In this document: positions 1-64,000 of the stretch, piece after piece
Layout: the number at the start of each line of letters is the position of its first letter
Position numbering within the stretch: position 1 is the stretch's first letter
Origin: Moringa oleifera
Lineage: Eukaryota > Streptophyta > Magnoliopsida > Brassicales > Moringaceae
Direction of reading: 5' to 3'
NCBI GenBank assembly: GCA_021397835.1
Contig: JAJFZO010000566.1
Span: forward strand, 6,510,001-6,574,000
DNA: 64,000 nucleotides
The notes under the pieces: model-generated
What the model was told of the DNA's origin: nothing
Database searches by the model: none
The model's input: the letters and a program-made list of their open reading frames with translations, nothing else
Translations under genes and position numbers: made by a program

Positions 1-1390
1 ATTGACATTATTTTTTGCAGCATTATGCATAATGATGTTTTACAATACAACTGAGTTTTTTCGATATTTCATAGAACTTTTGGAAAAAAGGTGTGCTAAG
101 TGAATGTCTCATTTCTCCTAAGTTTAATTTGCCATCTCAAAAATCGATTTTCTAGAATCAGTTGCAATGATTTGCTGCTCACATAAATCTTATGGTACTT
201 AAAACGACATTACATAGATAAGCCATTTCAATAGTGTTATGTGCTTAAGAGATCATTTTCTATAATTCATATAATTTATTTTACATTCTATTGTGCTATG
301 GATGCTTTCAGTTCATAAAAAATTGTATATTGTAAGATAAAACACTAGATGTGAAGTTCAAGGTCTAATACTTTTACCTTTTAAACCATTAGGTCCATAT
401 TTGTAACCTCATGAGCTTGCTGATCCTTTATCTTCGTTTTTATCCTTATGAGGAAATCTAGACTCTTATTCTGTCTAGTGTTATAAGCTAACTTTTATTT
501 GTTTAAATTGTGCTCTTTTTGTGGGTTCATGAAAGGAGGAACCATGAAGTTCGAAAGCTTGTGAAAAATGCTAGACTTGAGGTTAGTTTGGTTATTGGTT
601 AGAGCAATCTTTCCACCAAAGTGCAACTTGTTTGCTATTTATTTTAGTTGATTGAGCCTATATTGGAGATAAGTGAACCATCATGAATTTTTTTGAGATA
701 GTTATTAAGCACTAAGTAGTTGCAGATGATACATGTAGTTAACCATATGAATATTTCATGTTCTTCTACAAATTTCATTTTTCATTTTAATGAATATTGT
801 TTTATGCTTTTATTAGTAAAATATAAATGGTTTAGAGTTACCATATCTATGGTGAAATGAATATTTAACGAATGCATTATTGGTTATAAAAATTAAGGAT
901 TTTGTGGTCATTCCATGCTAAATTTGGGCTTTCCATTGGTTTGTTTAACTGATACATGCTAGTTTCACTTATATTTATTTACTAGTTATGTTATATTAAG
1001 TGTATTTCCTATCGATGCAGATTCATGCCTTAAAGTGTGTACGTATAGGTGGTTTCAGACTTCCATCAAATCTCGAGTATTATTGCATTGTCTTTGTTCT
1101 TTTCACATTTAAACCAAAATCTAGTCTTTGTTTTTTTACTGTTTAGAGGAAACGTTTAATGACAATATACGGATGGAAGGACATTCAAAACAATTTTGCT
1201 TTTGTTTGTATGATTTTTTTCAACTATCTTTAGCTTTGTGCTCTTATTTCGCTATGATCATATTTCCACGATTTTGTTTCTATTTCCTATTTCCAAAAGC
1301 ATTTTGGAATGGATATTAATGAAGATAAGAATGTCTATGGTTATGTTATCAAGCTTTAATTTATGAAGAAGTGTTACCAATTCGTGAATA
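1..1390 (+). other. Low-copy sequence with two candidate exons, unidentified
   Basis: This stretch has two segments that look like plant exons, though I do not recognise the gene. One is 536-581, which reads NHEVRKLVKNARLE and ends at a good splice donor (GAG followed by GTTAGT). The other opens at 1021 right after a GATGCAG acceptor, reads IHALKCVRIGGFRLPSNLE and stays open to a stop at 1146. The intervening DNA is T-rich like plant introns. The two could belong to one gene truncated by the window start, or be a decayed fragment. The short frame at 1128-1319 shows no recognisable domain. Confidence 0.25.
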
Positions 1391-1670
1391 TTTACAAATC
1401 TATCGCTTGATTTTCTTTTTCATGTGTACCAAAATATGGTTGATCTTTGGCTATTGATACGAATACACAACCCATGCAGAAAGTAGTGTTATGTAAATGC
1501 TGTTGAAGTAGCACAATGTTTTGAAACCATAGTTGACTTATTTACCAATCCATTGCTTGATTTTCTTTTTCATGTGTACCAAAATATGGTTGATCTTTGG
1601 CTGCTGAAGTGAATACATAACCCGTGCAGAAAATAGCATTATGCAAATGTTGTTGAAGTAGTACAATGTT
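1391..1670. repeat. Tandem duplication, two ~130-bp copies 150 bp apart
   Basis: Positions 1391-1520 and 1541-1670 are near-identical. Both contain the block CATGTGTACCAAAATATGG followed by TTGATCTTTGGCT and end in GAAGTAG(C/T)ACAATGTT. They differ by scattered substitutions, so the duplication is not very recent. No coding potential is seen. Confidence 0.9.
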
Positions 1671-2340
1671 GGGTTTAGGTATCTTAGGTATGATATTAAA
1701 GATTTAGCCCAAACTTACCTCACCAGGCCATTAAGTCTCTAGTGGATGGATAGTTGTAACTTTAAGTCCTAATAAAAATTGATTTACCTTTCTTTAAGTC
1801 TTTTAATCAATTCAAGCAATAAGAAGTTTTTTGAGCTGCTTCTCAATATCTTAGAAGTATAGAATGAGATCTTTGTAAAAACTAATATTTTTTGAATTAT
1901 TTAATTTTGTATTGATTTTTGAAACAATATCAATAGATAATAACACAAAAAAATACATAGACATGATTTGTTCAATCAGAGCAGGACATTACTCTCTTGA
2001 ATCATCTGCCTTTAGACCTTCTCTCAGACTTAAAAGCTTCAAAGCTTTTTCTTAGAGAAAATTCTGTGTCCTGTTGCTTTTTTGCCTTGGTAACCGCATC
2101 ATCATTTTTTGTTTGATCAAAATAGGGGATTTTGTTCTGTTGGTCAAGTTTCCAATTGTCATATGAAAATGCAATGCCCCTACAACTTGACCTCTTTATA
2201 TATAAAAATGGTCAACTTTAATAAAGGAATCCCTTTTGATAAGAAGCAAACAGTACCAAAATTGAAAAGGGTAATCATCTCAAAAGTTAACAGTTCCATC
2301 ATAAAAACTCAAACTACAAATCATGTCTATATCTTATCTT
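1671..2340. other. AT-rich sequence without recognisable features
   Basis: I see no gene, RNA or repeat here. An open frame at 2109-2366 runs through AT-rich sequence into a (TA)n tract and resembles no known protein. Confidence 0.5.
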
Positions 2341-2555
2341 ATGTATATATATATATTGTATTTTGAATGAAAGAAATAAATGAAAAAGATTTTAGAGTAA
2401 ATATGAAAAAAAATTTAAATTAAATTTTCTTTTTCCAATTTTGATATGCTGATGGAATCAATTGTATATTTAGTTTTTCAATTATTTAAATTAGATATTG
2501 AGTCTAACAGCTATAAATTGTCTTTTTTTAAAAAAGTAGCTATTTATTTAATTGT

Positions 2556-2599
<44 letters not shown>

Positions 2600-2835
2600 A
2601 TCTTGAATGAAAGAAATAAATGAAAGAGATTTTAGAGTAAATATGAAAAAAAAATTAAATTAAATTTTCTTTTTCCAATTTTGATATGCTGATGGAATCA
2701 ATTGTATATTTAGTTTTTCAATTATTTAAATTAGATATTGAGTCTAACAGCTATAAATTGAAATTTAATACTTTGTGGAGTGTATAAATGTTCTTTTTTT
2801 TTTTTTTAAAGTAGCTATTTATTTAATTGTTATAA
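2341..2835. repeat. 240-bp tandem duplication with (TA)n tract
   Basis: The block 2341-2520 recurs at 2581-2760 almost base for base (common segment AATTTTGATATGCTGATGG), offset by exactly 240 bp. A (TA)n microsatellite at about 2562-2596 lies at the junction. The second copy carries about 30 extra bases after 2760 before both copies resume with GTAGCTATTTATTTAATTG. Unequal exchange or slippage at the TA tract would explain it. Confidence 0.92.
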
Positions 2836-2899
2836 ATATAAATATATTAGCATTTTTGATAAAAAGAAATCTCAAGTTTGGTCTGCATTACAATATATA

Positions 2900-3425
2900 C
2901 TAGTATTAGTTTCCTTGAATTTTTTAGATTTTAAAACATTTTTATTTTTATTTTTTATTTGATTTTAATATGCATTGTCTTGATTTTGTTGAATTTTCTT
3001 TTACTTTTTTTTTTAATTTTCTTTTAGTTACTTCGAGTTTTTCTAAAAAAAATTTTGCATATATATATATTTTTTATTTTGTTGGGTTTTTTTTGTTTGT
3101 TTCACCTATTTTCTTTTAGTAACTTTATTTTTCTTAGAATTTTTTCAAATTTATTTGGTTTTTTAATTTTTAATTTTCTTTTGTTTTTTAATTTTGAATA
3201 CTTTTTAATTTATCTGAATTTTTGTTATATTTAACTACTTTAAGCAAAGTAATAAATACTAGACTACATCAAGTGGTTATAAATTTGATAGTTTATTTAG
3301 TTTTCAGTTTTTTATTACTTATTATTTTTTATTCATTGCTATTTTAAAATTTATTTTATTTTTACATACTTTTATTTATTTAATACTTTTATATTTTTAT
3401 TAAATTTTTTTGAAAAGATTAATGT
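2900..3425 (-). repeat. T-rich arm of an inverted AT-rich repeat
   Basis: This T-rich stretch is the reverse complement of A-rich segments found further right. TATGCATTGTCTTGATTTTG at about 2970 matches ATCAAGACAATGCATAT near 5222 and diverged forms near 6073 and 6355. The TAACT...CTTTTAGTTACTT blocks match AAAGTAACCAAAAGAAAA near 6030. The segment around 3240-3300 matches the CCACTT..GAGGTCTAATATTT blocks near 5716 and 6589. It contains no genes. Confidence 0.75.
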
Positions 3426-3890
3426 AAATCAAAATTAAATTTTGTTGATTTCAGTCATGTACATAAAATGGGAAGATTTCATTAACAGAAAACAAAACAA
3501 AGACAGTATAGTAAGCAAAATTTTCAAAAGTTTGCTATCTATCCCTTTCGAGCCAAGCTCATTCAATATCAAAATATCGCTTGCCTCTTCCCATTACTCT
3601 TTTAACCTTTTTGTTCTAATTAACAACTATAACAAAAAGCATACTTAGTAGCTTTATCCCTAACAATCTCATAACAACCACAATTTTCTATTCTTTTAGA
3701 CTCATACTCGCCCTTACATAATATCCAAATAACTAAGTGAAAAATTGGCAGTATGCATCCATTGATCTAGGTTGTAAAAGAAATAAAAGAAATCTAACTA
3801 TTTCAAAGATTACCACATGTTAAAACTTGAAACATTACCATTATTCTTTAACATAAAGTAAAGAAGCTCTTTACAAAGCAAGAAAATAGA
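3426..3890. other. Spacer between inverted AT-rich arms
   Basis: This sequence is less skewed than its flanks. An open frame at 3442-3648 shows no recognisable domain. I see no other feature. Confidence 0.4.
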
Positions 3891-6769
3891 TTTTGTTAGA
3901 AAAAATAGTAAAAAATATAATATAATATAATATAAAACATATCAAGTAAAATCATTTAAAAAATTCAAGGAAAATAAAAATAGAAAAAATAAAAATATAA
4001 CAAATTCCAAAAAATAGAAAGAAAATAAAAATAAATAAAAAATAAAAGATTAGAAAAATTAAAAAAAGAGATAAAATAATATAAAATAATTTGTAATTTA
4101 AAAATATCGATATCCAAATTTTGATGGCAAGCATGAGATATGACATGTATGCTTTTTCATTTAAATAAAAATAATAATGTATTAATTAATTTATCATTAT
4201 TTTTAAAATTAGAATAAATTTTGATTTAAAAATATAAAAATGCTTAATTTAATTATAAATATAAAAATTAAAACTTAAAAATTATATAAAAATGAAATAT
4301 TTCATAAATATTTGAAGATTAATAGTACAAGTGAAAATTACAAAGCTATAAATATATTTAAAAATAATTTTGATTTATGTTGATATGTTATAAAAATTGT
4401 AAAAATTCAATAAATCAAAAATTTTAAAAACCTCATACAATGAACAAATTTCAAAGAAAAATATAAAAACACAATAAAAATAAATTAAATTAAAATAATA
4501 AAATAAAATGAAATTGGAAAAAATCTTGTTAACATAAAAAAACTATAAAAATTTAAAAAACAACTAAAAAACCAAACAAACTTAAAAGAAAAATCTAACA
4601 AATTAAGAAAATAATAAATTTTAGATATTGTAAAATCTAGAAAATAAAAAAAAAATAGTAAATCATATACTTAGGGGTAGTATGAATTTCGTTTTGATGA
4701 TCTAAGAGGATGCATAGACGATTTTAAACCCATTGAGCAAACGACTCCACCGAGAATCTCTTTAAAAAAAAGTTGCAAATTTATTGTGTACAAATATATT
4801 GACCATTATAATTTCATTATTAATTCATATTAAATAATTCTCTGCAAAATTATTTGTAAAAGATTATTTTTATATAACAAAATATGTACAAAAAAATCGA
4901 AATTAACAATAATATCTAATAATCATAATAGATAAATTTTAACCAAAATTTTTAAATATTGCAAGCAATAATAAAATATTAATAAAAAGCGATGATATGA
5001 TGAAAAGTTGAATGAAAACTCGTGTAAATGCCTATAACAAACCAAAGAAAAAAATACTAAAAGTAATGACGAAATTGAACCTCAATTTTTAATCAAAAAA
5101 ATAAAGTTAGCAAAAGAAAATAAGTGAAAGAAACTAAAAATATCCAATAAAATATATAAAACAATTAAAAATCTAAAGAAACTAATAGAAAATAGAAAAA
5201 TGTATTAAAAATAAAATAAAATCAAGACAATGCATATAAAGAAAGGTAATAGTAAATAAACAAAATCCTTTTCAAAGCAAAAATATAGATTTTATCAAAA
5301 AAATAGTAAAAATTAAATTAAAAGAAAATATCAAAAATTAAAAAATGTATCAAAGAAAATTATAAAAATAAAAAATAAAAAATTTAATAAAATCCAAAAA
5401 AATGAAAGAAACTAAAACACTTAAAATATAAAAAAATTAGAAAATTTTAAAATAAAAAAGAAAAAATGTAAAATAATTTAAAATTAATTTAAAATGATTC
5501 AAAATTAATAAAATATTTCATAAAAAAATTAAAAAATAATTTTCACTTGTATTGATCTTTTAAAGAAATTGTAATAAAAATACAATAAATCAAACAGTAA
5601 AAATTAAAATACAACAAAAATATAAAAGTATTTAAAACATATAAAAAATAAAATTTAGAAATCAGATAAAAAAGTAGTAAACAGTTAAAAACCAAAAAAT
5701 TAACAAAATTGCAACCACTTGCTAAGGTCTAATATTTGTACTTTTACTAAATTAACTATAAAAATAAAAAAAAATATATAAAAAAATATAAACAAAATTA
5801 AACAAAATAAAAATAAGTAAAATGTTACAAAATCAAAAAAATGATAGAAAAATTGAAAAAACTCATAAAAATATCGAAAAACAAAAGAACATAAAATAAA
5901 AAAATAAAAAACCAAATAAACTAAAAATTTCAAGAAAATTAAAGTTAATAAAAGACAACAAGTGAAAGAAACTAAAAAAACCCAATAAAATAAAAATAAA
6001 TGTAAAAAAATTATTACAAAAACCAAAGTAACCAAAAGAAAATATGAAAAAGTGGCAAAAACTTTAAAAAGAAAAATCAAGACAATACATATGAAAAACA
6101 CAACAGTAATGAAATAGTCAAGGTGATAAAAATTTAGAAAAAATAAGAAATACAAAAAAATGTAAAAATATTAAAAAATAATATACAAAACCAAACATAC
6201 CAGGTAAACTAAAAAAAATCCAAGAAAACTAAAGTTACTAAAAAAAGAAGTGAAAGAAACTAAAAATACTCAACAAAATAAAAAATAAATGTAAAGAAAA
6301 ATTTTAAAAAAATCTAAAATAACTAAAAAAAAAGAGTAAAAGAAGATTGAAAAAAAATCAAAACAATACACATAAGAAAAGGGAATAGCAAAGAAACAAA
6401 ACTCTTTGTAAAGTAAAAAATTGATTTTGTTAGAAAAGAAAGTAGTAAAAAATGTAATGAAATAAAATATAAAAATATTTATTAAAAATAATTAAATAAT
6501 ATAAATGTAAAATAAATTTGAAAAATCAAATGAATGAAAAATATAAAGCAACAAAAAGCTAAACACTAAATAAAGTAATAAAATTGCTACCACTTAGTGA
6601 GGTCTAATATTTATTATTTTATTGAATTAAAGTAGCCACAGATAATGATAAGAAAAATTATTTATGTATTTAAAATTTATATTTTTTATTATTAAGAAAT
6701 GAAAGAAAAATAAGATCAAGAAAATAACCAAAAAATACAAAGCAAAAAAATTCAAAGAAAAAGTGATGC
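3891..6769 (+). repeat. A-rich repeat region with recurring 0.3-1.2 kb blocks
   Basis: The strand is strongly purine-rich and almost gene-free. Recognisable blocks recur: a 'GCAA...ATAGATTTTGTTAGAAAAAA' block near 3878, 5275 and 6405; a 'GAAAGAAACTAAAAA..CC/TCAATAAAATA' block near 5126, 5964 and 6251; a 'TCAAGACAATGCATAT' block near 5222, 6073 and 6355; and an 'ACCACTT..GAGGTCTAATATTT' block near 5716 and 6589. The region is therefore a diverged tandem or nested repeat, not random low complexity. Open frames on the minus strand, such as 5700-6155, are only Phe/Leu/Tyr-rich readings of the poly-A strand. Confidence 0.7.
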
Positions 6770-7176
6770 ACCTTTTTATAGCTGTGATTACAATATTCAG
6801 AGGTGGCACTAGAAAGTTGATTCTTTTACTTGATACTAAATTTAAATTTGATTATTCCATACAATGATTTTCTTATTTTGATATTCTTTTCTATGGAATT
6901 TAAGTTACATCCAACCTTCCCAACCATAAAAGAAGGAGAATAGCATTTATCTTTTAGGATTAGCTCATTATGAGATCCTCACTTTCTAATGTGTATGGTA
7001 TAGATTACTGAGGAGGTTCTAACTACAATAGCTCTTTAGGAAACTATTAAGAAACTTGAGCAAGTAACTAAAAGGTTGGTTAAATGTGTTGATTATGTTA
7101 GAGCAGCTATTATTAAGTATCTTTACAGCATGGTATTGATAAATATTATTTTTTAGAGCTCAATTTTTGATTGCAG
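6770..7176 (+). pseudogene. ACC1 unit 1: exon A tail and exon B
   Basis: Only the 3' part of exon A survives (about 6770-6816, ending CACTAGAAAG); the array boundary cuts it. Exon B is 7004-7176 after the acceptor TATAG. It reads TEEVLT..ALxETIKKLEQVTKRL and CVDYVRAAIIKYLYSM, with a stop after AL and a frameshift after YLYSM. The donor CAG|GTATGC is intact. Confidence 0.85.
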
Positions 7177-7526
7177 GTATGCTTTATTGGTTGTGTCCTC
7201 AATCGTAAACTCCTTTTCATACTCATTAAAGTTCCATTATCACGCAGCCTTTTAATTTTCTATTTGAATTATTTCTTCATTACATAATGTTTCATTTCAT
7301 GTACTAAAGAAAGTAACAGTAGCAGTATAGTAGTAGTAGTTTGGATAAAGTAGTAGTTTAAATGGAATAGCAGTAGTAGTTTAGATTAATTAGCAATAGT
7401 AGTATGAGTTTACATGGAGTAGCAGTAACAATAGTTGTTTGATGGAGTAGCAGTCGCAGAAGCTATTTTGATAAATTAGCAATTTAAATTTGTATCGTAT
7501 TTTCTAATTAGAGTCGACATCTATAG

Positions 7527-7598
7527 GTTCAGCTACTTTATGATCATTATGAAAATGTTGCAGCTTTGAACAGCTATATCTTGAGGAAGCACCAAAAG
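7527..7598 (+). pseudogene. ACC1 unit 2, exon A, open frame
   Basis: The acceptor CTATAG and 24 open codons are intact: VQLLYDHYENVAAL followed by NSYILRKHQK. An in-frame loss of nine bases relative to sister copies removes three residues. Its partner exon B lies at 14680-14853, because the CACTA element 7654-14543 landed in the intron between them. Confidence 0.88.
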
Positions 7599-7653
7599 GT
7601 TGATTCTTTTTTCTAATAGTAAATTTAGATTTGGTGACTCTGTATAATGTTTA

Positions 7654-7945
7654 CATTACTACAAATAAAAATTTTAATCACATTTAAAAATGACTTTTAA
7701 TGACAGTTGTAAAACTATCATTTTGGCTCATGTCATTAAAAAGGGGCCTTTAATGACAGTTCTATAATAGAGGCCTTTAACGACAGTTTTAATAGAATTG
7801 TCATTAAAGAAAAGGCCTTTAATGATAGTTATATTAGAACTGTCATTAAAAAGGACCCCTTTTAACGATAGTTATTATAGAACTGTCATTAAAAAGGTTC
7901 CCCTTTAATGACAGTTCTATTAGAACTGTCATTAAGGGTATATAT
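7654..7945. repeat. Left terminus and subterminal repeats of the CACTA element
   Basis: After the terminus, the motif TTTAATGACAGTT and its complement AACTGTCATTAAA alternate about every 35-40 bp. They form imperfect hairpins, for example TTTAATGACAGTTCTAT paired with AGAACTGTCATTAA at about 7902-7934. Such clustered motifs are where the element's DNA-binding protein is expected to bind in En/Spm-type transposons. Confidence 0.85.
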
Positions 7946-8779
7946 TTTTTTATTAATTTCAAAATAAATACAAAATTTTTATATTCAAATTATCCAAAAC
8001 CTACATATATAAAATTCTTCATCTCTTGCACGTCAACCATATAGATCAATACAATTATTCACAATATGCAACTAAAATTTTCTCCATCAAAATTAAATTA
8101 CAATATGTAAATATGACTCTTCAATTAAACTTAGTCAATACATATAAGTACATAATTATCAAATACAATAATTACAGTTTTTTTTTTATACGCTTCAATG
8201 AAACAACTATACTATCTTTTTTCCTTCAACATAATTACACAAACACTTCAATAAAGAGAACTTTTTCCTAATATACACTTCAATACCATTCTCATTAAAA
8301 CCATCATTACTTCTTTCATATTTAAAAACACTCAAAATAATCCAATCCATAAAAGTAATAAAAGATGAACAAAAAAAAAAATTTGATGTCATAATTGAAC
8401 TCCATATGTATAATACATGAGTTTAAATATACCTTATCATACACAATCCTAAAATTCAACTATATAAATTCAATGATTTTCATGTGTACAAAAATCTTCA
8501 AGGTTCAACTTTCTAATATGGCATTCCAAAGAATTTGTCAAACCTCCTTTCTAACTTCATCAATATCCAATTGGTTGTAAGTATCTATGTCCATTAACTA
8601 TATTTATAAAAAAAAAAAAAAGAAAGATTTAGTCTAATTAAAACTTTTAGTAAGCACATCAATTAATTACTGAAATATTTACATAAGTAAATGCTTAAAA
8701 AATTTCATAATATAATATCCACACTCAGTATTTGAAGACTGATATGAACACTGCATTAAAAATTTTTAATTATTATATT
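7946..8779. other. AT-rich interior of the CACTA element, no gene seen
   Basis: I recognise no product here. Open frames at 8026-8271, 8207-8392 and 8395-8580 are low-complexity readings of AT-rich DNA. The stretch could be the 3' flank or introns of the minus-strand Ulp1-like relic. Confidence 0.4.
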
Positions 8780-9260
8780 TTACAAAATAAATAAAACTAA
8801 CATCACATATAGGTTTAAATATACACACCCTAGCAGGAATACTCCTAGGAATGCACCTATTGCTTGATTCTTTGATAACTTAGAATAATTTAAAAGAGCT
8901 GCCGATAAAAAATAATCAATATTCTTGAGAGTAAAAAAAAAATACGTACTAACATAAATGAAAATATTTTCACTTACGTGGACATAAGTTGATCTAGTTC
9001 TTAACAAGAACCATGGTTCAAAGGATTAAAAATACTGTACACAAAATTACGAAGCTCGACAACCACCAACATCCAATGCTGCCTATATAATGAAAAATAA
9101 ATGTTAAAAATATTTTGAACAAAACTATTAATAATTTTATCTAGTATTATAACTTACCTCAAGTTGTAAGGAAATATCACTATTCCTTCATCACATGGAT
9201 CTATCATTCTATTGATTAGGTGACTGGCTTGGGTGTCTATACTTATAGACATTTTATATG
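8780..9260 (-). pseudogene. Ulp1-like (C48) cysteine protease relic of the CACTA element
   Basis: Two exons on the minus strand fit the catalytic core of the Ulp1-type proteases carried by many plant CACTA and MULE elements. The first ends at 9158 with GIVIFPYNLR before a GTAAG donor. The second, 9078-8978, follows a CAG acceptor and reads HWMLVVVELRNFVYSIFNPL, the usual HW(I/M)LVVI...DPL motif with the catalytic His. The usual Asp is Asn here, and a stop follows NHGSC. Further on, near 8840, the bases still spell a C-x-GVYI-like remnant of the Cys box, interrupted by stops. Such proteases act on SUMO-like conjugates in the wider family; the role in transposons is unsettled. The assignment rests on short motifs. 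Confidence 0.6.
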
Positions 9261-10439
9261 ACAATGTTGATAGATGAGCAAATACAAAATACCTCCCCAA
9301 ACCAAATGCAACTAAATCTGTATAAAATTTACTAAAATAATGAAGAGTAAGAAAAATATAAATATGATGTAGCCAAATGATGACAAACCAATAAAAATTC
9401 AATAGACATACGTACACAATTTAAATAAATGATTAATAACTACTTAAGTACTTAATACGAACAGTTAATATTTACTTAACATCTAATTTATTAATATAAA
9501 GCATCTAGTTAACTAGTTAGTAAATTAATTAAAATTTAAATAATATTTAATTATTTACTTTACAAGCATCAAATTTATTAATTAAAATTTAAATAAATAA
9601 TTAATAATTATTTAGTTAATTAAGACATAGTCAATATTTATTTAACATCTAATTAATTACTATATAAGCAATTAACTAGCTAGTAACCTAATTAAAATTT
9701 CAATAACATTTAATTTTTTTACTTCACAAGCATCTAATTTATTAATATTAGCTAAATAAATGATTAATAACTAATTAATAAATTAATACATAGTAAATTA
9801 ATTATCATCTAATTAATTACTACATAAGTATCTAACCAGCTAATAACTAGATTAAGATTTAAATAATATTTAATGATTTATTTTATAAGCATATAATTAA
9901 TCAATTATCTATTTAAAATTTAACTGCTTATATTAATTTATATTAACTACAAAATCAATATAATTAAATTTGACAAAATATACCAATTAATCTTACCTAA
10001 AAAAACTAATTCAAACATAAATTTACCTACATCTAATATATAATTAATTTATCAAAATATAAATTCACCTAATTAATATTTAAATAATTTATCAATTAAT
10101 TTAAAAATCTTAATAATTATCAAATAATAAATGCATCAATGTATACGCATTTATACCAAATATATTGGTCCAAATATACTTATAAAAAAATATAAATTTT
10201 ATCAATTAATATAAATTCACCAAACACACTTAATAAAGAACTACTCAAAATAATATACATTCTCAATACATTTTTTAAACCAAAATTTACCAAATTAAAT
10301 CAAAATTATGAAACTTAAATTTCGTAAAAAAATTTCGAGTCTATACGAAAATATTTACATATGTTTGAATGCCAAAGATAATCAAATGGAGGGAAAAGAT
10401 GCAGTTGTTTCTTGTGAAGATTAAGACAAATGAGAAAGA
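9261..10439. repeat. AT-rich interior with about three ~165-bp tandem repeats
   Basis: The block AAATAAATGATTAATAACTA starts at 9423, in diverged form at 9591, and again at 9754. Each is followed by CATCTAATTAATTACT, AACTAGCTAGTAA and ACAAGCATCTAATTTATTAA, giving a period of about 163-167 bp over 9423-9900. The rest, to about 10380, is AT-rich DNA with TTAATTAATT-like motifs and no recognisable gene. Confidence 0.75.
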
Positions 10440-10765
10440 AGGGAGCAAGGAGAGAGCAAGTAGAAGAGGGCTAGAGAAAGGCAGTATGGCTGCTAGTAAT
10501 TTGCCTAGTTATTTCTGGATGAAGAGCAAAGAATAGAAAGTCGAAAGAGAGATAGTGTCATTGCCATACTAGCAGCTGATCTAGTTGCTTTTGAACAGAG
10601 ATCAAAGAGGAAAGGGCAAAAAAAAAGTAGTACAGCTGCCAACAGCTAGCTTAGCTACTTCTAGATGGGGAGTAAGTAGGAGAAGGGCTGGAGAAAGGCA
10701 GTACGACTGCCAGCAACTAGTCTAGGTGGTTTTGGAAAAAGAGAAAAGAGAAGAAGGATGAAGGA
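10440..10765 (+). repeat. Purine-rich repeat, three diverged copies
   Basis: The sequence GAGCAAGTAGAAGAGGGCT followed by AGAGAAAGGCAGTATGGCTGC at about 10452 recurs at about 10667 as GAGTAAGTAGGAGAAGGGCT followed by GGAGAAAGGCAGTACGACTGC. A partial copy lies around 10607 (AAAGGGCAAAAAA..CAGCTGCCAACAGCTAG). I see no open frame of significance. Confidence 0.65.
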
Positions 10766-10839
10766 GAGAGTAAAAATTACGCGCGAGGCTACTGGGGGCT
10801 TTAAAGATGAATTAAGAATCCTTAGCTTAAAGCAAGACT

Positions 10840-10945
10840 AGACAGTCTTTAATGTCAGTTCTGGCAGAACTGGCGTAGAAGGCCTCAAACTTTAATACCA
10901 GTTCTAGCAGAACTTGCGTTGAAAGCTGTAGGGCAATTGGAAATG
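10840..10945. repeat. Internal cluster of subterminal-type repeats
   Basis: CTTTAATGTCAGTTCTGGCA, GAACTGGCGTAGAAGGCC, CTTTAATACCAGTTCTAGCA and GAACTTGCGTTGAAAG are diverged versions of the element's subterminal hairpin motifs, yet lie 3.2 kb from the left end. This suggests an old internal terminus, that is, a smaller element fused to or nested in a larger one. Confidence 0.6.
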
Positions 10946-11197
10946 TTGGTTACTGCCTGGACGTGAGAATTAGGGGTAAGCCCTTTAGATCCTCAAAAGA
11001 AACCAAAGCTCTTCTCTATTTTTTCCTACCGAAAACAAAAGATCCTCTTCATGGCAAGCTCTTAAATTTCATGAGTTTCATATTCACACTCTCTGCTTAG
11101 TTTTGAATTCTTTTTAACTCCTTCAAATACCCTCACATGCATTTCCTTTCCAAAATCAGGCAATCGAAATTTAAGCATCATTCTTTAACTTTTCTCC

Positions 11198-11563
11198 ATG
11201 GAAGCGAAAACACATCTTTTATGTTCAATCCTTTTCCTCTTCTTTACTTTTCTTCATGCAAACACTCCCAAAACCTACATTGTTCAGCTCCACCCACATG
11301 GCATAACCAGCTCTTTGTATAGTAGAAAGGGTCAGTGGCATCTTTCATTTGTTCTTTAAGCTGTTTCCTTTGAGGAACACCCCTCTTCTTGTCTTTTCTA
11401 CTTTTACCATTCTGCCACTAAAGGTTTTGTAGCTCAGCTCCTTGAATCAAAGCTTGAGTTACAGAAGTTGCCTGATGTTATTGCAGTTAGACCTAATTAC
11501 AGGTCCTTAGCTCTCCATCCAGTCTTTCAGTCTTCTACTATCTATTTATTATTTGGTTTTTGA
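11198..11563 (+). pseudogene. Captured subtilase (SBT1-like) N-terminal fragment
   Basis: Subtilases are secreted serine proteases of the plant cell wall. The fragment opens with an ATG at 11198 and encodes an apparently intact signal peptide (MEAKTHLLCSILFLFF...), then the propeptide (I9) motif KTYIVQLHPHGITSS and QWHLSF. An in-frame TAA at 11357 interrupts it. The same frame continues with AVSFEEHPSS, YHSATKGFVAQLLESKLE and LPDVIAVRPN, standard propeptide features, and stops at 11561. The reading frame is otherwise unshifted over about 120 codons, so the capture is fairly recent. The mature protease domain is missing here; a short continuation with the catalytic Asp motif lies at 14290-14361, beyond the other captured genes. 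The closest match from memory is the SBT1.2/SDD1 type. Confidence 0.9.
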
Positions 11564-11639
11564 TCCCAAAGTATCAAAAAAGTAAGCACTGGAATGCTTG
11601 AGTAAGCAGCTTTGAGAGTGAAATTCCAACCGCAGCGAG

Positions 11640-11955
11640 ATCAGAACCCACCAATCGAAGAATGGGATAGAACTCTTAGTTGATAGCACCCAGGGAACTA
11701 CAACTCATTTCCTACTAGCATCATAAAGCTCAGCTTTGAATCGTGAAGCGTCGTCTCCACGAGCCACCCACAAGTATCTAACCTCACTATCACGTACTCC
11801 AACCAGTATTTGGTCCATTTGAGTACACAAAACTGAAACAAAACTCCCTAGTGAAACGTATAATATCGATCCTTTAGGTTGAGAATCCAGCCATTAGAGA
11901 TAGGAGATTCCATTGATGAGACCAGTAGTTGCAGGTGGTTCATCATTTATGAGTG
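11640..11955 (-). pseudogene. Captured UGT87-like glycosyltransferase, middle part
   Basis: UDP-sugar glycosyltransferases of this family decorate small metabolites. Reading right to left, this fragment gives EPPATTGLINGISYL, then after a stop WLDSQPKGSILYVSLGSFVS, TQMDQILVGVRDSEVRYLWV and ARGDDASRFKAEL. That is the region before the PSPG sugar-donor box in UGT87A enzymes. A frameshift follows; in another frame HSSIGGF, the start of the PSPG box, is visible, and then the homology ends. The upstream part of the same gene lies at 13340-13642 on the same strand, about 1.4 kb away, with unrelated captured exons between. Confidence 0.87.
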
Positions 11956-12316
11956 TTGAGTAAGGTTGACAAAGAATTTCCTGTGGGCTATTGGCACAAC
12001 TTTTGAACCTCAGTTTGGATATTATAGAAGAATGATGTCGAAGGTTAACTCATTCATAATGCTAATTCAGGATTTTTACGATGTTTATGGTACTTGGGAT
12101 GAACTCATGCTATTCACAGAAGCTATTAAGAGGCTCTAAATGATTTTTAACATGACTATTGAAATAAGTTATTATGAACAATTGATTCGAATCAAATTGA
12201 TCCTGCTCTCACATGTTATAAGTTATTACGAATAAATGTTTTCCTTATTTTAGGGAATTTATGCACGAATTATACAGAGAACTATCTTATTCATTGTTAG
12301 TGCATGTAAATAGCAG
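11956..12316. other. Spacer inside captured UGT87-like fragment
   Basis: I see no recognisable coding sequence. It may include intron of the UGT gene on one side and the 5' intron of the captured uS11 exon on the other, because the latter begins at a proper acceptor (TAGCAG). Confidence 0.35.
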
Positions 12317-12446
12317 GAACTTGGCATTACTGTGCTTCTTATCAAACTTTGAGCTATTGGAGGGAACAAGACCAACACTCCTAGTCCAGGTGCCCAGTCT
12401 GTACTTAAAGCCCTGGCCCGTTTAGGCATGAAAATTGGTCGAATAG
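12317..12446 (+). pseudogene. Captured exon of cytosolic ribosomal protein uS11 (RPS14)
   Basis: uS11 is a component of the 40S ribosomal platform. The exon starts after the acceptor TAGCAG and reads ELGITVLLIKL, stop, [20 protein letters not shown] and [11 protein letters not shown]. It ends at a donor (ATAG|GTATTG), one residue before the usual GRIED motif. The parent protein has ATGGNKT and [21 protein letters not shown], so identity is obvious. Retained splice sites show that genomic DNA, not mRNA, was captured. One nonsense codon (TGA for Arg) breaks it. Confidence 0.93.
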
Positions 12447-12810
12447 GTATTGCTCATCCTTATTTGTGGCTACTTCTTTTTATTATTTTTAAAGTTTGAC
12501 TATATACCCAATCAGGACTGAAACCCAATTGACTTTTATTACTTCTAGCACTCCAATGCTTCATCTTTAGTTTCACTAACTTGAAATTTTCTTGTTTTCT
12601 TTTTGCAAATCATGCATTTTGGGCATTGTAGTTTTGAATTTGGCTAGCATGATACTGGTATTATGATTTAAGAATATTAGCTTCAAGAGATTGCAAGATA
12701 TTATTTATCCTTGTTACACGTTCTCTTATATATATCCTTATCTTTTGACATTTTGAAGTTTTGCAATTCATAGATAGAATTCTTGTGCTAAAATATGCAT
12801 ATTAGAAATC
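12447..12810. other. Intron-like sequence between captured uS11 and terpene synthase exons
   Basis: T-rich, intron-like sequence. The first part could be the uS11 intron following the donor at 12447; the last part could be the intron before the terpene synthase exon. No coding signal is seen. Confidence 0.4.
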
Positions 12811-13322
12811 TAGATGGGATGTTGTTCATGCCATGGAGGAACTTCTAGATTATATGAAGATGTGTTTTCTTGGTCTATACAACACTATCAATAAGATAGC
12901 ATTCATTGTCTTCAAGAGAAAAGGATCAGATGGTGTTGTGCTTTACCTAAAGAAAGCTATAAATTCTTTTTCTAAATTTATGTCCTTGTTTTTCATGGAT
13001 TCCTTTAAACAGCTTTGCTATATGAAATTTGTTAGGATTAACTTCCTATAGCATGTGGACCTCTTCAGTAGATAGACTTATGTAAATCATATCTATAAGA
13101 GGCCAAGTGGTATTACAAACGATACATTCCGAACCTACAGGAATACATCTACAATGCATGGATTTCCATATTAGGAGCACTTATACTAAACCACACCTAT
13201 GTTTTGATTACAAATCCAATAACAGATGAAGCATTAAAATGCTTAAATGAATATCCTAACTTCATTCATCAATCAGCAATGATTATTCACCTCCTAAATA
13301 ACTTTGGTACTTCAACAGTATG
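12811..13322 (+). pseudogene. Captured terpene synthase C-terminal exons
   Basis: Terpene synthases make mono- or sesquiterpenes from prenyl diphosphates. The first exon reads RWDVVHAMEELLDYMKMCFL, GLYNTINKIAF and GSDGVVLYLKKA. An intron follows, and the second exon (from about 13105) reads KWYYKRYIPNLQEYIYNAWI, SILGALILNHTYVLITNPIT and DEALKCLNEYPNFIHQSAMI. The frame ends with NNFGTSTV and a stop at 13320. The end corresponds to the (L)(N/D)D...GTS part of the second metal-binding (NSE/DTE) motif, but both acidic positions are Asn. The style fits the TPS-a/TPS-b clades. The DDxxD motif lies upstream and was not captured. Confidence 0.92.
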
Positions 13323-13339
13323 AGATTTAATATTTTCGC

Positions 13340-13642
13340 ACCTTAAGATATCGAAAGGCCCACTGTAGGTAAACGAAGAAATCGAATTTCACTCTCAGAG
13401 TGTTGATTACTTGGGACTCAAGCTCGTAAAACAGAAGTGAAGAGAAGATAACTTGCTCTAAACAACAATGGCATGCATTCTAACGCTCTATCCAGCAGTT
13501 CTTTCTCAAAGAAGATCATTGGAAAATTTGCTAATCTTGTTAGAAGAACTCCAAGAATGTAGTTAATCATTTCCTTTTTAGGATCTAAAACCATATATAA
13601 CCAGAACGATGTTACTAAGCAAAAAACTCTTTTTTTTTTCAT
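13340..13642 (-). pseudogene. Captured UGT87-like glycosyltransferase, upstream part
   Basis: An ATG-initiated frame from 13642 leftwards reads LTRLANFPMIFFEKELLDRA, LECMPLLFRASYLLFTSVL and, after a frameshift near 13420, ESQVINTLRVKFDF when the sister frame is followed. This fits the UGT87 region (SPTRLADLP..ELPGARSLLFTTVYELE..) that lies directly before the segment at 11640-11955. The order is right for one minus-strand gene split by an insertion. The first 20 codons of the frame show no recognisable match. Confidence 0.8.
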
Positions 13643-14289
13643 CGAATAAATGGTGAAAGAATATAGGAAAATGACACCGCTGCAAGTTCACACTAAGTTG
13701 CTGAAGAGCCAGTACTGTTCATAGGCAAGCAAAGTTTCAACTCGCAATCCATTTCTATAGAATAGAGAAAGGTTATGCAGGCAGGTGTTCATTTATAGTT
13801 GCTAGTTGAGGCCATGGGGATGGAAAGAAAGATGAATACTTTAATTGGCCTTGGCCAAAGATGAAGACAAAGTTGTGTAGGTAAACAATACCTAGAGATA
13901 ACTCTCTCTAAGCCTCGGAGGAAGCTCTACATGGGTCTTTGTTTAGCCTTCTCCTCTGCTTTGACTCTGGCTGATGTGCCTCCTCCAGTTTCAATTAATG
14001 AAGACAAACTAATTTAAGGGAAGGCATTCTTCCTAGCAGAAGCCTATTCCTTGTGCTCAAGTCAATTAATCAAAGAAATAAGATTCAAAGAAGGAGATGA
14101 AAAAGCGAGAATTTGTTATTGACCAAGGCAGAGGGATTTCTTACAGAGAAGGCAAGTGGGTAGTGACATATAAAGAATATTCTGGGATAACACACCACTT
14201 TTAGTTCATGGACTGAGGCTTATGAGGAGAAAAGGCTCTGGCAAGACAAATTTTTAAGAGTTAGCCCCATAAGAGGAAGTGCTTGGTAT
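13643..14289. other. Unassigned interior of the CACTA element
   Basis: No protein family is recognised. Short open stretches exist, for example around 13900-14000 (KLYMGLCLAFSSALTLADVP), but none matches a family I know. Parts may be UGT or subtilase sequence too decayed to recognise, or further captured DNA. Confidence 0.35.
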
Positions 14290-14361
14290 AAGTCTACTTT
14301 TTATCATGAAAGCAGCATCATTGGAGTACTTGACACTGGAGTTTACTTGGAGGTGTAAAAA
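14290..14361 (+). pseudogene. Captured subtilase, catalytic Asp segment
   Basis: The frame reads KSTFYHESSIIGVLDTGVYL. This is the IIGVLDTGVWPE motif around the catalytic Asp of plant subtilases. In the protein it follows the propeptide fragment at 11198-11563 by only a few dozen residues. The two pieces are therefore probably one captured gene split by later insertions of about 2.7 kb. Confidence 0.85.
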
Positions 14362-14369
14362 GCCCCAAC

Positions 14370-14543
14370 TAGTTTTTTTTTAAAGCCTTTAATGCTAGTT
14401 ATTCAAGAACTGGTCTTAAAGCTCTAAGGATGGCCTTTTAACGCCAGTTAAATAATAAATGGCATTAAAAACCTTATTTTTAATGATAATTTTGGAAGAG
14501 TGTCATTAAATAATTGTCACTTATTACAATTTTTGTAATAGTA
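14370..14543. repeat. Right terminus and subterminal repeats of the CACTA element
   Basis: Motifs GCCTTTAATGCTAGTTATTC, TTTTAACGCCAGTTAAATAA and TTTTTAATGATAATTTTGGA with complementary partners mirror the left subterminal repeats. The element ends with TTTTTGTAATAGTA, followed by the TTA target copy at 14544-14546. Confidence 0.82.
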
Positions 14544-14679
14544 TTATCTTATTCCAATATACTTTTTGATGCAATTCAAGTTACATTTCACCTTCCCAAC
14601 CATAAAAAAAGATGAATAATATTTATCTTTTAGGAGTATTTTATTAAAAGATCCTTACTTTTTCATTTGTTCGGCATTG

Positions 14680-14853
14680 GTTAGTAAAGAGGGTCTGATT
14701 ACTATGGCTCCTTTAGAAACTCTCAAGAAACTTAAGCAAGCAGCTAGAAGGTTGAGTAAATGTGTTGATTATATTTGAGCAGCTACTATTGAGTATTTTT
14801 ACAGCATCAATACTGCCAAATACTATTTTTTAGAACTCAATCTTTAATTGTAG
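14680..14853 (+). pseudogene. ACC1 unit 2, exon B
   Basis: Full-length 174 nt. It reads VSKEGLITMAPLETLKKLKQ and AARRLSKCVDYI, then a TGA, AATIEYFYSINTAKYYFLEL and two terminal stops. The donor TAG|GTATGC is intact. The AARRLxKxVxYxxAATxEYLYS pattern identifies the biotin carboxylase domain. Its exon A partner is at 7527. Confidence 0.92.
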
Positions 14854-15239
14854 GTATGCTTCACTGGTTGTGCCGTCTGTTATAAACTCCTTGTCATACT
14901 CATAAAGGTTTCATTGTCATTCAGTCTTTTAGTTTTCTATTTGAATTACTTCGTTGTTACATAATCCGTTATTTCATGTACTAAATACATCAGTAGTAAC
15001 ACTAGCAATATAGTAGTAGCTAGTTTGGATAGAGTAGCAGTTTAAATAGAGTGGCATTAGTAGTTTGGATAAAGTAGCAGTTTAAATATAGTGGCATTAG
15101 TAGTTTGGATAGAGCAGCAATTTAAATTGATTGGCAATAACAGTAGTAGTTTATATGGAATAGCAACAACAGTAATAGTTTTAATGGAGTAGTAGTTTAG
15201 ATTTGTGTCGCATTTTCTAGTTAGAGTTAACATCTATGG

Positions 15240-15679
15240 CTTTAGCTACTTTGTGATCATTACGAAAATATTGTAGCTTTGACTAGCAGTGATTACAATA
15301 TTTTGAGGAGGCACCAAAAGGTTGATTATTTTTCCTGATATTAAATTTAGATTTTGTTATTATACATAATGTTTTTCTTATTTCAATATTCCTTTGTATG
15401 GAATTCAAGTTACATCTCACATTCCTAAGAAGAAAAGAAGAATAACATTTATATTTTAAGAGTATTTTATTAAGAGATCCTTACTTTTTAATGTGTTTGG
15501 TATGGGTTAGTGAGGAGGGTCTAATTACCATGGCTTCTTTAAAAACTATTAACGAACTTAAGCAAGCAACTAGAAGGTTAGCTAAATGTGTTGATTATAT
15601 TAAAACAACCACTGTTGAATATCTTTGCAACATGAATACCAACAAACACAATTTTTTAAAGCTTAATCTTTAATTACAA
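15240..15679 (+). pseudogene. ACC1 unit 3: exons A and B, exon B open
   Basis: Exon A is 15240-15320 (81 nt, stop at codon 2, then LLCDHYENIVALTS and ILRRHQK). Exon B is 15506-15679 and is open from its first codon through VSEEGLITMASLKTINELKQ, ATRRLAKCVDYIKTTTVEYL and NTNKHNFLKLNL, stopping where the parent has Arg. It is the best preserved coding copy, but its donor has decayed to CAATTATGC. Confidence 0.92.
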
Positions 15680-16046
15680 TTATGCTTCACTTGTTGTGCC
15701 CTCAGTTATAAACTCTTTGTCCTGCTCATGAAGGTTTCATTGTCATACGGCATTTTAGTTTTCTATTTGAATTACTTTTCATTACGTAATGCTTTATTTC
15801 ATGTACTAAATGGAGTAGGAATGGCAGTATAATAGTAGTAGTTTGGATAGAGTAGCAATTTAAATGAAGTAACAGTACTAGTTTGGATAAAGTAGCAAGT
15901 TAAATCGGTTAACAATAGTAGTAAGAGTTTATTTAAAATAGTAGCAATAGTAGTAGTTTTGATGGAATAGTAATAGTAATACCAGTTTTGATAAAGTAAC
16001 AGTTTAGATTTGTATCGTATTTTCTAATTAAAGACAACATTTATAG

Positions 16047-16490
16047 GTTTAGCTACTTTGTGATCATTATGAAAACATGATAGATTTGAATACTCATGAC
16101 TACAGTATCTCGAGGAAGTACTAGATGATTGATTTTTTTTTTCTTGGTATTGAATTTAGATTTAGTTATTACGTACCATGTTTTTCTTATTTCTATATTT
16201 CTTTCTATGTCATTCAAGTTACATATTACATTCCTAACCATAAAAGAAAAAGAATAACTTTTATCTTTCAGGAGTATTTTATCAAGAGATTCTTACTTTT
16301 TCATATGTTTGGTATACATTAAGGAATAGGGTCTGATTCATGTGGCTTCTATGGCAATTATGAGAAACTTGAGCAAGCAACAAGAAGGTTAGTTGAATGT
16401 GTTGATTATGTTAAAACAGCTATTATTGAGTATCTTTGTAGTATAGATACCACAAAATGCTATTTTCAAGAGTTCAATCTTCGATTACAG
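16047..16490 (+). pseudogene. ACC1 unit 4: exons A and B
   Basis: Exon A is 16047-16125, two bases short and without a normal donor. Exon B is 16317-16490 (EQATRRLVECVDYVKTAIIE and YLCSIDTTKCYFQEFNLRL). The acceptor is degraded and the donor GT is AT, so this unit could not splice normally. Confidence 0.88.
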
Positions 16491-16797
16491 ATATGCTTCA
16501 CTGGTTATGCCCTTAGTTGTAGACTCCTTGCCATACTCAATAAGGTTTTATTATCATACAGTCTTTTAGTTTTCTGTTTGAATTATTTTTTTGTTACACA
16601 ATACTTTATTTCATTTACTAAATGGAGTAGCACTAGTAGTATAGTAGTAGCAATTTGGATAGAGTGGTAGTTTAAATGGATTAGTAATTGCATGTAAGAG
16701 TTTACATGGAGTAGTTTCATGGAGTAGTAGTAATAACAATGTTGATGGAGTAGTAATTTAGATATATTGTATTTTTCAATTAGAGTTAGCTATATAG

Positions 16798-17144
16798 GTT
16801 CAACTACTTTGTGATCATTAAGGAAATGTTACAGCTTTGAACAGGCATCAATGCAATATCCCGAAGAGGCATAAAAAGTTTGATTCTTGTTACTTACGCT
16901 GAATATCCATGGATACTTTTTTAGGAGTGTTTTATTAAGAGATACTTACCTTTTAATGTGTTTGATATAGGTTAGTGAGGAAGGTCTAATTACTATGGAT
17001 TTTCTTGAAAAAACTAAGAATCTTAACCAAGTTGTTAAAAGGTTGGCTAAATGTGTTAATTATGTTAAAGCAACTATTGTTGAGTATCTTTAGAGTATAG
17101 ACACTAACAGACACTATTTTCTAGAGCTTAATGTTTGATTCCAA
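16798..17144 (+). pseudogene. ACC1 unit 5 with shortened intron
   Basis: Exon A is 16798-16878, full length with a stop at codon 8. It keeps GN where most copies read EN, closer to the functional protein. The intron between A and B is only 92 bp, about half the usual length, because the CTTATTTCAATATTCC and TTCAAGTTACATCTCAC blocks are deleted. Exon B is 16971-17144 with the acceptor GATATAG intact. Confidence 0.88.
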
Positions 17145-17517
17145 GTATGCTTCATTGGTTGGGCCCTTAGTTGTAGATTCTTTATCATACTCATTAAGGT
17201 TTCGTTATCATTATCCTTTTAATTTTCTATTTGAATTATTTCTTCATTGCATAATTCTTTATTTGATGTACTAAATGTAGCAGTAGTATAGTAGTAGCAA
17301 TTTAAATAAAGAAGCAATAGTAATATAGAAGTAGTAATGTAGCAGTAGCAGTTTGGATAATGTAGCAGTTTAGAATGGATTGTTAAGACTAGGAGGAGTT
17401 TACATGGAGTAGTAGTAGTAGTTGTTGTTTTCATGGAGGAGTAGTAGGAGTAGTAGTTTTGACAGAGTAGTAGTTTTGATCTATATGGTATTTTCAAATT
17501 AGAGTCAGCATATATAG

Positions 17518-17956
17518 GTTTAGCTACTTTGTGATCATTATAAAAATGTTGCAGCTTTGAAAAGCCATGATTAGTATCCTAAAAAGGCACTAGAAGGCTG
17601 ATTATTTTTCTTGACACTGAATATAGATTTGGTTATTGCGTAGAATGTTTTTCTTATGTCAATATTCTTTTCTATGGAATTCAAGTTACATCTCACATTC
17701 CTAACCATAAAAAGAGAAGAATAATAATTATTTTTTAGGAATATTTTATTAAGAGATCCTCATCTTTTAATGTGTCTAGTAGAGGTTAGTGAAGAGCATC
17801 TAATTACAGTGACTGCTTTGAAAACTGTCAAGAAACTTAAGCAAGTAATGAGGAGGCTGGCTAAATGTATTAATTATGTTGGGTAGCTACTGTTGAGTAT
17901 CTTTACAATGTGATAATGATGAATACTATTTTTTAGAGCTCAATCTTCGATTGCAG
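17518..17956 (+). pseudogene. ACC1 unit 6
   Basis: Exon A is 17518-17596 with a 2-nt loss. Exon B is 17785-17956, with KKLKQVMRRLAKCINYV, a stop, and ATVEYLYNV before a frameshift. The end LNLRLQ is perfectly preserved, although the donor reads GTTTCC. Confidence 0.88.
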
Positions 17957-18292
17957 GTTTCCTTCATTGTTTGTGCCCTCAGTTGTAGACTTCTTGTCAT
18001 ACTTATCAAGGTTTCATTATCATGCAGCCTTTTAATGTTCTATTTGAATTATTTCTTCGTTACATAATGCTTTATTTCATGTACTAATGAAGTAGCAGTA
18101 ATAGTTTGGATTAAGTTATAGTTTAAATAGAGTAGTAGTAGTATTGTAGTAGCAATTTGGTAGTAGTAACAATATAGCGGCAATGGTTTAATAAGGTAAC
18201 AATTTAGATGGATTACCAAAAGCAGTCAGAGTTTGCATTAAAGTTGTAATAACAAAAGCAATTTTAACGGAGTAGTAATTTAGATTTTGTAT

Positions 18293-18732
18293 CCTACTTT
18301 GTGATCATTATGGAAATATTGTAGCTTTGAATAGCCATGACTGTAGTATCTCCAGGAGGCACCAGAAGGTGGATTATTATTCATGATACTGAATTTATAT
18401 TTAGTTGCTACGTACAATTTTTTTTTTCTTATTTTTATATTCTTTTCTATGGAATTCAAGTTGCATCTCAGCTTCCCAACCATTAAAGGAGAATAATGGC
18501 ATTTATCTTTTAGGAGTACTTTATTAATAGATCCTTACTTTTTAATATGTCTGGTATATGTTAATGAGGAGGGTCTAATCACTATGACTCCTCTAGAAAC
18601 TATCAAGAAACCTAAGCAAGTAACTAGAAGGTGGCTAAATGTGTTGATTATGTTGGAGCAACTATTGTTGAGTATTTTTATAGCATGAATATCGATGAAC
18701 ACTATTTTCGAGAACACAATCTTTGATTACAA
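18293..18732 (+). pseudogene. ACC1 unit 7, exon A truncated at its 5' end
   Basis: The intron tail, the acceptor and the first codons of exon A are deleted; it starts at LLCDHYGNIVAL (18293-18368). Exon B is 18560-18732 and has lost one base near RRW. It retains DYVGATIVEYFYSMN. The glycine in YVGA agrees with functional ACC1. Confidence 0.87.
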
Positions 18733-19246
18733 GTATGCTTCACTACTTATTCCCTCAGTTGTAAATTATTTGTCATTCTCATTAAGGTTTTGTTGCCATG
18801 TAGCCTTTTAATTTTCCATTTCAATTATTTCTTCATTACATATTACTTTATTTCATGTACTAAATAAAGTAACAGTTTGGATAAAGTAACAATTTAAATG
18901 AAGTAACTGTGATAATATAGCAATAGTAGTTTAGATAAAGTAGCCAATTAGATGGATTAGAAATAGTAGAAAAAGTTCGCATAAAGTAGCCACAGTTGTT
19001 TAGATAGAGTAACTGTTTAGATGGATTAGAGATAGCAGTAAGAGTTTACATAAAGTAATAGTGGCAATATAGCAGTAGTAGTTTGGATAGAGTAGCTATT
19101 TAGATGGATTAGAAATAGTAGTAGGAGTTTACATAGAGTAGCAGTAGCAACAGCAGTTTTGATAGAGTAGTAATAGCAACAGCAGTTTTGATGGAGTAGC
19201 AATTTAGATCTGAATCCTATTTTCTAATTAAAGTAAGCTTCTATAG

Positions 19247-19690
19247 GTTTAGCTACTTTGTGATCATTATGAAAATATTGCATCTTTGAATAGCCATGAT
19301 TGCATTATCTCGATGAGGCATCAGAAGGTGATTTTTTTTTTTTATTGATAATGAATTTATATTGGTTATTGCATACAATTGTTTTCTTATTTTAGTATTC
19401 CTTTTTAAGGAATTCAAGTTACATCTCACTTGCTTGATCATAAAAGGAGCATAATAACATTTATCTTTTAAGAATGTTTTAGTAAAAGATCCTTACTTTT
19501 TAATATGCTTAGTGTAGGTTAGTTAGAGGGTCTAATCACTGTGACTCCTTTGGAAACTGTTAAGAAACTTGAGCAAGCAACTAGAAGGTTGACAAAATGT
19601 GTTGATTATGTTGGAGCAACTATTTTTGAGTATTTTCGCAGCGCGAAAAGTGATGCATATTATTTTCGAGAGCTCAATCATCGATTGTAG
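19247..19690 (+). pseudogene. ACC1 unit 8
   Basis: Exon A is 19247-19326 (acceptor CTATAG, LLCDHYENIASLNSHDCIIS). Exon B is 19518-19690 with TVKKLEQATRRLTKCVDYVG and ATIFEYFRS, one base lost near the start. The donor TAG|GTATGC is intact. Confidence 0.88.
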
Positions 19691-20004
19691 GTATGCTTCA
19701 CTTCTTGTTCCCTCAGCTATAGAATACTTATCATACTCATTAAGGTTTCATTGTCATGTAGCCTTTTAACTTTTCATTTGAATTATTTTCATTATATAAT
19801 GCTTTATTTCATGTATTAAATAGAGTAGTAGTAGTATAGTAGTAACTGTTTAAATAGATTAATAGTAGTAGTATTACAGTAGAAGTTTACATGGAATAGT
19901 AGCAGCAGAAGCTTTATTGATCGGGCAGCAATAGCAGTAGCAGTTTTGATAAAGTTGGAGTTTAGATCTGTATTGTATTTTCTAATTAGAGTCAACATCT
20001 GTAA

Positions 20005-20442
20005 GTGTAGCAACTTTATGATCATTATAAAATTGTTACAGCTTTGATTCGTAGTAATTGTTATACCTTGAGGAGGCACTAAAAGGTTGATTCTTTTTCT
20101 TTATATTGAATTTAAATTTAGTTATTAAGTACAATGTTTTCTTATTTCAATATTTCTTTCTATGAAATTCAAGTTGTAACTCACATTATCAACCATAAAA
20201 GGAGAAATTGCACTTATCTTTTAAAAATATTTTATGAAACAATCCTTACCTTTTAATGTGTTTATTATAGGCTAGTGACGAAGGTGTAATCACTGGGGCA
20301 CCTTAGAAACCATCAAGAAACTTGAACAAGTAGCTAAAGGTTCGCTAAATGCATTGATTATGTTAGAGCAGCTATCATTGAGTACCTTTACAACATGGAT
20401 ATCAGCGAATACATTTTTTGAGAGCTCAATTTTCGATTACAA
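20005..20442 (+). pseudogene. ACC1 unit 9
   Basis: Exon A is 20005-20085 (acceptor mutated to GTAA). Exon B is 20271-20442 (acceptor ATTATAG intact) with TIKKLEQVA and, after a one-base loss, DYVRAAIIEYLYNMD. The donor GC replaces GT. Confidence 0.87.
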
Positions 20443-20795
20443 GCATGCTTCATTAGTTATTCCCTCAATTGTAGACTTCTTGTCATACTCATTAAAGTTT
20501 TATTATCATGCAGCCTTTTAAGTTTCTCCTTGAATTATTTCTTCATTACATAATGCTTTATTTCATGTATTAAACGGAGTAATGATAGTAATATAGCAAT
20601 AGTAGTTTGGATAAAGTAACAGTTTAAATAGAGTAGTAGTAGCAGTATAGTAGTAGTAATTCGGATGGAGTAGTAATTTCGATGGACTAGTAGTAGCAGT
20701 AAGTGTTTACATAAAGTAGTAGTAGTAGTAGCAATTTTGGTGGAGTAGCAATTTAGATTTGTATTATATTTTCTAATTAGAGTCAACATCTATAA

Positions 20796-21211
20796 GTTCA
20801 ACTACTTTGTAATTGTCGAAATGTTGCAGCTTTGAATAACGGGGATTGTAGTATCCTAAGGAAGCATCAGAAGGTTGATTCTTTTTATTGATAAGAAATT
20901 TAGATTTCATTTTTTCACTCATTGTTTTTCTTATTTCAATATTCCTTTCTATGGAGTTCAAGTTACATCTCACCCTCTTAACCATAAAAGGAAAACAATA
21001 ACATTTATCTTTTAGGTGTATTTCATTAAAAGATCCTTACTTTTTAATATGTCTAGTATAGGTCATTGTGACCCTTCTGGAAACTGTGAAGAAATTTAAG
21101 CTTGCAGCTAGATGGTTAGCTAAATGTGTTGATTATGTTGGAGCTATTGAGTATCTTCACAGCATACACACCAAAAAATACTATTTTTTAGAGCTCTATC
21201 CTTGATTGCAA
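20796..21211 (+). pseudogene. ACC1 unit 10, the one linked to downstream ACC1 exons
   Basis: Exon A is 20796-20873 (NVAALNNGDCSI region, with short losses). Exon B is 21062-21211, with internal losses near VGA. It reads TVKKFKLAARWLAKCVDYVG and IEYLHSIHTKKYYFLELYP; the Pro at the end (LELYP) recalls LELNP of functional ACC1 and differs from the LELNL of most copies. It is followed by further ACC1 exons from 21628, so it may be the unit closest to the original gene. Confidence 0.88.
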
Positions 21212-21627
21212 GTATACATCACTGATTGTGCCTCCATTGTAACCTCCTTGTCATACTCATTAAGGTTTCATTGACGGGCAGCCTTTTGCATTCTATTTAA
21301 ATTATTTTTTCATTATAAGACACTTTATTTCGTGCACTAATCAGTGCTCATAATAAGTTTACTTGGGATGAAAGGAAGGTTATAGAAGTATAGTTATGAA
21401 CTTTGAGACAATTAGGAAGCTTTATAATTTTTATGTGCCATTATTTATATTCGTGTCTATGTCTTTGTTGATGTTATTTTTAACTTCAAATATGGATAAT
21501 TAGGTTGATATATTTGCACCTTATTTTGTTGTGGTCTTAGCTTAAATATATTTATATTTAAGATAGTTAGCTTGTTAACTTATTGACATGTTTAATGTTA
21601 ATGAACATTAGCATGTTTTGGATATAA

Positions 21628-22259
21628 GTGGAGCATCCAGTTATAGAGTCGATTGCTAAAGTAAACCTTCTAGTTGCCTAACTAATAGTAAGGCAGGATA
21701 TTACTCTCTGAAAAATTCCTATTATGATAATAATGTTCATTAAACTTTTTTTCTTAGTCATTCAATGTTGTATCTCATAATTTATGCCTATGTTTAATAA
21801 AAAATAAGGCTATTTTTCTAATATGGAACATGATGGAAGGTATGATTCTTGGAGGAAAACATTAACTGCTGCTACTTTTTTTAATTTTGACAAGGTAGAG
21901 AGTACAAAGCCTAAAGGTCATTATGTAGTTGTTCGTGTCATAAGTGAATATTTGAATGATGGTTTTAAAGTCATCAATGGGAAAGTATAGGTAAATTACC
22001 AAGTTTCATGAGCATTCATAGTTAAAGTATTTTATTCCTCATTTTGGGAACTTGAGTTGAGCTACATAATTTTATGAATTTTATAGGGGCTAAATTTTAA
22101 GAGTAAACCAAGTATATGGGCTTACAAAGGTAACTTACTTTTTCGTTTTTCTTATCAAAACTATGTGATGATAGTGTGGTCCATTTTCTAATTGAATGAT
22201 TGAACATCTTATTTGTTGTTTTGAATGAGGCATTCATGAATTCTCAGATTCTTAGTTTG
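21628..22259 (+). pseudogene. ACC1 downstream exons (biotin carboxylase domain, end)
   Basis: Four exon relics continue the protein after exon B in the right order. From 21628: VEHPVIESIAKVNLLVA and, after stops, KIP, for the VEHPVTEWIAEINLPAAQ motif. From about 21805 to 21990: MEHDGRYDSWRKTLTAATFF, DKVESTKPKGHYVVVRVISE and DGFKVINGKV, with a stop at the last codon before GTAAAT. From 22087 to 22129: LNFKSKPSIWAY, with an acceptor TTATAG and a donor GTAACT. From about 22225 to 22259: IHEFSDS, stop, F, with donor GTAAGC. The next expected exon (HVFAFGESRA..) is absent. The parent enzyme makes cytosolic malonyl-CoA. Confidence 0.93.
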
Positions 22260-22645
22260 GTAAGCATAAGCTACTACTTTAAAGCATGTTGATTTGAATC
22301 ACTTGATAGGAACTCGTACTACCTTTTTATTTATTTACAAAAATATTTTATTCAAAATAAATATTAAAATGATGATAAACAAAAAGGATTAATGAGAATA
22401 ATGACAATAGTAATAGTAGTATAGTAGTAACAATAGCATTATGGCAATAGAAGTTTGGATGGATTAGCAGTAACAATAGCATTAGCAGTTTGGATAGCAT
22501 GTAGTAGCAGTATAGAAGTATAGTAGTAGTAGTTTAGGTAGATTAGTAGTAGTAGTGGCAGTTTAAATGAAGTAGTTATTGCAGTTTTGATGGAGTAGTA
22601 GTTTAGATCTATATCATATTTTTTAACTAGAGTCAACATCTAAAG

Positions 22646-23080
22646 GTTCAGCTACTCTGTGATCAATATGAAAATGTTGTAACCTTTTCATAGTTATGAT
22701 TCTAGTATGTAGAGGAGGCATCAGAAGTTGATTCTTTTTCTTGATAATGAATTTAGATTTGGTTGTATAGTGTAATGTTTTTCTTATTTCAATATTACTT
22801 GGTGCGAAATTCAAGTTACATCCCACTTTTCGAACCATAAAAGTTAAAAAATAGCATTTATCTTTTAAGAGTATTTTATGATATGATCCTTACTTTTTAA
22901 TGTGCATGGTATAGATTATTGAAGAAGGTCTAATTATTATGGTAACTATCAAGAAACTTAAGCAAGGAATTAGAAGTTGGCGAAATATGTTGATTATGAT
23001 GAAATGGCTACTGTTGAGCATCTTCATAGCATAGACACTAACGAATACTATTTCCTAGAGCTCAATCCTGTATTACTGGC
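22646..23080 (+). pseudogene. ACC1 unit 11
   Basis: Exon A is 22646-22727 with VQLLCDQYENVV and small indels. Exon B is 22915-23080, which has lost bases near MVTIKKL and reads ATVEHLHSIDTNEYYFLELN followed by P, with a decayed donor. The following intron (23081-23328) copies the one after unit 10 (21212-21500), including TTTGTAATTTTTATGTGC. Units 10 and 11 thus share a longer duplicated segment. Confidence 0.88.
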
Positions 23081-23349
23081 ATATTTCACTGATTGTGCCA
23101 TCCGTTGTAGACTCCTTGTCATATTCAGTTAGGTTTCATTATTTTATTTGAATTATTTATTCATTTTAAAATGTTTTATTGTATGCACTAATCGATACCT
23201 ACTACAGACCTATTTAAGATGAAAAGAAGGTTGTAGAAGTATATGCTCGTATTTTTAGAAGCTTTGTAATTTTTATGTGCTCGTATTTTTATTTATGTTA
23301 ACATCTTAGTAGATGATATTTCTAACTTGAGATATTTCTTCATTGAGAC

Positions 23350-25770
23350 ATTTCTTTTCTGAGTTTATTTTCTCTTTAGTCCCTGATTTCCGTTTGTCTT
23401 TTCATCTCTTCCCTCAAATCTCTTTATTAAGTCTCCATCAGATCACGTTCTTTTTGTAGTCGTTCTTCCATCTCTTTTTCATTTGTATTTCTTACAGTAC
23501 ATTCTCTTTGCAATCTATCTTCCATCTTTACACGTTCTCTTAATAATCGTTCTTCCATTTCTACACGTCCCCTATCTAATTGTCCTTGCATATCTTGAAA
23601 TGAAACATCATTTGTTGCATCATAACACTAAATGGGGCATGTGAAGATTGGGAACCGAAGTTTGATGCTTCATAAAAGGCTACCTTTGATCCAAATCCAA
23701 ATGCCTTACCCCTCTTATTTTTTTCACTTGCAGCTTTAAAAAAGATGGTGGAATCATCAACAGATGATCCTAAGGCGATGACATCCTCTCTCAATTTCTC
23801 AAAACCAGCCTGCACATGATTAGTAAAATAAAGAAAAAAAGAAATGTATTAAAGCAAGATAAACAAACTCTTATGTATCAACAAAATCACATCACAGAAA
23901 TAGTAAATTAATTAATCAAAATATTGGAAATTTTTAAAAACCGAAGGTAAAAAATTAATAATGAAAAGTAAAGGAATTTAAATATAAAAATTAAAAAAAG
24001 TAAAAGAAAATTTAACCAAATACTTAGTATATATGGTTGTATTGTCTAATGAACTAGAAGCACATATCATAATCAACACCACTATATATAACTAATGGCA
24101 AGTTCACAATATATATGCATCAAATATAATCAGACCTATAATAAAAAAAATTAACTTGGCAAAATTTAAGAAGAACATGATCATAGAAGTGATGCTTGTT
24201 GCTAAAAAAAATAATGGAGTGGTGTTGACATTCATAAGGCATGCTTTTAAAAAATTCATGAATCAAACTGACAAAAAATGCAACGAAAAAAGTGATGTGT
24301 ATCCCAATGACAACAAAAAGTAGAAAAGCATAGCATTTATTTCTAAAGCAGCAAAAAATGCCTCAACTTTCAACAAAAACATAAATTTAACCTATCCACA
24401 ATAGCATATCATTAAAAAATAACCAATTATTAAATATTAGATCAATATATGACAATTTTTGTCAAATAATTCAAACATAACATCAAGACGCATAACCTCC
24501 ATACAAAAGCTAAAACCAAAAATTGTAATTTTGATAGCTAACCCAAAACCTCAATAGAAATAAAAAACCATTAATCAATTTATTCCATTCAACACATAGT
24601 TAACTAAAGACAAATATATTCTACTATAAGTACTCACAGAAATTCATGCAACTCTCTTTGTGGCCCATGTACCAATCTCTTCATTATGATTTAACTTTCA
24701 AAACAACTCTAGCATGCTTAGATCCCCCCCAAGCTCCCTAGGCTAATAGTTAACAAATGAAAAATAAAAATCTATTAAGTGTAACTAAATGTATAATAAT
24801 GACATGGAAATAATTTATTGAATTAAAAAAATTATCATTCGTCTTCTATGCTTAAAAATGAAAATAGATCATCATTGATGCATAATGGCTTCACTAAGAG
24901 ATCGATTATTTTTATTTCCTTGTGATGCAGTTTGAAAGGCTAGGTCTGTCATCCACGTAGCAAACAATACTTCTTGAATGGATAGCTGCATCTACATTCC
25001 CTTTGACTTCTTGGTTCGAATCGATGCAAGACTTGATCAGAGGACCTCTGTAGATTGAAACCCCAAGATCCGTCTGACTACACCATCCATAAACGGATCC
25101 CATCTACATTTTTTTCTACGATAATATTAATCTCAAATTAGTTAGTTAAGCATGTCAACTAACCACAACTATAAAAAAAATTAATTTTATAAATTGAACA
25201 ACACGTTATACATATTACCTAAAATTCAACCCACCACAAGTCTCGAACATCAATCAGAACTTCACGCGATCTAGTCCATAGTTGATTAAATTTTAACTTA
25301 ATGATTCTAGAAATAATGGCAACTGTCCTAGATGTAGGCAACAACTTATAAAAAATAATTGAAAATATAAAATGTATCATATAAGAATTAGAACACAATA
25401 GGTAATGCTAAGATAAGCATAGCATAACAAAAAGATAAGTTATCACATTCTTTTCCCATGGGTAAATGTATAGCCTACTATTTCCTACTGCACACGTCGA
25501 CTCAATCGATGGTGTGTGAACTGCAACATCACTAGGTAATGGTGTATGGTCAAATGATGATGACTAAGATAATGGTGTATGAAGTCGAGGCGATGGAGCA
25601 TTAACCAATACATTCTATGAGCTGGGAATGAAGGTGCGTTAACTAAAGGTGATCATCTCTCAACAAAAGGTGATGACACGTGAGGTGTAAAAGATGTGTC
25701 CAAAATGTAGGACCATCTGCCCTTGCCTCTAACAGCACGAGCACCATATCCCCTTCTCTTTGACATCTGT
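23350..25770 (-). pseudogene. En/Spm-type Transposase_24 gene, broken
   Basis: This is the second gene of many plant CACTA elements (Ptta/En/Spm, Transposase_24 family), whose product is thought to bind element DNA. Reading leftwards: an ATG at 25766 starts MSKRRGYGARAVRGKGRWSY; 25350-25215 gives SRTVAIISRIIKLKFNQLWT and EVLIDVRDLWWVEF, the conserved VRDxWFxEF motif; 25105-24900 gives WDPFMDGVVRRI, and later VLFATWMTDLAFQTASQGNK. The end at 23815-23576 reads FEKLREDVIALGSSVDDSTI and GKAFGFGSKVAFYEASNFGS, followed by a coiled coil with repeated MEERL(Q/L)RER down to about 23400. Stops and frameshifts are frequent. Long AT-rich spacers (23820-24890) look like introns or insertions. Confidence 0.8.
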
Positions 25771-26029
25771 GAGTAATGAACAAAGTATGTTTAGTGAGAA
25801 AATTAAAAACAGGTGTAAATCTAATTTGTAACATATTCAATCATAAACCTCTATAATTAGTCACTATCAACAACGTTATCCGCAAAAGTTCTTCACTACT
25901 AGATTTCACACTGTCAAATAATACTTCTTTTTCTTCATCTACCAATTGAACTGAATCTTCCTCAACTTGAATCTCTTGACGTTGGTCATTAATATCTCTC
26001 AAATTATTTATAATTTGATCATCAGAAGT

Positions 26030-29000
26030 GACAGGATGTAATTATTACGTTATATAATCTTGGAACGGATCATCCGGACATTCAATTTGATTTCTTGCTT
26101 TGGGTTTAATGCTCATACTTTAGTCTCTTTTTTGTGAAGTGGTATTAGGATACAGTGCAAAATATACTTAATTTGCTTGATATGAAAAAATTAATGTATC
26201 CTTTCCTTTATATCTTCTACTGGTCTTAATATCAATGGTCCCACACTTAAGGCAGATCCTTGCACCCATGCTAGAAGACTTAAACCATCTACAATTGAAT
26301 AATGTTAATTATTTCACAAGTACACCAGGATACTCAATCTCTATAATTTTCTCTATGATTTCATAGTATATATAGTCTGTACTTATCAAAGCTACTCTAG
26401 AGTTGTTTGAACTTCGATTACTAGCCCAAGTGGAAGTATGAAAACAATAACCATTGACACAGTGAATTGGATAAGTGCTGACCTTATTTATAGGTCTCCA
26501 TGCTAAATCATGCAAAAATGTATGATTTACCCCATTGATAAGATTATGCACCTAATAGCATATCGACAAAAACAAAACTTTGTCAACATAAATACTATTC
26601 AAAATTACATTATTTCACAATTCCAATGAGAATTACAATGAAATTACTTATTTATTCTTGAATCAATTAACAAAGTCTGTTTGTATACATTTTGTTATAT
26701 CAACTTCATATAAATTCGGTAAGGATGTGGTTAATATCTAAATGTATATTCTGTAAGTATACATAGTATATGCGTGAAATTATATCCAATACAATTGATG
26801 TAAAACATTATCAATATACATAATGGAACTTACTGCACAAAGGGTTCAACTTCAAGACAATTCATAAGCATGTGTTTACTTATCTCAAAAGCTTCCTCTT
26901 GTGTGAGGTAACGAGACTTACGCAACCCTTCATTTCGATGAGGATAATTGAAGACAGATAGTTGGGCATGCTAAATGACTCTCCATTATCATTATTTCAT
27001 GGCACTCTTCGATTTCTAGCTTGGATATGTGCCTCAAAGTACTGAGAACAAAAAGATGATGTCTCTTTTAACATGCAAGCTTCACAAATAAAACCTTCCG
27101 CATGAGCTTTATTCTTAACATTCTTTTTTAGATTGTGTAAAAATCTGCAAAATAACATTTTCACATGCATTGGAACAATTGCTTGAGTTCAATCCATTTA
27201 AATGCAAATAAATTTCAACAAAATAATTTATTCCTCTAAAATGGATACTTTTATCTATATTATATTGGTCCTCCAACTCGCGTTTCATATATTAAGTGTA
27301 CAGGCAAGTGTTCCAAGAAATCAAAAAATCCATGAGGAAATATCTTCGCCAACTTACACAAAATTATGACAATATTATTGTCCATTAAGTCTAACTTATT
27401 ATCTTCCAAATTCGGACAACGTATATCTCAAAAAGATACACTCAATTCAGTGATAGCTTCCTAAATAGGCATAAGCAAGCAACTAAATGCAATTGGCAAT
27501 AATCTCTCCATTGCCATGTGACAATCATGGCTTTTTATATGTTGCAGTGTGCATGTTCGAATGTCAACACATCTGCTCAAGTTAGATGCATATCCATTAG
27601 GAAGTTTTAACTCTTTTATCCACTCGCATACAGCTCTTTTCTAGTCCATATCTAGTGTACACTAAGCTTTTTGTTTTATAAAGCTTCCATTACCTCTATC
27701 TTTAAGGTAGATCCAACCAGGTCTTGGCATTGTCCTCAATTTTTCCATTAACATCCATCACAGTATGAAAAACATTCTTGAAAACATTGGCTTCGGTATG
27801 CATGACATCTATATTATAAGGATTCAATAAATCACACCAATATGGTAAATCCTAAAAGATGTTGCATTTACTGAAATTATGTAACTCTCTATAGTTAAGT
27901 CTTCAGTGTTGGCCTCTCATGTCAATTATTTTAAGAAACTGAATAGCTACATGATGCACTCTTGTATTATAGAGTCTTCTAGGTGGTTCACCCTGTTTAG
28001 TTCAACCCTTGATAAAATTCCTTCTGTTTCGTCTAAATAGGTGGTCCATTGGGAGAAATTGTCGATGACAATCAAAATAACATATCTTTCTATCATGTTT
28101 CAAGTAAAAAGCTTTTAATGATCCCATACAAATGGGACAACCTAATCAACTTGGTGTTTGCCAACCAGATAACATTCCCTATGTGGGGAAGTCATTTATA
28201 GTCATAATAGTACAACTTTCATATAAAAGTTTTGCTACAGTGAGATATCATAAGTTTCCACACCATAATCCGATTATAGTTTCAAATCTTCAATTAAAGG
28301 CTGCAGGAACACATCTATTAGGGTCTTCGGATTGTTCAGACTAGGAATGATTGCTATTAAAAATACATGTTCTCTCTTCATGCACATCCTCGGTGGAAGA
28401 TTATACAGGATTAGAATGATAGGCCAACATGAATATATGTTGGAGCTCATATTGAAAGGACTTTTTCCATTAGAACATAATCTTAATCGCACATTCTTTA
28501 GTTTTGATGCGAACTTCGAGTAAGTCAAATCAAATGCTTTTAAGCTTTCCCATGTGAGGGATGTACCAATATTCCTTCACGTTGATTCTCATGATGCCAT
28601 CTCATATGCTCTGCAGTAGCATTTGAGGCAAACAATCTATGCAACCATGGAACAATCGGTAAATACCATATTTGTTTCTTCGACACATCCTTACTTCGAT
28701 TATATACTTTTCATTGATTTCAAAAATGATCCTGATTATAAAATCCACATTCTTGGTCTGTAGCACTATTATCCAAGCTGAGAGATCAATTTTTTAGTTT
28801 GATAGAAATTATCGCGCATTTTATTACACGTCGATAACACTTCTTTAAACAGGGTAATTAATTCATCGATGCATGCCATAGTTACCTTATAATCAGACGT
28901 GATCCTCATCAATCTCATAGAAACTGACAGATTGAATGACTTTAACATCCATCCCATAAGGGTAACTTGCAACGAATGGAGTAAGACCTCACCGTGGTTA

Positions 29001-29270
29001 TGCCAATGGTAATCGTCAGGTTAAAAACCTTTTCTATATAGATGTAGGCTTACTATATCTGGCTCGTAAAAGTGCAAACACTTGCATTTTGCACAAGGAC
29101 ACTGGATTAACCGATCTGTTTGGTACACTAACAGCTGACATGCAACTGATATAAATTCTTCAACCCCAACATAAATTCTCATGACAAATCATTCGTTGAA
29201 GTTCTCCTATTATACATCTAGCAATGATGACCAAGAATTTTCATCTATTAACAAGTCAAGTCAAAAAACA
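26030..29270 (-). pseudogene. TNP2-type (Transposase_21) CACTA transposase, broken
   Basis: This is the catalytic transposase of En/Spm elements. Domains read right to left. The transposase-associated zinc-type domain at 29110-28990 gives CPCAKCKCLHFYEPDIVSLH and HWHNHGE. 28972-28769 holds SMRLMRITSDYKVTMACIDE and MRDNFYQTKKLISQLG. The Transposase_21 core at 28528-28274 holds NVRLRLCSNGKSPFNM, YSCWPIILILYNLPPRMCMK and NNPKTLIDVFLQPLIEDLKL. A further core segment at about 27870-27710 has NPYNIDVMHTEANVFKNVFH. DUF4218 at about 27510-27240 has EAITELSVSF and FFDFLEHLPVHLIYETRVGG. DUF4216 at 26551-26309 has HCVNGYCFHTSTWASNRSSN, with SYQANQVYFALYPNT later at about 26170. Many stops mean it is not functional. 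With the Transposase_24 gene on the same strand it forms the usual two-gene CACTA layout. Confidence 0.94.
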
Positions 29271-32200
29271 AATGAATCTTTTGCTAATAAAATATTGAAA
29301 TAAGTAACACTTTAATAGTTTTTTGTTTTTTTAAGATGATGATATTGATAATATGACTAGATATGGCTTCTATCCCATTCTCAAATTGGCTTTTCACTAG
29401 AGCAAGTTCATGCAAGTAACTAGTTCATAAAAATTTCCACAGCACCTCCCCATGATTCTCTAAGTGCTTGAAATAGATTGTTGATATATTATACATGTGC
29501 ACTCGAAGAACAAGTGGAGAGAGATGTACAAAATTCAAATGATCTATTTGTTTGTATAATCTTGTTTACTATAATGATAAGACCTCTTTATAAACGATCC
29601 TAATCGAGGACTGTTTAAGAGTTAACTAGATAAAGTTAACCTTTGGATGGGTTTCTAAAGTGACACTTAAAAGTGGATTGAAAAAGGTAATGCAAGAAAA
29701 ACTTGCATGCCTAATTAGAGAAACCATTTCTAAATTACTATCTCAATTTTGATAAGTCGACGAGTCAAAAGTTAACTGTTTTGAAGTAATTATTTTATCT
29801 TACATAGAGATATTATAAACTACACAAGTGTTGCATTATCTAAGTAAATACATATTTATGTTAACTACACCATGAAAATCAAGTGACATTAAATACATGT
29901 GAAAATATAAATTAAAAGTCAAACATTATTCATTTCAATTTAGTTAACGTACCTGAATGTTGTAACTAATACAATAAATTCTAGCTACTAACTATATGTT
30001 TATGAATTAATATCCCATTCTTATATAACTAATGTTACTTGCCATAATTAAAAAGTGAAATTAATTATAAATTATTTAATTAATAAAATAATATTAACAT
30101 ACTTTAATAAAAAATAATTAATTAGTAAGATCTTACTATCACCTACGCGACCAATCACATGATAGTTTAAAGCAGATTTCTCTTTTTTTAAGATATAATA
30201 AAGAGTTTTGTCACGTGGCCTAAGTTTAAAAAAAAAAAAAACCAATTAAGATGCAAAAAATGAAATCCTTGTGTTGCCTATCATATACAAAGTTTATGGA
30301 ATAAAATATATTTAATCTTATATATACATAATTAATTAATAAAATAATAATAAAATTAGTTAGTATTTATAATAAATAACAATGACTAGTTTTTATAATT
30401 TAAATAATTTGTTCTCATTTTTTTAACCCTTAAACAAGATTAAAAAATAAATTGATATGATTTATATTTATTGCCAAATTAAATATATCTTTTAATAAAT
30501 TATTTTAAAATTAATCAATTAAATAAAGTTATTTTTATATTATTAAATATATTTTGTTTTAATTAAATTTGAAATAAATAAGAGGTTGACAATAGAATTC
30601 TCATCTTATATTTGTTTAACAAATTTTACTGAACAAGGTATCTTCACTTTGAATATTTGTAATTAATTAATAAGTTAACAACAAAACTAATTAATGTTTA
30701 TAACAAATAATTTTGACTTTGTTTTTAATTTCAACCATGTGAAATTCATGAACTAACCATAACAATTTAAAGAGCACAAATCCTTGGACAAATGTGAAAT
30801 TCAAACTACAATATAATAAATTTTCATCAAAACATTAGACAATAAATGCTATCAATACTATAAGTGCAACTAGTTTGATACATGTAAAAGTAGCACATAA
30901 TTATTTATTAAAACCAATTTAGTTACATATTGTAGTAAGAACCGTCTATAAGAAATGCCCTTAAAATTGCGAAGGTTGTATATAATTTGATAGTAAGCCA
31001 AATTCTCCATAAATTTCGTTTCATCAACATTTTATAGAACTAATATGAAGATATCAAAAAATACACATAACAACCATCAGAAGAGAGAGGAATAGAAATT
31101 ATCTAAGTATTAATCAAGCTAACTTTGGTTGAATACTTAGCTTTTTTTCTTTTTCTTCTGTTAGATACAAAAGAGTGAAAAGCTCACATCCTAGGTTATA
31201 TTTTTTCAATATTGATCGAACAACCATGCAGCTTCAAAATCTCTAGAATTTTTAACCAATACTTAGAAAAAATCAGAAATAAGCTTTGTAGAAAAAATAT
31301 AATTTTAACTTAACAATGAAAACGAACTAAGAGAAGCTAATAACATTTACGTTAAGCTTATCTAAGCAAATGAAAATGAGAAAAAAAAAACCCAAATAAA
31401 TTGAAATCTATAGAAAACAAAATATATAACATTCCTTTTGTACGAAATTCATAAAAAACAAAATATAATACCCTTGAACTCACCCAAATAAAAAATTTTA
31501 CCGTCCAAACCTCTTCTTAAAAGAAATCAAGTTTACGTCAAAATCTGAACTCACAAATCTGATACCCTTGCCAAGGTACATCTTTACACCACTAAAATGG
31601 CAAAGTTCACTCCTAAAACACCAATGTTAAGTATTGAATGAAGAATGCACAACCACAATACAACAACAATCAAGTCTAGATTAATTTTCTTCCTTATTAT
31701 TCCTGTTAGCATATACAACAATAACAAACACTGTAATTATGGTTTTTATTAATTCTAGAAAAAGATCTAATATAAATGATCACTTGGAATGTTGCAATAA
31801 TATACCATAGTCTCAAATGCTAACATGTTGCATTTGGGTTACTAATAAATGCAACAAAATCTAATGCATAAAAGACAAATGTATTATATTATCTGTTTTA
31901 TTTCCAATATAGACATCTTAGTATGTACTTTAGCTACCTACTTTCCACATGCGTGCACGTCATATATTTGCATAACTCTAGAAAATTGTAGTCATGTGTT
32001 AGCAATATGGTTAAGCATATACTTACACTGCATTTGGAATTTATTCTCACCACTAAAATAATAATAACCTTGGCTTGAAAACTTTTTCTGAAACCTATTT
32101 CCTTGTAAAATCTATAGCTTATAAAAAAACAAAAAATTAAAATAATAACAAAATATTTTGAGGTTCATTTTAGGGTTAGTTTTTATACTATTATTTCTTC

Positions 32201-32556
32201 AAATAAAAATGTTATTTCCCAGAAAGCCTTACTTTCAAATTAAATGCCCTTTATTAATACCTTTTTAACCATATTGCATTCAATAAGAATCAAAAAACCT
32301 CATATGAAACTTTGCATTCATTATTAACATTAACACCCATCACAGTGCCATAAATTATGTTGTAATTCCCTAATTAAATAGCCAAACAATGATTCAATGA
32401 AGGAATTGATGTCACATGCCTTTAATTACATAAAAAATATAGTACTTTATCACGAGGACAAATATAACACTATCAGATCTTGTTATGAGCACATGTAAGG
32501 CTTCTACTATGTTCTTAAGTGTACAATTTTGAGCCTATAGTGAGGCACAATTAGAA
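29271..32556. other. AT-rich 5' flank of the second CACTA element
   Basis: I recognise no gene here. It lies upstream of the minus-strand TNP2 gene and may include its leader, introns and secondary insertions. The sequence is AT-rich with TTAATTAAT tracts around 30050-30560. Open frames such as 31849-32061 match nothing known. Confidence 0.45.
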
Positions 32557-33350
32557 TTTTACCTTGCAAGAAGCTTGCAGTGCTTCACCAAAGGTCGGGA
32601 TTTGAGCTTCTTGAAAGGACCAAAAACATGGATTGCACTTTAAAAAAGAAGCTTGATAAAGATTTTAAAATCCAACCTTATGATGCTTCCCGAAATCACA
32701 TTTCTCAGTATGTACAATGAAGATAGAAAGTTAGATGTAGGAAGAAGAAAGAAGATAGATTACAGGGAAGAGAGATTACAGAAAGGATATGGAGAGAAAA
32801 GAGTGTTCCCATAATTACTCAGCTTTGAGCATGTTGTGTAGGCAAAATCCGAGTTTTACCTTGCAAGAATATTATGATCTTTCGCCGAATGCTCAGATTT
32901 GAGCTTCCCGTGACAACCAAAAACATATATTGAACTTCAAAGAAGAAGCTTAATAGAGCTTTTAAGATTTAATCTTGTGATACTTCCCAAAATCACATTT
33001 CTCACAATGAATAATAAAGAAAGAAAGTTAGATGTAGTAAGATGAGAGAAGAAAGATTACAGAGAGGAAAAGGAGAGAAAGTGTATTCCCATAATTGCTC
33101 AACTTTAAGCACATTGGGTAGGTAAAATCCGAGTTTTACATTGTGAGAATCTTGTGATGATTCACTAAATGCTTAGATTGATCTTCCCATATAGACTAAG
33201 CAGCAACACGAGAAGAGAAATTGTAAAGAAATGGAGATTATAGAGAGTCGAAATACTACAAAGAGTAGAGGGAAAGAAAGGAGTGTGCAGGGAAAGAAAG
33301 GAGTGTGTGACGACAAACAATAAATCTAAGTTAGGGTTACATTTTTAAGC
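32557..33350. repeat. Three ~290-bp tandem repeats on the 5' side of TNP2
   Basis: Copies start at TTTTACCTTGCAAGAA (32557), TTTTACCTTGCAAGAAT (32854) and TTTTACATTGTGAGAAT (33134), periods about 297 and 280 bp. Shared blocks include CCAAAAACATGGATTG, CTTCCC(G/A)AAATCACATTTCTC, AGAAAGTTAGATGTAG and CCCATAATT(A/G)CTCA. The third copy is truncated and ends in a small duplication of GGAAAGAAAGGAGTGTG. Confidence 0.9.
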
Positions 33351-33360
33351 AACTTATGTA

Positions 33361-33394
33361 TACTACATCAAAACGACGTCGTTTTGATGTAGTA
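33361..33394. other. Perfect 34-bp palindrome with AAAACGACGTCGTTTT core
   Basis: The left half TACTACATCAAAACGAC is followed immediately by its exact reverse complement GTCGTTTTGATGTAGTA, with no spacer. It contains an AatII-type GACGTC centre, the core recognised by plant bZIP proteins. The surrounding sequence is AT-rich, so the GC-containing palindrome stands out. Confidence 0.98.
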
Positions 33395-34536
33395 TTTTAT
33401 TTTTTAATTTATTTGTTTTAATTAAATAATTTAATCATTGAAATGTATCAATTGAAACTAAAATTAATCATTATCAATTAGTAAGACATATATTGTAATT
33501 TAGACTAATAACTACAATTTACATTAGCAAGCAATTATTTATAAATTGATGCTTAATCATACATATTTTTCACTAAATAATGCAAATAGAAACAAGTAAT
33601 TGTTTCAAAATTGATAGCTAATTATACTTATATGTATCAATGTTTCAATCCTAAAGTACTTATAGCTTTAAGTTTTTAATTATAACTCATGGCTCATCAT
33701 TATAAGTTATATTTATTGAATAAATTAATATGTCATATATTTCACAATGTATTATAATCAATGTGATGTAGTTCACTACATATTTAATATATTACGAAAA
33801 TGCAAGACAATTAAATTTGTGGTTTTAAATTGGGTTATATATAATCATGATGTATATATATACCATGAGATCTTCTTATATATATTACTATATATTATAA
33901 TCTAAAAGTATTAAAATTAATTTATTAAATGCACTACTATATTTTATACAATTTAAAATACATGAAAAAATATATGACATTATATTTTTTAGTAATAAAT
34001 TAAATTAAATTGTTAAAAAATATATTATATATTATATACTTAAAATACAAGAAAGCAAGATACAACCTATGCTACCTTACTTTTAAGTATAGGACCTTAA
34101 CCATTGAAACAAACAACCTAATGTACTTTTGTTTTTAAATGCCAATTAAGTTATTATTTACTTTTTAGTAAATATAATCATTAATTCAAATAGTTTAATT
34201 TTAGTTTTATTGGTAATAATATATTATCAAATTGAAAATAAATTTTTTATGTATATTAAATTTGTGATTACAAAAAAAATATATGTAAAACAACACTTAT
34301 ACCGTAAACAATTAACTAAATTTATCAAAAAAAAAAGATATTTGATTACTTATCTCTTTTAATTATAATAATTATATAATTATGATTAATAATTTAATTA
34401 TGATGAATAAATAATAAAAATAATACTAAATTATTTTAAAAAAAGTCTACCTTCTCAGCTATTATCAAATTATATAAAAAAAAGTTATTTAAAAAATTTT
34501 AAAAAATTATTTAAAAATTTTAGCTCACTCAATAAT
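33395..34536. other. AT-rich intergenic sequence
   Basis: Very AT-rich, with several TATATATA and TTAATTAA tracts; no gene, RNA or clear repeat is seen. Confidence 0.5.
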
Positions 34537-34640
34537 TCCTATAAAAAAAAACAATGGCAAATAACAAAATTATCACGGATAATATTATCCCTGACAAATT
34601 ATTATAAAAGATTACCGTAAATAATTTTCAAATATTAGCA
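34537..34640. other. Possible relic of a CACTA-type terminus
   Basis: TCCTATAAAAAAAAACAATG at 34537 followed by GCAAATAACAAAATTATCA resembles CACTA ends of the form CACTA(C/T)AAAAAAAATGGCAAATAGCGACGG. It is followed by the palindrome GGATAATATTATCC (34577-34590) and the further inverted-looking motif GATTACCGTAAATAA. No matching opposite end was found, so this is tentative. Confidence 0.35.
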
Positions 34641-34742
34641 TATTCAAATATGAGGCTAGGATTTAAGATCAAGTAATCGATAAATTAAATTAAGAGCAAG
34701 ATCGAGCTAGGGAAGAAACAAAGTATCTCAAGAGGAGAGTGT

Positions 34743-36400
34743 ATGGTTAAAAAGGATAACAGGATCAGAAAACTTGTTCAACGAATATCATCTTTGAAAA
34801 AGCAAATGAATGATTCAAGATTGGATGAAAAGATATTAAAAGAACAAATAGAGGAACTTCTTGGGATTTTAAACGACTTTAAAAAGGAGAACAAAAAACC
34901 AAAAAAGAAAATAGATCAAGATAAGGAAGATTCATCATAGGAGTTCGCTGAAATAGAGGCAAGATGCAAATTTGACGTTAGCAAGGTAACAATCATTTAG
35001 AATCAAGAAAAGATGTTGAAGATGGGTTATGCCTAAGATATCATTAACTTAACAAATAAGATGTAATAGGTTACATAAGAGGCTGATTTGTGGAAGTCCA
35101 AAGTCAAAGAAATCTATGCATCTTAGTGTCACAATAAGAGAGAGTATGAGTCGTTATAGATTAAAGCTTACAAAAGTGACCTTAGATTAGGTTTGACCCA
35201 GGTAAAACAAGTTGTGGACATTGCAAGCCTCACGAAAAAGGAATTAGATATCTTCGAGACCAAAGTCAAATCATTAGTTTGCTTAGAACAAAAAGTGTAC
35301 ACATAGGCTTTTAGAGAGATACTGGTATGTAGTTTATGTATTCAAATATGGATCCAATCTAGGATACTCATGAGATTCTTACAAAAATCTTAATAAAGTC
35401 TTTGCTTTCAATTTTATGATGATTTGAGTACTGTACCTTTCTTATGTCCATTGTCATGCATACATGTTCACATTTCATATTAACTCTTTAAATTAAACAC
35501 TGAAGAAAATAGGTTGAGTGACATCCAATCACTAAGAAGTATAATCTCATGTCTTGAAATCTGAAAAAATTGGAAATGAATAATCAAGTAGCAAAAATTG
35601 AGAGACTTAAGCACACTCAAGATGGAATCCAAGTTACTTAAAAGGCCCTTCATGAAAGAATGATTAAAAATCACCAAAAATTGCAAAACACAATGTTAGC
35701 TCAATTCTAATAGATGATGACATATTTCAACATGTTATTAAAAGGGAAAAAAAATCTTGTAAAAGCTGAAGCACCCAAGACAATGTCTTCTAAAAAAACT
35801 TTCATATCTTAACCATGAATCTAGCTATATTAAGGCATCTTTAAATCAAGAAAAGCAAGTAGTAGTAGAATATGTCAAAGACATAGATGACCAGCTTAAG
35901 TATGAAAAAATGGGGATCCCTAATGCCGTAAATCAAGAACTCTTGAAAAATGTCAAATACTTGACAAAATATATTAAAGTTCTTAATTAAAAGTGGGAAG
36001 CAAGCAGGATTAATATAATTGAACTTAGCTTAGCATCGGGTTAGTGATACCACCTAAATTTAAAGCACTAGAATTTGAAAAATATGACGGGACAAGATGT
36101 CCTCATGCCCACCTAAAAATGTCCTCATACTCGCCTAAAGATGGATTTACACAAAATAGATGTGTATGAGACTATTCAAATGCTTTCAATTCATTACTTT
36201 TAGGATAGCCGACAAGAAGAAACTTTGGAATGGCATACTAATCTAAAGCCCAACAACATTTGGCAAATGCTTTCCTGGTCCTTTACTAACACATGGAAGG
36301 GTTAAGGCCTAATAAAGTCATGCTCTAAAATATGTTCGAGAGGTATTCTTCCATTACAATAAATGACACTTATGCTTGTAAGAAAGAATATTCTAATTTT
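34743..36400 (+). pseudogene. gypsy gag region
   Basis: The frame 34743-34940 is a charged coiled coil (MVKKDNRIRKLVQRISSLKK...). After stops, the reading continues with coil-like segments, for example LEMNNQVAKIERLKHTQDGI at about 35573. Near 36040 comes the capsid start PPKFKALEFEKYDGTRCPHA, matching the PPKFKxPDFEKYxGTxxPxAHLxMY motif of plant gypsy gag, then ANAFLVLY and LRPNKVML. At about 36390-36560 an oligo-T-containing AT-rich stretch of unclear origin interrupts the homology. No intact zinc knuckle is seen. Confidence 0.8.
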
Positions 36401-37689
36401 TTTTTTTAGATATGAACCTAATTTTTTCTTTTACAAAATTGTGCATTGATTAACTAAACTATTGGTCTGATTCGAAATTGAAAATTTAAATTAGGTGTAC
36501 TTTTTCTTTGAGTTTAATTGATTAATAAAAATAAATAAATGAAACCTTTAGGTGAGAGATGGACATTAGAGTTCAGCTTGCACTCACCGAAATAGAGTTT
36601 GTGCAAAATTTTGTGCAAACTTTGTGTCCCCTATTTTATTCTTATATGGTTTCCATGGTTGGAGAAAAATTCACCAGGATTGCCCAAACTTGTAATTTAT
36701 AGAGAGTGTATTTTCAACTAGGAGGCTAGATGATCCTACTATGAGAAGAGCTCTTATAGCAAAGATTAAAGAAGGTGAAGCAAATTATATCACTTAACTA
36801 ACTTTTTAGATATCAACAAACATGATCCTTACACAATACTCATCATATACTAAACCTTTTCAAACCCTAAATTTGAGTATATGAGAGGTCTTACAACAAA
36901 CAATGGCTAAACTCCTTAAACGTAATAACAATAAGAATGTCCTAATTTCCCTTATCCTAATGGGTTACTCAGATTTATATCCACAGTTGCTGGAGTGAAA
37001 ATTAATGGCACCACTATATGTTTAATCATTACGAGCTCCTTATCCTCCATGGTACAACCCAATAGTAAAATGTCGGTACCATTTCAGAGTAGTAAGATAT
37101 GATATAGAAAACAGCCTTGCATTCTAATGCAAGGTCTAGTCTTTAGTAGATATAGGATCTATCAAGCTTCAAACTAGAAAACAGACCTAATGTCACTAAT
37201 AATCCTTTCCCTACCCATAATTAGCACTAGGTAGATATGATCGAATGGTTTGAAAAAAGACTTATGGTTAAAGAAATCAAACCCTTTGTGGTCAAATTCA
37301 AATTTTCATTAATTGTTGCAAAGGATTTATCTACAAAGAAGGAAGAGGTGGAATCTTGAGCGTTGGTCATCAAAGTTCCTAGACCATTTTCATAAAATAA
37401 TTCCCATGTTGTCCCATGGAGATATCAACTACATGGACACAAAGATGACGTTGTTAACATAGTTACAACAAGCCATATGACAAGGAGTGGCTGATGTTAT
37501 GGAACCCTAAAGCCAGAAAAGGAAATAAATGAGAAAGAGTGACTGATGTCACTTATTTTAAGTTTATAGCATCATTGAGAAATTTTGATGAGAACACTCA
37601 AGAATTCATATGTGCCACAATAAATTTCCCCTAATAAATTAGAAAGCATCTACAATTTACATTATAGCCCATAACTTTCAATAATGATA

Positions 37690-38160
37690 ATACCACCCAA
37701 AGGGTGAGGATCAATAAAAAGCCTTATATATTAATGCCAATTACAAGGGGTATACTATTTTTCAAGTGTTAATCAATAATGGATCATCTTTAGATATGAT
37801 GCCAAGGTGCACTCTAAATTGGCTTCTTGCAGATCTTAGTCACATAACATATAGCCTGATCATAGTTAAAGTAGTTGATGAAAAATTAAAGTGTAAGGTT
37901 TTATAAATTGGGAAATGGAGATTGGTTTGAGCATATTTGATATAAAATTTTAGGTCATGTATATCAAACCCTCATTTGATCACTTATTAGAACGACCATG
38001 GATCCATTCAACTGGAGCTGTGCATTTAACCTTCCATGAGAAGGTGAAACTCATCGTGGATGACAAGATAATGTCAATAAATAGGGAAGAAGATATTATT
38101 ACTGTTATATCCTTTGAATCCCTTTACATTGAGCATCAAAAGTTAAAGAGAGCATGTTAA
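37690..38160 (+). pseudogene. gypsy aspartic protease
   Basis: The segment reads YKGYTIFQVLINNGSSLDMM, then PRCTLNWL and IVKVVDE. An open frame at 37957-38160 then carries MYIKPSFDHLLERPWIHSTG and AVHLTFHEKVKLIVDDKIMS. The active-site DNGSSLNVMP of the family is here NNGSSLDMMP, so the catalytic Asp is lost. LLERPWIHSTGAV is the family's conserved LLGRPWIHSAGAV. Confidence 0.88.
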
Positions 38161-38522
38161 ACCAAAGATCGTGGATATCTCGAAAACAAAATTGGATGGG
38201 ATCTAGGTTATCAATCAAACTGATAGTAAGAAGAAAAAAGAAAAAGAAAGAATAGCTCGACATTAAAAACCCAATGTTGACCGGCTTATTGATTATTTGT
38301 AAACCTTAAGATGAAATTTCATATTAGTTGGTTTGTACTTACATGGTAAACCCGTTAAACTACCAAATGCATTTGAAGAGATTTAGAAAAAAAGGCATTA
38401 CTAAAATAAATGAAAATTGTTTAGTGTGCATAAAAATTTGTTTTAAACATCCCTATTTTGTTTTATTTGTGATTAGATGGGAACAAGATGTATTCTTTTT
38501 TAATTTCTTTTGTGATTAATGA

Positions 38523-39110
38523 TTGCGTTTTTCCTTACCTTTATTCTTGTTTGTCTTTAAATTTCTTTGCTTAAAATTTCCTATGTCATATGCTTATGAT
38601 TCAAGAAATTTAAATGTGAATATGTTACTGTCTGAAACTGATAACCTGAAATTAGAAGAGAAAGATGCATTAGAAAATCTTGATACTAAGGAATATGATG
38701 AAAACAACAAACTTCCACTGGAAATAAAAAAATAGTTATTCATGAGCAAAAACAAATCTTCCCCTATGAGGAAGAGACTAAAAAACTGAATCTAAGTACC
38801 AAAGAAGAGAAGAAAAAGGTTTAAATTGGAACATTGGTTACTCCTTTAATATGAGAAGCTTTGATCAATTTATTGAAAGAAGATGCTGACATTTTTCGTA
38901 CAAGGGCTGGGAAAAACTACTATGGAACATAAGTTGCCTTTAAAACCAGATTGCTTTCTTGTTCAACAGAAGTTATAAAGAATGAAATCGAAGATATTAT
39001 TACAAATAAAGGAAGAAGCTCAAAAACTTTTAGATGTTAGATTTATTGTGGTATTAACATATCCTGAATAAGTAACCAACATTGTATAAGTCCATAAGAA
39101 AAATGATAGG
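38523..39110 (+). pseudogene. gypsy protease-RT linker and RT start
   Basis: An acidic linker (LSETDNLKLEEKDALENLDT) is followed, with frame changes, by HEQKQIFPYEEETKKLNLST, matching the IQPHxEPxExINLGTxE segment that precedes RT in these elements. At about 38930-39100 the sequence HKLPLKPDCFLVQQK, KIKEEAQKLLDVRFIV and YPE marks the RT N terminus (HxLPLxPxxxPVxQK). Confidence 0.82.
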
Positions 39111-39700
39111 GTACACATATGTGTGGATTATAAAGATTTAAACAGAGCAAGCTCGAAGGATAATTTCCCTCTTCCACACATTGGCATACTGGTGGATAAC
39201 ACAATTAAGTTCTCATTATTTTCATTTATAGATGGTTATTCGGGATACAACCAAATCCACATTGCTAAGAAAGAAATGGAGAAAATAATATTCACCATGA
39301 TATGGGACACGTTCTATTACAAAGTAACACCTTTTAGTTTTAAAAATGCTAGGATAACATACCAAAGAGCCATAGTCACTCTGTTCCATGATATGATGCA
39401 TAAATCTATAGAGATATATGCGGATGATATGATAGCTAAATCCAAAAAAGATAAAAAATCATGTTGAGGACTTAATAACATTCTTTGGAAGATTAAGGCA
39501 ATATAAACTCAAATTAAATCCCAATGAATACATGTTTCGAGTTAAATCAGGAAAATTATTGGGACTTATGGTTAGTGGAAAAGGGGTTCAATTAAATAAA
39601 AGTGATTCAAAATACATCACCCTCAAGAACAATCATAAAAGCACAAGGATTCTTGGGATGGATAAATTATATCTCTAGATTCATTTTGTAATTAATTAAA
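39111..39700 (+). pseudogene. gypsy reverse transcriptase
   Basis: The open part (39123-39467, 114 codons) contains MDYKDLNRASSKDNFPLPHI, FSFIDGYSGYNQIHIAKKEM, FYYKVTPFSFKNARITYQRA and IEIYADDMIAKS. The catalytic Asp in SFIDGYSG and both Asp of YADD are present. After the stop at 39465 the thumb region continues in another frame with QYKLKLNPNEYMFRVKSGKL. This is the longest uninterrupted recognisable coding segment in the window. Confidence 0.95.
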
Positions 39701-40257
39701 ATTTAATCTTGAATAATGGAATGATAAGTGTCAAGTTGCATTTGAAAAGGTAAATGCATACTTGTCAAAACCTCTAGTATTGGCATCCCTTATTCCAAGA
39801 AAGCCTTTAATCTTATATGTAACGGTGCATGAACATTCATTAGGATGTGTATTACCATAGTTCGGTGAAACAAGGAAGAGAGAGCAGGTAATGTATCATT
39901 TGAGTAAAAAGCTCACTAATTATGAGAGCAATTACTCATTGATTAAGAAAATCAATTATGCGTTCAATTACACCAATATTTGCTTAGTCACACTACTTAG
40001 GTTATTGCAAAACTTTACCCTATTAAACATTTGTTCGAAAAGCCCTTTTTTTTTTTAAAAAAAAAGAAGATTAGCTAAATGGCAAGTTTTGCTATCAAAA
40101 TATGAGATGATGTATATATCTTAAAAAGCGATGGAAGGGAGTGCAATAATAAATTGTCTCATTAATAGAGCCACCGAAGAATATGAATTATTATTATTTT
40201 TTTTTGATATCCTAGATGATGTATATGTCTCTGTCAAGATGAAGAATATATATCTAA

Positions 40258-40700
40258 AAAATAGTAGATGTATTTCGATGGGGCATTTAATGCTATGGGT
40301 CATGGAATTAAAGCTATTTCGATTACTTTAGACAAGTAATATTATTGCCCCTTTATGGCTAGGCTTGATTTTGATGCCACCAATAATATGGCTAAATATG
40401 AGGCATGCATATTAGGGTTAAACACTATCATGCAAAGAAAATTAACCAAATTATAGGCGTGTGGAGGTTTCACCCTCGTAATTTATCAATTAAAAGTGGA
40501 ATGGGTTGCTTGGCATCCTATTTTGGTTAAATGCCATAACATGTGCAAGAAATACTCAAGAATTTTTAAGATGTTTCCTTTCATTATCTTTCTACACTGA
40601 ACAATTAAATTGCAGACGCATTGGCCACTCTTATGGTCACATTGCAAGTTAATCGTTAGAAAGAGGTGCTACTAGTAAAAATGGGTATAAAAAGAATCCC
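40258..40700 (+). pseudogene. gypsy RNase H domain
   Basis: It reads MYFDGAFNAMGHGIKAISIT and, after a stop, FMARLDFDATNNMAKYEACI with LGLNTIMQ. The Asp in YFDGA and the Glu in KYEAC of the catalytic set are present. The third acidic residue (usual GDSALVI) is gone (GGFTLVI), and the final DALA motif is shifted out of frame. The stretch 39700-40257 holds diverged remnants of the RT-RNase H connection and an oligo-T/oligo-A inverted tract at about 40048-40066. Confidence 0.88.
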
Positions 40701-40819
40701 TGATATATTATATGATTATAGAAAGAAGAGAAAAATGGTCAACCTTAGGATCATGATATTAAAAGATTCATAAAAGATCGAACATATCCAAAAAATGCAA
40801 TAAAAAATGATCGAAAGAA

Positions 40820-42055
40820 ATTGAAGAGGTTACTAATCAATTTTATATTTGAGGGGGACCATCTACATAAAAAAAATTTTATCAATACTTTACTCTACTG
40901 TGCCAACAAAAAAAAAGTAGATAGCTTCATTAAAAAAATACATAAGGGAGTTTATGGATCATATGCAAGTGGTCACATGATGGCTCGACAAATAATTATG
41001 ACAGGAAGAGATCTTGAAAGAAATACATGAAAGGATCTATGAAATGGATGTAAACGACCTTGCTAGCAAAGGTAAATAATTTGAGTAAGATATTATTGGC
41101 TAATAATGGAAAAAGACTGCAAACAATACATTTGAAAGTACCACAAGTACCTGATATATGCAAATAAAATCCATATCCTAGTTTTGAATTTACACATGAT
41201 GATGGCTACTTCACCAATTTTTATTTGAGCTTTTAATGTGATTAGTATGATTTTCTTGAAAGCTTCACATAGGCATAGATTTATCTTAGTGTTTATTGAT
41301 TACTTCACTAAGGGGGTTGAAGCACAATCTTTCAGTCAAGCAACCAAGCCAGTGGTAATAAACTTCTTCAAGAGGGAGATAATCTATTAGTATAATCCTC
41401 TAGAAAGGATCACTTCGAATAATACCAAAAATGTAAATAGCAAGGCAATCTAAGAAGTATGTAAGCAATTCAAGATTTTTCATTATAATTCTGCCACATA
41501 TCGATCACAGATGAATGGAGCAATCTAGATAACAAATAAAAATATGAAACAGATCATAGAAAGATAGCAATCATATATCAAGATTGGTATGATATCCTCC
41601 CGTTGGCATTATATGCATACTGAACATCAGCTAGGACATCTAAGGGACAACTTTCTATGCTTTAGTCTATGACACAGAGGTTATCTTACCAATGAATCTC
41701 GAAATACAATCCCTTAAGATCTAAATAAAGGTGGGTTTAGAGGAAGCTGAGTTGATCAAGGCTAAATATGAGCAACTTAATTTCATTGATGAGAAATGGC
41801 TAAAGGCCCTTTAATAAGGCAAATGTAGCAAAAGAGAATGGAAAGAGTATATAACAAAAGGAAGGTGACCTAGTGTTGAAAAGGATCCTAGACAATGTCA
41901 CCCATCTAGGGATAAATGGACACCAAACTGGGAAGGCCCCTGCCTAGTAAAAAGAGCTTTCTCTATTAAAGCAGTCACACTAGCACAGATGGATGGGCAA
42001 GAGCTACCTAATCTTTTTAATTTCAACATGGTAAAGAAGTATTATGGATAAAGAC
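40820..42055 (+). pseudogene. gypsy integrase
   Basis: Core motifs: FILVFIDYFTKGVEAQSFSQ and VVINFFKREII at about 41278-41390; ITSNNTKNVNSKAI, where the family has ITDNG/A; FKIFHYNSATYRSQMNGAI at about 41471; TNKNMKQII at about 41533; and RMERVYNKRK with EGDLVLKRILDNV read across a frameshift near 41870. The first catalytic Asp is kept, the second is Asn, and the Glu after MNGA is replaced at a stop, so the DDE triad is destroyed. It ends near 42055 (the family's usual AVKRYYA end is recognisable as GKEVLWI in a shifted frame). Confidence 0.88.
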
Positions 42056-42780
42056 TTTGATGAGGGAAAGAGGCATTTACAACATTTTCTCTTCCTTAAA
42101 ACCATCCATTTAAGCTTAAGTTCCTGTAGCTAAGCGGATTGAACATTATCGAAAACACTCTATGATCATTATGAAAAGCACCTTATGATCATTATACGTT
42201 TGACATACTATTCTCTGAACACATTTAGTGGAAGCCATTTGGACCTTGTTTTCTTCTATATCGTGTCTTTCCTTGCAACTAAAGTGCATTATTTACATTT
42301 TAAAGAAATGAGATCAAAGGTTAGATTAATTGCATCTTACAAAACTGGGTAGCAATGAAAGTAATCACTCAAATAAAACAAATGATAATAAAAATTAAGA
42401 AAAAGACACCATGTAAGGAAACATTAAGTGATGTACAAAAAAGTGAGGGAAGCACAATCCAATAAGCATTAGTCATGAAAAACATTTTTGCTCATCCCAC
42501 GTAGATGAATCATTTTTTCTTAAAACAAGCTTCACTAATCATCTTAATGATGAAAGGATGATGGGAACAAAATGTTGAGGACTAGATGATAAATGACCAA
42601 ATAACACGTCAAAAGATAAAAATGAAAAAAAGAGCTAAACTAAAAAAAAAATCTAACAAAGAAATGTACATAGCATTCATATATACGTACACGTATCTAA
42701 CATTTACAAATGAAAGACTTTAATTGAAATTAAATCCCTAAAGGGAAAAAAACAAGCAATTGAAAAGAATTATCCAACTA
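42056..42780 (+). other. Retrotransposon 3' untranslated region, proximal part
   Basis: Non-coding. It is homologous to 59993-60655 downstream of the second integrase: shared blocks include ATCTAAGCTTAA-like, ATCAAAGGT(T/C)...TGATTGCAT-like and GCAATGAAAG(T/G)AATCACTCAAATAA. The homology shows that both 3' regions derive from the same retrotransposon family. Confidence 0.75.
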
Positions 42781-44400
42781 GTATGCTACTTTTGGTGTGG
42801 TTATTTTCTTACCCTACATTGGGTACTTAACTAAGGTGAGACTAGTTTTCTATACCTTATTGGGTTTTAATTATGCCTTAGGCATGATTGATTTCTTACC
42901 CACATCGAGTACTTTCACCTTAGGTGTGGCTAGCTCGTACCTGACATCGGTTGATCAACTTAGATGAGTCTAGTTTCTTACCTTTCATCGAGTTCTAATT
43001 ATGCCTTAGGCATGACTGGTTTCTTACCTCACATTAGGCACTTCCATCTTAGATGAGACTATTTTCATTCCTCTCATCAAGCGCTTTCCCCTTAGACATG
43101 ATTGTTTTTCTACCTCACATCGAGTAATTTTGTGTTATTTGAGATTGCTTTCATGCCTTTTATTGGCCACTCTCACCTTAAAAGTGATTGGTTTTTTACC
43201 TTACGTTGGGCGTTTCACCTTAAATGAGACTACTTTCATGCCTCTCTTAAGGTAGTACTACTTTAGGTGTGACTGGTTTCCTACCTCATGTTGGGCACTT
43301 TTGCCTTATATGAGACTTCTTTCATGCCTTTCATTTGACACTTTTACCTCAGATGAGACTTCTTTTATGCCTAGCATTATGCACTTCCACCTTAGACGTG
43401 ATTGGTTGCCTACCTCACATCGGGTACTTTTACCTTTGCTGAGACTACTTTCATGCCTCTCATCAAGCATTATTGCCTCAAACATGACTGGTTTCTTACC
43501 TCATGTTGGGCTCGTCGCCTGAGATGCAATGGCTTAAACTCACATTTGGTACTTTCTCTTAGATAGAACTACTTTTATGCCTCTCATTGAGTAATATTGC
43601 CTTAAATATGATACGTTTCCTACCTCACATTAGGCGTTCTGCCTTAGATGACACTGCTTTGATGCCTTTCATTAGGCACTTTCACCTTAAACGTGACTAG
43701 TTTCCGACCATACGTCAAGCACTCTGCCTTAGATGAGGCTGCTTTCCTTCCTTTCTTTGGGCATTTTTGCCTTTGATGAGACTACTTTCATATCTCTCAT
43801 CGAGCATTAATGCCCTAAACATGGCAGGTTTCTTACCTCATATTAAGCACTTTCGCCTTAAATGAGATTGTTTCATCCCTAACATTGGGTGCTATTGCCT
43901 TAGGTGTGACTGGTTTTCTACCGCACACTAGGCACTCAAACTTAATACTTAAACTAACCTTAGATACAAGAACTCAAACTTCACGTCACTAACAATGCCT
44001 TAGATTCAATAGCTCAGACCTCATATCATGCACTAATACTGCTTTAGATGACACTATTTATATACCTCTCACTGGGCATTATCGCTTTAGGTATGAGTAG
44101 TTTCCTTGTTTCCATACCTCTCACCAAGCACTATCGCTTCAGGTGTGAGTAGTTTCTTACCTCATACAAGGCACTCAAACTAACATTGCTTTAGATGAGA
44201 TTAGTTTCCTACCTTTCATTGGGAATTACTACCTTGGATGTGTTGGTTTACTACCTCACATTTAGCATTCAAACAAGCTCAAATGCGATTAGCCTAGACC
44301 TTATAATGAGTACTATTTATATCCTAGAGGTGACTATCTTGGACCTTACATTGAGATCCAAATTTAGTTCATATAATGAGTCTAGTAATTTTGACAAAGA
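42781..44400. repeat. Minisatellite A, ~43-45-bp units in a two-type alternation
   Basis: Two related unit types alternate. One reads roughly GTGACTGGTTTCCTACCTC then ACATTGGGCACTTTCACCTT; the other GAGACTACTTTCATGCCTCT then CATCAAGCACTTTCACCTT. Pairs form an ~88-bp higher-order unit. Divergence is substantial and grows beyond about 43950. The array lies directly after the pol region in the retrotransposon's 3' UTR. Open frames inside it (43301-43522, 44195-44404) are repeat readings. Confidence 0.9.
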
Positions 44401-45373
44401 CTAAAATCATAAGTCACTAGAGGCACATGTCCATCCCATCATACAAGAAGACATCAAGAAGCAAATTCTAATATAAAACCATCTCATGGATTTTAAAAAG
44501 ACGATGTGGTAGTCATAAAGATTAACATCACAGGTAACTAGGGGCACATGTTCATCATGTCACATAGAAGGCATCTAGAGGCGAGTTGGACTTGTACCAT
44601 AGTATAGAACCATCATGTGGTCTTCTAAAAACCACATCATGTGTTCTTGAAGAAAACACATCATGTGGAAGTCACCGTCATGATTCTTAGATGCACACCT
44701 CAAATCATGGGATAAAAAAACATTCTCAAAAAATCGATTTAAAAGCAAAATTAGTGTTTCAAAGTCTTTGTCCCAACTCTGTTACTCAGAATATTGAACA
44801 AACACGGGTAACTATTGACACCTAATTTTGCTCTTAAAAATTAACTTCATGAAATACTTATTCCATAGTTTCAAATCCCAAGATTAGGATTTACTGTAAT
44901 TTTTCATCAAATTTTTTAGTTTTGAGTGCCCAAATCTTTTGCAAGATTAGGAGCATCTTCAAGAGTTCATATAAATGACTCATTGGGATTTATAAACATA
45001 GATGACATATCAAGGTTTATAAACATAAATCATACATCAAGTTTTCTACAACGTTAGTGTTCACTTTAATTTAGTAGGAGTTTCTTTTCTCAGGATTTTT
45101 GATTCAACAGATATACAAGTGCAACCATCTTTTCGACAAACTGTGAAAATAAAAAAGGAAAACACTCATTAAGAATCTGTCGTAACCATTCTTTACAAAA
45201 CTAAAGTTAAGCAGATTATTAATTACCTCCACACAACACATGATCATGTTCCTGAGAAAAGAGATTTTTTTTCTCCCTCTTGCTTCTTTATGTCCCAACA
45301 GAGAATGAACCGATATAACCTATTTTAAACCAAGCTGGGATGATTCAAGGACCCCTTAGAGGGCACGTCCTAG
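44401..45373. other. Retrotransposon 3' region with possible LTR start
   Basis: Partly repetitive non-coding sequence: CATCATGTGG(A/T) and GGCACATGTTCATC motifs recur between 44420 and 44690. At 44815 TTGACACCTAATTTTGCTC resembles the beginning of LTRs in related plant gypsy elements, but no purine tract precedes it and no partner LTR was found. Confidence 0.35.
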
Positions 45374-46106
45374 TCAAGCATAAATTTCTTTTCTAGAGGG
45401 AGAAGTTATGGCACATCTAAAAGCATCAAGAGTGCATCCATAGCACCCTTGGTCCTTAGGATGGTTCCCCCTCTCTCTCACTTTCCCTTCGATGAGTAAA
45501 GGAGTGGCAAGCATAATTTTCCTCCTCTTAGCAGTAGGGGCATCATCGCTTTGGCTAGCTTTAGCCTCCTTCATTTTTGGGGTGGCCCATAAGGACTGAC
45601 CTCGTTACTAAGGCCTACAGCATGAGAAATTGAACTTCCTTTAGGCATATGTCCCCTTAAGGCCATGCCTATGGCCTCCTACAATTAATCTTTGATGACT
45701 TAGGGTAGGTTTGATTGAGAGGCCATTTCTTCTTCAACATCTGCAAAAGATAAATGTTTCAAGGATTAACAATAAGCAGAAGATAAAATATTGAAGCTAA
45801 AATAGATATAGTGATAAAACCTAGAGTGGAGTTAATTCGGGAGACCACACTAAGAGCTAAAGGAATAAAAGGTTGAAGTTCAAGTTCAACATCAAGGTTT
45901 ATATCTAATTCAAGGCTAGTATTTAGTTTAAGGTCTAGTGTTAGCTCTTTACTGAGATGTATACCCATTTTTAGTTGAGTATGTAAGTTAGGGATGAGTG
46001 GCAACTTAGGATCAGGGATTAGATTTGGGACATGGCAGGGAAGTTCCTCTTTAGCACTTGAATTCGATGTGTCTTTAGCATGGGAAGTGTTATCAAATCC
46101 AAACAC
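45374..46106 (-). CDS. Antisense open frames of the retrotransposon 3' region, unknown
   Basis: Two minus-strand frames follow each other. One, at 46106-45759 (115 codons, ATG start), has a Ser-rich start, HVPNLIPDPKLPLIPNLHTQ, an acidic Leu-rich repeat (LKLNTSLELDINLDVELELQ) and a hydrophobic end. The other, at 45574-45374 (66 codons), begins MKEAKASQSDDAPTAKRRKI, which has a plausible nuclear localisation signal. I recognise no family. Some Tat-group elements carry an extra antisense gene in this place, which makes a remnant possible. Chance frames over repetitive DNA are the main alternative. Confidence 0.3.
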
Positions 46107-48950
46107 TTAGTACCAAGATTAAGTGGCTCTAACTACAACTATTCTACTGTTATTGATGTGATCTCTAAAGCTATTTACACTTCATTTGTCACAAAGGGAC
46201 TCGAAGATTGATGTTAGGTTAGGGTTAATCTTTTTGTGTGGATTTTCTAGATGACTCTCTATAGGTTTTCAGATAAGGATACATTTTAGGTCAAGAGGAC
46301 CAAAAGTGTTTTTCAACGTAGCCCTTATTATTCGAAGGCGGGCCTTTTAGGAAGAGCTTTACGCTGATACTAGCAAAGTAATAAAATTTAAACTCAGAGT
46401 TTTTATCATCCCTATTAGTCTTTAACTAAAAAAATTTACCAAATAATACAATAAAAAGATCTATACAATTCATCGAGAAAAGCTCAAAACAAAGGCAAGC
46501 ATACATTGCTAAGAGTTAGGTATGAGTTTTGAACAGGAGAGTTAATAATGATGACAAATGTTTTGAAAGAAAGGATGAATGGGCGAGTTTTGGCCTCCCA
46601 TGAGGTTGTCTTTAAAGGCCATTATCTAACCTTCATGATGAGTCCATGGCCAATTAGAGGGATAAAGGATTTCAAGCTTTACAAATCTGGAATGAGCAAA
46701 CTACTCCTAACCCATTCCATATCCTAAGAGGTGTAAGTAGAGGACCTTACATATCTAGCCATTTTTTTTAGTATTGAAAATGAAGAGAAAAGAGTGAGAC
46801 TCACCTATAATGATGAATTTCAAAGATGAAGATGGAGAGCTTTAGGTTTGTTGAGAAAGCATTTAAAGGCTTCGAAGAAAGTAAGGTGAAGAAAGGAAAA
46901 GACTTTCCTAAAATCCTTTTTAAATGAAACAATCATTTATTGGGATAACCAACGGGCAACACGCAAAATGCAATCTTTTTGCATCCTTAAATCATAAGGC
47001 AAATCATGAGCTTGCCTTATGTAATAAATGTGTTAGAAAAGATCTTTCAAAATGATTTTGTGAAAAGTTGACTGGGCACTAGAGACATAGTTTTCCCAAC
47101 CTACATTTCGCCTAACCTACATCAAGACTCTTACCTACATCTTCCTCGACTTGGGTCGAACCTCCAATTAGTCATCCAGCCATTTATGACAATAAAGTTT
47201 TGACCTATGGTAAGCCCCTAATTATTTATCGTGCCACTTACTAAGATCCTGACTTGGGCATATCCCCAATAACTCATTGGGTTGTTCGTGACATCAAATT
47301 CTGGATCTAGGAGATCTCAAGTGACATCAAGTCATGAAAAAGAAGACATAAGTTGTGTTATTTTGGAAATGTTCTCTAAATTTTTTGAGGCTACCTAGAA
47401 GTTTCTAAATTAGAGAAAATGAGGACGATATAATAACTATACATCTGCGCATCTTAGATCAATGGTGTGTGCTTGGCATTTTTAATGAGATCACACATGT
47501 AAATACTCCTTTGATTGAAGAAGAAAGAATAAAGTTTTTGGGATCTGGCTTTATGTTTACAGATTGACTTTTTCATTTACACACTTTGGAGAAACCTCGC
47601 TAAATTAAAGAGAATTATTCTAGCAGAATAACTTTATTTCTTTTAGAGCATAACAATTTTATTTTCTTTTGAAAGTTTAAGAGTATAGTTAGAAAGCCTA
47701 TGAAAGTTTTTTTTTTTTTTTTTGAAAAGATTGTGGAAAGGTTGCTAGATTGTGTTAGTAGGTAAACCCAATCTTCTTCATGTAACCAACTCAATCATAT
47801 ATGAAATATTGATGTTTTTTTCATGCCTTCTTGATAATTTTTATGCTCTCTTTCATATTCTCTTCCTTTCTTGATGTTTAATTGCTCTAATGTGTTCCTT
47901 ACTTTATTCCTTTTACATTACATCCCCACTTTTTCTACATAAATGAATTTCAGAATGATGTGTGCTTAGAAGTCTTTCCTCCCTTACAAGAAATAGAAAA
48001 AAGTGAATAGAAAACTTAAGAAAATCATTTTTTGCAAACTAAGTAAGCTGCCAAGAATAGATAAAAAAAAATGAAGTTGTATCAAAAATAGAGGGAAGAA
48101 GAATAAACTCTTAAGTTGAATCAGCTAATAAGAATTATGGATTAAGACTTACCGAAAGTAGAATTGGAAAAATCTTAAATGAACACCAAAGTTTTGAGAA
48201 ACCAAGCTAAGGAGATTGCTTCATATGGTGCCTAGACTGAGAAAAATATAGAAAAATAATAGAGACATGAGACCTTATGAATACAAGTGTAGTTGGCAAC
48301 TCAAATGGCCACAAGTATGTACTTAAGAAATCCACACACATCAAAGTTCTATCAAGCAACGACTTAAAGATACTAAAGTCTTCTTGAGTAGAATCTTATC
48401 CATGTATCCAAAGGCCTAATAAGTCTTTAACTTTTGATCAAATATTCAATATTGTGCAATATTGATTTTTTTTGGGGAAATTTAATACAAATCTTTTTCT
48501 TTGAAAACATGAATTTTCAGCAGAACCTGTCGACATTCATGCATTATGTGTGTGGAGCATAGCATGTATCATACATCATACATAATGCAAGACTAAATTA
48601 AATTATAAGAAATACATTATAAGGAAGGTAAAGCAATTGTTAATCGTTAAAGAGTATAATGCGTAATCCAATAAAAAAAAATTAGAACGCTCAAGAAAGA
48701 GCTTGGCAAATAAGGAAGGCAATGCAGATCTTATCAATTTTAGTGTACTTATACACAAAATTTTTCAGTCAGATGGGCTTTATGATACAAACAAAACTTT
48801 GATCAATAAGATCTTTTTAGAGGATAAGATAATTTACCAACTCAAAAAGTCAAAGCTAGATGGTAATGAATAAGGAAAAAAAAACCAAAATATTCTATTA
48901 AAGTCTTTTAAGATTTGTTATAAACAACTAGAGCATCAATTTGTAAATAA
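46107..48950. other. Non-coding sequence, probably retrotransposon LTR/UTR remnants
   Basis: No coding motif is recognised. The stretch 47100-47290 is slightly richer in GC with repeated TTGGG-type words. A T-rich oligo tract lies at 47708-47722. LTR origin is likely from context but not shown. Confidence 0.35.
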
Positions 48951-49700
48951 ACCAAAATGCATAGCTGTCATTTAATAAATACATTCTTTTTTAGGCTTAC
49001 CTTGTAAACTTTTCATAATTAATGGAAAATTGCATCCTCTTGTTTAGGAATTCTAATAATGAATGTCCCAATATCCCTAAAATTAGTTTAAGCATTGAAA
49101 AGTAAATTTCTAAAGATGCCTCTTATTTTGAGGATATGGAAGAAAAATTATGAAATACCCCATAGATTATTAGATAGCCCTATAAAAAGGAAATAAAGAT
49201 GATAAAGCTTAGGCCCAAAAAAAGAGGAAAAAAAAGAAAGAGATTAGAAATACATCGACCTTTAGAGAACATATTGGAATATTACAGAACATCAGCTACT
49301 TTGCCCTCACATTAAGTAAGAATTTTAGCAAATAAAACTAAACATTCTTCTAAAATAAAAGAAGAGGTGTAAAACCTTATTGAACATAAGCTCCATTACG
49401 ATGAAAATCTAGAGTGGCTGCCAATAATATCCCAATGCTAAATAAGGACGATCTTGTATGAACTACAAGGATCTAAATTGGCGAGTCTTAAAATGATTTC
49501 GCAATGTTACATATCGATTCATTAGTGAATAATATGAAAAATTTCTTATTGACTGATTCATAGACTATGAAGACAAGTATCCATCAAAAGAGAACACTTG
49601 TTATGCATAGCGTGGGCAGTGCACAAAATTCACCGGTATTTATTGAATCACACCATTTGGATTATCCCTAAGCTAGATTTGCTACACTGCTCCAATAGAA
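48951..49700 (+). pseudogene. Second gypsy element: RT start and RNase H fragments
   Basis: From about 49340, SSKIKEEV, stop, NLIEHKLHYDENLEWLPIIS corresponds to the RT N terminus (KIKEEVxKQxxAGFLxVxxYPEWLANIVPV), then the RT palm is missing. At about 49590-49680 the frame LLCIAWAVHKIHRYLLNHTI and WIIPKLDLL matches the RNase H start (TCxALxWAxxxLRxYLxxHTxxLISKxDPLKY). The two pieces are joined across a large internal deletion. It is a different copy from the element at 34743. Confidence 0.7.
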
Positions 49701-50930
49701 TCTAATGGCAGGAGTAAATAACGATCAAATTCACATTAAAGGAAATAATAAACAAAAGCTACAATGACTTTAGTTAGCACACAAGAAATTTCGCATCATG
49801 TTGATGAGAAGATCAACGCTATGAAGAAGAATGCAAAGATTGATCTTTTAGTACTGTGATTTAGAAGACCTTCAACCAAAATAATATAATTTGTAGTTAG
49901 GAATACTAATACACTTTCTAATGTAAACATGAATATGTTGAAGATGCCATTTAAAGTAGTGTAATGATGTATTTCTTTTACATGTTAACAACAAAGCCTC
50001 TAACAATGTTCCAAAATGCCTCATTGTCTTTTCATTAGTGTCATCAAGCCAAGAGAATCACAAAAGAAGAGTCCTTTAATTTTTAAGGAACAAAATAGAG
50101 CAAAAAAGGAAAGCAAAAGAAAATAAAAAAAGAAAAGCAAAGGAAAACAAAAGAGCAAAAAAAAAAGGAAAAAAATCTCAAATTGATTTAGGTTAAACTA
50201 TGCTTAAAATTAAAGATTGAATCCACATTGTAGAGCACATGTGAAAAAGCTATTCACCCAATTATTATGAGACTAAGTTCACTTCTCGAAATACTTTTCT
50301 TCAAGCTAAATACATATGAGATGTACCCCAAAAAAGGTCGAGTTTAGGCCTTAGACAAAAAATAAAAGTCAGAATCAAGATATTCTAACAAGGGTGAATA
50401 TCACAGTATGGAGGACAACAATCAAGGTATAGAAGTCAGGGTTCTGACATACATCAATTGATCTAAAGCAAATTACAGGATTCTAAGAGGTCAAAAAAAA
50501 AAAAAACTGTAAATGATATCTTAAGGGCTAATTTAAGTATATTATCATCATTACTAGCTTTTTAACACATCAAAGAGAAAGGATGGTTGAGAAGTTCATT
50601 GTAGTTTGGTCCTTTAATAGTTCTTTGAATTACATCAGAGTGAAGTGGCAACTTTGATTATTATAGATTGTTCTTTATTCTCTTACCATAATCAAAGAAT
50701 ATCTTCATTAAATTATTGAAAAAGAGAGTGAAAAGATAACAGGAGTTGTTTGGTTAAAAAAAAAAGAAAAGAAAAGAAAAAGATGTTTAGCACACCAAAG
50801 GCCAGGTCAAAGAAGACAACTCCAGCAAAGTGTTTAAAGCCTTGATGTGTTCATGCATCATTGGACAATGATAAAATCTTGAAGTGTTCATAATCTCTAT
50901 TTGGCCTCAACCTAACGTTAAATCATTATC
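49701..50930. other. Non-coding, with A-rich tract
   Basis: No recognisable product. At 50080-50180 a degenerate A/G tract (AAAAGGAAAGCAAAAGAAAA type) occurs. The remainder probably belongs to decayed retrotransposon sequence. Confidence 0.4.
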
Positions 50931-51380
50931 TTAGCTTTCCAATGCCACTCAAATCACTTCAATTGAATACGGGACATGAAAGTGATGATAGGTCTTTTGG
51001 GTATTCTTCTGTAAAAATACTACAACAGAGTGTTTGAAAGTTATATAGTTTCAGGTCAAAGTAGACCCTTTAGGTTTTCAAAATCTTCACTCAACTCTAA
51101 AAAATAATTCATAGCCCCTTCCCTTAGCTTTCCAATGCACTGAGTCACTTCAATTGAATCCTAGGCAAGAAAGTTATAGTGGGTCTTTTGAGTGTTCCTT
51201 TATGAAAATATTGTACAGAGCATTTGAAAGTTTTATATATTCGGATCAAGGTAGACCATTTGAGCTTTTAGGATTTTCACTGAACCTCAACACATAATTT
51301 GTACCCCTTTCTCCTAGCTTTTGAACATTACTTAAATCACTTCAATTGAATCTTAAACATGAAAATTACTACAGGTCTTC
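50931..51380. repeat. Three ~190-bp tandem repeats
   Basis: Copies begin at TTAGCTTTCCAATGC (50931), TTAGCTTTCCAATGC (51124) and CTAGCTTTTGAACAT (51314). Each continues with TCACTTCAATTGAAT(C/A) and AGGTCTT or GGGTCTT. The first two continue further with TTTGAAAGTT and GTAGACC(C/A)TTT. The third is cut where minisatellite C begins. Confidence 0.9.
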
Positions 51381-52015
51381 CACATTGAACCTCGATCTAG
51401 GTAAATTTCCAACCTTGATTGGAGAAAAATGTCCTAATTTATGTTTTTTGATTTAAATCTCGATCTAGGAAAACTTCTAATCTTGACTAAAAAAGAGAAA
51501 TCTTGATCTAGCTCTTCTTCTTAACCTTCATCTAAGAAACTCCAAACCTTGCCTAGATGAATAATAAATCCCGATCTAAGAAAACTCCAAATCTTAACTT
51601 AATCTAGATCTTAGAAAACTCTCAATTTTGAATTAATCTTGATCAAAGATAACTCTTAACCTTAGCTTAATCTTGATCTTGGAAAACTCCTTACCTTGAG
51701 TCAATCCTGATATTAGAAAAATTTTAAGCTTGAATTAATCTTGATATAAGAAAACTCCAAACCTTTGCTAACTTTGATCTTGGAAAAATCTCAACCTTAG
51801 CTTAATCTCGATCTTGAAAACCTTGAGTTAATCCTGATCTTGGAAAACTTTTAAGCTTGAATTAATCTCGATTTAAGAAAATTTCAAACCTTAACTAACC
51901 TTGATCTTGGAAAAATCTCAACCTTAGCTTAATCTCGATCTTGGAAAACTCCTGACTTTGAGTGAATCTTAACCTAAAAAAACTCATAGCCTTGGATTAA
52001 TCTCGATTTTAGGGT
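51381..52015. repeat. Minisatellite C, 34-bp units
   Basis: Units follow AATCTCGATCTTGGAAAACT plus CC(A)AACCTTGA-like sequence, with a regular 34-bp period between about 51590 and 52015 and one shortened unit near 51810. About 18 copies fit in the array. Divergence is moderate. The frame at 52044-52277, just downstream, has no recognisable match. Confidence 0.9.
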
Positions 52016-52862
52016 GAAAATATGAAGTTAAGTTCAAATCATAATGGCAAACTTTAAATCCTGTCTGGATCTCTCAACTATGCGAATTATTTCTTTGATG
52101 TACTCAACCGAATTCAAAAATAACAAGTTTCAATCTAGAGAACCTTTACAAGTGTCACTAAAGGTTGAGTCTTTTATTGGCAAATTGAGAAAACCTCAAA
52201 GAAACATCCATATGACTCGACCAATTTTGTTGAATTTCTCTAAAAATCTTGTTCTTTCATTGTTAGACCTCCGTTAGGCATCGTTTTCCAGAGTGACTTA
52301 AAACAATGATGTTCTTAAAGTGCTAAGGTGATAGTGGAATTTTTTTATTCTATTTTTTAGTGGGAGTATAATTTGCTTATCGATAATTGTCACATTCAAA
52401 ATAAGCTTGAGCGTGTGAAAAAAATGTTAAAATTAATGAAAATAGCCTGAAAAAGTCTCACACAAGCTTGGTAGACCTCATGAAAAAGGTAGAGTTTGCT
52501 GGAGCTACTAGGTGTACTAACTTAGCCACCATTTGGATAGTAACTTGCACCATACAAGCACCCTATAAATAAAAGCAGATTTTTAGTTTGTAGGGAAAGA
52601 TTCAGAGATTCATAAAGACAAGAAAATTTATTCATAAACACACTATAAAAAAGGCTCCCAAAAATTCTCTCATAATTTTTCTCGTAACATTTTTTTCCCA
52701 TTCAGAATTTCCTTTGAAATTCTTCAATCTTTGTTCATACTTTCTTTAAGAAAAAGGAGGAATACAAGAAAAAAAAAGTTAGGGATTTCAAAAGGTATTG
52801 ATTTCTTGTAACCTCGTATCATATTCATTTTTTGTGGAATAAAACTACCATAAAAAATGCTT
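52016..52862 (+). promoter_or_regulatory. LTR-like sequence with TATA box
   Basis: CCCTATAAATAAAAGC (TATA box at 52564-52571) is followed after about 90 bases by CCCAAAAATTCTCTCATAAT and CATTCAGAATTTCCTTTGAA. This is typical of the U3/R-U5 transition of plant gypsy LTRs. Transcription would start near 52595 if the box works. No second LTR copy was found to prove the boundaries, so this is an inference from layout. Confidence 0.4.
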
Positions 52863-55800
52863 CTTAGGTATAAGTGGTCGTAGAGGAATTAGGCCAAGGT
52901 AGTAGTAGGCATAGGTATAAAATGAGCCTTGTAGGACCTTAGGCCTTATAAAATGGGCTTAGTTTGATTTTGGGTGTAGTGGAATTGAGCCTTGCTTGAA
53001 GTGGGCCTACATATAAAATGGGCTTAGTGGGATTTTCAGCCAAAATATTAGTGGCCTGAGAGAAATTAGGCTAAGATATAAGATGGGCCTAATCGGATTT
53101 TTGGGCTAGGTATAAATGACCCTAATATAATTGGGCCTTAGTATAAGTGGACCTACATATGAATTAACCTTAGGCAAAAGGTCGCATACATATAAAATGG
53201 GTTTAGCGAGATTTTTGAGCTTAGGGTGGAAGTGGACTTGGTATAAAATGGGCCTACATATAAAATGAGAGTAGTGGGACTTTAAAACTAGGGAGATGTG
53301 GGACTAGGCATAAAATAGGCCTAGGGAGATTTTTGGCTTAAGTATAAATGGCCCTAGTGAAACTAGGCCTATGCATAAATTTGGTTTAGGAGGATTTTAG
53401 TCCTAGGTATAAGTGGCCTTAGTGGAATTAAGCCTAGATAAAAGTGGGTCTACATAAAAAATGAGCCTAGAAAAAATTTGTACCCAAGATAGAAGTGAGT
53501 TGAGGTAAAAAAAAAAAATGAGACTAATGGGATCTTGGGTCAAGCAGTAAGTGACCATAGTGGAATTAGTTCTAGGTGTAAAATAAGATTATGTATGAAA
53601 TGGGCCTTATGGAATTTGGTCCTAGGGTGGAATTAGGCCTAGGTATAAAATGGGACTAATGAGATTTCGGGCCTAAGTGTAAGTTTTATGGTTAGATTAG
53701 GCCCATATATAAGAGGACTTACTTCTGAATTAAGTCTAATGGGGTTTTATGCTTAGGTGTAAGTCAGCCTACCTATGAAATTAGACGAGTAAGATTTTAG
53801 GCCTAGGGTAGAATAGGCCTAGGCGTAAAATGGGACTTGTGAGATTTTGGGCCTAGAGCAAGTGGTCGTAGTGGAAATGAGCCTAGTGGGATTTCGGACC
53901 TAGGTATATATGGTTGTAGTGGAATCGGTCCTAGTTAGTAGTGGGCCTAATTATAAAATAGGCTTGGTAGGATTTTAGGCTTAATTGTAAGTAATGATAA
54001 TAGGATTTGGCCTAAGTAGAAGTGGGCCTACGTATTACAATGGCTTAGTTAGATTTTGGCTTAGGGTAAAGTGGACGTGGATATAAAATGAGATTTATGG
54101 AATTTAGGGCATAAGTCTAAGTGATTGCTGCTAAATTAGGCCTATGTAGTAATGGGACTAGGTATAAGATAGGCTTAGTAGGAATTGGACCAAGGTATAA
54201 GTGGTCATAGTGCAATTGGCCTTAGCTCGAAATGGGCCTACGTAGAAAATGAGCCTACATAGAAAATGGGCCTAATGGGATTTTTGGCCTAATGTAGAAG
54301 TGGGCTTAGGTATAAAATGGTCTCAATGGGATTAGGCCTAGGTATATGTGAGCCTACATATGACATGGGCTTAGTAGGATTTTGGGCCGAGAGTAGAAGT
54401 AGACCTGGTATAAAATGGGACTAGTAGGATTTTAGGTGTAGGTATAAATAATCATAGTGTAATTAAGCCTAGATAATAATAAGCCTAGGTATAGAATTGA
54501 TCTAATGGGATTTTAAGTCTAGGTACGAAATGGGCCTAATGGGATTTTAGGCTTAGATGTAAGTCATCGAAGTGGAATTGGACCTAGGTAGTAATGGGTC
54601 TAGTGAAGTTTCAGGCCTAGATGGAAGTAACCATAATGGAATTGGGTTAAAGTAGAATTAGGTTAAGGTAGAAGTGGGCTTGCATATAAAATAAGCCTAG
54701 TGGGATTTAAGGTCTAGTGTAGAAATGGGCCTTGGTATAAAATGGGCTTAGAAGGATTTAGGGCCCAAGTACAACTGGCCCTAATGGAACTAAGCCTAGC
54801 TATAAAATGAGCCAAGGATTAACTGACCATATTTGAATATGACCCAAGTATAAGTGGGCCTGTGTATGAAATGGGCTTAGTGTAATATTGAGCCTTTGGT
54901 GGAAGTAAGCCTGGGTATAAAATGGGTAAGTGAGATTTTGTCCAACATGTAAGGAGTCGTAGTAGAATTGGGCCTTAATAGTGGTAGGCCTAGGTGTAAA
55001 ATAGACCTAGTAAGATTTTTAGACCTAGGTATAAAATAGGCCTAGTAGGATTTTTGGCCTAGGTGTAAGTGGCCATAATGGAATTGAGCTTAGGCAGAAG
55101 TGGGCTTATGTATATAATGAGCTTAATAGCATTTTGGACCTAGGATGGAAGAGTGCCTAGGTATAAAATTGGCATAGTAGCATTTATGGCCCGTCTGTAA
55201 GTGGTCCCAAAGGAATTTGGCCTAAGTATAAATTACACGTAAAGGGATTTTGGGCTTAGTTATAAGTGGTCTTAGTGGATTGAGGACTATAAAAATGGGC
55301 CTATGTATGAAATGAGCCTAGTGGTTCTTTGGGCTAAGGGTAAAAGTTGGTCTAGGTATAAAATGGCACTATTAGGATCTTAGAACTAGGTACAAATGGT
55401 TGCAATGGAATTAGGCTAAGAAATAAAATAACACTATTAGGATTTTAGAAATAGGTATAAATGACCATAGCAGAATTAGGCCTACGTACAAATTTGGCTT
55501 AGTGGGATTGTTGGCCTACGTATAAAATGGGCCTTATGAAATTTTTGGCTTAGATGGCCTGGTAAAAGTGAGCCTACATATAATATAAGCCTAGTGAGAA
55601 TTTGGGCCTAGGTATAACTAGCCTCGAAGGATTGGGTCTAGTGGGATTTTGGGCTTAGATAATTGGCATAGTAAGATCTTAAGCCTAAGTGTAAATGGCG
55701 ATAGCAAAATTATACTTCGATAGAAGTGGATCTACGTATAAAATAGGTCTACGTATAAAATGGGCCTAGTAGAATTTTAGGTTTAGGGTACATGTGGGAC

Positions 55801-58800
55801 TAGGTATAACATGGGCATACGTATAAATAGTGCTATTGGAACTAGTCTTAAGAACAAAATGGACCTACATATAATAGCCCTAGTGGAAGTGGGCCTAGGT
55901 GTAAATGGCCTTACCTATGAAGTGGGCCTACTAGGATTTTAGGCCTAGGGTAAAAGTGAGCTTCTAAATAAAGTGGATTAATGGGATTTTAAGCCTATGT
56001 ATAAATGGCCTCATAGGATTATAAGCTAAAGTGTAAGTAGATGTAGTGGAAATAGGCCTTGGTAAAAGTGGGCCTACATATAATCTAGGCCTAGTGGAAA
56101 TTGGGCCTAGGTATAACTGGCCCTAGACAAATTAGGCGTTAGTATAAAACAAGCTTAGTGGGATTTTGAACATAGGTATAATATTGACATAGTGGGATTT
56201 TTGGCCTAGATGCAAGTGGGTGTAAGGGAATTAGGCCTAAATAGAAGTGGGACTATGTATAAAATGGGCTTAGTAGAATTTTTTTTGCCTGGGATCGAGG
56301 TGGACCTATATGTAATATTGGTATAAGAGTAAGTGGCATTATTGGAACTAGAACTAGGTATAAAATAGACCTAGGTATCTTTAGTGGAATAGGACCTAGG
56401 TTCAAATTGGATTACATAAAAAGTGCGCTTACTGGGATTTTGGGCCCAAAGTAAAAGCGGAACTACGTATAAAATGGGACTAATGAGATTTTGGGCCTAG
56501 GTACAAGTGATCGTAATGAGCTTAGGTACTAATGAGTCTAAGTATAAAATAAGTCTAATAGGCTTTTAAGCCTATATGTAAGTAGCCATAGTGGAATTGG
56601 GCCTAGTTAGAAGTAGGCCTACATATGAAATGGGCTTAGTAGGATTTTGGACCTAGTTGTAAGTGGTCGTAGTAAATTGTTTTGAAAGTTATTTTATTTT
56701 TAACAAATAAAAAAATAAAAAGTAGCCACTCATCTATTTTATGGTGTAATTGATCAACAATTTTATTGAAAAGCTTTTTTTTCTTTCTTTTGATAGTGCC
56801 TATTGGGATTTACTCATTATCCAAACCTGACGTTAAGGTAAAAGCATGATATTGAAATTTGAATGCAAATCTCCATCTTAAAGGATATTTGACCATTTTT
56901 TATCTCTATCTTGCTTAATGTTCAGAGCTAAAATTATGTATCTATAAGGCTTATAGGGATTTGGGGCCTATGGTATAAGTGGGCCTAGGTAGAAGTAAAC
57001 CTTGGTACGAAGTGAGCTTGTTGAGATTTTTGGCCTAGGGTAGTTTCATCTAGGTATAAAATGCGACTAGTGAAATTTTAGGCCCAAGTGTAAGTGATAA
57101 TAGTGGAATTAGACCTGGGTAGTAATGGGCCTAGGTATAATATGTATCTAGTGAAATTTTGGTTCTAGGTTTCAATGACTATAGGGTAATATGGCCGAGG
57201 TAAAAGTGAGCCTATATATAAAATAGGCTTAGTGGGATTTTGGGCCTAAGTTTAAGTTGCCTTTATTAAATTAGGCCTAGGTATAAAATGGGCTTTGTAA
57301 GATTTTGGGTTTAGGTATGAATGGCTCTTATTGAATTGGGCCAAGTTATAAATGGCCCATGTATGAAACAAGCTTAGTGGAATTTTTAGTCTAGGTGTAA
57401 GTAGCCATTGTGGAAAATGGCCTAAGTAGTAGTGAGCTTAGGTATAAAATGGGCTTAATGGATTTTTGGCTTAGATGTAAGTGGTCATAGTGGTATTAGG
57501 CCAAGGGATTAGTGGGACTATAGCTGAAATTAACTTATTGGGATTTTTTGCTTGAGGCAAACATGGGCCAAGGTATAATATGGGTATAGTGAGATTTTGA
57601 GCCTAGGTATAAGTTACTGTAGTTCGATTAGCCTTAGGTGAAAAATGAATCTAGTTGAATCAGCTCTACATAGTACTTGGCCTTGGTATAAAATGGGTCT
57701 AGCGGGAATTTGGCCTTAGTCTATGTAACCTTAGTCATATTAGGCTTAGTTGGAAGAGGACCTACAGATAAAATGGGCATTGTGGGATTTTAGGCCTACA
57801 GTAAAAGTAAGCCTTGGTATAAATGGGCCTAAAAAGATTTTGATCCTAGGTATAAATGGCCCAAATTGAACTATGCCTAATTGAATTGGGCCTACGTATA
57901 AGTGGACTTAAGTATGAAATGGGCTTAAGGTGGAAGTAGGCCTAGTGTAAAATGGGACAACTCAGATTTTGACCTTTGTGTAAGTGGTCGTAGTTCAATT
58001 AGGCATTGATAATGGTGGCCCTTAGTATAAAATGGGCCTAGATGTAAATGGTTATAATGGAATTAGGCCTAAGTAGTAATGGGCCTTGGTATAAAATGTG
58101 TCTAGTAGGATTTTAGGATTTTGGCCTTAGGAAAGAAATTAATGTGCCTAGTGGAATTTTGTGATTAAGGTAGAAGTGGGCCTAAATAGTGGTAGGCTTA
58201 GGTATAAAGTGGGCTTAATGGAATTTTAGGCCGAGGTATAAAATGGACCTAGGTGTCAGTGGCAATATTAGAATTGGGCCTAGGTGTAAGGTGCAATATA
58301 GGAATTGGGCCCATGTTGAAGTAGGCTTATGTATAAAATGGGCTTATGTGTGATCTTGTGCCTAGGGTAATAGGCAACCTAGGTATACTATTCACCTAAT
58401 GGGATTTTGGGCTTAAGTATAAGTGGTGGAACTAGGCCTAAAGGCATTTTAGGCCTAGACACAAGTTCCTCTAGCAAAATTGGGCCTAGGTATAAGTTAC
58501 CTTATGTATGAAATGGGCCCACAGGGATGTTGGGCCTAAGGTAGAAGTGGGTCGAGTTCTAAATGGGACTAGTGGGATTTTGGGCGTAGGTGTGAGTGGT
58601 TGAAGTGGTATTCGACCTAGATAGTAGTGGACCCAAAAAGTAAATTGCCTAGCGAGATTTTGAGCCTAGGTGTAAAATGGGCCTAATGGGATTTTGGGCT
58701 TTGGTGTAAGTGATTTTAGTGGAATTAAGCCTTGTACAAGTATGCCTACATATAAAATAGGCTTAGTGGGATTTGTGGCCTAGGTATTGGGGGCCTTAAT

Positions 58801-59444
58801 GGAATGAAGCTTATATATAACTAGGCTTGCATGTGGAGTGGGCTTAGGTATAAAAAAGGACTAATGAGATTTTAGAGCTAGGTGTAAGTGGCTATAGTGA
58901 AATAGGCGCAATGAGATTTTAGGCCTAGGTATAAGTGGCCATAATGGAATTGGACCTAGATATTAAAGAAGCTTAGTAGGATTAGACTCAAGTATAAGTG
59001 GTCATATTGGACCAAAGCCCACATATAAAATGGCCTAATGGGATTTTAGGCCTACGAATAAATAATCCCAATGGAATTATGCCAAGGTATAAGTAAGCCT
59101 ATTTATGAAATGGGCCTAGTAAGATTTTGGGCCTAAGGTATAGAATAAGAAAAGTGGAATTTACGGCCCAAGTGTATATGATCATAAGTGAATTAGGCTT
59201 AAATAGTAATGGGCCTAAGTATAAAATAGTCCTAATGGATTCTTTAGCTTGGGTATAAAATGGGTCTTATGGGATTTTGAGCCTAGATGACAGTGATTTT
59301 AATGAAAGTGGTGTAGGTAGAAGTGGACCTACTTGTAAAATGGGTTTAGTGGGATTTTGGGCTAGTGTAGAAAGGGCCTAAGTATAAAATGGGTTAGTGG
59401 AATTTTAGGCTAAAGTATAACTGGCCTTAGTGGAATTGGGCTTA
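52863..59444 (+). repeat. Minisatellite B, ~16-17-bp variants, about 6.3 kb
   Basis: The array is built from short variants such as GGCCTAGGTATAAAATG, GGCCTAGTGGGATTTTG, GGCCTAGGTATAAGTGG, CCATAGTGGAATTGG and GCCTAGGTAGAAGTGG. These follow each other in a recurrent order and give a higher-order repeat of roughly 80 bp. Almost every higher-order unit contains TATAAAATGGG and several TGGGCC/AGGCC words. The only long interruption is at about 56676-56945. There are no open frames of note. It starts next to the LTR-like segment and ends inside an integrase codon series. Confidence 0.95.
56676..56945. other. Unrelated ~270-bp interruption of minisatellite B
   Basis: The stretch TTGTTTTGAAAGTTATTTTA ... 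CATCTTAAAGGATATTTGAC has none of the satellite words. GCCTATTGGGATTTACTCAT and the AT-rich start resemble parts of gypsy LTR/leader sequence. The satellite resumes at about 56945. It is probably a small insertion or a retained piece of the original retrotransposon. Confidence 0.55.
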
Positions 59445-59992
59445 GCAAACAAAAGCATTAAATGGATCATAAGAAAAATCACAGCAACATATTGGGATTG
59501 GCATGAGATCCTCTCATTAGCTTTGTACACATATTGGACATCGATTAGGAGATATCTACTAGGGTAACTACTTACTCTTTTCTCTATGGGTTAAAAGCTA
59601 TTTTTCTTATGCAACCTAAAATACGATCTCTCAAGGTCCTAAAAGACGTCGAGCCATAAAAAGCTGAGTAGATTCAGGCTAGGTATGATTGGCTCAGTTT
59701 AATTGATGAAAAATGGTTGAAAAACCTTTCTCATGGTTAAATGCACTAAAAGAGGATGGAAAGTGCCTATAACAAAACAGTACACCCTCAGACTTTCAAA
59801 GAAGGTGACTTGGTGGGGAAAAGAATTTTAAATAATGTCATCGATCCTAAAGGCAAATGGGCACTAAACTGGGAAGGTCCATACGTTATGAAAAAAGCAT
59901 TCTCTGATGGTGCACTTATGTTGGAAAAGATGGATAGGGACGAGTTGCCTAACCTTTTTTACTTCGATATGGTGAAAAGGTATTATGCTTGA
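59445..59992 (+). pseudogene. gypsy integrase C-terminal part, second copy
   Basis: It begins abruptly at the satellite edge with ANKSIKWIIRKITATYWDWH and EILSLALYTYWTSIRR, the usual (EA)ANKNIKKI...DWHEMLPFALxxYRTS region after the catalytic Glu. Frameshifts follow (LMQPKIRSLKVL, ARYDWLSLIDEKWLKNLSHG). The open frame 59756-59992 ends normally: MESAYNKTVHPQTFKEGDLV, GKRILNNVIDPKGKWALNWE, GPYVMKKAFSDGALMLEKMD and a final FDMVKRYYA. It is better preserved than the copy at 40820-42055. Confidence 0.93.
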
Positions 59993-60660
59993 AGACTTCA
60001 ACGAAATAAAGAAGCACCTAGTATATTCTATTGTTAAAAAAAAAAATTTATCTATCTAAGCTTAAATCTATGTAACTAAATGAAATGGACACCGCTAAGA
60101 ATAGCCCATGTTTGATTTATCTTTTTAATGTACAAATCCTCATACATATGCATAAAAGTCATTTGGATGATACCATTTTTTTATAGTCTGCCTTCTTTCT
60201 TTCTTTACTACTAAAAGTGCAACATTCATGTTTATGCACAAGGCATCAAAGGTCTATCTGATTGCATAGTACAAAGCATGGCAGCAATGAAAGGAATCAC
60301 TCAAATAAGAACAAACACAACTAATCTAAAATCAAGGAAACAGGACATTCTCGAGGAAACATAGAGTGATATACAAAAGTGAGGGTGTACAACCTAATGA
60401 GTCTCGATTGTTAAAAGTATTCTCGCTCATGCTACCCAAATGGATCATTTCTCTCATAAAAAGTGAAGTTTATTCATCTTATTAATGAAAAAGTTAGGCC
60501 AAAGGTCGAGGATTAAAGAATGGATGACTAGATAACCTGATAGGAAAAATAATATAAAAAGATACTTAAAATTCTTTATCAACAATTATACATGACATTC
60601 ATGCATGCATACATCATGTTTATGTGAAATCAAATCCCATAGGGATGTTGCCAAAGAGTC
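59993..60660 (+). other. Retrotransposon 3' untranslated region, second copy
   Basis: Non-coding. It is collinear with 42056-42780 (shared GGCATCAAAGGT/GAGATCAAAGGT, GCAATGAAAG and GAGG(A)AACAT(A/T)..AGTGATATACAAAA words). It has an oligo-A tract at about 60037-60047. Confidence 0.75.
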
Positions 60661-61197
60661 AAAAAATCCATAACCTCAAATATGACTAGTTCACTACCTC
60701 ACATCGGGCATTGTTACCAAAACTCAAATGTAGCTGGCTTTAGGCCTCACAACGAGTATTATTTGTATTACAAATGTGATTTGCATAGATATCACAACGG
60801 CTTTCAAATGTAGCTCAGACATTGAGTCTAGTAATTATAATTATGATTAATATTACTCCACCTTGTTGGCACCATATTCGTTATGTCACAGAGGGCAGCC
60901 TTGCCTTGGATGTGGCTCCTTTCTTGCCCCACATTAAGCAATTCCACTCCCATCAACATCATGCATCTTTATATCACAGATCTACATTGGCACCATGTCC
61001 ATTATGTCACAGAAGGCATTTTAATCTTATAAGTCCCAGTCGGTACCTTATCCATCATGTCATGGAGAGTAATCTCACCTCAGGTGTGGTTGCTTTCACA
61101 CCCCACACCAAGCAACTCCATTATAGATATGGTTGCTTTCATGTGCCATATCGAGCACTCTTGCCTTAAATGAGACTACTTTCATGCTTCTCATCAG
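60661..61197. repeat. Minisatellite A, second shorter array
   Basis: Diverged copies of the units seen at 42781-44400 occur (ACTACCTCACATCGGGCATT, CTTAAATGAGACTACTTTCA, TGCTTCTCATCAGGCA). The middle part holds a variant with CACCATGTCCATTATGTCAC repeats. The open frame at 60822-61169 is a repeat reading. Confidence 0.8.
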
Positions 61198-62055
61198 GCA
61201 AAACCTTACAAAATCCCACTAGGCCAATTTTATGCCTAGGTCAAGTTTTACCCTAGGCCCAAAATCCCACCAGACCCATTTAATATTTATACTCATTTGT
61301 ACCTATAATTATTCTATTAAGGCCATATATAACTAGAATAAAAATCCCATTAGGCCCATTTTATACCTAGGCTTACTTCCATTAGGGTAAATTGTATCTA
61401 GGCTTAATTCCATTGTGACCACTTACATCTAGGCCTAAAATCCCACTAGTCCCATTTTATACCTAGACCTACTTCTACCTTAGGCCAAAAATTCCACTAG
61501 GCCCCTTTCATACGTAAGGCAACTTATACCCAGCCCAATTCCACAAGGGCCACATTACCTTAGGCCCAAAATCCCTATAGGCACACTTCATTCATAGACT
61601 TACTTCTATTAAGCTAAATTCCGCTAAGGCCAGTCGTACTTAGATTAGAAATCCCACCACACCTATTTTATACCTAGGCCTAGTTCCACTAGTGTTACTT
61701 ATACCAAGGCCACAATCCAACTAGGCCTATTTTACACTTAGGCCCACTTTTACCTTAGGACCAAAATCCAACAGGCCCATTTTATACATTGGTCCTTTTC
61801 TATAAAGGCTCAATTCCACTACAACCACTTGTAACTAGGCCCAAGATTCAATTAGGCATGTTTTATACTTAGGGCCAAAATCCCTTTAGTTCCATTTTAT
61901 ACGTAGGCCCGCCACTAGCTATTTGCATTATGACCACCTACACTTGAGTAAAATCCCACTAATCGAATTTTATACCATGGCCCAGTTATACCTTACGCCC
62001 AAAATCCTACTAGGCCATTTTATTCGTAAGCCCATTTGTACCTAGGACTAATTTT
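61198..62055 (-). repeat. Minisatellite B in inverted orientation
   Basis: Words such as AAAATCCCACTAGGCCCATT, TTATACCTAGGCCTA and CACTTATACC are the exact complements of the units at 52863-59444. The array is about 0.86 kb. It abuts minisatellite A within a few bases at about 61198. Confidence 0.93.
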
Positions 62056-62510
62056 AGTATGGCTATAGACATATAATTTGGCACTAACATTAAGTTGGAA
62101 AGAATTTAGAGATAGTTGAATGACAAATCTTTTCAAATCGAGATCATACTGCAAGTATCAACATCAGGATTGTTTATTAAACTCAAGATCAAGATTATAT
62201 GTTGAGTTCGAGGTCAAGTTATGTTGCTAACTTTGAGATCAAGCATGTTCCAAATCAAGGTTATACTTTTACCTTGATTATAGGTCGAGCACACTTACAC
62301 CCCAATGACAAGTAAGGATTAGCTTGATGAGTGGATTCTACCTCGATATAGGTTGAGAATAGCTTAATGAGCAAATTGCTTGAGTGGCTGGTCGAGAATA
62401 GTATAATGACAAATTCTTTTTGATGTTAAATTGGGTAAAAATACAAAATACACAAAGAGGGGTCACCATTAGTTCTTGATCTCACATTAAGCTTGATCTC
62501 TAATATGGTT
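62056..62510. other. Degenerate GATCAAG/TCGAGAT-rich sequence
   Basis: Short words such as GAGATCA, GAGGTCAAG, TTGAGAATAG(C/T) and ATGA(C/G)CAAATT recur irregularly, suggesting a decayed satellite. There is no coding sequence. Confidence 0.45.
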
Positions 62511-62514
62511 CATG

Positions 62515-62615
62515 ATCACATGAAGATTACCCTGATGTGCTTTACCTTGACATGGTTTACCTTGATGTGGTTTATGCCGATGTAGCTTGCCCCAATATGG
62601 TTTATCTTGACTCAT
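62515..62615. repeat. Short ~15-bp tandem repeat
   Basis: TGCTTTACCTTGACA, TGGTTTACCTTGATG, TGGTTTATGCCGATG, TAGCTTGCCCCAATA and TGGTTTATCTTGACT follow each other. On the minus strand they read as repeated H(K/Q)GK-type peptides in the frame 62729-62487; the coding potential is probably incidental. Confidence 0.75.
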
Positions 62616-64000
62616 ATTAAAGTTCAGGTATGCATCTGTTTTGAGAACAAAAATTGTGAAAACCCATGAAGCTAATGGAAAACTCACATAGATACCGTTC
62701 CAAAACTGTGATTTCCTTCCTCTGAGCATAGGTTTTTGAATTTCAAGATTTCGTTGATCTTAATCTCATCCATAAAGAGTGTGCATTATCCTATGATAAG
62801 TTTTTGAATTTCAAGATTGGATTGATTACACTACAACTCGTCTTTCTTTATAGTGGAATGTCAAATTTTGGCAGACCTTATTCTAGTTTTGTCATATAAG
62901 TAGACCTCTCAATCTTGATAGGAAAGAGACGAATAAAGGAATAATTAATCATTAATTAACATCAAACATTAGCCAGGAACCAAGTGTCAAAGAAGAACCA
63001 ATCCATCAAGCAATAATGAAGCACTATGCAATCACTATAATTTGTAACATGCAATTCATAGTCCCTAAAACTATGAATCACTACACCCACATAGCCATAT
63101 CTTTGCCACATAGTCAAATCTCCACAAGCACATCCCCAAATCTCTACATCTCGATTTCGACATCTCCAAATTTTTGCAACTAGCATCTTGAGATAGCACA
63201 TGGGTGTCAAAAGCTAATGTTATGAAGCTTCTCTAGGAGGCATTCTTGAAGTGGTTTACCTATTGTTTGGCAAAGAAGCAAGAATCGTGTTGAAAGTACC
63301 ACTATCTTTTAACTATTGATAATGAATGGAAAGATGATTGTCAAAATTTATTTTTCTGTTGCTGTTTATTTTACGATGAAATTCATGTCTATTTTTTAAA
63401 AAAATTGTTTTTGAGAAAGAGATTTGATGAAGTTCATATCCCAATCTCCAAATCAAAACACATTTGCTTTTTCAGAATATCGAAGAGCTAGTGTCAACTA
63501 AATTGAGATTCTAGCATAATATTACATAATAAACTTATTTTGGGACAAATATCAAACTATCGTAATTCAAGGGCACGAGGTCATTCTATTTAAATGGTAC
63601 CAATTTTTAGTTGCTTGTGGGAGGTCTAATCCTTCTTTGTGCATAATTGACTCCTGATTCTAGAACTTTTTGGATAGTAACCCACTACCTATTTTCAAAA
63701 GGAGTCTATCTTTACTTTCTTAAAAGAAAAAGAAGTTTTCAAATAAAATTGATGGTCAACCACACCATAAAAAATATTGGTGATGATTTCTTAATTTTCA
63801 TTGTAACCAAAAAAGAATCTTTCTCAAACTCAAGGCTCTTTGCCAAGAAAGAATTAGTTATGACAGTTGGTAATTCCATTTAGGGAATTTTTAAAGAGTT
63901 GAGCGAAACTTCAGTAGAATTAATATCATCTTTTGAAATTTTAATTTGACTTCGATCCTGATCATATACCCGATCTAAGGTTCGGATACCCAATGTTAAG
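62616..64000. other. Non-coding end of window, possible LTR remnants
   Basis: A direct repeat TTTTTGAATTTCAAGATT occurs at about 62732 and 62801. At about 63750 GGTCAACCACACCATAAAAA followed by ATATTGGTGATGATTTC resembles the LTR-end/primer-binding-site junction of Tat-like gypsy elements (..GGTGGCGACTCC), but it is decayed. Open frames at 62962-63210 and 63647-63883 match nothing known. Confidence 0.35.

Follow-up and report, generated by a model that had tools for sequence, protein, structure and literature searches.

The tandem ACC1 exon array in a Moringa oleifera contig belongs to a genome-wide repeat family that includes a young satellite

A stretch of 64,000 nucleotides from Moringa oleifera (contig JAJFZO010000566.1, positions 6,510,001 to 6,574,000), referred to here as the window, contains a series of repeated segments that resemble exons of ACC1, a plant fatty-acid gene encoding acetyl-CoA carboxylase, and the question it raises is how an internal piece of a gene came to be repeated at this locus. 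An initial annotation, made from the letters alone, described 11 diverged tandem units at 6770..23330 and read them as a local amplification of an internal ACC1 segment. Comparison of the window with itself agrees with this in number and limits: 11 head-to-tail diverged units are found at 6761-23335, with pairwise matches that are ~69-79% identical, many of them at E=0.

Each of the 11 units consists of two recognisable ACC1 exons together with intron sequence. The exon pair had been assigned to ACC1, and a tblastn search with the Arabidopsis ACC1 protein does match the window units, with E values down to 1e-19; at the nucleotide level, 11/11 units are covered by matches to this genome's own ACC1 gene, which bears out the amplification in tandem of an internal segment with its introns. 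The consensus peptide derived from the dispersed copies described below (not from the window units) matches acetyl-CoA carboxylase (ACC) chains in the PDB (E 7e-32) and the Pfam family PF02786 (E 9e-22). At the level of sequence homology, the exons are confirmed as ACC1 biotin-carboxylase exons. The annotation had correctly given the length of exon B (174 nt) and the phase of both exons (phase 0), but not the length of exon A (SRHLEVQLL...RRHQK), which is 96 nt in the gene rather than 81 nt, so that an exon pair would add 90 codons and not the 85 supposed. Nor is the unit exactly an exon pair with its introns, as had been thought; it comprises ~600 bp of ACC1 (gene positions 3962-4579) and 145-343 bp of a TAG/CAG minisatellite, here called “M”, whose segments have a TAG+CAG density of 89-145 per kb, compared to 29 for the window (Table 1). 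Unit 10 extends through four further ACC1 exons (21628-22264), and unit 2 is interrupted by a 6.9-kb transposon-like insert. The array is not a whole-gene duplication, as originally stated. Nothing upstream of the intron that precedes exon A is included in the amplified piece. No RNA family matched the window at gathering scores.

Table 1. Features of the array in the window, with gene positions referring to the ACC1 gene
Feature	Position	Strand	Details
Unit 1, ACC1 part (gene 4028-4579, starts within exon A)	6761..7307	+	exon B 7004-7176
M separating units 1 and 2	7308..7487	+	133 TAG+CAG per kb vs window mean 29
Unit 2, left half (gene 3963-4135)	7488..7652	+	exon A remnant 7512-7601
Unrelated dispersed transposon-like element, later insertion splitting unit 2	7653..14543	.	
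Unit 2, right half (gene 4134-4579)	14544..14984	+	exon B 14681-14842
M	14985..15199	+	
Unit 3 (gene 3962-4579)	15200..15809	+	matched parts: exon A 15247-15320, exon B 15507-15678
M	15810..16006	+	
Unit 4 (gene 3962-4572)	16007..16614	+	exon A 16038-16116, exon B 16328-16490
M	16615..16764	+	
Unit 5 (gene 3968-4579; A-B intron partly deleted)	16765..17274	+	exon A 16793-16878, exon B 16972-17143
M	17275..17477	+	
Unit 6 (gene 3962-4579)	17478..18087	+	exon A 17503-17596, exon B 17786-17956
M	18092..18294	+	
Unit 7 (gene 4009-4579)	18295..18863	+	exon A 18295-18368, exon B 18561-18731
Longest M segment	18864..19206	+	343 bp, containing its own 69-bp tandem repeat
Unit 8 (gene 3962-4579)	19207..19819	+	exon A 19237-19327, exon B 19526-19686
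M	19820..19964	+	
Unit 9 (gene 3962-4579)	19965..20573	+	exon A 20013-20085, exon B 20273-20441
M	20574..20755	+	
Unit 10, long form (gene 3962-5568)	20756..22319	+	
Unit 10 exons, matched parts	A 20781-20873, B 21067-21210, C 21628-21720, D 21802-21990, E 22093-22125, F 22207-22264	+	
Short spacer (< ~90 bp; similar in dispersed copies), then M	22320..22605	+	
Unit 11 (gene 3962-4749)	22606..23335	+	exon A 22631-22727, exon B 22915-23076

The window units show no sign of coding constraint. Stop codons occur in 11/11 units, and among window pairs the exons are not less diverged than the introns (0.250 vs 0.211), with divergences of 0.276, 0.228 and 0.246 at the successive codon positions. The keeping of splice sites after coding decay, noted at first, is unremarkable: 29/42 splice dinucleotides are kept in the window (69%), compared to 2232/3480 other intron dinucleotides (64%), which is little or nothing over background; over all 52 aligned copies, which are not independent of one another, the figures are 142/195 (73%) and 10666/15991 (67%). 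The array presumably has no ACC1 function and would never have lengthened the ACC1 protein; the proposed addition of biotin carboxylase codons is inapplicable, because the array lies outside the ACC1 gene, which is on contig C3. With stops in every unit and the gene on another contig, the array does not have the character of an exon duplication within a working gene, and it is not a processed pseudogene, from which introns would have been removed, since the units retain intron sequence (in unit 5 with a part deleted).

The exon matches of the gene on C3 span residues 3-2238 of the Arabidopsis query, which is nearly the whole protein. Among the best 120 listed of 7988 protein candidates scored, which come from many rosids, identity to the ACC1 query reaches 90% at most. 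The multicopy stretch is ~2.0 kb of this gene, from position 3962 to 5944, and contains six exons with their introns, while the 1600 bp directly upstream of the breakpoint are single-copy (1 match, 1/1 candidate scored). Apart from the gene's own locus, no homology upstream of gene position 3961 was found in 22 sequences (the window and L022-L042); on the right, 11 other matches all lie between gene position 5572, where the query starts, and 5944 (12/12 candidates scored), and no copy exceeds 3962-5944 in the searches made. On the left, the copies all break off at a single point, 25-26 bp ahead of exon A, and are fused there to the TAG/CAG-rich M; some copies without M begin at gene position 4119 (L044, L047). 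M was examined for occurrence free of ACC1 at two places only, and ACC1 adjoined it at both. The idea that M is an expanded form of the ACC1 intron upstream of the breakpoint is unsupported, as shuffled sequences reach the score in 7-49% of cases for seven M segments.

This junction is not confined to the window. A 40-nt pattern representing it has 20 matches on 12 contigs (reversed control 0), a word spanning it has 224 (reversed control 0), a word from the intron has 411 (control 3), and a word for the junction in the young satellite described below has 294 (control 0), the match sets of these three words overlapping. The view that the repeat is local rather than a dispersed family must consequently be given up; of the two features that had been named as speaking against it, dispersal across the genome was found and transposon ends were not. 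The ACC1-derived family numbers several hundred copies in the genome, including a young satellite with a 2.1-kb repeat. Copies occur dispersed, joined to pieces of other genes (for example a G-box-binding bZIP gene), in old arrays with three unit types, and in the young satellite of ~2.1 kb. A peptide in one flank, which by its look we take to be an AAA-ATPase, matched 0 families in a Pfam scan. The search for dispersed copies gave at least 64 matches when 40 of 637 first-look places were scored. For the young satellite, where 38 of 336 were scored, 52 rows on 11 contigs span 93% or more of the query, including the query itself; the other 51 are 84-98% identical to it, with 46/51 at 90-93%. 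Among the first 100 places listed for its junction word, steps of ~2.1 kb appear, for instance five in a row on C113 and eight on C115. Long head-to-tail arrays, as expected of a satellite, are formed by both the young satellite and the 11 units of the window, while homogenised monomers are found in the former and not in the latter (~69-79%). Since the ACC1 copies belong to a family that includes this satellite, a piece of a gene has turned into satellite DNA. The clusters fall on several short contigs, which gives no more than a hint of a heterochromatic or centromeric location. Those on C522 and C523 are situated at contig ends.

M is present in every array examined, and the arrays share its junction with ACC1 and differ in their right ends. 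A right end at ~4572-4579 joined to M is found in the window, at C25:7.09 Mb, and on C523 and C522; one at ~5541-5568, followed by a short spacer and M, characterizes the young 2.1-kb satellite and dimers; and ends at 4180 and 4101 occur on C21 and C125, respectively, where the array units contain additional other sequence. A tree was computed for 53 rows from 64 located pieces, after window unit 2 had been joined from its halves and L025, a near-duplicate, had been dropped along with pieces that match <=300 query positions. In this tree 3/3 units from C25:7.09 Mb pair with window units 3, 4 and 6 in the same order (support 100/99 or better), which identifies that locus as a block duplicate of a portion of the window array. 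The 10 units from C523 form one clade (100/100). The young monomer is not grouped with the window units and stands beside some dispersed copies with modest support (89/82), which makes the window array a side branch and not its demonstrated parent.

It is probable that a captured ACC1 fragment became a satellite and a dispersed repeat family, of which the window is an old, dead branch. The fragment is joined at its left end, at one point, to M, which may have served as a source of repeated homology or as a slippage-prone stretch; units might then have been joined at M by unequal exchange, template switching or rolling-circle copying, in which case one and the same junction would have given rise to arrays on more than one occasion. 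M may thus have had a role in array growth, though in the C21 and C125 arrays, with their additional sequence, the joints may or may not fall inside it. The originally proposed amplification in or beside a resident ACC1 gene would explain the tandem order and the phase-0 exons, but the same junction recurs in hundreds of matches elsewhere and the upstream part of ACC1 is single-copy and on a different contig; the genome searches rule out local duplication, and we give it almost no credence. A transposon of the Helitron or Pack-MULE type could instead have captured ACC1 and other gene pieces and spread them, with tandem arrays arising later. Both kinds of element capture gene fragments with introns at the DNA level and give rise to dispersed copies, as seen here; the retention of introns speaks for capture as DNA, and the common left end, the wide dispersal, the position of copies inside or next to fragments of other genes, and a further fragment, X, common to longer copies beyond gene 5929-5944, fit such an origin. 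Helitrons have 5' TC and 3' CTRR ends with a hairpin, insert at AT and make no target-site duplication. However, the terminal inverted repeats expected of TIR transposons such as Pack-MULEs and CACTA elements were not found around the ACC1 copies, none longer than 14 nt occurring between the flanks at 17 loci (flanks up to 1.2 kb; 15 with none and 2 with one of 13-14 nt), and the right ends of the copies vary (gene 4544, 4702, 4878, 5188, 5277, 5568, 5944), in contrast to the insert at 7653, where 32 rows besides itself begin at query positions 1-5. Capture by a transposon is possible but doubtful.

Extrachromosomal circles, by which ACC1-M units would be excised, copied by rolling circle and reinserted singly or as short arrays cut anywhere, are an unlikely route. 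They would account for the permuted units at C25:6.82 Mb (L038) and on C100 (L040), which run from gene 4132-4134 to 4572-4579 and then into M (L038 continuing past M to gene 3962-3996), for the start of the window array within exon A at gene 4028, and for the presence, by eye, of M at both ends of the ACC1 units inserted in the bZIP gene and on either side on C115. Breakage of a linear array also gives permuted ends, however, most dispersed copies examined are unpermuted, and no circles were observed. Retroposition of an antisense transcript, in which M would be the tail that marks the fixed end while the usual 5' truncation would account for the variable one, agrees with the single fixed end and the variable other ends, but it is improbable given that the M tails are long irregular minisatellites, that a target-site duplication was not seen by eye at L036, and that the longer copies have fragment X in common. 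If the captured-fragment explanation is extended, it can be proposed, tentatively, that this multi-exon piece of a housekeeping gene is a major satellite of the plant, possibly centromeric or pericentromeric, and that one capture beside M created a recombination-prone module that seeded many loci independently, with donor gene, dispersed intermediates, dead arrays and homogeneous satellite coexisting.

Related cases are known in outline. A satellite of New World monkeys, described as having a single-copy eutherian intron as its origin (Valeri et al. 2018, as cited in PMC7004042), is likewise an instance of DNA from a gene present once becoming a tandem satellite; as summarized there, it differs from the present case, in which the source spans several exons and introns, the genome is that of a plant, and the donor gene persists alongside dispersed copies, old arrays and a young satellite. 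Plant satellites reported to derive from short tandem repeats in the 3' UTRs of Ogre retrotransposons (Vondrak et al., PMC7004042) resemble it, as far as that account goes, in that one source yields many arrays and a short tandem repeat in the source is involved in array birth, as reported there and as we infer here; unlike in those satellites, the amplified body is an ACC1 fragment rather than a retrotransposon, and M lies within the unit instead of forming the whole monomer. The EPSPS amplification of Amaranthus palmeri, outlined in PMC5240378 as associated with putative Helitrons and with repeats in both tandem and inverted arrangement, also multiplied the region of a plant metabolic gene across the genome, but it involves a working gene that confers resistance, whereas here an old gene piece has no visible function. 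No report of an ACC1-derived satellite was found in the literature searched, judged by titles and abstract openings. The birth of a satellite is usually unreadable, the source sequence being gone. In the present family it survives as a conserved gene with a single-copy upstream part, and the breakpoints can be placed to a few bases. A known outgroup is thereby available for dating the succession of events from capture through fusion to M, dispersal and the birth of arrays to decay and homogenisation. Should arrays have arisen repeatedly from the single junction between M and ACC1, the family would constitute a natural test of minisatellite-driven array birth. Caution is also required in annotation, as many ACC1-like exon pieces of this genome are not genes.

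The insert that splits unit 2 is, by its look, presumably CACTA-like, and contains a peptide that we take to be subtilase-like, for which a Pfam scan returned 0 families. Its first 900 bp give at least 131 genomic matches (40/863 candidates scored), and it appears from its sharply shared start to behave as a plain transposon, unlike the ACC1-M copies.

Self-comparison of the window resolves the stretch from about 6760 to 23335 into 11 head-to-tail units which are about 69-79% alike and whose protein match is the biotin carboxylase of ACC; the consensus peptide of the dispersed copies, which does not draw on the window units, matches the same enzyme. Comparison with this genome's own ACC1 gene, numbered on the reverse complement of locus L021, identifies gene positions 3962-4579 as the source of most units, with the departures given in the table. 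Neighbouring units are separated by M, a degenerate minisatellite of 145-343 bp in which TAG and CAG together occur 89-145 times per kb (ten segments), as against 29 in the window.

Units and other features in the window (contig JAJFZO010000566.1) and on contig C21
Feature	Position	Description
Unit 1		Starts inside exon A (vs ACC1 gene)
Unit 2		Interrupted by 6.9-kb insert (vs ACC1 gene)
Unit 5		Internal deletion (vs ACC1 gene)
Unit 7		Begins at gene 4009 (vs ACC1 gene)
Unit 10		Extends to gene 5568, taking in exons C-F (vs ACC1 gene)
Unit 11		Extends to gene 4749 (vs ACC1 gene)
Dispersed element, 6.9 kb	window 7653-14543	Palindromic subterminal repeats (TTTAATGACAGTT...)
Retroelement remnant	window 39090-39467	Reverse transcriptase; Pfam RVT_1, E 2e-8
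Degenerate minisatellite array	window 42788-43936	43/86-bp repeat
Degenerate minisatellite, large region	window 52863-62070	'AAATGGGCCTA' type; both orientations; strong GC skew
Locus L050	C21:56500-61900	Array of ~1.1-kb units, ACC1 ending ~4180

The donor lies at C3:6652000-6669600, where exon matches to an Arabidopsis ACC1 sequence cover almost all of the protein (residues 3-2238 of that sequence). The 1600 bp immediately upstream of the amplified part have one genomic match, the gene itself (the one candidate was scored), and the number of ACC1 genes is read from this single match. Gene positions 3962-5571 have at least 64 matches among the 40 scored of 637 first-look candidates, and the sequence from 5572 onward has 12 (all 12 candidates scored), namely the gene and 11 places which all end at 5929-5944. 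These limits on both sides define an amplified piece of about 1983 bp, whose start lies 25 bp before exon A and whose end falls in an intron after the sixth exon.

The left limit is a shared junction. When the entire gene region served as query, nothing upstream of gene 3961 was matched in the window or in loci L022-L042, and the copies that have a left end begin mostly at 3961-3968, others at 3973-3976, preceded by M where the gene carries other sequence. A 40-nt junction pattern, searched with up to three mismatches, has 20 matches on 12 contigs (reversed control, 0), a 24-nt junction pattern has 224 (control 0), and a 24-nt word of the A-B intron has 411, the gene included (control 3); these three sets of matches overlap. 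In some copies the left end differs, lying at gene position 4119 or near 4132, and in the lineage of L044, L047 and L048 a shared stretch, Z, directly precedes ACC1 4119 or 5598 without M. M itself as query gives at least 48 matches (40 of 41 candidates scored), and ACC1 was present at both of the two M places inspected beyond the known loci. A derivation of M from the ACC1 intron just before the breakpoint was tested and is not supported.

The family also includes a young satellite, whose monomer of about 2.1 kb consists of M and ACC1 3962-5541 with an internal gap. This monomer gives at least 72 matches with 38 of 336 candidates scored; among these, 52 rows on 11 contigs, including the query, span at least 93% of it, and the other 51 are 84-98% identical to it (46 of them 90-93%). 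A junction word from the satellite has 294 matches (control 0), which, if each is counted as a full 2.1-kb monomer, gives an estimated total of about 0.6 Mb.

Dispersed copies adjoin various other sequences: examples lie inside a duplicated G-box-binding bZIP gene or beside a FAD-binding gene, presumably cytokinin-dehydrogenase-like, in two segments 87% alike, and some are followed by fragment X (about 590 bp), which also occurs on C626, where the preceding 545 bp have no ACC1 match. Two further arrays are, like that of the window, old and of the same type. The three units of C25:7.09 Mb that entered the tree pair with window units 3, 4 and 6, in that order (support 100/99 or better), which indicates a block copy; the 10 units of C523:92-101 kb in the tree form one clade (100/100). 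C522 near its end and C523 near its start carry ACC1-bearing clusters whose match figures are identical, so the assembly there may be duplicated or gapped. The arrays on C21 and C125 have different right ends. The C21 array has five ACC1 pieces spaced at about 1.1 kb, all ending at gene 4177-4181 and starting at 3962-3973 in four cases and at 4018 in one; the 24-nt intron word recurs in steps of about 4.5 kb on C21 and C583, which suggests a higher-order repeat. On C125, in the one unit read, ACC1 3962-4101 is followed by the start of X; units there are spaced 0.8-1.0 kb apart.

Inner branches near the root of the tree are very short, with many weakly supported forks, and end branches are long, with a median of 0.07 and values of up to 0.18 in the window, a pattern that fits an early burst followed by independent decay. 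The young monomer has a long branch to itself (0.21), beside some dispersed copies (modest support, 89/82) and apart from the window units. Dispersed copies and the window (at 22319) both hold dimers joined at gene 5566-5568, with a short spacer and then M after the joint. The monomer joint of the young satellite looks similar, so the joint seems old.

The array types share M and the M-ACC1 joint and differ at the right end; M would thus be where arrays were built, through repeated mispairing or template switching. Extrachromosomal circles also fit, as they would account for permuted units and for copies flanked by M on both sides. At L051 (C115:45100-46500), M was seen by eye in both orientations side by side, and it flanks a short ACC1 piece at either end. 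A transposon may have been used in the first spread. None of 17 loci compared has inverted terminal repeats of more than 14 nt, whereas in the same kind of search the insert at 7653 behaves as a plain transposon, with 32 other rows beginning within its first five bases.

No observation points to a coding role. All 11 window units contain stops, and their pairwise divergence is 0.250 in exons against 0.211 in introns (0.276, 0.228 and 0.246 by codon position); splice dinucleotides are retained in 29 of 42 cases, against 2232 of 3480 for other intron dinucleotides. As in the window, the exon-intron comparison gives no sign of exon constraint in dispersed copies (0.212 and 0.184) or C523 units (0.172 and 0.148).

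Among the papers that the literature searches listed, titles and abstract openings name no ACC1-derived satellite. Satellites derived from a single-copy intron, a case which PMC7004042 cites from another study, and from short tandem repeats of retrotransposons have been published (PMC7004042; review PMC12628747).

The insert that splits unit 2 is CACTA-like by its look, and near 11199 within it a stretch not confirmed by Pfam resembles the start of a subtilisin-like protease.
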